From Limnomonas spitsbergensis (lineage: Eukaryota; Chlorophyta; Chlorophyceae; Chlamydomonadales), in the NCBI GenBank assembly GCA_037349105.1, contig JAYJMM010000081.1:992001-1056000 (forward strand): a DNA stretch of 64,000 nt, given 5' to 3'. This document shows, in pieces, positions 1-64,000 of this stretch. The notes beneath the pieces were generated by a model that saw only the letters and a list, made by a program, of their open reading frames with translations, was not told the origin of the DNA and made no database searches. How positions within the stretch are numbered: position 1 is the first letter of the stretch; every line of letters begins with the position of its first letter. Made by a program: the position numbers and the translations under genes.

Positions 1-3000
1 TTTGCCCCCCCCCCTTGCTGTGTGGATCCCGTGATGATCCCATTTCCACACTTCGGCAGCCTGAGCGCTCCTTTGCCCCCCCCCCTTGCAGTGTGGATCC
101 CATGATGATCCCATTTCCACACACTGGCAGCCTGAGCGCTCCTTTGCCCCCCCCCTTGCTGTGTGGATCCCGTGATGATCCCATTTCCACACACTGGCAG
201 CCTGAGCGCTCCTTTGCCCCCCCCCCTTGCTGTGTGGATCCCGTGATGATCCCATTTCCACACTTCGGCAGCCTGAGCGCTCCTTTGCCCCCCCCCCTTG
301 CTGTGTGGATCCCGTGATGATCCCATTTCCACACACTGGCAGCCTGAGCGCTCCTTTGCCCCCCCCCCTTGCTGTGTGGATCCCGTGATGATCCCATTTC
401 CACACTTCGGCAGCCTGAGCGCTCCTTTGCCCCCCCCCCTTGCTGTGTGGATCCCGTGATGATCCCATTTCCACACTTCGGCAGCCTGAGCGCTCCTTTG
501 CCCCCCCCCCTTGCTGTGTGGATCCCGTGATGATCCCATTTCCACACACTGGCAGCCTGAGCGCTCCTTTGCCCCCCCCCTTGCAGTGTGGATCCCGTGA
601 TGATCCCATTTCCACACTTCGGCAGCCTGAGCGCTCCTTTGCCCCCCCCCCTTGCTGTGTGGATCCCGTGATGATCCCATTTCCACACTTCGGCAGCCTG
701 AGCGCTCCTTTGCCCCCCCCCCCTTGCAGTGTGGATCCCGTGATGATCCCATTTCCACACACTGGCAGCCTGAGCGCTCCTTTGCCCCCCCCCTTGCTGT
801 GTGGATCCCGTGATGATCCCATTTCCACACTTCGGCAGCCTGAGCGCTCCTTTGCCCCCCCCCCCTTGCTGTGTGGATCCCATGATGATCCCATTTCCAC
901 ACACTGGCAGCCTGAGCGCTCCTTTGCCCCCCCCCTTGCAGTGTGGATCCCGTGATGATCCCATTTCCACACTTCGGCAGCCTGAGCGCTCCTTTGCCCC
1001 CCCCCCTTGCTGTGTGGATCCCGTGATGATCCCATTTCCACACACTGGCAGCCTGAGCGCTCCTTTGCCCCCCCCCCCTTGCTGTGTGGATCCCGTGATG
1101 ATCCCATTTCCACACACTGGCAGCCTGAGCGCTCCTTTGCCCCCCCCCCTTGCTGTGTGGATCCCGTGATGATCCCATTTCCACACACTGGCAGCCTGAG
1201 CGCTCCTTTGCCCCCCCCCCTTGCTGTGTGGATCCCGTGATGATCCCATTTCCACACACTGGCAGCCTGAGCGCTCCTTTGCCCCCCCCCCTTGCAGTGT
1301 GGATCCCGTGATGATCCCATTTCCACACACTGGCAGCCTGAGCGCTCCTTTGCCCCCCCCCTTGCTGTGTGGATCCCGTGATGATCCCATTTCCACACAC
1401 TGGCAGCCTGAGCGCTCCTTTGCCCCCCCCCCTTGCTGTGTGGATCCCATGATGATCCCATTTCCACACACTGGCAGCCTGAGCGCTCCTTTGCCCCCCC
1501 CCCCTTGCAGTGTGGATCCCGTGATGATCCCATTTCCACACTTCGGCAGCCTGAGCGCTCCTTTGCCCCCCCCCCTTGCTGTGTGGATCCCGTGATGATC
1601 CCATTTCCACACTTCGGCAGCCTGAGCGCTCCTTTGCCCCCCCCCCTTGCAGTGTGGATCCCGTGATGATCCCATTTCCACACACTGGCAGCCTGAGCGC
1701 TCCTTTGCCCCCCCCCCCTTGCTGTGTGGATCCCGTGATGATCCCATTTCCACACTTCGGCAGCCTGAGCGCTCCTTTGCCCCCCCCCCCTTGCTGTGTG
1801 GATCCCGTGATGATCCCATTTCCACACTTCGGCAGCCTGAGCGCTCCTTTACCCCCCCCCCCCCCTTGCTGTGTGGATCCCGTGATGATCCCATTTCCAC
1901 ACTTCGGCAGCCTGAGCGCTCCTTTGCCCCCCCCCCTTGCTGTGTGGATCCCGTGATGATCCCATTTCCACACACTGGCAGCCTGAGCGCTCCTTTGCCC
2001 CCCCCCCTTGCAGTGTGGATCCCGTGATGATCCCATTTCCACACACTGGCAGCCTGAGCGCTCCTTTGCCCCCCCCCCTTGCTGTGTGGATCCCGTGATG
2101 ATCCCATTTCCACACACTGGCAGCCTGAGCGCTCCTTTGCCCCCCCCCCTTGCAGTGTGGATCCCGTGATGATCCCATTTCCACACTTCGGCAGCCTGAG
2201 CGCTCCTTTGCCCCCCCCCCTTGCAGTGTGGATCCCGTGATGATCCCATTTCCACACACTGGCAGCCTGAGCGCTCCTTTGCCCCCCCCCCTTGCTGTGT
2301 GGATCCCGTGATGATCCCATTTCCACACACTGGCAGCCTGAGCGCTCCTTTGCCCCCCCCCCCTTGCTGTGTGGATCCCGTGATGATCCCATTTCCACAC
2401 TTCGGCAGCCTGAGCGCTCCTTTGCCCCCCCCCCTTGCTGTGTGGATCCCGTGATGATCCCATTTCCACACACTGGCAGCCTGAGCGCTCCTTTGCCCCC
2501 CCCCCTTGCTGTGTGGATCCCGTGATGATCCCATTTCCACACTTCGGCAGCCTGAGCGCTCCTTTGCCCCCCCCCCTTGCTGTGTGGATCCCGTGATGAT
2601 CCCATTTCCACACTTCGGCAGCCTGAGCGCTCCTTTGCCCCCCCCCCTTGCTGTGTGGATCCCGTGATGATCCCATTTCCACACTTCGGCAGCCTGAGCG
2701 CTCCTTTGCCCCCCCCCCTTGCTGTGTGGATCCCGTGATGATCCCATTTCCACACACTGGCAGCCTGAGCGCTCCTTTGCCCCCCCCCCTTGCAGTGTGG
2801 ATCCCGTGATGATCCCATTTCCACACTTCGGCAGCCTGAGCGCTCCTTTGCCCCCCCCCCTTGCAGTGTGGATCCCGTGATGATCCCATTTCCACACACT
2901 GGCAGCCTGAGCGCTCCTTTGCCCCCCCCCCTTGCTGTGTGGATCCCGTGATGATCCCATTTCCACACACTGGCAGCCTGAGCGCTCCTTTGCCCCCCCC

Positions 3001-6000
3001 CCTTTGCAGTGTGGATCCCGTGATGATCCCATTTCCACACACTGGCAGCCTGAGCGCTCCTTTGCCCCCCCCCTTGCTGTGTGGATCCCGTGATGATCCC
3101 ATTTCCACACTTCGGCAGCCTGAGCGCTCCTTTGCCCCCCCCCCTTGCTGTGTGGATCCCATGATGATCCCATTTCCACACACTGGCAGCCTGAGCGCTC
3201 CTTTGCCCCCCCCCCCTTGCAGTGTGGATCCCGTGATGATCCCATTTCCACACTTCGGCAGCCTGAGCGCTCCTTTGCCCCCCCCCCTTGCTGTGTGGAT
3301 CCCGTGATGATCCCATTTCCACACTTCGGCAGCCTGAGCGCTCCTTTGCCCCCCCCCCCTTGCTGTGTGGATCCGTGATGATCCCATTTCCACACACTGG
3401 CAGCCTGAGCGCTCCTTTGCCCCCCCCCCTTGCTGTGTGGATCCCGTGATGATCCCATTTCCACACTTCGGCAGCCTGAGCGCTCCTTTGCCCCCCCCCC
3501 TTGCTGTGTGGATCCCGTGATGATCCCATTTCCACACTTCGGCAGCCTGAGCGCTCCTTTGCCCCCCCCCCTTGCTGTGTGGATCCCGTGATGATCCCAT
3601 TTCCACACACTGGCAGCCTGAGCGCTCCTTTGCCCCCCCCCTTGCAGTGTGGATCCCGTGATGATCCCATTTCCACACTTCGGCAGCCTGAGCGCTCCTT
3701 TGCCCCCCCCCCTTGCTGTGTGGATCCCGTGATGATCCCATTTCCACACTTCGGCAGCCTGAGCGCTCCTTTGCCCCCCCCCTTGCTGTGTGGATCCCGT
3801 GATGATCCCATTTCCACACACTGGCAGCCTGAGCGCTCCTTTGCCCCCCCCCTTGCAGTGTGGATCCCGTGATGATCCCATTTCCACACTTCGGCAGCCT
3901 GAGCGCTCCTTTGCCCCCCCCCCTTGCTGTGTGGATCCCGTGATGATCCCATTTCCACACTTCGGCAGCCTGAGCGCTCCTTTGCCCCCCCCCCTTGCTG
4001 TGTGGATCCGGTGATGATCCCATTTCCACACACTGGCAGCCTGAGCGCTCCTTTGCCCCCCCCCCCCTTGCTGTGTGGATCCCGTGATGATCCCATTTCC
4101 ACACTTCGGCAGCCTGAGCGCTCCTTTGCCCCCCCCCCTTGCTGTGTGGATCCCGTGATGATCCCATTTCCACACTTCGGCAGCCTGAGCGCTCCTTTGC
4201 CCCCCCCCCTTGCTGTGTGGATCCCGTGATGATCCCATTTCCACACACTGGCAGCCTGAGCGCTCCTTTGCCCCCCCCCCCCTTGCTGTGTGGATCCCGT
4301 GATGATCCCATTTCCACACTTCGGCAGCCTGAGCGCTCCTTTGCCCCCCCCCCTTGCTGTGTGGATCCCGTGATGATCCCATTTCCACACTTCGGCAGCC
4401 TGAGCGCTCCTTTACCCCCCCCCCCCTTGCTGTGTGGATCCCGTGATGATCCCATTTCCACACTTCGGCAGCCTGAGCGCTCCTTTGCCCCCCCCCCTTG
4501 CTGTGTGGATCCCGTGATGATCCCATTTCCACACACTGGCAGCCTGAGCGCTCCTTTGCCCCCCCCCCCTTGCAGTGTGGATCCCGTGATGATCCCATTT
4601 CCACACTTCGGCAGCCTGAGCGCTCCTTTGCCCCCCCCCCCTTGCATGTGTGGATCCCGTGATGATCCTATTTCCACACACTGGCAGCCTGAGCGCTCCT
4701 TTGCCCCCCCCCCCCTTGCTGTGTGGATCCCGTGATGATCCCATTTCCACACTTCAGCAGCCTGAGCGCTCCTTTGCCCCCCCCCTTGCTGTGTGGATCC
4801 CGTGATGATCCCATTTCCACACACTGGCAGCCTGAGCGCTCCTTTGCCCCCCCCCCCCTTGCTGTGTGGATCCCGTGATGATCCCATTTCCACACACTGG
4901 CAGCCTGAGCGCTCCTTTGCCCCCCCCCCTTGCTGTGTGGATCCCGTGATGATCCCATTTCCACACTTCGGCAGCCTGAGCGCTCCTTTGCCCCCCCCCC
5001 CCTTGCTGTGTGGATCCCGTGATGATCCCATTTCCACACTTCGGCAGCCTGAGCGCTCCTTTGCCCCCCCCCCTTGCAGTGTGGATCCCGTGATGATCCC
5101 ATTTCCACACACTGGCAGCCTGAGCGCTCCTTTGCCCCCCCCCCCTTGCTGTGTGGATCCCGTGATGATCCCATTTCCACACTTCGGCAGCCTGAGCGCT
5201 CCTTTGCCCCCCCCCCTTGCTGTGTGGATCCCGTGATGATCCCATTTCCACACTTCGGCAGCCTGAGCGCTCCTTTAGCCCCCCCCCCCTTGCTGTGTGG
5301 ATCCCGTGATGATCCCATTTCCACACTTCGGCAGCCTGAGCGCTCCTTTGCCCCCCCCCCTTGCTGTGTGGATCCCGTGATGATCCCATTTCCACACTTC
5401 GGCAGCCTGAGCGCTCCTTTGCCCCCCCCCCTTGCTGTGTGGATCCCGTGATGATCCCATTTCCACACACTGGCAGCCTGAGCGCTCCTTTGCCCCCCCC
5501 CCCCTTGCTGTGTGGATCCCGTGATGATCCCATTTCCACACTTCGGCAGCCTGAGCGCTCCTTTGCCCCCCCCCCTTGCTGTGTGGATCCCGTGATGATC
5601 CCATTTCCACACTTCGGCAGCCTGAGCGCTCCTTTACCCCCCCCCCCTTGCTGTGTGGATCCCGTGATGATCCCATTTCCACACTTCGGCAGCCTGAGCG
5701 CTCCTTTGCCCCCCCCCCTTGCTGTGTGGATCCCGTGATGATCCCATTTCCACACACTGGCAGCCTGAGCGCTCCTTTGCCCCCCCCCCTTGCAGTGTGG
5801 ATCCCGTGATGATCCCATTTCCACACTTCGGCAGCCTGAGCGCTCCTTTGCCCCCCCCCCCTTGCTGTGTGGATCCCGTGATGATCCCATTTCCACACTT
5901 CGGCAGCCTGAGCGCTCCTTTGCCCCCCCCCCTTGCTGTGTGGATCCCGTGATGATCCCATTTCCACACTTCGGCAGCCTGAGCGCTCCTTTGCCCCCCA

Positions 6001-9000
6001 CCCTTGCTGTGTGGATCCCGTGATGATCCCATTTCCACACACTGGCAGCCTGAGCGCTCCTTTGCCCCCCCCCCTTGCTGTGTGGATCCCGTGATGATCC
6101 CATTTCCACACTTCGGCAGCCTGAGCGCTCCTTTGCCCCCCCCCCCCCTTGCTGTGTGGATCCCGTGATGATCCCATTTCCACACTTCGGCAGCCTGAGC
6201 GCTCCTTTGCCCCCCCCCCTTGCTGTGTGGATCCCGTGATGATCCCATTTCCACACTTCGGCAGCCTGAGCGCTCCTTTGCCCCCCCCCCTTGCAGTGTG
6301 GATCCCGTGATGATCCCATTTCCACACTTCGGCAGCCTGAGCGCTCCTTTGCCCCCCCCCCTTGCTGTGTGGATCCCGTGATGATCCCATTTCCACACTT
6401 CGGCAGCCTGAGCGCTCCTTTGCCCCCCCCCCCTTGCAGTGTGGATCCCGTGATGATCCCATTTCCACACACTGGCAGCCTGAGCGCTCCTTTGCCCCCC
6501 CCCCCTTGCTGTGTGGATCCCGTGATGATCCCATTTCCACACACTGGCAGCCTGAGCGCTCCTTTGCCCCCCCCCCCTTGCAGTGTGGATCCCGTGATGA
6601 TCCCATTTCCACACACTGGCAGCCTGAGCGCTCCTTTGCCCCCCCCCCTTGCTGTGTGGATCCCGTGATGATCCCATTTCCACACTTCGGCAGCCTGAGC
6701 GCTCCTTTGCCCCCCCCCCCTTGCTGTGTGGATCCCATGATGATCCCATTTCCACACACTGGCAGCCTGAGCGCTCCTTTGCCCCCCCCCCTTGCAGTGT
6801 GGATCCCGTGATGATCCCATTTCCACACACTGGCAGCCTGAGCGCTCCTTTGCCCCCCCCCCTTGCTGTGTGGATCCCGTGATGATCCCATTTCCACACT
6901 TCGGCAGCCTGAGCGCTCCTTTGCCCCCCCCCCTTGCTGTGTGGATCCCATGATGATCCCATTTCCACACTTCGGCAGCCTGAGCGCTCCTTTGCCCCCC
7001 CCCCTTGCTGTGTGGATCCCGTGATGATCCCATTTCCACACACTGGCAGCCTGAGCGCTCCTTTGCCCCCCCCCCTTGCAGTGTGGATCCCGTGATGATC
7101 CCATTTCCACACTTCGGCAGCCTGAGCGCTCCTTTGCCCCCCCCCCTTGCTGTGTGGATCCCGTGATGATCCCATTTCCACACACTGGCAGCCTGAGCGC
7201 TCCTTTGCCCCCCCCCCCGTGCTGTGTGGATCCCGTGATGATCCCATTTCCACACTTCGGCAGCCTGAGCGCTCCTTTGCCCCCCCCCCTTGCTGTGTGG
7301 ATCCCGTGATGATCCCATTTCCACACTTCGGCAGCCTGAGCGCTCCTTTACCCCCCCCCCCCCTTGCTGTGTGGATCCCGTGATGATCCCATTTCCACAC
7401 TTCGGCAGCCTGAGCGCTCCTTTGCCCCCCCCCCTTGCTGTGTGGATCCCGTGATGATCCCATTTCCACACACTGGCAGCCTGAGCGCTCCTTTGCCCCC
7501 CCCCCTTGCAGTGTGGATCCCGTGATGATCCCATTTCCACACTTCGGCAGCCTGAGCGCTCCTTTGCCCCCCCCCCTTGCTGTGTGGATCCCGTGATGAT
7601 CCCATTTCCACACTTCGGCAGCCTGAGCGCTCCTTTGCCCCCCCCCCTTGCAGTGTGGATCCCGTGATGATCCCATTTCCACACACTGGCAGCCTGAGCG
7701 CTCCTTTGCCCCCCCCCCTTGCTGTGTGGATCCCGTGATGATCCCATTTCCACACACTGGCAGCCTGAGCGCTCCTTTGCCCCCCCCCCTTGCAGTGTGG
7801 ATCCCGTGATGATCCCATTTCCACACACTGGCAGCCTGAGCGCTCCTTTGCCCCCCCCCCCTTGCTGTGTGGATCCCGTGATGATCCCATTTCCACACTT
7901 CGGCAGCCTGAGCGCTCCTTTGCCCCCCCCCCCTTGCTGTGTGGATCCCATGATGATCCCATTTCCACACACTGGCAGCCTGAGCGCTCCTTTGCCCCCC
8001 CCCCCTTGCAGTGTGGATCCCGTGATGATCCCATTTCCACACTTCGGCAGCCTGAGCGCTCCTTTGCCCCCCCCCCTTGCTGTGTGGATCCCGTGATGAT
8101 CCCATTTCCACACTTCGGCAGCCTGAGCGCTCCTTTGCCCCCCCCCCTTGCTGTGTGGATCCCGTGATGATCCCATTTCCACACACTGGCAGCCTGAGCG
8201 CTCCTTTGCCCCCCCCCCCTTGCTGTGTGGATCCCGTGATGATCCCATTTCCACACTTCGGCAGCCTGAGCGCTCCTTTGCCCCCCCCCCCTTGCTGTGT
8301 GGATCCCGTGATGATCCCATTTCCACACTTCGGCAGCCTGAGCGCTCCTTTACCCCCCCCCCCCTTGCTGTGTGGATCCCGTGATGATCCCATTTCCACA
8401 CTTCGGCAGCCTGAGCGCTCCTTTGCCCCCCCCCCTTGCTGTGTGGATCCCGTGATGATCCCATTTCCACACACTGGCAGCCTGAGCGCTCCTTTGCCCC
8501 CCCCCCTTGCAGTGTGGATCCCGTGATGATCCCATTTCCACACTTCGGCAGCCTGAGCGCTCCTTTGCCCCCCCTCCCCGTGCTGTGTGGATCCCGTGAT
8601 GATCCCATTTCCACACACTGGCAGCCTGAGCGCTCCTTTGCCCCCCCCCCCTTGCTGTGTGGATCCCGTGATGATCCCATTTCCACACTTCGGCAGCCTG
8701 AGCGCTCCTTTGCCCCCCCCCTTGCTGTGTGGATCCCGTGATGATCCCATTTCCACACTTCGGCAGCCTGAGCGCTCCTTTGCCCCCCCCCCTTGCTGTG
8801 TGGATCCCGTGATGATCCCATTTCCACACTTCGGCAGCCTGAGCGCTCCTTTGCCCCCCCCCCCCCTTGCTGTGTGGATCCCGTGATGATCCCATTTCCA
8901 CACTTCGGCAGCCTGAGCGCTCCTTTGCCCCCCCCCCCTTGCAGTGTGGATCCCGTGATGATCCCATTTCCACACTTCGGCAGCCTGAGCGCTCCTTTGC

Positions 9001-10990
9001 CCCCCCCCCTTGCTGTGTGGATCCCGTGATGATCCCATTTCCACACTTCGGCAGCCTGAGCGCTCCTTTACCCCCCCCCCCCCTTGCTGTGTGGATCCCG
9101 TGATGATCCCATTTCCACACTTCGGCAGCCTGAGCGCTCCTTTGCCCCCCCCCCCTTGCTGTGTGGATCCCGTGATGATCCCATTTCCACACTTCGGCAG
9201 CCTGAGCGCTCCTTTACCCCCCCCCCCCTTGCTGTGTGGATCCCGTGATGATCCCATTTCCACACTTCGGCAGCCTGAGCGCTCCTTTGCCCCCCCCCCT
9301 TGCTGTGTGGATCCCGTGATGATCCCATTTCCACACACTGGCAGCCTGAGCGCTCCTTTGCCCCCCCCCCTTGCAGTGTGGATCCCGTGATGATCCCATT
9401 TCCACACTTCGGCAGCCTGAGCGCTCCTTTGCCCCCCCCCCTTGCAGTGTGGATCCCGTGATGATCCCATTTCCACACACTGGCAGCCTGAGCGCTCCTT
9501 TGCCCCCCCCCCTTGCTGTGTGGATCCCGTGATGATCCCATTTCCACACACTGGCAGCCTGAGCGCTCCTTTGCCCCCCCCCCTTGCAGTGTGGATCCCG
9601 TGATGATCCCATTTCCACACACTGGCAGCCTGAGCGCTCCTTTGCCCCCCCCCCTTGCTGTGTGGATCCCGTGATGATCCCATTTCCACACTTCGGCAGC
9701 CTGAGCGCTCCTTTGCCCCCCCCCCTTGCTGTGTGGATCCCATGATGATCCCATTTCCACACACTGGCAGCCTGAGCGCTCCTTTGCCCCCCCCCCTTGC
9801 AGTGTGGATCCCGTGATGATCCCATTTCCACACTTCGGCAGCCTGAGCGCTCCTTTGCCCCCCCCCCTTGCTGTGTGGATCCCGTGATGATCCCATTTCC
9901 ACACTTCGGCAGCCTGAGCGCTCCTTTGCCCCCCCCCCTTGCTGTGTGGATCCCGTGATGATCCCATTTCCACACACTGGCAGCCTGAGCGCTCCTTTGC
10001 CCCCCCCCCTTGCAGTGTGGATCCCGTGATGATCCCATTTCCACACTTCGGCAGCCTGAGCGCTCCTTTGCCCCCCCCCCTTGCAGTGTGGATCCCGTGA
10101 TGATCCCATTTCCACACACTGGCAGCCTGAGCGCTCCTTTGCCCCCCCCCCTTGCTGTGTGGATCCCGTGATGATCCCATTTCCACACACTGGCAGCCTG
10201 AGCGCTCCTTTGCCCCCCCCCCTTGCAGTGTGGATCCCGTGATGATCCCATTTCCACACACTGGCAGCCTGAGCGCTCCTTTGCCCCCCCCCCTTGCTGT
10301 GTGGATCCCGTGATGATCCCATTTCCACACACTGGCAGCCTGAGCGCTCCTTTGCCCCCCCCCCTTGCTGTGTGGATCCCGTGATGATCCCATTTCCACA
10401 CACTGGCAGCCTGAGCGCTCCTTTGCCCCCCCCCCCTTGCTGTGTGGATCCCGTGATGATCCCATTTCCACACTTCGGCAGCCTGAGCGCTCCTTTGCCC
10501 CCCCCCCCTTGCAGTGTGGATCCCGTGATGATCCCATTTCCACACACTGGCAGCCTGAGCGCTCCTTTGCCCCCCCCCCCCTTGCTGTGTGGATCCCGTG
10601 ATGATCCCATTTCCACACTTCGGCAGCCTGAGCGCTCCTTTACACTCCCCCCCTTGCTGTGTGGATCCCGTGATGATCCCATTTCCACACTTCGGCAGCC
10701 TGAGCGCTCCTTTGCCCCCCCCCCTTGCTGTGTGGATCCCGTGATGATCCCATTTCCACACTTCGGCAGCCTGAGCGCTCCTTTACCCCCCCCCCCTTGC
10801 TGTGTGGATCCCGTGATGATCCCATTTCCACACACCGGCAGCCTGAGCGCTTCTTTGCCCCCCCCCCCCTTGCTGTGTGGATCCTGTGAGGATCCCATTT
10901 CCACACTTCGGCAGCCTGAGCGCTCCTTTGCCCCCCCCCCTTGCTGTGTGGATCCCGTGATGATCCCATTTCCACACTTCAGCAGCTCCA
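1..10990. repeat. ~71-72 bp satellite array (about 150 monomers)
   Basis: Head-to-tail monomers run from the window edge to about 10990. Each has the order CTGAGCGCTCCTTTG, a C-tract of about 8-14, TTGC[T/A]GTGTGGATCC, CGTGATGATCCCATTTCCAC, then either ACTTCGGCAGC or ACACTGGCAGC. A GGATCC (BamHI) site recurs in nearly every monomer. Variation is concentrated at a few diagnostic positions (T/A in TTGC[T/A]G, TTCGG/ACTGG, CCGTG/CCATG, CTTTG/CTTTA) and in the C-tract length. Because monomers are 71-73 bp long, very long frames stay open on the minus strand; they are repeat artefacts. The array continues beyond the left edge. Its right end is abrupt, at a last monomer joined to CAGCTCCAAAGCC. Confidence 0.97.
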
Positions 10991-11390
10991 AAGCCTCTCA
11001 GCCCCCCACCCCACCCCACCCTGCCGCATTACTCCTGTGCGGATTCCAAGGGCCTGCCATTGTTTGTTAGGGATCTCCTTGTAGGTAGACTGTAAAAAAG
11101 TGTGTCTAGAAAAAAAAGTGTGCCTAGAAAAATACTTCTACGCACCAAACCGTCTTTGGCTGACCGCTGGGCGTAACCTGGCGTCCACTGCTGGGCCAAT
11201 CTGGACCCAATCCTGACCGGGCCACTGCCAGGGGCCCAATCAGCAGTTGCTACTTGCTGTAGCAGACCCCCTCGACCTGATCCCTAAAAGCTCCGATCCC
11301 CTAACCCTCAACCTCTGATCCCTAAACCCCTGATGCCTTAACCCCTGATCCCTGAACCCTGAAAGGCCTGATGTGAAAGCCCTCCTCCCT
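10991..11390. other. Spacer between satellite and 23-bp array
   Basis: No gene is seen. The stretch holds a C-rich junction, two similar A-rich words (GTGTGTCTAGAAAAAAAA and GTGTGCCTAGAAAAA, about 11100-11130), a reverse-oriented remnant of the ~180-bp dispersed element near 11150-11260, and the first degenerate CCCTAAA-like words from about 11280. Confidence 0.5.
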
Positions 11391-12152
11391 TAACCCTGAG
11401 AGGCCTGATCCATAAACCCTGAGAGTCCTGATCCATAAACCCTAAGAGGCCTGATCCATAAACCCTGAGAGGCCTGATCCATAAACCCTGAGAGGCCTGA
11501 TCCATAGGGGGGAGGAGATTTTTTTATTGATTTAAAAAATTAAAAGGGCCTTTGCTTAACCCTGAGAGGCCTGATCCATAAGCCCTGAGAGGCCTGATCC
11601 ATAAACCCTGAGAGGCCTGATCCATAAGCCCTGAGAGGCCTGATCCATAAGCCCTGAGAGGCCTGATCCATAAACCCTGAGAGGCCTGATCCATAAGCCC
11701 TGAGAGGCCTGATCCATAAACCCTGAGAGGCCTGATCCATAAACCCTGAGAGGCCTGATCCATAAGCCCTGAGAGGCCTGATCCATAAACCCTGAGAGGC
11801 CTGATCCATAAGCCCTGAGAGGCCTGATCCATAAACCCTGAGAGGCCTGATCCATAAGCCCTGAGAGGCCTGATCCATAAGCCCTGAGAGGCCTGATCCA
11901 TAAACCCTAAGAGGCCTGATCCATAAACCCTGAGAGGCCTGATCCATAAACCCTGAGAGGCCTGATCCATAAGCCCTGAGAGGCCTGATCCATAAACCCT
12001 GAGAGGCCTGATCCATAAGCCCTGAGAGGCCTGATCCATAAGCCCTGAGAGGCCTGATCCATAAACCCTAAGAGGCCTGATCCATAAACCCTGAGAGGCC
12101 TGATCCATAAACCCTGAGAGGCCTGATCCATAAGCCCTGAGAGGCCTGATAA
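11391..12152. repeat. 23-bp tandem array, telomere-like derivative
   Basis: About 30 copies of a 23-bp unit (CCCTGAGAGGCCTGATCCAT plus AAA) with alternating AAACCCT and AGCCCT forms. Unit ends read ATAAACCCTGAG/ATAAACCCTAAG, so the array probably grew from a drifted CCCTAAA telomere-type word. It is interrupted once at about 11508-11565 by AT-rich DNA. Minus-strand frames of 23-residue periodicity here (3 x 23 bp) are repeat artefacts. Confidence 0.9.
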
Positions 12153-12385
12153 GGAACTCTTACATCCCTCGACCCTAAACCCTGACTCCACAAACCTTTA
12201 AACCTGCCCCCCTGGTTCCTTAACCCTGAAAGTCCTGACCACTTAACCCTGAGAGTCCCGATCCACAAACCCTGGAGGCCCAGATCAGGAGCTCTTACAT
12301 CCCTCGACCCTGACCCCACAAAACCATAACCCTGACCCCCTGGTCCCTAAACCCTGAAAGTCCTGATTTCTGAACCCTGAGCCCT
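12148..12385. repeat. Two-copy ~120-135 bp direct repeat
   Basis: Two diverged copies begin GATAAGGAACTCTTACATCC (about 12148) and GATCAGGAGCTCTTACATCC (about 12283). Both run through CTCGACCCT, CCACAAA, CCCCCTGGTNCCT and ACCCTGAAAGTCCTGA. The filler is CCCTAAA/CCCTGAA-like, the same material found in the introns of the neighbouring gene. Confidence 0.7.
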
Positions 12386-12437
12386 GATCCTGTTTGCCCT
12401 ATCTTCTTCACCTTCAACCTCCCCCCCTTTCTTGCAG

Positions 12438-12790
12438 TGCTTGCGTCCACCTTCCTCCTCTATTCGGTTGGGCTGGTTGCGGGAACCATCCCCTGGGCAG
12501 ACGCAATGGCCTGTACCCTGCACCCTCACCCCCCTCACCCCACCTATCCTGGGTGCAGTGCTTGCGTCCACCTTCCTCCTCTACTCGGTTGGGCTGGGTG
12601 CGGGAGCCATCCCCTGGGCAGACGCAATGGCCTGCACCCTGCACCCTCAGCCCCCTCACCCCACCCATCCTGGTGGCAGTGCTTGCGTCCACCTTCCTCC
12701 TCTACTGGGTTGGGCTGGGTGCGGGAGCCATCCCCTGGGCAGACGCAATGGCCTGCACCCTGCACCCTAACACCCCTCACTCCTCTTAAA
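12438..12790 (+). repeat. Three truncated copies of RUS exon A with acceptor
   Basis: Copies start at 12438, 12559 and 12680 (period about 121 bp), each directly after a CAG acceptor. Each repeats roughly the first 70 nt of the real exon at 12879 (TGCTTGCGTCCACCTTCCTC...), then diverges into a common C-rich tail (GCAGACGCAATGGCCTG...CACCCC). They read the start of the exon ([12 protein letters not shown]) but lack the remaining exon and a matching donor, so I treat them as non-coding pseudo-exons. Confidence 0.85.
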
Positions 12791-12878
12791 ACTAACATGT
12801 AAAGGGTTTGGGGATTAGGGTTTTGGGCCTGGGCCCGCGCAATGAACCGTCAGCCCTAACCTCAAACCCTGATTGCAG

Positions 12879-15800
12879 TGCTTGCGTCCACCTTTCTGCT
12901 CTACTCGGTCGGGTTGGGTGCGGGGGCCATCCCCTCTGCTGGCGCAATGAACTGGATTCTGAAGGACGGCATCGGGCAGTTGGGCACCCTGGTGTTTGCG
13001 AAGGTCATCGCTCATAACTTTGACGTCCACTCCAAATCCTGGTGAGAAGCAGCTCTCTGAGATTGGGATGGAGGTTGAAGTTTGCATTGGAGGGGCTGAG
13101 TGTTTGAGGTTTCCTTGGATCCTCTTGATGTATCCTCTACCCTTTACCGCACCGCACCGTTTTGGGATGGTCATCGCTCACAACTTGGACGTCCATTCCA
13201 AGTCTTTGTGAGGAGGAGCCCAGGGATGCAGGGTTACCCAGGAAGGCCGTTTGGGCCCAAATCCTCTACCGTTTACCGCACTGCACCGTACCGTATCGGG
13301 AAACTTTGATCGGGAAACTTTGATACCGATATATTAGTTTCCAACAGGGGTGCGCAGACCCTAGCCTGTTTTATCGTAACAAAATCGATGTAATTATGGG
13401 TCATTGCTCACAACTTCGATGTCCGTTCCAATTATAATCCTATAACCCTAAACGCTGAACCCCTAAACCCTAAACCATAAACCCTAAACCCTGAACCCAT
13501 CCACCTTGGTCAGGCACTTTCTGTCCATGATAAACCCTCAACATTGAACCCTTAACCCTGAGCATTGAACCCTGCACCCTAAACCTATCCACCTTGGTCA
13601 GGTCCTTTTTATCTATGGTGCACCCTCAACCCAAACCATGGACACTGAACACTTGACCCAAAAACCCTAAACCTCGGTCCGGTACTTTCTGTCCAGGGTG
13701 AACCCAAAACCCAGAATCCTGAACCCTAAACCCTAAACCCTGAACTACAAACCCTAAACACGAATCCTAAACCACGAACCCATCCACCTTGATCAGGTAC
13801 TTTCTATCGAGTTGAACCCTGAACCCTGAACCCTGAACTCGTCCTCCTCGGTCAGGTACTTTCTGTCCATGATGAACCCTGAACCCTAAACTTTAAACCC
13901 ACCTGGGTCAGGTACTTTCTGTCCATGGTGCAGCTCAAGCTGGCGACGGCTCTGGAAATGCTGACGATTGTGTTCCCGGCCTACTTCCTGCCCCTTGGCT
14001 CAGCTGCTTTCAGCCTCAAGGTAAAGAATTCATGCGAGTGGACCCTGAAGTCCTGAACCCTATTACCAGTATCTTTGGCAGGGCCATGGGAACCATATGA
14101 CCGATACCTTTGGCGGGCAGTTGGGCCCATGGGGACCATACTTTGACCGGCCTACTTCCTGCCACCCGGCTCGGCTGCTTTCACACTGAAGATAAAGGAA
14201 TAATAATAATAATAATAATAATAATTACTATCCTTATGGAAATACCGTATTGTTGCTCCAATTCGTTTTTTGCCACAGCATTTAAGAGGGCACGAATCAC
14301 TGTTTGACTTAATGTTGCGTCACTAGAAGGGCGAACAAATCATGATGTCCAAACCCGTCACTAATATTAAAGAAAAAACGAATTCAAAGTAAAAATACGG
14401 CAGTAATAATATTAATATATTGATGGCACATTGGTAGGCCGATCAAGGTTTGGTCCCAGTTGGCCCAGTAATGGCCGCCCGGCGGCCCCCTGAAGGTGCT
14501 CTGGCACGCACTGAAATAATCACTGCCAGCCGCTCCGCACGCAGCATCCTCAATCTCTCCCTTTCATCCGGGGGCAATACAGGGCTTGCCTTCATACCCT
14601 GAAACCTGTCTCCCTTTGCGCAAGGGCTTGCTTTCATGGCTCCACGCGCAGCGTCTTCAATCTCTCCTTCTCACATGAAATAGCTTGTGTTCACGCCTGA
14701 GTTCTTTTCTTAACTTTCTGGAGCAACCCTGAACCCCCCCTGCTGAACCCTGAACCCTAAACCCTACGTGTGCAGGGGCTTGCTTTTATGGCCAGCGGCT
14801 CCACACGCAGCGTCTTCAACCTCTCCTTCTCACGAGGGAGCAACATTGCGGACATCACGGCCAAGTCAACCAGTCAGTGGATCTTCACCAGCCTGCTGGG
14901 AACCGCCCTCGGTAAGCGGAATGCTTAGTTTCATATGTATATTTGTGATGATGAAAAGTTCTCGTGCAGCCGCCGCCCTGTTTGTCTGTCTAGCTTCTAA
15001 GCCGTCTAGACTTTGTACATGATTACGGCCACGACTGCTATGTGCCCATCGCCTGTGGGGCCATCACCTGCAGAGGCGCAGGGCATTGCCTGATCTCTAC
15101 CCTGGTGTGGGCTTCATCAGCCTGGTGGGCCAGAGCATCTCGCTGGTCGTGGATATATTGCCGAGTGTACCCGTAGATTTGCTTTGCCTGCCCTCATAGT
15201 TAATGATGCTTGGGTTGAGGGATCTTTAACCATATTAATCATCGATTGTCTACGCCAGTTTTCAGTCAGAACTTCAGAGTTTTGCCCTGAGGTAATTTAC
15301 CCTGAGGGCAGTATTTAAATAAATGCTGCTTTTTCATACCCGTGGGAAGGCAGATCAAATCTACGGTACCCATAATGCTCGTTTCCTCCACAGGTGTGGG
15401 CTTGAGCAGCCTGGTGGGCCACATCGTCCCCCACTCCCGCTGGCCTTGGACGTTTAGCTGAATCGAATTGCAGTAGAAAGGTGTGCTAAGAGAAGTGACT
15501 GCGCCCCCCTCCCCAGGTGTGGGCTGTAGTAGCTTGGTGGGCCAGAGCGTCCCGCTGGCCCTGGACGTTTAGCTGAATTGAACTGCTGTAGAAAGGTGTG
15601 CTAAGAATAGCGACTGCGCCCCCTCCCCAGGTGTGGGCTGTAGTAGCTTGGTGGGCCAGAGCGTCCCGCTGGCTGTGCTCTGTTACTCTGCTCTTACCGC
15701 CATCACTCTTTTGAGCTCGTACCAGACGGTCAAGAGCATCCCGCTGGCCACACTTAACTCAACGAGGCTGCAGGTGGGAGAAAAGGGTGGGGATCCACTA

Positions 15801-18800
15801 GATCCAAGAGATCGAGTTGATCCACTAGATCCAAGAGATCCAGTTGGTTCAATAGATCCAGTATATGAGTATATCCAATGGATGCAATGCATGTAATCAG
15901 TTTGTGTGTTCAATCTGGATGGTCCAAAGCATCCCACTGGCCACGCTTAACAAGGCTGTAGGTGTGAGGAAGGGGTGGGGATCCCAAAGATCCTAGATCC
16001 AACAAACCGCCCCCCCCCCCCTTCCCATCGGCAGCTCCTTGCAGACATGTATCTCAGCAGTGTGCGGGAGGTTGCGGATGCCAAGGCGCTGCGCCTGCGG
16101 CAGGGCGTGGAGTTAGACTTGACCCCCTTGTTTTGCTTGCTGTATAAGAACCCTCCACCCCCTACCCTCCTGCAGCTCCTTGCAGACATGTTCCTCATCA
16201 GTGTGCGGGAGGCAGCGGACGCCAAGGCGCTGCGACTGCGGCAGGCCGTGGACTTAGGCCTCAGCCACTTTTTTCTTCTTATGTTATGTAGGAATACCCC
16301 TCCCCTCCCCTCCCTCTTCTGACCCTAACACCTCCCCCCACCCACCCCCTCCTGGCAGCTCCTTGCAGATATGTTCCTCAGCAGTGTTCGGGAGGCGGCG
16401 GACGCCAAGGCGCTGCGACTGCGGCAGGCCGTGGATGCGAGCAACCGTGAGGATGGGCGGATGGACGGGCTGGCTGTGAAGGCAGGGTGGGACGAGGGCG
16501 AGATGCCTGCTGCAGAGGATGCCTCTACTATGGAGTATGACCGCAGCTTTGCCGAGGAGCTGGCGAGCAAGGTGGGGGGGTGGGAGGGGGGAGAGGGTCA
16601 GGTGGGGTGTGGGGGAGGGGGCAGGAGCGGGTGAGCAAGGAGGGGGAGGAGGGAGCGGGTGGGACCAGGGCGAGATGCCCGCTGCAGAGGATGCCTCTAC
16701 AATGGAGTATGACTGCAGCTTTGCCGAGGAGCGAACAAGGTGGGGTGGGTGGGAGAAAGGATGGGCATGTGGGGGTTGAGGGAGGGGACAGGAGCTGGCA
16801 AAGAAGGCTCGGAGTGTGGGAGGGGGGAGGGGCAGGTGGGTTGTGAGGGAGGATGATGGCCTTACCCTCCTGCCCTCTTATCTAAGCTTCCCTCGTTGGA
16901 TCCTGAATCCCGTCAAGCTCACAGAAGATGAACAGTCCCCCAACACATGTTTCCCGTGTCCTCTCTTCATCGGATCCTTTTATCCCTCTCATGGCTCCGT
17001 GTTCATGTCCTGTCATTCCATGAGATGAGGACTCACTGTCATGTTGCCAGTCGATGACCTGCCCGACCCCCTTGCCGCCATTTCCTCTCATCAGATCCCA
17101 ACTCCTGTCATGCTGGCAGTGGATGACACGCCCCCTCCTCTGAACTCCCCGATAGCGATCAAGTGCAGTCAGGGAAAGTTGAAAACAAAATATACAGTCA
17201 AAATTGCTTGAAGTTGCTGAGAGGGGTGATTTTCCTTCACAGGTGCCTCTCTGACGCTTATAATTTTTAGGATTCATCTTCATCAGTCCTTATATCAGAT
17301 CCCGACTCCTGTCAAGCTGGCAGCGGATGATCCCCCCCCATTCCCGTGTACTCCCTTACTGACATCCCCTGTACCTCTATCGGTGCCTCTCTCACACTTA
17401 TGTTCCATATCCTGTCCCACTATCAGATCCCGACTCCTGTCAAGCTAGCAGCAGATGACCCCCCCTTCCCCTTCTTCTTCAGCGACGACAGGATCATGAA
17501 TCCGCGCATCTTTGTGGGCACCTCGATCAATGACCTGGTCAAGGGTGAGGCTGGGAATGGGACCGTCCCTCTTGGCACATGAGTAAGTATTAACAGTGTG
17601 TGCGTGTATGTAGGGAAACAGATATACGGGTCTAGCCAGACCTCCATCAAGGACCTAGTCAAGGGTGAGGCTGGGGTTGGTGTAACGTTCTTACCATTTA
17701 GACCAAAGGATCCAGATGTGGGTGACGTCCTATGTAGATTATCAGGATCGTTACATATGTGACCATCTCTTTAGGCACATGAAATCTCAACCAATCTTGG
17801 CTTGGGAGGGAACTCAGGGGAACATCTCTCTTTGCCCCTGACGGATTGTGCCAATCTCAAAATCTGGCACGGTATGCTCTCCTGCCTTGACACCCTTGAT
17901 CCTGTGCGTCATAACGTACCCCCCCCCCCCCCCGTCTGTCCTGCTCTCTCTCCGTGTCACCCTCTGGCCTCTGTCCTGGGTAACAGAGCATACCCCCGTC
18001 TGTCCTCGCTCCCCTCTCTTCCTTGAAATTTTTGTTACCGGGTATCATAAGGTGATGCAATTATACCCTCGCTGCCCTCCCCTTCTTGGCCCTCTCTGTC
18101 CTCGCCGACCTCTCCTTCTTGTCCCTCTCTGTCCTTGCTGCCCTCCACTTCTTGTCCCTCTCTGTCCTTGCTGCCCTCCCCTTCTTGACCCTCTCTGTCC
18201 ATGTTAACATAACGTAACCCTCTCTATCCTTGCTGCCCTCCCCTTCTTGGCCCTCTCTGTCCTTGCTGCCCTCCCCTTCTTGGCCCTCTCTGTCCTTGCT
18301 GCCCTTCCCTTCTTGACCCTCTCTGTCCTTGCTGCCCTCCCCTTCTTGACCCTCTCTGTCCTTGCTGACCTCCCCTTCTTGACCCTCTCTGTCCTTGCTG
18401 ACCTCCCCTTCTTGACCCTCTCTGTCCTCGCTGACCTCCCCTTCTTGACCCTCTCTGTCCTTGCTGACCTCCCCTTCTTGACCCTCTCTGTCCTCGCTGA
18501 CCTCCCCTTCTTGACCCTCTCTGTCCATGTTAACATAACGTAACCCTCTCTGTCCTTGCTGCCTTCCCTTGCCTTGGCCCTCTCTGCCCCAGGAAAGATT
18601 ATGTACCCCCCACCCTCTGTCCTCGCTGACCTCCCTTGCCTTGACTTCACCGTGCTGTGTGCGCCGCCCCCTCAGATTCTCCGCAGCTGCTCATTGTACT
18701 GCTGGCCACATTTAAGTACAGCCGGTACATGGTCACGCCCTCTATCGGCTCGGTCCATGTGATCCTGCACCAGGTAAATTGTCTTGGGCGGTCTTCACAT

Positions 18801-21800
18801 GGACACCAGTTTCACAACATTTGCTGGGATGTGCGGTGCACATTATGTACATGATCTTGCACCAGGTGATTTATCTTGGGGGGCCTTAAGAGGACAAATG
18901 CTGTTCCCAATGTTGGGGGCGGGGCTTGAGAAGGACACCGGTTTCCCAACATTTGATGGGCTGTGCTGCGCGCTATGTGCCAGGGTTATTCCCCTTGTTC
19001 CTTAAGGCCTGCTCCTGCTCCTGCTCTTGCTTCTGCTTATGTTCACCTGTGTCCTTTTCTTCCTATTCCTGCTGCTCCCACTTAACCTTCTCCTCCTCCT
19101 GCTCCTCCTCCTGCACCCTTATATCCTGCTCCTTCTCCCTGGCCTCCTGCTCCTTCTCCTGCTCCCTTACGTCCTGCTCCTGTCGATCTGTGTCCTTTTC
19201 CTCCTACTCATGCCGTTCCCTCACAACCTGTGTTCCTTCTTGCCGCCAGGTTGCCGACCCAAGGGACATATGCCAGGCGTACCTTCAGGTGGGGGGGAAT
19301 AGGGTTTAGGGTGTCCCCTAGGGATATATGCCAGGCGTACCTTCAGGTGGAGGGGAATAGGGTTTAGGGTTTCCCCTAGGGATATATGCCAGGTGTACCT
19401 TCAGGTGGGGGGGGAATAGGGTTTAGGGTGTCCCCTAGGGATATATGCCAGGCGTACCTTCAGGTTCAGGGGAATAGGGTTTAGGGTGTCCCCTAGGGAT
19501 ATATGCCAGGTGTACCTTCAGGTGGGGGGGAATAGGGTTTAGGGTAAACCCTAGGGATATATGCCAGGCGTACCTTCAGGTGGGGGGGAATAGGGTTTAG
19601 GGTGTCCCCTAGGGATATATACCAGGTGTACCTTCAGGCATTGGGGGACAGGGTGAAGTCTATAGGGCTTCCTCGAGGGATATATGCCAGGCGTACTTCC
19701 AGGTGGGGGAGGGGGGAATAGGGTCAATGGTTTAGAGTTTCCCCAAGGCACATATGCCAGGCTTACTTCAGGTGGGGGAGGGGGGAATAGGGTCAATGGT
19801 TTAGAGTTTCCCCAAGGCACATATGACAGGCTTACTTCAGGCGGGAGGGAATTACGCAGGGGCTCCTAATTCGTTCTCTGAAACACATGGGACATATGCC
19901 AGGGACAAGGGACATATGCTAGGGACATGGGACATATGCCAGGGACAAGGGACATATGCCAGGGACAAGGGACATATGCCAGGGACAAAGGACATATGCC
20001 AGGGACAAAGGACATATGCTGTGTAGTTGTAGGCGTCAGGGGGAGCATGGGGGATGTGTGCTTTCAAGTAGGTGATGTACTGGGTAATGCTCCTGCCCTT
20101 GCTACTCATCATGAGGCCTGACGCCAATGTTTGCTCTAGTACGCACCAGGTATCCTTCGGGAGGCCACTGGGCGGCCACAAGTGGAGCAGTGGGGACTGC
20201 GGCCGTAGGCCGTGCAAGATGGGGTCCATGCCTACGGCCTTCAGCCTGCCCAAGCATATCAGACCATGCTGCACCAGGCCTCATGGCCGTAGGCCGTGAT
20301 GTAGCTGAAATCTATCTGGGACATAGCTGAAATCATTTCTGACCGATGCAAGTATTCTAAATGTTGGTCCATGCCTCTCGCGGGCGACGCTGCTGATGTT
20401 GCGCATTCTTCGCGGGCAACGCTATTGAGGCGGCGCACTGACCAATGCAAGGAATACAAATGCTGCTTTATGGCTCCTTGCCACTCGCAGGCAACGCTGC
20501 TGAGGCGGCATTTTAGCTCTGACCAATGCAAGTAATGTAAATGTTGGTCCATGGCTCCTTGCCACTCGCAGGCAACACTATTGAGGCGGCGCATTATCTC
20601 TGATCGATGCAAGTACCTCCAGAGCGGCCCAAACGGCCTGACTGACCTGCGCATTGCCCTGCAGGTATGGACGAGGGGAGAAATGTATCCATAACACACA
20701 CCCACACACAGCAGCATATTTTGAACCTCATTAGGAAATACCTTCAGAGCGGCCCAAACGGTGACCCACCTGCGTATTGCCCTACAGGTACGCACTTCAC
20801 CACTGCAGTACTAGAGAAGAAAAAATGACCCATTGACCCCATGCAAAGCACACTCACACACGCACCATGTTGTGAACTTCATTAGCAAATGCCTCCCAGG
20901 CACTACGACCAGACAGCATCCCCAGTCGCTTGCATAACACATGCAATCACCATCAGAAATCCATTCATGAATACTGCTCCGTCAGTCGCGTGCAGAATAC
21001 GCAAGACCTTGACTTAGGGAAAGCTGTGAGGCTTCAGCCTGACTGCTGTAATTTTTGATGAATGTTATTTAACAGTCCAGCAGAGCATCACATTTTAGTT
21101 CAGAGCATTCACGTGTTAGCTAAGCATTGAGGCTGTAAGCTGACTTTTGGAAGCTGAAATCTGTCTGTAGAAAAGCTGGGAGGCTGAAACCTGACTTTCA
21201 AAAGCTGAGCCCTTGAGATTTTGAAGCTGAAGCCTGTGAATCCGAAACCAATACCGCCACTCCCGTCACCTGTTAGGCAGCGTTTGTTTCTTCCTGACTC
21301 AGCTACATCTCAGCTACACCCGGCCTCCCGCCAGCGGTCCCAGGTGTGGCTTGCCATGGTCTGCTTGGGCCGCTGGCGGAAGGCCGGTGAATGTTTGGTC
21401 CCAACGGGGTCTCTGACGGCCGCGAGGCAGCCTGCCGATGGTGTCCACGTAGCCGGCATAATAAATACTGCTGCTAGGACTCGCTACTGGCACAGCCACG
21501 ACTGCCTCAACCCATCGCACATTACCGTCCCAGACCTTCCCTGACCAGTGTTTCTGATAGTGGGCACCTGCCCACCCATAGGGGGCCGCCGGGCCGCCAC
21601 CACTGGGCCAATGGGGACAAAATTTTGACCGACCTATGGCCGGTGGCCCGAGCAGCAGAATTTGCTGTACCAGGCCCTCACGGCTGTAGGCCGTGATGTA
21701 GCTGAATTGTAGCTGAAGCGCGTAAAAGGAAACACTGTCCCTGACCCTGAGCCACCCGTATGACTCCTGTTCCTAGGACTCATTACTGGCAGCGGAGCGC

Positions 21801-21896
21801 CTCACCACCCCCTTCATGTCGGCGCTGGAGGCCTGCGGCTGGCGCACAGACAAAGTGGTGGTCGAGGCGGTCAAGAGACGCGCCAGGTGGTCGTGA
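12879..21896 (+). CDS. Root UVB Sensitive (RUS/DUF647) family protein, 5'-incomplete
   Basis: Ten exons joined by consistent phases: 12879-13041, 13912-14020, 14776-14911, 15631-15773, 16359-16571, 17427-17544, 18676-18773, 19250-19288, 20623-20664, 21777-21896 (TGA). Together they give about 393 residues. Recognisable DUF647 blocks are [79 protein letters not shown], and the C-terminal half ending [15 protein letters not shown]. Several hydrophobic stretches fit the plastid or membrane-associated plant and algal family, where RUS1/RUS2 act in UV-B and vitamin-B6-linked signalling; the function here is inference. The expected first 100-150 residues of the domain are absent: the first exon enters in mid-codon from an acceptor, and upstream there is only repeat DNA. 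The 5' exons are therefore beyond the window, or the gene is truncated. A residue block in exon E ([12 protein letters not shown]...ELASK) looks lineage-specific. Nearly all exons have truncated copies nearby, listed separately. Confidence 0.82.
13168..13430 (+). repeat. Donor-side copies of RUS exon A
   Basis: Two degraded copies of the 3' end of exon A lie downstream of the real one. 13168-13215 reads GGTCATCGCTCACAACTTGG then ACGTCCATTCCAAGTC and TTTGTGAGG; the second is at about 13397-13430 (GGTCATTGCTCACAACTTCG). They match AAGGTCATCGCTCATAACTT of the exon. The first keeps a GTGAGG donor-like end. Confidence 0.75.
13505..13880 (+). repeat. Five acceptor-side copies of RUS exon B start
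   Basis: Five copies of about 25 nt, at ~13508-13530, 13596-13620, 13674-13701, 13787-13814 and 13847-13875, repeat the intron end and first bases of exon B (GGTCAGGTACTTTCTGTCCA). The true acceptor is at 13911/13912, where the reading continues into [13 protein letters not shown]. Copies are separated by CCCTAAA/CCCTGAA filler. Most keep TCAGG at the splice position. They carry only about 20 nt of exon. Confidence 0.85.
14147..14200 (+). repeat. Donor-side copy of RUS exon B
   Basis: GGCCTACTTCCTGCCACCCG...GCTGCTTTCACACTGAAGAT repeats the exon end at 13979-14022 (GGCCTACTTCCTGCCCCTTG...CTCAAGGTAAAG). The donor GT has become AT, so this copy should not splice. Confidence 0.75.
14435..14525 (+). 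repeat. Copy of ~180-bp dispersed element (fragment)
   Basis: Contains GATCAAGGTTTGGTCCCAGT, TGGCCCAGTAATGGCCGCCC, and an end GGCACGCACTGAAATAATCA. This is the 3' half of the element seen best at 40320-40505. It sits in the RUS intron between exons B and C. Confidence 0.7.
14528..14685 (+). repeat. Acceptor-side copies of RUS exon C
   Basis: At least two degraded copies precede exon C (14776). One is around 14528-14602 (CCGCTCCGCACGCAGCATCC, then AGGGCTTGCCTTCAT). The other is at 14620-14682 (AAGGGCTTGCTTTCATGGCT, then CACGCGCAGCGTCTTCAATC). The real exon begins GGGCTTGCTTTTATGGCCAG and reads [18 protein letters not shown]. Confidence 0.75.
15105..15570 (+). repeat. Three pseudo-copies of RUS exon D
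   Basis: Copies at about 15110-15150, 15394-15440 and 15518-15565 repeat GTGTGGGCT..AGCNNCNTGGTGGGCCA. The second and third follow good acceptors (CACAG, CCCCAG). Both then run into GGACGTTTAGCTGAAT, which puts a stop in the exon frame. The intact copy is 15631-15773, reading [13 protein letters not shown] and [20 protein letters not shown]. Confidence 0.8.
15915..15975 (+). repeat. Donor-side copy of RUS exon D
   Basis: GGTCCAAAGCATCCCACTGG...CACGCTTAACAAGGCTGTAG then GTGTGAGG repeats the end of exon D (GGTCAAGAGCATCCCGCTGG...AGGCTGCAGGTGGGAG). Confidence 0.75.
16033..16260 (+). repeat. Two acceptor-side copies of RUS exon E
   Basis: Copies at about 16033-16112 and 16174-16255 each follow a polypyrimidine tract and CAG. 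Each repeats CTCCTTGCAGACATG...GTGCGGGAGG...GCCAAGGCGCTGCG, then diverges after GGCGTGGA/GCCGTGGA. The real exon starts at 16359 and continues into [12 protein letters not shown]. Three consecutive acceptors of similar strength are thus present. Confidence 0.85.
16640..16830 (+). repeat. Donor-side copies of RUS exon E
   Basis: 16665-16745 repeats GAGATGCC.GCTGCAGAGGAT, ACAATGGAGTATGACTGCAG and the donor-like AAGGTGGGG. A shorter trace at about 16793-16825 has GGAGCTGGCAAAGAAGG. The real exon ends at 16571. Confidence 0.75.
16895..17345 (+). repeat. Three acceptor-side copies of RUS exon F
   Basis: Copies near 16900-16945, 17092-17140 and 17296-17340 repeat ATCAGATCCCGACTCCTGTC...GCTGGCAG.GGATGA. 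The real exon begins at 17427 and reads [20 protein letters not shown]. The third copy is nearly identical to the real exon for about 45 nt, then ends in CCCCCCCATTCCCGTG. Confidence 0.8.
17630..17690 (+). repeat. Donor-side copy of RUS exon F
   Basis: CCTCCATCAAGGACCTAGTC then AAGGGTGAGGCTGGGGTTGG repeats the end of exon F (CCTCGATCAATGACCTGGTC, AAGGGTGAGGCTGGGAATGG at 17521-17560), keeping the donor. Confidence 0.8.
18061..18560. repeat. 33-bp intronic minisatellite
   Basis: About 14 units of a 33-bp pyrimidine-rich repeat (CTTGCTGACCTCCCCTTCTT, GACCCTCTCTGTC), with two longer units that include CATGTTAACATAACGTAACC. It lies in the RUS intron between exons F and G. In-frame 11-residue repeats on both strands are artefacts. 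Confidence 0.9.
18780..18990 (+). repeat. Donor-side copies of RUS exon G
   Basis: The real exon end GATCCTGCACCAGGTAAATT with following TGTCTTGGGCGGTCTTCACA (18761-18800) is repeated at 18851-18900 as GATCTTGCACCAGGTGATTT ATCTTGGGGGGCC. The next intron segment (GGACACCAGTTTCACAACAT) recurs at about 18932-18960. The unit is roughly 80-130 bp. Confidence 0.75.
19010..19235. repeat. CTCCTGCT-rich intronic tract
   Basis: Low-complexity pyrimidine-rich DNA with recurring TCCTGCTCCT/TCCTCCTGCTCC and GTGTCCTTTTCTTCCTA words. It lies immediately upstream of exon H and may serve as its polypyrimidine tract. Confidence 0.7.
19290..19850 (+). repeat. ~60-bp array of RUS exon H end plus donor
   Basis: About nine units of roughly 60 bp repeat GGGATATATGCCAGG[C/T]GTACCTTCAGGTGG, then GGGGAATAGGGTTTAGGGTG and TCCCCTA. 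The source is the real exon H end (GGGACATATGCCAGGCGTAC CTTCAG, exon end 19288). Most units keep the CAG/GTGGG donor, so up to about nine decoy donors follow the real one. The linker contains TTTAGGG-like sequence. The last units drift toward CTTACTTCAGGTGGG. Confidence 0.9.
19888..20015. repeat. 20-bp tandem repeat derived from the exon H unit
   Basis: About seven copies of GGGACA.GGGACATATGCCA. The GGACATATGCCA word is the same as in exon H, so the array appears to be a secondary expansion of it. Confidence 0.85.
20110..20335 (-). repeat. Copy of ~180-bp dispersed element (reverse)
   Basis: Contains CCACTGGGCGGCCAC, TGCACCAGGCCTCATGGCCG and TAGGCCGTGATGTAGCTGAA, the reverse of the 40320-40505 copy, with an extra GCCGTAGGCC-like duplication inside. 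Confidence 0.65.
20335..20613. repeat. ~90-bp intronic tandem repeat
   Basis: Three to four diverged units carry TCTGACCAATGCAAGTAATG, TAAATGTTGGTCCATGGCTC, CTTGCCACTCGCAGGCAACG and TATTGAGGCGGCGCA. The last unit ends directly at the acceptor region of exon I (CTCTGATCGATGCAAG). Confidence 0.8.
20735..20800 (+). repeat. Pseudo-copy of RUS exon I
   Basis: TACCTTCAGAGCGGCCCAAA then CGGTGACCCACCTGCG, GTATTGCCCTACAGGTACG repeats exon I (20614-20670) but is two bases shorter inside, so it is out of frame. Confidence 0.8.
21285..21450 (+). repeat. Copy of ~180-bp dispersed element
   Basis: Forward copy: CAGCTACACCCGGCCTCCCG, CAGGTGTGGCTTGCCATGGT, CTGCTTGGGCCGCTGG, GAATGTTTGGTCCCAACGGG. It resembles the subtype at 37680-37860. 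Confidence 0.65.
21555..21735 (-). repeat. Copy of ~180-bp dispersed element (reverse)
   Basis: Nearly full-length reverse copy with GGGGGCCGCCGGGCCGCC, CTGGGCCAATGGGGAC, TTTTGACCGACCTATGGCCG and TGTAGGCCGTGATGTAGCTG. It ends just before the last RUS exon. Confidence 0.75.
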
Positions 21897-22480
21897 AGAC
21901 AGCTGTTAGCTATGAGCTATGTCTCAATCTGTTATTCAACCGCCTCGAAGTGTTCCAACTGCCTCCAATTCATCTAACTGCCTTCAACTGATCCAACTGC
22001 TGGTGGTCAAGGCGGTCAAGAGACAGGCCAGATGTTCGTGATGCCAGCTGCAAGCTACGTCTCCTTCCGTTATTCAACCGCCTCCACGGCTGATCCAACC
22101 GCCTCCAACTGATCCAACTGCCGGTGGTCCTGGCGGTCAAGAGACAGGCTGTTAGCTATGCCTCAATCTGTTATTCAACCGCCTCCAACAGTCCAACTGT
22201 TCCAACCGCCTCAAATTGATCCAACCGCCGGTGGTTGGTCAAGAGACGGGCCAGATGGTGGTGATGCAAGCTGTAAGCTATGCCTCCATCTGTCTTTCAA
22301 GTTCCAACTGCCTCCAACCTCTGATTCAACCGCCAGTGGTCCAGGTGGGGAAGAGACGCGCCAGATGGTCGTGATGCTTAGCCACGAGCTGTCTCTCCAG
22401 ATCTCATTCAACCGCCTCAAACCCTTAACCGCTCCTAGCTCTCGACTCCACCGCCTACAGCTTTGATCCAACGTCCTTTT
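21860..22480 (+). repeat. Tandem copies of the RUS stop-codon region
   Basis: The end of the last exon (GTGGTCGAGGCGGTCAAGAG...GTGGTCGTGA, stop at 21894-21896) and the following CAGCTGTTAGCTATGAGCTA, ATCTGTTATTCAACCGCCTC recur about four more times, near 22000-22090, 22125-22205, 22230-22330 and 22335-22480. Each keeps GGTCAAGAGAC.GGCCAGATG or a close form. This probably forms or surrounds the 3' UTR. Confidence 0.8.
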
Positions 22481-24577
22481 GATTTTGCTGCCGGCATGGC
22501 GATGCCCCTTCGAGCATGATACCGCAGACGTTATTTTCTATGGACTACCGTATGTACACATATAAACATATTATTAGCTGGCGGCCCCAGTGGGAGGATG
22601 CCAGGCTAGGTGGCCGAGTTTTCTTCCCTCTTATCTTATGCTATAGCAGAGTTAATGATGCTACACCTCTGGGCCCTGTTTGAATAAAGCTCGGCCCGAC
22701 AGCTATAGCAGAGTGGATACCGTGTTTATTTCAGCGCACACCACGTACATATGGCTTGTGGATAGCATATCAGGGTTTTGCAGCGCCAGCACACCGCTAT
22801 GGCCGCGATGCACCTGAATTGTCACTGACGAGCCCTGCAAGTAAGTGTGGTGGATATTGTAGTGAGGATTGTGCCTGGGCATCCCCGCAAATGGCTTCGG
22901 TTGGCCTGCCAAAGCCAGGCGCGGTCACAGCATGGAAAGAATGCAGGCTGCATTTGAGACAGCGCAGCCCTCACTTGCAGGTACTGCCTGTATGCAGCAG
23001 AGAGGGAGGGAAGCTGAAACAGCTGCAAATTCGCTGTCTGAAGGCTTGTGACTTACTGAACAAATTAAGCTGCCTGTTTTTTGATGTAGTGTACGCCACT
23101 AGACAGTTGAAGGCGGAGTCGGGGTCCGTCTCTCACTGGCTGCAGGTTACCTATGAATAGAGAGGACATTAAATTCGCACCTGAGGGTGCAGCTTTGAGA
23201 TCTAGTGTTCATTTAGTGTATACCCCCCCCCCCCCTGCCATACTATACCCTTGGGAGGGGCGCCAGACTGTGGCCATAACTGGCCAATTGTACCAAGGCT
23301 TGACCGTCCGACGGCCAGTGGACTTAGCAGCAGGGCTTGTTGCACCATGACCCTCGGCCGTGGGCCATGATGTGCCTAAATTGAAGCTGTAAATTTAAAA
23401 TCCCTCCTAGGTTAGGCCGCGTTGTCGGCTTCCGGGCTTTTGAAGTCCCCAAGCGTACTCACGAAGTAGTGCCGGCAGCAGGCAGGCACACACGGGAATA
23501 TATATATCCCTTGATCTTTACTCCTGATTCTCGAGGGCCTGTGCTCGAGAGTTTTACACTTTCATGGGCGCAACATTTACCCCGTCCGGACAGGGTAAAC
23601 ACTTTACGAGGTACTCGCTCGCGGCGTGCGTGGTGCGATGAGCGCGTCGCAGAGCCGGGCTGCAAATCCAGCGATAGCACCTACCCACCCGGATAGCACC
23701 CGATAGCAGGGTGGATGCTGATGTACGTGGTCGATGTTGAAAAACGACGAAGCACTTCGGTGGTCCGCAGCGTTTTAATTGAGCTGGGCAAAAGAGTAAA
23801 ACCCTCGCCTCGTCCGAGCTGGTTCCCGCCTCGAGCGCAGCGCGCACATTTCGCGAGCGAATTGCGACGTGTGTGGCGCGGGCCTCGACCCAACGAAAAC
23901 GGCGTTGGAAAACTTAGCTTCACGAGAATCGCGTTGAAGTATAGGGGCGAACTGTCGCAAATCTTCTATGCCACAACACGCTGACGAGCATCTGTGGTCT
24001 GCATCAATTGAGAGGGTGACTTCCGGGTAACCCCTCGCCCCGTCCGAGTGGTGACCACCTCCGTCGAGCGCAGCAGTTGCGTAAACTCTCGTTACGCCTG
24101 TGCATACCGGTAAATGTGATGGTCGATCCCAGACATACCCAACTTGATCACCTGACTTGACGGATGTCCGCATGCACTTATCAGCGGCTCCACTGCGATC
24201 TTCGCAGATTTGTGTTGATGCCTCGTATCGCCGCAAGCTAGCAAACTCGTTACACTTGCTTTCCATTACAAACGGGGAGCCAGCGTCCTACGTCAGCACC
24301 TTACATCCCCCCAGCGAAACACCGCTTCTGCCGCCCCAGCCAATCAGCGCCCACCGAGAACAGGCAGTGCGGTCCCGGTAAGTCCCTGGGTTCTGCGATC
24401 TAGTTACAGGCAGCAGCAGATGAGCGACACAAAAAGTCAGCGGGGACAACTCCTAACTAACCCGCCATGCCCTACTCGATCGCCCCTTGCACGGCAGGCA
24501 CAGGCCACGCCCGTTTCGTCTGGCATCATCAAGCAAGACCGCGATAGACGCACCTTCCAACCAAGCACAGTTGGCAG
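22481..24577. other. Intergenic region upstream of GLOX1
   Basis: No gene recognised. Contents: a reverse copy of the ~60-bp dispersed tail (about 22653-22700), a reverse copy of the ~180-bp element (about 23235-23395), a C-tract at 23222-23236, and a GC-rich segment at 23560-24080 with a diverged direct repeat (CCCTCGCCTCGTCCGAGCTG near 23803 and CCCCTCGCCCCGTCCGAGTG near 24031, each followed by CGAGCGCAGC). The GLOX1 promoter should lie in the last few hundred bases; I see no clear TATA box. Confidence 0.5.
23235..23395 (-). repeat. Copy of ~180-bp dispersed element (reverse, diverged)
   Basis: Shows GGCCAATTGTACCAAGGCTT, GACCGTCCGACGGCCAGTGG, TTGCACCATGACCCTCGGCC and GTGGGCCATGATGTGCCTAA, the reverse of the 40320-40505 copy with substitutions. 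Confidence 0.6.
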
Positions 24578-42315
<17,738 letters not shown>

Positions 42316-42705
42316 AGCACACAGACCAATCAAGTAAATGCTGGGGAAGCAGCAGGCGACGCAACATAAAGTACAACGTGCTTCGACCTCCCCCTGTCTC
42401 ATCGAGCCTTCTCAGCAAGTGATTTAGGAATGCTGATGAAGCGCCCTAAAATAATATATGGTGTCAGCAGCAAGGCACATGGATCAAGACACACCATAGT
42501 GGCCACAGCGACAACTCATCAAAGCATGCAATATTGTAGTGCTCACCCGTTTCCAGATCCAATGCATCTTGCTTCTTCCAATCCATGAAGTTGTTCAGAC
42601 AGTTGTGACATGCGATCAGTTGACATGTACCAAATAAACAGTGTGAAGGGCATGCCTTGGTTTGATACCATACTCAAGGCTGCAATGTTCAAACTTTCCA
42701 CCATG

Positions 42706-42770
42706 TAATGACAATTCACCCCCAGGCCATGCTACAAAAGGCTCGGCCGCCTGGTGCTCTAGATGCCCAA
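42706..42770 (-). repeat. Copy of ~60-bp dispersed tail repeat (reverse)
   Basis: AATGACAATTCACCCCCAGG, CCATGCTACAAAAGGCTCGG, CCGCCTGGTGCTC. It is followed by a purine-rich stretch (about 42782-42825). Confidence 0.7.
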
Positions 42771-43253
42771 CTGTCTGATTGTGAGAAGGGGAACGTATAG
42801 GCAAGAGGGAAGAAACAAGAGATGAGGTTGGTCTAGTGCACGCCATGTTCCCTTCCGGTGGCCGCCGTGCGGCTAAAACTGGGACGATGGGAACCGCCCC
42901 CTGGTTGGCAGGTGGCCCAAGCAGGCGCCTCCTCCGGTGATAAAGCTTGAGTGCATGATTGCATGATGTACCTGCAGACTGGCTGTACATCAGACCCAGA
43001 CAGTAGATCACTTTGTGTGAGTGTTTGCGACAAAAAAAACTAAACCCTACACCCTTAACCTTGAACTAGGCTTGGTGGCCCAAGCAGGAGCCCTCTCTAG
43101 TCATCAGCTAGGGTCTGATACATAAGCGCGCTAAATTAAACAGTTCTCAGCTTGGAACAGGCATCCACAACCAACACTATAGACGTGTCAAACACACTCA
43201 TTCAATGCAAAAGGATCCCGAGGCATCCTCCCACAGCAGGCATTGACCTCTTG

Positions 43254-43315
43254 TCAATGACGTTACACCTCTGGGCCCTGCTCAAACAGGCTCGGCCGCG
43301 TGGGCGCCTAAATTA
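43254..43315 (-). repeat. Reference reverse copy of ~60-bp dispersed tail repeat
   Basis: TCAATGACGTTACACCTCTG, GGCCCTGCTCAAACAGGCTC, GGCCGCGTGGGCGCCTAAAT. A purine-rich stretch (GAAACAACGAAAC...GGGGGAGAAAGGAGG) follows, which in forward orientation is the pyrimidine tract preceding the tail. Confidence 0.8.
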
Positions 43316-43389
43316 AGGGTTGGGAAGAAACAACGAAACAAACACCAGGGGACAGGGGGAGAAAGGAGGAAAATTGGGAAATAAAGTGA

Positions 43390-43680
43390 AGGGCATAACT
43401 TACCTCTTGTGTCATTCCCTACCAGCCCCACGCGGCCGAGCGTTAAGCAGGGCCCAGCGGGTATGCACCGTTCTAAACTCACCTCTATCTTATGTACCTA
43501 CCTCACCCATTAGTTAGGCACCCACGCGGCCACGCCATTTTTAGCAGGGCCCAGAGATGTAACGTCAATGGCTTTCCTCTTGTGCCCCTCCTGGCTGACT
43601 TTTTGGTTGCCGACATGGCCGAGCTTCATTTCAGCATAGCCCAGAGGTGTAACGTCATTAACTTACCTCATGTGACCAGA
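43390..43680 (+). repeat. Three tandem forward copies of the ~60-bp tail (~88-bp period)
   Basis: Tails centred near 43430-43460, 43513-43570 and 43601-43665 share CACGCGGCC.NG, TTNAGCAGGGCCCAG and G.TGTAACGTCA. They are spaced by segments starting AACTTACCTCTTGTG / AACTCACCTCTATC / GGCTTTCCTCTTGTG. They form a small local array facing the opposite way from the copy at 43254-43315. Confidence 0.75.
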
Positions 43681-46014
43681 CGGTCCTGCGGCATGATATG
43701 TAAGGCTTAACTAAGTAGCCTGGATGACTTCGTGCCTCCGAGTTTTTAACCTTGACCGGAGATTTGGTAACGGACAGTTGAGTGGCTGTAGGCCGCCCTG
43801 CACCCCATGTCTTCATAGTTCTGAGAGGACTCACCATCAGGCAAAGCGTCCTTGTAGCAAGTACTAGCAGCCGGGTCAGCAGCTACAGCTGTGCGTCACC
43901 CTTGGCCGCCGGAAGGCCAATCCACCAGGAGGCGCTCTCCAGTTGAAGCGGCCCTGATCCCGCCTCGCTGGCCGGGAAGCACGCCATAGATATATAGCTG
44001 TGCCGACGCCGTGCGTTCATCTATATGGATCTACTGGGGCGCAGTCAAAGGCTTTGATGGCCAGGAGGCTTCGCACTTGAGCAGCGCCAGGAGACGCGTG
44101 AAAGTCTCCAGCAGGGGTATTCACACCTAAACTGCAAACCACTGTAAAAGATAAAACTATCAATTTTTTCCGAACTGAAAGTGTGGAGAGCCCCTCCCGT
44201 GTGAAGATTATGCTCACAATCGACTCAGAAGCCACACACCTTGGCTAATCAAGTGACAAAAGCATAAGGTGCGCAAGGTGCCAAGCCTAATTCAGCAGCA
44301 TTTTTGAGGCTAGACAGCGGAAAGAGGAGGCATCAGATGACCGGAAATCCGCTCCGGGAATCAGGCCCATTCGATTCAGGGCTTGGCCGAGGGCTGAAAT
44401 TTTACGGGCTTACAGTACGGTTTTATGCCTGTAATTTTACGGTTTAACACCTGTACTTAACAATTTTACGGTTGCATGCCTCTGAGATGCCTCTAATTCA
44501 CCGTATCCAGAATCATTGTAATAACGCAGTCAACGAAATCTGGCCTGTAATTTACACCGTACAAGAAAACTGTAAGTATACCGCAACCGTAAGTACACCG
44601 CAACCGTAAATCGCCCAACACTGTCCAGGTTAAACCACCGGGTTTGGTTTAACCTGAACCCCAAACCCTGACACCTAAACTGTAGATCCTCTTGGATTCC
44701 CTTGAGCACGGCAAGACGCACCCACCTCTTGTGACCAGGTAGTTCTTAAACATGGGATGTGATACTGTAGCATCTTGGATGGCGTCGTGCGCTTGCGCTT
44801 CACCTTAACCCGGAGAGTTGCTTACAGAAAGTTGAACGGCCTTAGCCCGGCAAAGAAAGCCATCCATTCACTCTAAACCTGGCCGGGGGCATAGGAGACC
44901 CTGGGCCAGGGGTCCTGGCTGGAAGATCTGCTGCCAGCAGCTTAGTGGGCAGGTGCACATCTATCTTACACAGATGCAGCAGCGCAACGTCCAGGGAGAT
45001 TATTTGCTACCGGCAGCGCGGTGGGAGGCCATTTGAAATTTAGAATATTGCCACTGGTAAGGCGTTGCTGACGGAACAAATGACAGGGGGACATGCCACA
45101 TCATGTGGCTAGTATGCTGACCGTATGGCGCATGCGTTTGCATATGCATGGGGTTTTCACCCAGCTTTGCCTGTAAGCTTCCCCGGCCATTGCTACCTAA
45201 GACGGGTCGCTCATGGGGCTGAGCTGGAAATTTCGACCCTTCCTTTCCTCACAAGCGTCAGGGATCCACGACAAGACCCACTGACATGACTGAAGGGGTT
45301 CTGATATGCCACGTGAGGCGAAAATGGGGGCCTCGGTCAGCTTTGCCAGGTCGCACACAGGTAGCTTCTACGTGTGCGCGTACGTGCCTCCCATTTTTAC
45401 CATCTGCCATGACGTCGGCAGCTTGCCTCGCCCCCATGACCTTGCTAGACGCCCGGAACCTGCCTGGGAAGTGTCGCTTTGGAGGCTCCACCGATAATGA
45501 CGAACTGTCCCAAGCAACGCCACGACGTGACCCCCTGTGGCTGCTTGATCGATGCACTTGTCCAGGGGAACCTATCCGGAATCCATCCCGGCTCCTACAT
45601 GTCACGACATGACGCACTGACAGGCCTGAATCGGTACTTAGCGGGGACTCGGCGTCCGTTTACTGTTCTACTTGCTACGCCTCACTGTTGGCTATCAACT
45701 TGATAATACCCCCCCCCCCTTGACACCACCAAGAACGCATCCTCGGGCCACATCCCCCACTCACTCCTACCCGCCGGGTGTCCCCCACACAAATCGCCTA
45801 CCGAGTACCCTGCCGGCAAGTTGCATCTCTGGTGTCCTTCAAATATCATGCAACCAGCAGTTCCATATACTACTCTGGTAGCCCCAATGCAACACACCAG
45901 TGCGTGCCAACAAACCGAAACCGGTCTGTACCCACTGACTAGCCACTCGCCACTCGCGCAGAAACGGTTAAAGAGAGCAAGCAAGGCACAACACCCACCC
46001 GACATACGAGGCAA

Positions 46015-49000
46015 ATGGCCCGAACGGCTATACGTGCGATGTCTCTTTCCTTCATAGCACTGCTTAGCTTGATCGTGTGCCTCGAATGTGCCGATAATGT
46101 ATCCAGCTCGCGAATTGCGAACCTGATTGCCAACCGCCAACTGTCAACTGCATCATCGGGGGTATCGCCAGACACCTTCACCGTCGTGGGCAAGGTATCC
46201 CACTCGAGCCTGAGGCGACGGGAATTGGTGCAGTCCCCTTCCTCCGACATTGACTCAATTTGCGCATCTTCGACGGCTCCCAGTCGAGTCGCATCACCCT
46301 TCACGTGTGACACTTTCTTTTTCTGCTGCGGTGGCGTAGCACACGAAGTCATCTGCCTTGGATGCGACCCGGTAAGTGCTTCACAAACCTGGCTGAAATG
46401 GCACGCCATGGCATGGCAATATGTCATGTTGTACAGTCTCGTTTTCGGAGTAGGGCAAATGGAAACGCGTCAGGATTCAGGGTGCCCATGCATGCAGCAA
46501 TCGCGACGTGGTTTGACATGAATTCGGGCCTCCTGTCAAGATCTTTGTTTTGACGATGCAAACCTGATGTGACAAGCATTCGAACCTTGGTTATTAATAC
46601 CGAAGGTGCGCACGTTCAGGTTCAAAAACTTTTAACATTATATCATGAAGCATGCTTCTGCATTCCGAGTCTGCCTCGCGCCTTCTTTTGACATATCAAT
46701 TTCCCGTCCTCTTAACCCGAGTGCATTGCCTAGCTGAGATCTTGCGCTGCACCCCCCCCACACACTGCTCGTGGCAAGCATCAAAAACAAACCATATCAT
46801 CAACATGATTGTGTGTCTGCTCTGATCGCAGCGATGGCCGACCTGCGAGTACTCCCCCACCATCCAGATCTACAGCCCAGAACAGGCCACATGTGTGGAC
46901 GCAACTTGGAGTCAGGTGGGTGGATAGGCCACAGGACTCTGCCCTCTTGTGCAGCAAGCATATGCTTTCCCCTGAGAACCGCCCAGATTGCCCATATGGC
47001 CTCTGTGGGGAGTGAACTGGGCATTATGGCCGCAGGGTTCATGCGTTACGAAGCCTGAATCTTGTCTTTCCGGGAAAGGAAAAGAGGAGTCCATGCATTA
47101 GCTGCACTAGGCAGGGTGTGAGTGTGTGGTAACGGGGGCAGTGCAAAAGACAGGGGTTGATGGCCACTGGCCAGCACCCCCCGCCTCCTACTCTGCTTCC
47201 ACAGCAACCCAGCTGTGGCCACGTCACTGCATGGCAGCACAATACGGCACGATATGGCACAGTTAAGCCGGATTGTACCACCAGGTAGCAAGGAACGGCA
47301 CAGGTATAGCCGGATTGTGCTACCATGACTGTCAGGATTGCACACCAGCCCCAGCTAAACCTCATTGACAGCCCTGAGGTGCGCGACTTCCTCGACTCTC
47401 ATGCCGTAAGAGTACAAGAAGCTTTCATTATTTCGCTCAGTTGCCCAGAGAAGCCCGGACACCCCTGTCCTTAATCCTTACTGTAGATCCTGCCACAAAC
47501 CCTGCACCAATAGCCTACCTAGAACCCTGATATGAACCCTGCTCGGAACCCGTCCCTAAACCCTGCACGTAAAGCCTGCCTGGAACCCTGACATTAACCC
47601 TGCTTAGAACCCTGTCCTAAATCTTGCCCTGGAACCTGATCCAACCCTTCCGCCCTGTATATCCTGCCCTTAACCCTGTCCTGGCCTGGCCCTCCTCTGA
47701 ACCCTCCCCGCAGATGCTTGGTGCCAAAGACAAGAACAGCAATGACCCCATTGTCTGCAACCGTACCGCCAACCCAGTCCCCGCCTACACCAAGGAGGCA
47801 CAGGCCTACTGCGCTGACCTGGCAGAACCACTGGCTCCATCCAGGAGACTGATTTCCTCCTCCGCCGCCGCCTCGGCCTCCTCCACCTCGTCCTCCGCCT
47901 TTGCCTCCTCTCTCTCCTCTTCACGCACTGTGCCATCTTTTGGGCACAGGGCCCTTCAGGCCGTCCCCGCAGGCTACATCCAAGCAGACAACGGCTTCCT
48001 CTGCCCCCTGCCAGATGCCAATCTCCCCGCTTCCTCCATCGGCGCCTACGAGCTGCTCCTAAACCCCGATCGCCCCGGCATGAGCTCCAGCGGCATTGTC
48101 GCAACGCACAACGTGCTCATCCCACACACCAACAAGCTGCTCATCTTCAGCCGTCAGCTCAGCGCCGACTGGGCCCCGGAGCCAGGAATGGAACGCACAG
48201 TCGCTTCGGTGTACGACACGGACACGGGCACGTACGTCCCCGCTCCTATGGCCAAGAATCCGTTTTGCGCCGGCCACTCACACCTTGCAGACGGGACAAT
48301 CCTGGTGACGGGCGGCGAGGAGAAGGGCTCCAGCACTGTTGTGACGCCGGGCGCCGGCTGGCTGCAGGAGGGCCGTTGGTCCATCCGTACATTTGACCCC
48401 GAAAGCCTGGAGTGGACGCTCGCCCCCCAAGAGCTCGACTACTCTCACTGGTATCCCACGCAGGTGGGGATTCGGGTTAAGGGGTTTAGGGCTCAGGGCG
48501 TAGCTTCAGAATCCCAGGGTGGATGGTCCATCCTCAGGAGCGCCAGAACGCTCACTGGTGCCCAACGCAGGTGATGGCCAAGGCTTACGGTTTGGGGTAA
48601 GAGTGTGTAACGGCGTGGATGTGGCTACGGCCCCAAGCTGCACTGTTTCCATAACCTCCACACCCTAGAAGGGCGTAGCTTTCTTTCTTTCGTTGTAGAG
48701 TGCGGGTGTGGGTGTTCAAGGTTGACGCTGTACTCGCAAGCTCAAGAGTTGATCACTGCTGACCATCAGCAGCCCTTTTACTTTGATTTGGCCTCATCTT
48801 AAACGGTAACGGCACGGACGCGCTGTTTCCTTGACCCTCACGCCCCTGCGGGGCGTAGTTTTCTTTATTCCTTTCATCTTTGAGTGTACCTCCCCATAGT
48901 AGCTGAGGCTGCCTGGTGGACGTGTCCTTATCTCTTTGTCTTTCTTCTCCATCTACGAGCAATCAAACCCGTGCTTACAAATCATTGACACAACTGCGCC

Positions 49001-52000
49001 TCCGATGTGGCATTTCAGCTTTGTCCAGGTGTGCTGAACTGCGCCTCCGATGTGGCATTTCAGCCTTGTCCATGTGTGCTGAACTGCGCCTCCGATGTGG
49101 CATTTCAGCTTTGTCCAGGTGTGCTGAACTGCGCCTCCGATGTGGCATTTCAGCCTTGTCCATGTGTGCTGAACTGCGCCTCTGATGTGGCATTTCAGCC
49201 TTATCCATGTGTGCTGAACTGCGCCTCTTGTGCTCCTGCTGCCCGCAGCTGACGCTTCCTGACGGCCGCGTCCTCGTCTCTGGAGGCTACTACTCCATTT
49301 TTGGACCGCCCAACCCCTACTTGGAAATTATTGACACCCGGGCGTCCCCGCTGACTGTCAGCAGCCAGATTGACCCCTTCCTCGTGGCACTGGGTGGAAT
49401 CAACCTATACCCCGTGCACCTGCTGCTCCCGATGAACGCCGCGGGCAACAACGGCAGCTACTACGTCTTGAAGTACTCGTGCAACATGGGAGAGATCACG
49501 AGGATTGACGCACAGAACGTGCAGCATAAGGTGAGTGTGCGGGCAAGGCGTGTGTGTGTGTGTGGGCATGTGTGTGTGTGCGGGCAAGGCGTGCCTGTGT
49601 GTGGGCAAGGCGTGTGAGTGTGTGGGCACGCGTGTGTGTGTGGGCGAGGCGTGTGTGTGGCGGGGCAAGGCGTGTGTGTGTGTGGGGGGGGCATGAAGTG
49701 AGTGTGTGGGCATGCGTGTGTGTGTGAGCATGAGTGTGTGGGGGCATGGGTGTGTGGGGGGGGGCATGGGTGTGTGTGGGGCATGAGTGTGTGTGTGTGG
49801 GCAAGGCGTGTGGGGGGGCATGAGTGTGTGTGTGCGTCTCCACCGGTATTTTAGTTGGTCAGCATCAGGCGCCCACACAGCTGATGTGTATCTGGAATAT
49901 TCTCAAACAAACAGTGTGCTGCAACCTTCTCAGCGGCATAACCAAATCCATGTATTTCACGGGACCATAGGGCCCTGTTAAAACCTTTTCCTCCCCTGGG
50001 TGTGGCATTCCTGTTGTACAGCACACGGCGAGTGAGTGCCTGGACGAGTGTGCCCTCAAACAGTTTGTCCCACGTTCTCAGCTAAGTAAATTGGGCCATG
50101 GTCCCAACAATCAAGCACAGGATTTGTTATTGCGTCCAGATGCTGCTGCTGCTGCTACTGTCTCATATACGCTGCGTCCGCTGGTACTCCATGCTTGAGA
50201 CAAAGCTGCTGCCACTGCCTTATCCACACTGCGTCCTCTTGTGCTGCATGCTTGATGCGCACCTGCTGCTCCTGTCTCATATACGCTGCATCTGCTGGTA
50301 CTCCTTGCTTGAGACAAAGCTGCTGCCACTACCTTATCCACTCTGCGTCCTCTTGCGCTGTATGCTCGATACGCAGCTGCTGCTACTGTCTCATTTACGC
50401 TGCATCCTCTTGTGATTCATGCTCGAGATGCAGCTGCTGCTACTGCTCCCTCATTCAAGCTGTGTCCTGTTGTGCTGCATGCTCCAGCTGCTGCAGCCAC
50501 TGCCCTATCCACGCCGCGTCATTGTCGATATGCAGCTGCTGCTGCTGCTGCTGCTGCTGCCTCATCCTTGCTGCATCCACTAGTGCTGCATGCTCTAGCT
50601 GCTATTGTTGCTGTTACCCAAGCCTCGCTGGATCTTGCTGCGTCCGTGCCCACATCAGATGCAGCTGCTGCCTGGCCCTCACAGACCCTCTTTTTTAACC
50701 CACGCCCCCCCCACCCCCCCCCACCCTCCCCTCCTCCTATGCAGGTTGCGGCACTTCCCAATCTGCCAAACAACAACTGGTGTGCCGCTAACAGTGCCAC
50801 AGGCTCGGCTGTCATGCTGGCTCTGAAACCGCAGGATGATAGCAACAGCTACTCTATGGAGTATGCCATGTTTGGCGGCCACACCAGCAACGACAACTCC
50901 TACTTCGACCAGGCAACAAAGCAGCTAGTCACGGCAGACTGGGGATGCACTGCTGCCATTCCTGCCCTGGATAAGTCTTTCCGTCTGAAGCTGTCGGCTG
51001 GCAACCTGTCCAGCACGGCCGGCCTGGCATGGGAGATGGAGGACATGCCTTTGAAGCGGAATCAGCTCTACGCGGTGCTGCTGCCTAATGGCAAGGTCCT
51101 GCTCATAGGAGGCAACCAGGTGAGCAGGCCGTACACACGTGATATTGGAGAGGAGTGACAAATTACTTAAATGAGTGACATGGGTGAGCAGTGACTTCGG
51201 AGGCAACCAGGTGAGCGGTCCGCACACATGTGATATCGGAGAAGGCTGACACCAGGGTGACATGGGTGAAGATTAACATGGGAAACATGTTCTGGAAGAT
51301 TTGGATCTGCCGAGGGCATGATCATGAGGAAAGCAGGTGAGGGTGGCGTGTATGCCCAGGGGAGCGCGCTTGTCTGCGACATCAGCGGCAACAAAGTGAC
51401 ATTAGAGTAATGCGAGAGAGGTACCGTGTGCTAGTGGAATAAGAGTGACATTTGAGTGATACAGGACAGGGGTCTCATATCAGTTAAATAGTCGTGATTT
51501 GGGAGTGATGCATGAGACGGGTCACACATGAGTGAGATTTGCGTGGCGCATTCGAGGAGTGACATAAGAGTGACTCATGAGGCAAGCCCCATGGGAGATG
51601 AGTGGCATATGATCTTCAAATGTCGCGGGATTTCATTTTGAACATCTGCATACGCTTTGAGCGCTGTCATGAACAGCAGGCCCATTTTCTTTCGCCCCTG
51701 CACTCATGGGTCCGCCTGAAACTTGGTTGCCTGCACCTATCTCCCATTCCCTCTCCTCGTCCATCGTTGTATTCTAGTCCCTTTCCTGCTGACCTCTCCC
51801 TCTCCCTTTCCCTCTCCCTCTCCCTCTCCCTCTCCCTCTCCCTCTCCCTCTCCCTCTCCCTCTCCCTCTCCCTCTCCCTCTCCCTCTCCCTCTCCCTCTC
51901 CCTCTCCATCTCCCTCTCCCTCTCCCTCTCCCTCTCCCTCTCCCTCTCCCTCTCCCTCTCCCTCTCCCTCTCCCTCTCCCTCTCCCTCTCCCTCTCCCTC

Positions 52001-55000
52001 TCCCTCTCCCTCTCCCTCTCCCTCTCCCTCTCCCTCTCCCTCTCCCTCTCCCTCTCCCTCTCCCTCTCCCTCTCCCTCTCCCTCTCCCTCTCCCTCTCCC
52101 TCTCCCTCTCCCTCTCCCTCTCCCTCTCCCTCTCCCTCTCCCTCTCCCTCTCCCTCTCCCTCTCCCTCTCCCTCTCCCTCTCCCTCTCCCTCTCCCTCTC
52201 CCTCTCCCTCTCCCTCTCCCTCTCCCTCTCCCTCTCCCTCTCCCTCTCCCTCTCCCTCTCCCTCTCCCTCTCCCTCTCCCTCTCCCTCTCCCTCTCCCTC
52301 TCCCTCTCCCTCTCCCTCTCCCTCTCCCTCTCCCTCTCCCTCTCCCTCTCCCTCTCCCTCTCCCTCTCCCTCTCCCTCTCCCTCTCCCTCTCCCTCTCCC
52401 TCTCCCTCTCCCTCTCCCTCTCCCTCTCCCTCTCCCTCTCCCTCTCCCTCTCCCTCTCCCTCTCCCTCTCCCTCTCCCTCTCCCTCTCCCTCTCCCTCTC
52501 CCTCTCCCTCTCCCTCTCCCTCTCCCTCTCCCTCTCCCTCTCCCTCTCCCTCTCCCTCTCCCTCTCCCTCTCCCTCTCCCTCTCCCTCTCCCTCTCCCTC
52601 TCCCTCTCCCTCTCCCTCTCCCTCTCCCTCTCCCTCTCCCTCTCCCTCTCCCTCTCCCTCTCCCTCTCCCTCTCCCTCTCCCTCTCCCTCTCCCTCTCCC
52701 TCTCCCTCTCCCTCTCCCTCTCCCTCTCCCTCTCCCTCTCCCTCTCCCTCTCCCTCTCCCTCTCCCTCTCCCTCTCCCTCTCCCTCTCCCTCTCCCTCTC
52801 CCTCTCCCTCTCCCTCTCCCTCTCCCTCTCCCTCTCCCTCTCCCTCTCCCTCTCCCTCTCCCTCTCCCTCTCCCTCTCCCTCTCCCTCTCCCTCTCCCTC
52901 TCCCTCTCCCTCTCCCTCTCCCTCTCCCTCTCCCTCTCCCTCTCCCTCTCCCTCTCCCTCTCCCTCTCCCTCTCCCTCTCCCTCTCCCTCTCCCTCTCCC
53001 TCTCCCTCTCCCTCTCCCTCTCCCTCTCCCTCTCCCTCTCCCTCTCCCTCTCCCTCTCCCTCTCCCTCTCCCTCTCCCTCTCCCTCTCCCTCTCCCTCTC
53101 CCTCTCCCTCTCCCTCTCCCTCTCCCTCTCCCTCTCCCTCTCCCTCTCCCTCTCCCTCTCCCTCTCCCTCTCCCTCTCCCTCTCCCTCTCCCTCTCCCTC
53201 TCCCTCTCCCTCTCCCTCTCCCTCTCCCTCTCCCTCTCCCTCTCCCTCTCCCTCTCCCTCTCCCTCTCCCTCTCCCTCTCCCTCTCCCTCTCCCTCTCCC
53301 TCTCCCTCTCCCTCTCCCTCTCCCTCTCCCTCTCCCTCTCCCTCTCCCTCTCCCTCTCCCTCTCCCTCTCCCTCTCCCTCTCCCTCTCCCTCTCCCTCTC
53401 CCTCTCCCTCTCCCTCTCCCTCTCCCTCTCCCTCTCCCTCTCCCTCTCCCTCTCCCTCTCCCTCTCCCTCTCCCTCTCCCTCTCCCTCTCCCTCTCCCTC
53501 TCCCTCTCCCTCTCCCTCTCCCTCTCCCTCTCCCTCTCCCTCTCCCTCTCCCTCTCCCTCTCCCTCTCCCTCTCCCTCTCCCTCTCCCTCTCCCTCTCCC
53601 TCTCCCTCTCCCTCTCCCTCTCCCTCTCCCTCTCCCTCTCCCTCTCCCTCTCCCTCTCCCTCTCCCTCTCCCTCTCCCTCTCCCTCTCCCTCTCCCTCTC
53701 CCTCTCCCTCTCCCTCTCCCTCTCCCTCTCCCTCTCCCTCTCCCTCTCCCTCTCCCTCTCCCTCTTCTTTGCCCTTAGCTATGGACCATCCCTTACTTCT
53801 CTTGTGTGTTTGTCGTTTTGCCCTGCAGTATGGCAAGGCTGGTGGCGGCGTCGAAGGATACGGAGCCGCAAGAATTTCTGCAAAGAACGCGGTTTTGTAC
53901 GACCCCTACGCACCTGCTGGCCAGCGGTACTCGTGCCTAGCTGGATCCAACATCCATCGCTACTACCACAGCACTGCGATTCTGTTGCCCTCCGGGGACG
54001 TGCTGATGGCCGGCGGAGAGCAAGGTGAGCAGAGGGGAGGGGAAAAGGGGGGAGGTAGGGGCAGAGGGGGGCAGGGAGAAGGACAGGGAGGGGAGGGGAA
54101 AGACATGGAGGGAGGGAGGGAGACGAAGGTGAAGAGTTTGCAGGGAAGGTGCAGGGGAACATCCCAACAGGCTTTTAGAGACAAGATTCTATCATGTCTC
54201 TTTAATCTTCAGATTCCGCCGAATGGGTATATTTTGTGCTTGGCCTGTCTTCGGAGTTTGAAAGTGAGGGAAAGTGTGTTTCAAGGAAGGGTGGCAGAGG
54301 TGAAATGAAAAGGGCTGGAGAGAAGGGCGGGTGATGATCCCTGCCTGTACCCTCTGCAGATGAGCCTGGCATTCAGCTTTCGTGCAAGCCCCTCCCTGAT
54401 CCTTAAACCCTAAACCCTAACCCTGAAACTTGCACTTAAGCCTGGCAAGTGGTAGTAGTAGTGTAAGACCGCATCTAAACCCTGGACACTCAACCCTGCA
54501 GATGAACCCGGCAACGAGAACTGCTATCCCCCCGGCCAATACAAGGCTGAGTTCCGCACCGAGAAGTTCAAGCTCCCGTACGCATCGTCACCCGATCGTC
54601 CCACAATCTCCGCCGCCCCAACCCCCGGCACCATCGCGCTCGGAGCGCAATTCACGGTCGAGTACCGCGGCAACGTCACGGCCGCCACGATGGTCGCCCC
54701 TGGCGCCACCACGCACTCCACCGACATGGGTCAGCGCGTTGTGTTCCTCCGCATTATCTCAAACACGTACGACCCACTGGACCCCACGCGCCCAGGCAAG
54801 ATCGTGTTGCAGGCGCCATGCGAATCCACAAACGCTGCCCATGCGGGCGCATGGATGCTGTTCCTTCTCAACGGCGACGTGCCTTGCAAAGCCGCCTCGT
54901 GGATCACCCTCGTGAGGCCCGCACCAGGCGCCCCCGTCTGCATCACCTCGGGACCCTCCGCGCTGCCCGCAACGGCAAAGATCAGCAGCCCGCCTCCGCC

Positions 55001-58000
55001 CTACACGACTCCGCCGCCCAATCCCTCCCCGGTGCCGCCCAGACCCCCCCGGCCCAGCCCTCCGCCCAGCCCGCCTCCTAGTCCCCCACCCTCGGCCAAC
55101 CCTCTCCCTGTCACCATCTCAAGAGGTTACCAGTGCGATGGAATCGGAGGATTCTGCGCTGGGGCCTGCGATGACTGCCAAGGCGGAGCATGCTTTCCCG
55201 GACCCTGGGCTGGGTGGGACTGTGACCCGGGCCTAGCTTGTGTCGAGCTCGATATCTGGTGGTGGTACTGCGGGCTACCCCCTCCCCCGTCCCCACCCAT
55301 CCCTCCCGCACCCCCCATGAAGTACCTCCCGCCCTACCCGGACTACTACATCGTCGTGGAGAGGGGCTTTCAGTGCGGCGGCATTGGTGGTAACTGTAAG
55401 GAGGCTGGGGGCACTGGAGGCGCTTGCATAGACGGGCAATGGGCAAACTACATCTGTGCGGCTGGTTACGAGTGCTCTGGGCCAGGCAATGTGTATTGGT
55501 GGACTTGCGAGTTACCTTTGGCCTCACCTCCCTCTCCCCCTCCTGCGGGGAACCTTCCTCCCGTTCCGGCCAACTACGTTGTTGTGCAGAAAGGCTTGCA
55601 GTGCGGCGGCATCGGCGGCAACTGTAAGGAGGCTGGGGGCACCGGAGGCGCTTGCACGGACGGACCTTGGGCAAACTACACTTGCGCTGCTGGTTACGAG
55701 TGCTCTGGGCCAGGCAATGCGTATTGGTGGACTTGCGAGTTACCTTTGGCCTCACCTCCCTCTCCCCCCCCTGCGGGGAACCTTCCTCCCGTTCCGGCTA
55801 ACTACGTTGTTGTGCAGAAAGGCTTGCAGTGCGGCGGCATCGGCGGCAACTGTAAGGAGGCTGGGGGCACCGGAGGCGCTTGCACGGACGGACCTTGGGC
55901 AAACTACACTTGCGCTGCTGGTTACGAGTGCTCTGGGCCAGGCAATGCGTATTGGTGGACTTGCGAGTTACCTTTGGCCTCACCTCCCTCTCCCCCTCCT
56001 GCGGGGAACCTTCCTCCCGTTCCGGCTAACTACGTTGTTGTGCAGAAAGGCTTGCAGTGCGGCGGCATCGGCGGCAACTGTAAGGAGGCTGGGGGCACCG
56101 GAGGCGCTTGCACGGACGGACCTTGGGCAAACTACACTTGCGCTGCTGGTTACGAGTGCTCTGGGCCAGGCAATGTGTATTGGTGGACTTGCGAGTTACC
56201 TTTGGCCTCACCTCCCTCTCCCCCTCCTGCGGGGAACCTTCCTCCCGTTCCGGCCAACTGCGTTGTTGTGCAGAAAGGCTTGCAGTGCGGCGGCATCGGC
56301 GGCAACTGTAAGGAGGCTGGGGGCACCGGAGGCGCTTGCACGGACGGACCTTGGGCAAACTACACTTGCGCTGCTGGTTACGAGTGCTCTGGGCCAGGCA
56401 ATGTGTATTGGTGGACTTGCGAGTTACCTTTGGCCTCACCTCCCCCTCCACCCCCTGTGGAGAACCTCCCGCCTGTCTCGGCCAATTTCGTCGTCGTGCA
56501 GAAAGGCTTGCAGTGCGGCGGCATCGGCGGCAACTGTAAGGAGGCTGGGGGCACCGGAGGCGCTTGCACGGACGGACCTTGGGCAAACTACACTTGCGCT
56601 GCTGGTTACGAGTGCTCTGGGCCAGGCAATGCGTATTGGTGGACTTGCGAGTTACCTTTGGCCTCACCTCCCTCTCCCCCCCCTGCGGGGAACCTTCCTC
56701 CCGTTCCGGCCAACTACGTTGTTGTGCAGAAAGGCTTGCAGTGCGGCGGCATCGGCGGCAACTGTAAGGAGGCTGGGGGCACCGGAGGCGCTTGCACGGA
56801 CGGACCTTGGGCAAACTACACTTGCGCTGCTGGTTACGAGTGCTCTGGGCCAGGCAATGTGTATTGGTGGACTTGCGAGTTACCTTTGGCCTCACCTCCC
56901 TCTCCCCCTCCTGCGGGGAACCTTCCTCCCGTTCCGGCCAACTGCGTTGTTGTGCAGAAAGGCTTGCAGTGCGGCGGCATCGGCGGCAACTGTAAGGAGG
57001 CTGGGGGCACCGGAGGCGCTTGCACGGACGGACCTTGGGCAAACTACACTTGCGCTGCTGGTTACGAGTGCTCTGGGCCAGGCAATGTGTATTGGTGGAC
57101 TTGCGAGTTACCTTTGGCCTCACCTCCCTCTCCCCCTCCTGCGGGGAACCTTCCTCCCGTTCCGGCCAACTACGTTGTTGTGCAGAAAGGCTTGCAGTGC
57201 GGCGGCATCGGCGGCAACTGTAAGGAGGCTGGGGGCACCGGAGGCGCTTGCACGGACGGACCTTGGGCAAACTACACTTGCGCTGCTGGTTACGAGTGCT
57301 CTGGGCCAGGCAATGTGTATTGGTGGACTTGCGAGTTACCTTTGGCCTCACCTCCCTCTCCCTCCCCTGCGGGGAACCTTTCTCCCGTTCCGGCCAACTA
57401 CGTTGTTGTGCAGAAAGGCTTGCAGTGCGGCGGCATCGGCGGCAACTGTAAGGAGGCTGGGGGCACCGGAGGCGCTTGCACGGACGGACCTTGGGCAAAC
57501 TACACTTGCGCTGCTGGTTACGAGTGCTCTGGGCCAGGCAATGTGTATTGGTGGACTTGCGAGTTACCTTTGGCCTCACCTCCCTCTCCCCCCCCTGCGG
57601 GGAACCTTCCTCCCGTTCCGGCCAACTACGTTGTTGTGCAGAAAGGCTTGCAGTGCGGCGGCATCGGCGGCAACTGTAAGGAGGCTGGGGGCACCGGAGG
57701 CGCTTGCACGGACGGACCTTGGGCAAACTACACTTGCGCTGCTGGTTACGAGTGCTCTGGGCCAGGCAATGTGTATTGGTGGACTTGCGAGTTACCTTTG
57801 GCCTCACCTCCCTCTCCCCCTCCTGCGGGGAACCTTCCTCCCGTTCCGGCCAACTACGTTGTTGTGCAGAAAGGCTTGCAGTGCGGCGGCATCGGCGGCA
57901 ACTGTAAGGAGGCTGGGGGCACCGGAGGCGCTTGCACGGACGGACCTTGGGCAAACTACACTTGCGCTGCTGGTTACGAGTGCTCTGGGCCAGGCAATGT

Positions 58001-58871
58001 GTATTGGTGGACTTGCGAGTTACCTTTGGCCTCACCTCCCTCTCCCCCTCCTGCGGGGAACCTTCCTCCCGTTCCGGCCAACTACGTTGTTGTGCAGAAA
58101 GGCTTGCAGTGCGGCGGCATCGGCGGCAACTGTAAGGAGGCTGGGGGCACCGGAGGCGCTTGCATGGACGGACCTTGGGCAAACTACACTTGCGCTGCTG
58201 GCTACGAGTGCTCTGGGCCAGGCAATGTGTATTGGTGGACTTGCGAGTTACCTTTGGCCTCACCTCCCTCTCCCCCTCCTGCGGGGAACCTTCCTCCCGT
58301 TCCGGCCAACTACGTTGTTGTGCAGAAAGGCTTGCAGTGCGGCGGCATCGGCGGCAACTGTAAGGAGGCTGGGGGCACCGGAGGCGCTTGCACGGACGGA
58401 CCTTGGGCAAACTACACTTGCGCTGCTGGTTACGAGTGCTCTGGGCCAGGCAATGTGTATTGGTGGACTTGCGAGTTACCTTTGGCCTCACCTCCCTCTC
58501 CCCCCCCTGCGGGGAACCTTCCTCCCGTTCCGGCCAACTACGTTGTTGTGCAGAAAGGCTTGCAGTGCGGCGGCATCGGCGGCAACTGTAAGGAGGCTGG
58601 GGGCACCGGAGGCGCTTGCACGGACGGACCTTGGGCAAACTACACTTGCGCTGCTGGTTACGAGTGCTCTGGGCCAGGCAATGTGTATTGGTGGACTTGC
58701 ACGATTTCGCCTGCACCTCTGACCTTTCTGAACCCACCTCCTCTTCCACTCCTTTTCTCTCCTCCCGTGTACCCCATCGTTCCCTCCTCCGTTCCATCCA
58801 CCATTCTCCCTCCGACATATGGCTTTTCCCCTTCTAATACGCGTCGATCACGGTGGAGCAAAGTGCTGTGA
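46015..58871 (+). CDS. Secreted glyoxal oxidase-like enzyme with 16 CBM1-like modules (GLOX2)
   Basis: Seven exons: 46015-46371, 46832-46915, 47714-48463, 49249-49530, 50745-51119, 53829-54024, 54502-58871 (stop 58869-58871); about 2137 residues. Exon order, phases and several lengths (84, 282, 196 nt) equal those of the neighbour at 24578-42315, so the two are tandem duplicates. There is a signal peptide ([16 protein letters not shown]), a CBM14-like Cys region continuing into exon 2 ([10 protein letters not shown]), a Ser-rich linker, the glyoxal oxidase domain and an early-set domain. Expected copper/radical residues are Cys332 (NPFCAGHSH), Tyr394 (HWYPTQ), Tyr662-His663 (RYYHST) and His753 (ATTHSTDM). 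[12 protein letters not shown] linker precedes one CBM1-like module of the first type (YQCDGIGG...WWWYC) and 15 of the second type ([14 protein letters not shown]...YWWTC) joined by [19 protein letters not shown] linkers. A short Pro-rich end replaces the CxxC tail of the paralogue. Likely an extracellular H2O2-producing oxidase anchored by many sugar-binding modules; the ligand is inference. A possible TGTAA poly(A) signal lies at 59483. Confidence 0.88.
47222..47340 (-). repeat. Reverse copy of the GLOX1 intron 2 repeat
   Basis: Two units with GGCACAGTTAAGCCGGATTG and GGCACAGGTATAGCCGGATT, TACCA(C/T). This is the reverse complement of the units at 25380-25600. It lies in GLOX2 intron 2. Confidence 0.7.
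48500..48590 (+). repeat. Donor-side copy of GLOX2 exon 3
   Basis: GTGGATGGTCCATCCTCAGG, AGCGCCAGAACGCTCACTGG, TGCCCAACGCAGGTGATG copies the exon 3 end with its donor. It is closer to the GLOX1 form (CAATCCACCCTCAGGAGCTC, CTGTACGCTCACTGG) than to the present GLOX2 exon. It is frame-shifted and not usable as coding sequence. Confidence 0.75.
48935..48992 (+). repeat. Remnant of the exon 4 pseudo-copy in GLOX2
   Basis: TTCTCCATCTACGAGCAATC, AAACCCGTGCTTACAAATCA, TTGACACAAC matches the 3' part of the GLOX1 pseudo-exon at 29534-29582 (TTCTCCATCTGCAGCTACAC, TGCGAGTCATTGACACAAC). The pseudo-exon therefore predates the gene duplication. Confidence 0.75.
48988..49240 (+). repeat. 45-bp array ahead of GLOX2 exon 4
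   Basis: Five units of AACTGCGCCTCCGATGTGGC, ATTTCAGC.TTGTCCA.GTG, TGCTG, each holding a TTTCAG acceptor-like word. The final unit merges into the real pre-acceptor sequence AACTGCGCCTCTTGTGCTCC then TGCTGCCCGCAG (49218-49248). GLOX1 has only that last unit (29626-29660). Confidence 0.9.
49530..49840. repeat. GT-rich microsatellite in GLOX2 intron 4
   Basis: Runs of GTGTGTGTGTGGGCAAGGCG and GTGGGGGCATG begin directly at the exon 4 donor GTGAGTGTG. The corresponding GLOX1 intron starts GTGAGCGTGCATGTGCGC without expansion. Confidence 0.85.
50140..50690. repeat. CTG-rich degenerate repeat in GLOX2 intron 4
   Basis: About eight units of roughly 60-70 bp (CTGCTGCTACTGTCTCATAT, ACGCTGCGTCC, TCTTGTGCTGCATGCTTGA). 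It occupies the same intron as the CTG array of GLOX1 but with a different linker, so expansion was probably independent from a shared CTG-rich seed. Confidence 0.8.
51180..51360 (+). repeat. Donor-side copies of GLOX2 exon 5
   Basis: The exon end and donor GGAGGCAACCAGGTGAGCAG, ACACGTGATATTGGAGA (51108-51150) recur at 51199-51245 (GGAGGCAACCAGGTGAGCGG, ACACATGTGATATCGGAGA). A weaker trace, GAGGAAAGCAGGTGAGGGTG, is at about 51326-51346. At least one decoy keeps an intact donor. Confidence 0.8.
51793..53766. repeat. (CTCTCC)n hexanucleotide array, ~330 units
   Basis: Almost uninterrupted CTCTCC for nearly 2 kb, with only a few variants near the left end (CCTTTCC, CTCCATCTCC near 51908). It occupies GLOX2 intron 5 and ends about 60 bp before the exon 6 acceptor. 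Ser-Leu, Pro-Ser and Glu-Gly dipeptide frames over it are artefacts, even where one runs in frame into exon 6. Confidence 0.98.
54339..54372 (+). repeat. Acceptor-side copy of GLOX2 exon 7 start
   Basis: TACCCTCTGCAGATGAGCCT, GGCATTCAGC repeats the acceptor and first 12 nt of exon 7 (AACCCTGCAGATGAACCCGG at 54492-54511), then diverges and reaches a stop after about 14 codons. Confidence 0.7.
55340..58700 (+). repeat. 228-bp coding tandem array (15 CBM1-like modules)
   Basis: Fifteen in-frame units of 228 bp (76 codons) inside GLOX2 exon 7. Units 2-15 are nearly identical, with a handful of differences (TACGTT/TGCGTT for Tyr/Cys in the linker, GCGTAT/GTGTAT, CCTCCC versus CTCCC). Unit 6 has a distinct linker ([20 protein letters not shown]), and unit 1 is the most diverged ([14 protein letters not shown]). 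Each unit has a CBM1-like core with the aromatic end YWW.C. High identity even at third positions suggests recent amplification or ongoing conversion. Confidence 0.95.
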
Positions 58872-60795
58872 GAGATTTATAAACCTCTTCAAACCGTTGC
58901 CAGCATAATCTGTTGGGATGAAACGTCAGCTAGTAACCGACATGGACGATGTTTGCTGCGTACGTTCCGGCCGCCGCGATGCTTTTACTGGTACCATCAA
59001 GTATGTTACGCCCTAGACATTGGGAGGGGGTCGTCCATCATACCATTCATACACGTTGTTTATTTTCTGTTTCTGGGTTGAAACTCATTTGTCTGAGCCA
59101 GGGTCGGGTGATCCAGTTGATACTCCTTTGCGTCATGTGCAATTTTATCCAAAGGCATAAATAATTGTTTTTGATTGCATTGAGCCACGTCTTGTTTATG
59201 ATTATGAGATATTCTTTTGCATTATTATGGAATTCATTCCCGCGGCACTGAATTGCGGTTGTTTGCCCAGGTAGCCAGGAGGGTCACTGGATTGTGCCCG
59301 ATATTCTTGTTTATTTCGTGCTCGTACTGGTGTACGGGCACCTAGCCGATGCAAATGTGAGGTTCTGGAGGACTGTAAAACTTAACACGCACATAAGTTC
59401 TTCACTTCCGGTCTCTAGGTTTTCCACTGACCTCCTTCTGCTGACAACAAATTTGCTTGATTCCTTTGTGTGCTTTGGCTGATGTAAATAATTGCAAAAT
59501 AAATCCTTGAAAATTATGTATGAAAGCGTCCTTGACGCAGCGAGTGATTAATGTATTTAAACCGAAATAAGTCTTTGACTCGTTCGGCACACACTGCTTC
59601 ATATTACCCGCAAACTAGATTTCACACGAGATGAATCAGGACAACGAGGAAACACACTGGAGCCCTAAAGGCAAGCAACCAATATAAAAACGCACACCAT
59701 TGGAATGACGCCGACACCGTAGAGCAGATGAAATGTTAGTGCAAAGGAGTTCAGCCCTGCCCCAGCTCAGCGCCGCCTCCACAATTAGGGAACACAGATA
59801 TCATGCGTGCCGTCTAGGACAGTAAGTGGTTCACCGCAGCAGAGCATCTGCATTAACATTACAAGCTCTTTCGTGACAACAGCTGTCCACAAAACACCTT
59901 TCAACTTTGTGGGCGCGCGGCTAATCAGTTGGGAGTGGCGGGAAATGATCATGCAAAAAATAAACAGGAGTAGTGAAGTCAAGGGCAAACAAAAGGCTGG
60001 GAGATGAGGTCAGTGAAAGGAAACCTCAGAAACGTCTACGCCTCGACGGTCAACCACATCTTCCACAAAAGCCAGGGGGGAACCCACACATGCCTGCCAA
60101 GGCACATTGCGTGAAAGTCTCTAGCACCGTCTGGGAGGCCTGCCTATCCCTGCTCCCTAAGTAGATCTTTCACACTTATCACACGTAGATTTTAACAATT
60201 TACTGATACTTAACAGCAATATAATCGAGCAATTTTAGTGAGGTGATTGGGGACACACAAAGGATCGTTCCTTCAATTTCCGTGACCTTTTCAGTGATGA
60301 AAAAACCCTTTTGGGTCATGGGGTGCAAGATCATCAGTGGGCCAGACCAGGGTATCTTCATGCTAGCCCGGGGCGGCAGCTTCTCGGCAACAACTAATTC
60401 CATATAATGTCATGCTGCAAATGCCCTAAAGTGCAAGAGCAATTGAGCATCAGGTGCCAAACCAAGCGACCTTTTAACGCCATTTCTTGTTCCTGTCCTA
60501 AGTAGCTGTTGTGTTCCTTTCAGCATAACCCTACTTAATAGCGGTGGCTTCAAACTATTCAAATATTGAAATACCGCTGCGCCAGTCAATGACACAACGA
60601 CTCTATGCCCTGCTTAAAAAGGCTCGGCCGCGTGGGCGCCCAACTATCCCGTTGGGAGAAAAGAAAAGGTAAGAGGGAGAGAAGGAGAAGAGGACACAAA
60701 GGAGAAAGAAATACCTCCCCGAAAGAATAAGGCAGCCCGAAGTATCCCTGCCCCTCTCAAGCCTTTTGTCCAAGAAGGCAAAGACAGGCAGCAAA
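58872..60795. other. GLOX2 downstream region, no clear gene
   Basis: The first 600 bp are AT-richer than the genes and probably include the GLOX2 3' UTR and terminator. Two adjacent minus-strand frames (60410-60595 and 60200-60403, the latter containing LPPRASMKIPWSGPLMILH) look protein-like, but I recognise no family. They may be one broken or spliced piece of a mobile element. A reverse ~60-bp tail repeat follows at 60586-60645. Confidence 0.4.
60586..60645 (-). repeat. Copy of ~60-bp dispersed tail repeat (reverse)
   Basis: CAATGACACAACGACTCTAT, GCCCTGCTTAAAAAGGCTCG, GCCGCGTGGGCGCC, followed by a purine-rich stretch (60655-60712). It ends close to the 3' side of the LINE remnant. Confidence 0.75.
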
Positions 60796-62760
60796 CTAGG
60801 CCTCAACAATACTTACCACGTCCTCAGAGCCTCCCACCCAAGCCTGCCGCGGTACAATGAACTGTTGAAAGTCTGTGGCGCACTCCTGAGCGCCTGTCCA
60901 ACCTCTCTCCCTAAGCCTCTCCTTCACGCTAGGGCACTGGAAGCAGACATGCAGCGCATCCTCCACATGCTCGCCATCTCCCATTGCCCAACACTGCTGG
61001 CAGTAGCGTGTCTCACGTTGTTGACCGTTCCGCCGTCCTCTTGAATCGGCCATGCTAACCGCACCGAGTCGCAGCCTTAAGTTCGTGCGCACACAAGCGC
61101 ACGTACTCTTGCTCAGGTGCGGCTCTTAGCTTGCGCCAACACGGCGCCCACCATAGACTGGAAACAAGTGCGGTAGGCGGCCGCAGACCTGTGCTCGCTG
61201 GCTCGGTGGCGGGGTCCCTGGGGTCTCCTCTGCCAGTCGCCTGAAGCTGCACCTGCTGGTAGGCTGCGTCCACTAGGCGTAGCACCTCTGGGACGGGGAG
61301 CGGCTGCATGTCAGAGACTGCCTCGCACAGTTTGGGGGCAGCTGTTGCACGCTCCAACTCCTTCAACGCCTCCATCAGCTCACCGCACCATGTGCGCACT
61401 CCGGTGTTCTGTCGAAGCGTGAGCTGCATGTCGGCCGCCATGCCTGCTGCCATAAGTGGGCTGTCTTCTTGTTCTGCAGGTGCCACCGCTGCCCTGTAGA
61501 AGCGGAGCATGTGCTGCCAACAGTCTTCTTGTAACGGCTGGATCTGCAGCTCCCTCATGAGCCCCAGTTGGCAGCGGAGGCAGGCAGTCCTGCAGCCTGG
61601 CGCAAGTGCTGGAGTAGGCTGGACTGCATCCTGCTCCGGAGGCAGTGTTGCGGCCGAAGGTGACCGGTGGTCCACACCACATACCCGTAGTTGGCCGCAG
61701 GCTCTGCATAGACAACCGCTAGCCGGATGTACGTGGGCAGATGATGTCTCAAACGCACCCTGGCAGCCACGGAGCGAACAAGATGCAACGCGGCAGCCAG
61801 AGGCGCCTCTCTACCTTGACTGGCTTCCCTCATGCTGCCCCTTTCGTGCTGAATGATGTCCAATAATTTTAATTATTCGACACGCTTCAGCACTTTCCTA
61901 TCCGAGCCGTACACGCAGACATGAACTGGCTGGCGGGGTTGCGCTGCTAAGTGGCTGCCAAGCTCCAAAATCTCTGTCTTGCTGATGTTGACTTGGAGCT
62001 GTTTGACCGCCGCATATTCATGCAGAGCATCTAGCATGCGCTGCTGCCCTGCCGGACTGCTGGCTAGTAGGGAGAGGTCATCCGCATACAAGAGGCACCT
62101 GAGTCGCCGCCCTGCCTCCAGCGCAAATGCCCTCTGCCGGGCACTGGGCGCGATCTTGCCTGAAAGGTCGCTGATATAGAGGGTGAAGAGGAGGGGGCTG
62201 ACAGGGCAGCCCTGCTTGATACCGTGGGTGCAAGGCACAGGGCCAGTGATTGTAGACTACAATTTGTAGTGCCATCTGTGAGCGTGTAGACGGCACCGCT
62301 ATGACAGGGAAGTTATAGACGATCAGCGGCCGACCAGAATAGCCCAAAATAAATGTGCTCGATCGGCCCTCTAGGGAATCGCTAGGGTCGACTCGGCGAT
62401 GGCCGAAAGAAAAATGAGGGAGGGGCCGGCCGAAGACAGGCCGCAGCCGAAGGCTTCGGAGGGGGGGGTCGGCCGAAGGCCGAATCTGAGGTGGGGGTTC
62501 GGTCCGTGGGTTCGGTCGAAAGCAGGCCATATTAGCGCTTAAATGGCACTTGAACAGCGCGTAACATGCCTGATGGCATGTGTAGATGCTCTGACAGATG
62601 CCGCCTGAGCTGATCCTGTGGCAGAAATTCATAGGCCATGGTCTTGTCAAAGGCCACATGCAGCTCGAGCAAGTACCACAGCCTCCAACTGTCCGCTGTG
62701 CATGGAATGCATGCCTCAAGAGGAAAAGCAGCCTAAAGCGTGCTACAGCGCCGCTTAAAT
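60796..62760 (-). pseudogene. Degenerate LINE (non-LTR retrotransposon) reverse transcriptase
   Basis: Read from 62760 downward. A motif A-like segment (LELHVAFDKTMAYEFLPQD, about 62580-62680) is followed by the motif B/C part in another frame (GIKQGCPVSPLLFTLYISDL, LLYADDLSLLASS, about 62220-62040), thumb-like text (HLPTYIRLAVVYAEPAANYG), a middle block (LQIQPLQEDCWQHMLRFYRA) and a C-terminal zinc knuckle (YCQQCWAMGDGEHVEDALHV, CFQCP). This order is typical of LINE ORF2 of L1-like green-algal elements. The pieces lie in at least three frames, and a GC-rich insertion (about 62265-62540, with repeated CGGCCGAA words) separates motif A from motif B. The element is dead; no endonuclease domain is visible. 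Confidence 0.82.
62265..62540. repeat. GC-rich insertion inside the LINE remnant
   Basis: Contains repeated GGCCGAAG/CGGCCGA words (GATGGCCGAAAG, GGCCGGCCGAAGAC, GCAGCCGAAGGCTTC, GTCGGCCGAAGGCCGAATC). It interrupts the reverse transcriptase between motifs A and B. It is not recognised as a known element and its boundaries are approximate. Confidence 0.5.
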
Positions 62761-62930
62761 TCAAACTGTTCAGGAGGGATGCATATCAGTCTGATCTACC
62801 TTCCGACGATGTTGCCTACCATCTGTCATCTGACAGATGCCTTACCAAACGAGGATATGACTTGAATTTCCCTCTGGTTTCACCAGCTGATCATGTCATG
62901 CAATTCCATTTTTCTTTTGAGTTGGTTTAA

Positions 62931-64000
62931 AGGGTAAGACAGTGTGAGGAGAACGTTTGCTTGCTACGAATCAGTTTGACATGAGCATTGGTGCGCACAC
63001 TGTCACATTTCTTTCTTTTGAGGGGAAATGGTCCAGTGGTACAACGCTGGTGGCATTCTTACCCAGAGGTCGAGGGAACACCAGTCGGCGTCATCATGCT
63101 CTCTCTACCCCCACCTGCTAGAGCGTCAAATTTCATGATGTTACCATACCATCTGTTTCCTTCTTTGTTTTGTCCTGTCCACTTGTGTTTGTTTACACTT
63201 GTCCTCCCCCTTCTTTTTAGTTAGGCGCTCACACGGTGAAGCCTGTTTGAGCTGGGCCCAGGGGTGTAACGTCATAATAACATTGTCATGCAAGGATGGC
63301 ATGGCTGCAATATGACCAAGGCTGTGCATGAAATGAACCGGACACATTCCTTGTCCAACCCATGAAACCGAGCATTCAAAAGGGGCCAGTGGGTACATAC
63401 TGTTCTAAACCATTTATTTGCATACATCTTGCCTTGGATTGGTTGCACGATGGTTAAGATATTAAATCATCATTACACATACAGTTTTGGCACATTGAAA
63501 TGGCAGATACATCAAAATATTATGCTATGGTATAGATTGTAACCAGGGACCTTTCATTCCGAAAAGATAATCTGTATTACTAATCTCAGAGATAAAATAG
63601 CCTGAACGAGGAGTAACACTACCATTCAATGTATCTCTACATTCGTCAGATCCATTACTACCATTCATGCCATGAGTAAGCGAAAAATGCATAATACGTA
63701 CCGCTAATAGCACTGCTATTAGACACACTTCATGAGATTGGTGTCAGACACATAGGCATGGGATGCAAGTTGTCATAGCTGTAGCAATGTTCAAGCTACT
63801 TATGTGGAATTATATACAGCAGTGGCAATGCACAAGGCCCACACAACACTCTCACTAAATCGTACGCTCAAACAGTGCAATTTCAGCTTCGAATAAACAA
63901 GAACATTGACATCTTGGTCATACATCTACATCACCGGGCTTGCAGCTTATGTAAGGGAGCTGTCTGTGTCATGTACTCAAATGCTCCACTTTCACTAAAA
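62931..64000. other. Right-hand end: SINE candidate and unassigned DNA
   Basis: Apart from the SINE candidate at 63022-63280 I see no gene. 63281-64000 is AT-richer unique DNA with no convincing exon or repeat. Confidence 0.45.
63022..63280 (+). mobile_element. tRNA-like SINE candidate
   Basis: A tRNA-like head at 63022-63082 has an A-box-like TGGTCCAGTGGT and a weaker B-box-like GGTCGAGGGAACACC. It is followed by a body, a T/C-rich tract (63150-63212), and the shared dispersed tail TTAGGCGCTCACACGGTGAA, GCCTGTTTGAGCTGGGCCCA, GGGGTGTAACGTCATA (63216-63280). The tail is the same ~60-bp repeat found at nine other places in the window. Only this copy shows the tRNA-like head, so the others may be 5'-truncated. 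Confidence 0.5.

Follow-up and report, generated by a model that had tools for sequence, protein, structure and literature searches.

Outward-pointing truncated copies of exon edges along a RUS gene of Limnomonas spitsbergensis

Results

The analysed window, 64,000 nucleotides of Limnomonas spitsbergensis DNA, contains exons A to J of a RUS gene (Table 1), with an eleventh exon, N, just outside. The exon model matches Pfam UVB_sens_prot in a profile search (E 3.9e-44), and the best homologue, from Chlamydomonas eustigma, covers 100% of the query at 75% identity; the homologues point to Chlamydomonadales. A RUS paralog lies on a separate contig (C93) of the same 260 Mb genome; the window's copy is called C81 here. 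In the paralog, the acceptor AG (10/10) and donor GT (9/9) of exons A to J are found at homologous positions, as is the donor of exon N. Both genes share the ten introns N-A to I-J, and the arrays described below differ between them. An initial start of exon I at 20623 was dropped, as the homologue sets the acceptor at 20572. An 11-kb satellite at 1-10986 sits within intron N-A, and scanning the window with Rfam and for tRNAs gave no match.

Around exons A to J of C81, a reproducible scan found 44 truncated exon copies, here called echoes, each with a score that exceeds 26 and also exceeds the top score among 60 or 100 dinucleotide-shuffled versions of its intron. The copied borders that an earlier note had described around nearly all RUS exons are real, and its counts hold for the acceptor sides of exons A, C, D, E and F, for the donor sides of A, B, D, E, F and I, for the stop region and for the nine exon H copies reaching the donor. 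It had claimed five copies at the exon B acceptor, of which two to three pass the threshold in two scans; at up to three mismatches, this edge has four matches besides the true site, against 0.02 expected. Its donor echo of exon G comes down to a single 15-nt match at 18853-18867 that is not significant. The three acceptor-side copies of exon I were absent from its list. Head-to-tail units were found by TRF for exons A (121 bp), H (58 and 69 bp) and I (81 bp), and some echoes lie outside such arrays. Identity to the exon ranges from 71% to 100%, mostly below 95%, and few copies are identical; the nearest exon D echo (15517-15559) matches the exon at 100% across 43 nt, has its border 114 bp ahead of the true one and carries homologous intron flank. 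The motif CCCTAAA, considered with regard to telomere repair as a source, is enriched (32 occurrences against 7.1 expected), with 21 of the 32 within the RUS gene.

Table 1. RUS exons and exon-edge echoes, in window positions
Feature	Position	Strand	Basis or remark
RUS exon N (eleventh exon)	308-390 bases before window start		outside window
RUS exon A (master)	12879..13041	+	exon model, C93 paralog
RUS exon B (master)	13912..14020	+	exon model, C93 paralog
RUS exon C (master)	14776..14911	+	exon model, C93 paralog
RUS exon D (master)	15631..15773	+	exon model, C93 paralog
RUS exon E (master)	16359..16571	+	exon model, C93 paralog
RUS exon F (master)	17427..17544	+	exon model, C93 paralog
RUS exon G (master)	18676..18773	+	no significant echo
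RUS exon H (master)	19250..19288	+	exon model, C93 paralog
RUS exon I (master)	20572..20664	+	acceptor from homologue, C93 paralog
RUS exon J (terminal, TGA end)	21777..21896	+	homologue, C93 paralog
Exon A acceptor-side echoes x3 (first 71 nt)	12438..12750	+	121-bp tandem unit
Exon A donor-side echoes x2	13161-13204, 13399-13431 (span 13161..13431)	+	
Exon B acceptor-side echoes	13508..13874	+	4 edge matches besides true site
Exon B donor-side echo x1	14147..14191	+	
Exon C acceptor-side echoes x2	14525..14674	+	
Exon D acceptor-side echoes x3	15105..15559	+	
Exon D donor-side echo x1	15918..15951	+	
Exon E acceptor-side echoes x2 (first 77 nt)	16035..16252	+	
Exon E donor-side echo x1	16657..16732	+	homology extends into intron
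Exon F acceptor-side echoes x3	16900..17345	+	
Exon F donor-side echo x1	17640..17664	+	
Exon H donor-side echoes x9 (last ~31 nt)	19316..19840	+	58-bp then 69-bp tandem unit
Exon H short fragments x6 (5 in one scan)	19883..20003	+	20-bp tandem array
Exon I acceptor-side copies x3, 2 reaching edge	20332..20534	+	
Exon I donor-side echo x1	20736..20787	+	
Stop-codon region echoes x4	22001..22374	+	homology continues into 3' flank, no splice site
Echo of exon 4 acceptor side, first glyoxal-oxidase-like gene	29489..29577	+	exon 29661-29942
Equivalent echo, second glyoxal-oxidase-like gene	48903..48991	+	more decayed; exon 49249-49530

The systematic geometry reported earlier, with acceptors copied before the exon and donors after it, is borne out and is not due to chance. 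Upstream of the C81 exons, 16 of 18 copies reach the exon's 5' edge and none the 3' edge, while downstream 16 of 26 reach the 3' edge and none the 5' edge. Wrong-edge copies number 0/44 in C81 and 0/42 in C93 (0/86 combined), and none of the 86 copies in the two RUS genes is a whole exon with both splice sites, whereas 141 random intron segments used as a control gave 390 copies, of which 68 were wrong-edge and 43 whole. All 20 copies at other RUS-family loci point outward, as do 68 of 71 copies of exons predicted by codon usage, compared with 211 of 334 for non-coding segments, in a test that took segments of 110-400 nt and was not restricted to the expected edge. An earlier codon-usage run gave 40/40 outward copies, 13 of which came from anchors longer than 320 nt that were probed at the expected edge only and carry no weight for geometry.

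Where the repeat unit can be read, it straddles the border. In a test anchored at the border, 24 of 49 echoes, among them 21 of the 44 RUS echoes, have a homologous intron flank (p <= 0.05 against the flanks of other exons), and for the other 25 the homology is not significant. At exon E of C93, the two nearest echoes are units in which 78 nt of exon adjoin 41 nt from the pyrimidine-rich end of the intron, and these units repeat until the true exon is reached. All four echoes of the stop codon have homologous flanks (p 0.021). This terminal border lacks a splice site and is nonetheless echoed four times, and copying that depends on splicing is rejected for that reason.

Changes fall almost evenly on the three codon positions of the echoes (100/117/135, p 0.07, related copies being counted separately); in the master exons they are distributed 11/9/107 (p 7e-33). 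Each of the 15 multi-copy arrays has its most distant echo less similar to the exon than its nearest one, although the arrays are not fully independent trials and paralog arrays may share ancestry; the comparison excluded copies containing less than 25 nt of exon and exon edges that have one copy or none. Within arrays, 103 pairs were concordant with this gradient, 31 discordant and 9 tied (permutation p 1e-4), and at codon-usage anchors the nearest copy was the more exon-like in 11 cases and the farthest in 3, with 2 ties. Across nine introns, the difference in length between C81 and C93 tracks the difference in echo number (rho 0.83, p 0.005), a correlation that is partly built in since echoes themselves occupy space. 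Copy numbers can differ widely: at the exon C donor, C93 has eight echoes where C81 has none, and exon H has 15 echoes in C81 and one in C93. The scan found no echo for exon G in C81 or exon J in C93. The earlier suggestion that introns in this lineage may grow through such copies finds support in the age gradient and the length correlation between paralogs.

Enrichment at borders, a check that the earlier note had proposed, gave a divided answer. In the two RUS genes, 19 of 22 exons have local copies, compared with 76 of 141 random intron segments (p 0.0045), but across six contig stretches coding-like segments chosen by codon usage show no excess over non-coding ones (28/58 vs 64/150, p 0.53). 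GOX genes (4/14 exons) and dynein anchors (2/13) echo far less. An edge bias was not adopted as a firm claim, since the excess at RUS exons is missing at the codon-usage anchors.

Simulations reproduced these features only in part. Random tandem duplication in which duplicates within or of whole exons were rejected by rule left 5 of 434 copies wrong-edge or whole. Uniform duplication without slippage gave nearest-to-farthest ratios of 3:8 to 11:4 in seven settings and 28:23 in a further simulation, against the observed 15:0, and under it exons always received fewer copies than the inside of introns did, the opposite of the RUS genes. Saturated uniform settings matched the exon counts, but with 98-99% of intron segments copied instead of the 54% observed. 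With homology-driven slippage added, some settings regained the gradient (12:2 and 7:1 among nine; 16:2 among six) while others failed to (2:3, 9:11), and the exon fraction exceeded the intron fraction in none of 15 settings. A simulation with far too high homology rates, in which the arrays collapsed, was left out.

Discussion

The echoes are likely to be tandem duplicates of short segments straddling exon borders, found outward only because any other placement breaks the exon. A duplicate of intron tail plus exon head spares the exon only if the spare copy comes to lie outside it, so purifying selection on such duplicates forces the geometry for which the earlier note knew of no described process; no special border-copying process is required. 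Replication slippage or unequal exchange would probably have made the duplicates; template switching cannot be distinguished from either, and the data do not favour slippage over it. The initial duplication would be random. Once it has occurred, the exon edge would be the end unit of a minisatellite, kept from decay by selection, and could continually seed new copies beside itself. Older copies would then be pushed deeper and rot, lengthening the intron from its ends, with the echo splice sites as by-products without a maintained function. Much more tentatively, exon edges might serve as growth plates of introns in this lineage: the edge would be an immortal seed for homology-driven slippage, and the age-graded arrays formed as newborn copies move inward would determine how long introns are across the genome, perhaps with an active bias of duplication toward borders.

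Such a bias would follow if something tied to exon borders, such as transcription- or splicing-coupled breaks or R-loops, made duplications start there preferentially. The excess of local copies at RUS exons fits this idea, and only the three edge-biased simulation settings, with 50-80% of events at edges, yielded a higher fraction for exons than for introns. We nevertheless consider it unlikely: edge bias alone produced gradients of 33:12, 40:18 and 31:18 where 15:0 was observed, the stop-codon border is echoed too, the excess is absent at codon-usage anchors, and foreign insertions in introns would depress the intron control.

It is very improbable that the arrays are kept as decoys whose competing splice sites regulate splicing; the earlier note had suggested that decoy splice sites may be created. 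Acceptor echoes keep AG in 24 of 31 cases and donor echoes GT in 22 of 27, but this is what the identity of the neighbouring exon sequence predicts (0.88 squared, or 0.77). Acceptor units also leave at least 37 nt between the echo exon and the next border in 35 of 35 spacings; donor spacings are likewise never short (at least 26 nt, 32/32), which leaves the acceptor spacing unremarkable. With splice dinucleotides decaying like the rest and mutations near-even across codon positions, the echoes do not resemble maintained decoys, and their copy numbers diverge widely between paralogs. We give hardly any credence to an RNA-mediated origin, whether the fragments entered near the gene by reverse splicing or after reverse transcription. 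Copies do contain exon ends and a splice site, but about half of them come with intron flank, several arrays adjoin the exon they copy in head-to-tail order, and echoes occur at the stop border too. An assembly artefact of long tandem repeats is just as implausible; tandem arrays do abound in the region and a few copies are identical to the exon, but most have diverged from it, and other contigs show the pattern again, both in the paralog and at further loci.

Long introns are often attributed to transposons or unspecified drift. Tandem duplication at borders offers one readable source of added intron DNA, namely the adjacent exon, serially copied, with similarity falling with distance. If this holds genome-wide, the successive copies could be used to date intron growth. 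The arrays further raise a question for splicing, as the true acceptor of exon E in C93 stands behind up to ten near-copies and is presumably still chosen. Among green algae, the core-Reinhardtinia group has unusually long introns, and in the parts of that account consulted the authors leave the driving mechanism open and do not name exon-edge duplication (PMC8226300). More broadly, we found no description of exon-edge arrays in the portions of the open-licence literature covered, including PMC4974935 and PMC8226300.

The arrays share features with several known systems. As in intron gain by tandem duplication, duplication occurs across or near splice sites, with border and intron flank present in 24 of 49 copies, and would leave the protein intact; there, however, a new intron results, whereas in the RUS genes no new position appears, existing introns lengthen and the copies are serial. 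Tandem exon duplication, the basis of mutually exclusive exons, likewise copies exon sequence locally within a gene, but none of the 86 RUS echoes is a whole exon, one splice site is lacking and coding constraint is absent. Introner-like elements are a single element sequence common to many introns of many genes; in each RUS array the copied sequence is the neighbouring exon's own edge, which counts against membership as far as the echoes are concerned. Minisatellites and intronic tandem repeats resemble the RUS arrays in their head-to-tail units of more than 10 bp (58, 69, 81 and 121 bp here) and in copy numbers that vary between gene copies. The RUS arrays differ from them in having coding sequence, maintained by purifying selection, as the unit at one end; this anchors each array and makes it point outward from the exon.

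Results

In the genome examined (260,226,709 bases, 124 contigs), where the window is C81:992001-1056000, a Pfam profile match identifies the window gene as ROOT UVB SENSITIVE (RUS, PF04884; E 3.9e-44), with its best homologue, at 75% identity, in Chlamydomonas eustigma; this makes a chlamydomonadalean green alga the likely host. Ten exons, A to J, recur in a paralog on contig C93 at 74-87% nucleotide identity each; at homologous positions it has AG at 10/10 acceptors and GT at 9/9 donors, which supports the exon model. The intron between exon A and an eleventh exon, N, holds about 154 copies of a 71-bp satellite in the window gene and is only 416 bases long in the paralog. CCCTAAA, the plant-type telomere unit, is in excess: the window contains 32 copies where 7.1 would be expected, and 21 of these fall within the RUS gene. 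A reverse transcriptase fragment (RVT_1, E 2.6e-14) is likely a retroelement remnant.

Features located in or next to the window
Feature	Position	Strand
RUS exon N	308-390 bases upstream of window start	
71-bp satellite, RUS intron N-A	1-10986	
CCCTAAA	11282-14761; 19305-19602	
RUS exons A-J	12879-21896	
RUS exon I	start 20572	
First oxidase-like gene	24576-35200	
Second oxidase-like gene	46015-58868	
Tandem arrays in oxidase introns	26445-27284; 28802-29285; 30687-32516; 51793-53765	
228-bp repeat, second oxidase gene	55365-58700	
RVT_1 fragment	61876-62256	-

Truncated copies of exon edges, here called echoes, surround the exons of both RUS genes. Probing with whole exons, and accepting only scores above the highest from 60 or 100 dinucleotide shuffles of the intron concerned, we counted 44 around exons A to J of the window gene, where two scan runs disagree by one copy at B and one at H, and 42 in the paralog. 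At least one echo accompanies 19 of the 22 exons (9/11 in the window gene, 10/11 in the paralog), with none above the shuffle threshold at N and G in the former or at J in the latter. Upstream copies reach the 5' edge of their exon in 35/42 cases and the 3' edge in 0/42, while downstream copies reach the 3' edge in 32/44 and the 5' edge in 0/44; the remaining 19 of the 86 are inner fragments touching neither edge, most likely decayed echoes. Exon-derived letters make up 1341 of 7786 bases in introns A-B to I-J of the window gene and 2356 of 12574 in the paralog, where exon E has ten acceptor-side echoes, the longest such series found, and exon C eight on its donor side, the nearest in both series being more exon-like than the farthest.

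This outward geometry extends past the window RUS gene, with echo density uneven and the sample small. At RUS-family loci on four further contigs (C19, C112, C34 and C122), 8 of 16 probes, or anchors (two of which overlap), have copies, 20/20 of them outward. Another set of anchors, coding-like segments of 110-400 nt selected solely for their codon usage, comes from six contig stretches and includes RUS-family exons but not the RUS exons of C93; of these, 28/58 have copies. Judged by segment half, 68/71 copies are outward, against 211/334 at 150 random non-coding segments (p 2e-9). Copies occur at 2/13 dynein anchors, drawn from 8 of 16 hand-picked places among 30 matches, and at 4/14 exons (five copies) of two glyoxal-oxidase-like genes in the window. 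These neighboring glyoxal/galactose-oxidase-like genes have matching exons, and their introns also carry long tandem arrays away from exon edges (7-, 20-, 49- and 6-bp units); at the end of the second, a 228-bp unit is repeated about 14.6 times as an open frame, and a CBM53 match there falls short of the curated cut-off.

In 15/15 arrays offering two or more usable copies, the nearest echo resembles the exon more than the farthest does, without being the best copy in every array, and within-array pairs are 103 concordant, 31 discordant and 9 tied (permutation p 1e-4). At codon-usage anchors, the nearest copy is more exon-like than the farthest in 11 arrays and less so in 3, with 2 ties. Between the paralogs, intron-length and echo-number differences rise together (rho 0.83, p 0.005, nine introns), a correlation partly built in because echoes themselves occupy intron space. 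An exon-4 echo common to both glyoxal-oxidase genes (score 90; maximum 38 in 200 shuffles), with nine echo-specific changes in common, indicates that echoes can outlive gene duplication.

As far as seen, echoes bear no sign of selection. Polarized with the paralog as outgroup over about 1370 sites per codon position, changes at positions 1, 2 and 3 number 100, 117 and 135 on the echo side and 11, 9 and 107 on the exon side. Border-reaching echoes retain AG in 24/31 and GT in 22/27, with about 0.77 expected from an exon-part identity of 0.88; their ungapped intron-flank identity of 0.66 fits expectation if both flanks drift.

Discussion

A tandemly duplicated segment spanning intron into exon would leave an intron tail and exon head, followed by the same tail and head with the rest of the exon. 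At an acceptor, the complete exon would always be the second unit, leaving the spare upstream; a donor would be the mirror image, and duplicates within an exon would break the frame and be lost. Such border-straddling duplication predicts units that include intron, echoes at borders without splice sites, and few wrong-way or whole copies. Where readable, the units do include intron: the two nearest at exon E of the paralog each comprise 78 nt of exon and 41 nt of intron, and intron-flank homology is significant in 24/49 echoes and short of significance in 25/49. The stop codon of the window gene, a border without a splice site, is echoed, with 4/4 copies continuing into the 3' flank; the shuffle-threshold scan found no stop-codon echo at exon J of the paralog. 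Wrong-edge or whole-exon copies are indeed rare, at 0/86 in the two RUS genes; random intron segments gave 68 wrong-edge and 43 whole among 390 copies, and a simulation rejecting in-exon and whole-exon duplicates by rule gave 5/434.

Uniform duplication without slippage left exons less copied than introns in every setting, and its ratio of arrays with the nearest copy more exon-like to those with the farthest lay between 3:8 and 11:4 in seven settings (28:23 when saturated). When homology-driven slippage was added, the gradient returned under some of the fifteen settings (12:2, 7:1, 16:2) but not under others (2:3, 9:11), and none gave the RUS-type exon excess. Duplication biased toward exon edges did reproduce that excess in simulation, but with gradients (33:12, 40:18, 31:18) weaker than observed; we consider such a bias unlikely, because codon-usage anchors on the six stretches show no excess over non-coding segments and the intron controls may have been diluted by foreign insertions. 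At exon E, the breakpoint is nearly equal in both paralogs (nt 77/78; donor 126-128 in five of six copies), even though the window gene's echoes match their own exon at 88-95% identity and exon E itself is only 85% identical between the paralogs. We take this to be an old unit, probably re-seeded from the living exon, although convergent breakpoints or gene conversion may account for it instead.

Introns are conspicuously long in Reinhardtinia algae, for a reason that the source leaves open (PMC8226300). The known model in which a tandem duplication creates an intron (PMC4974935) is related but does not fit here, since neither RUS paralog has gained an intron relative to the other.
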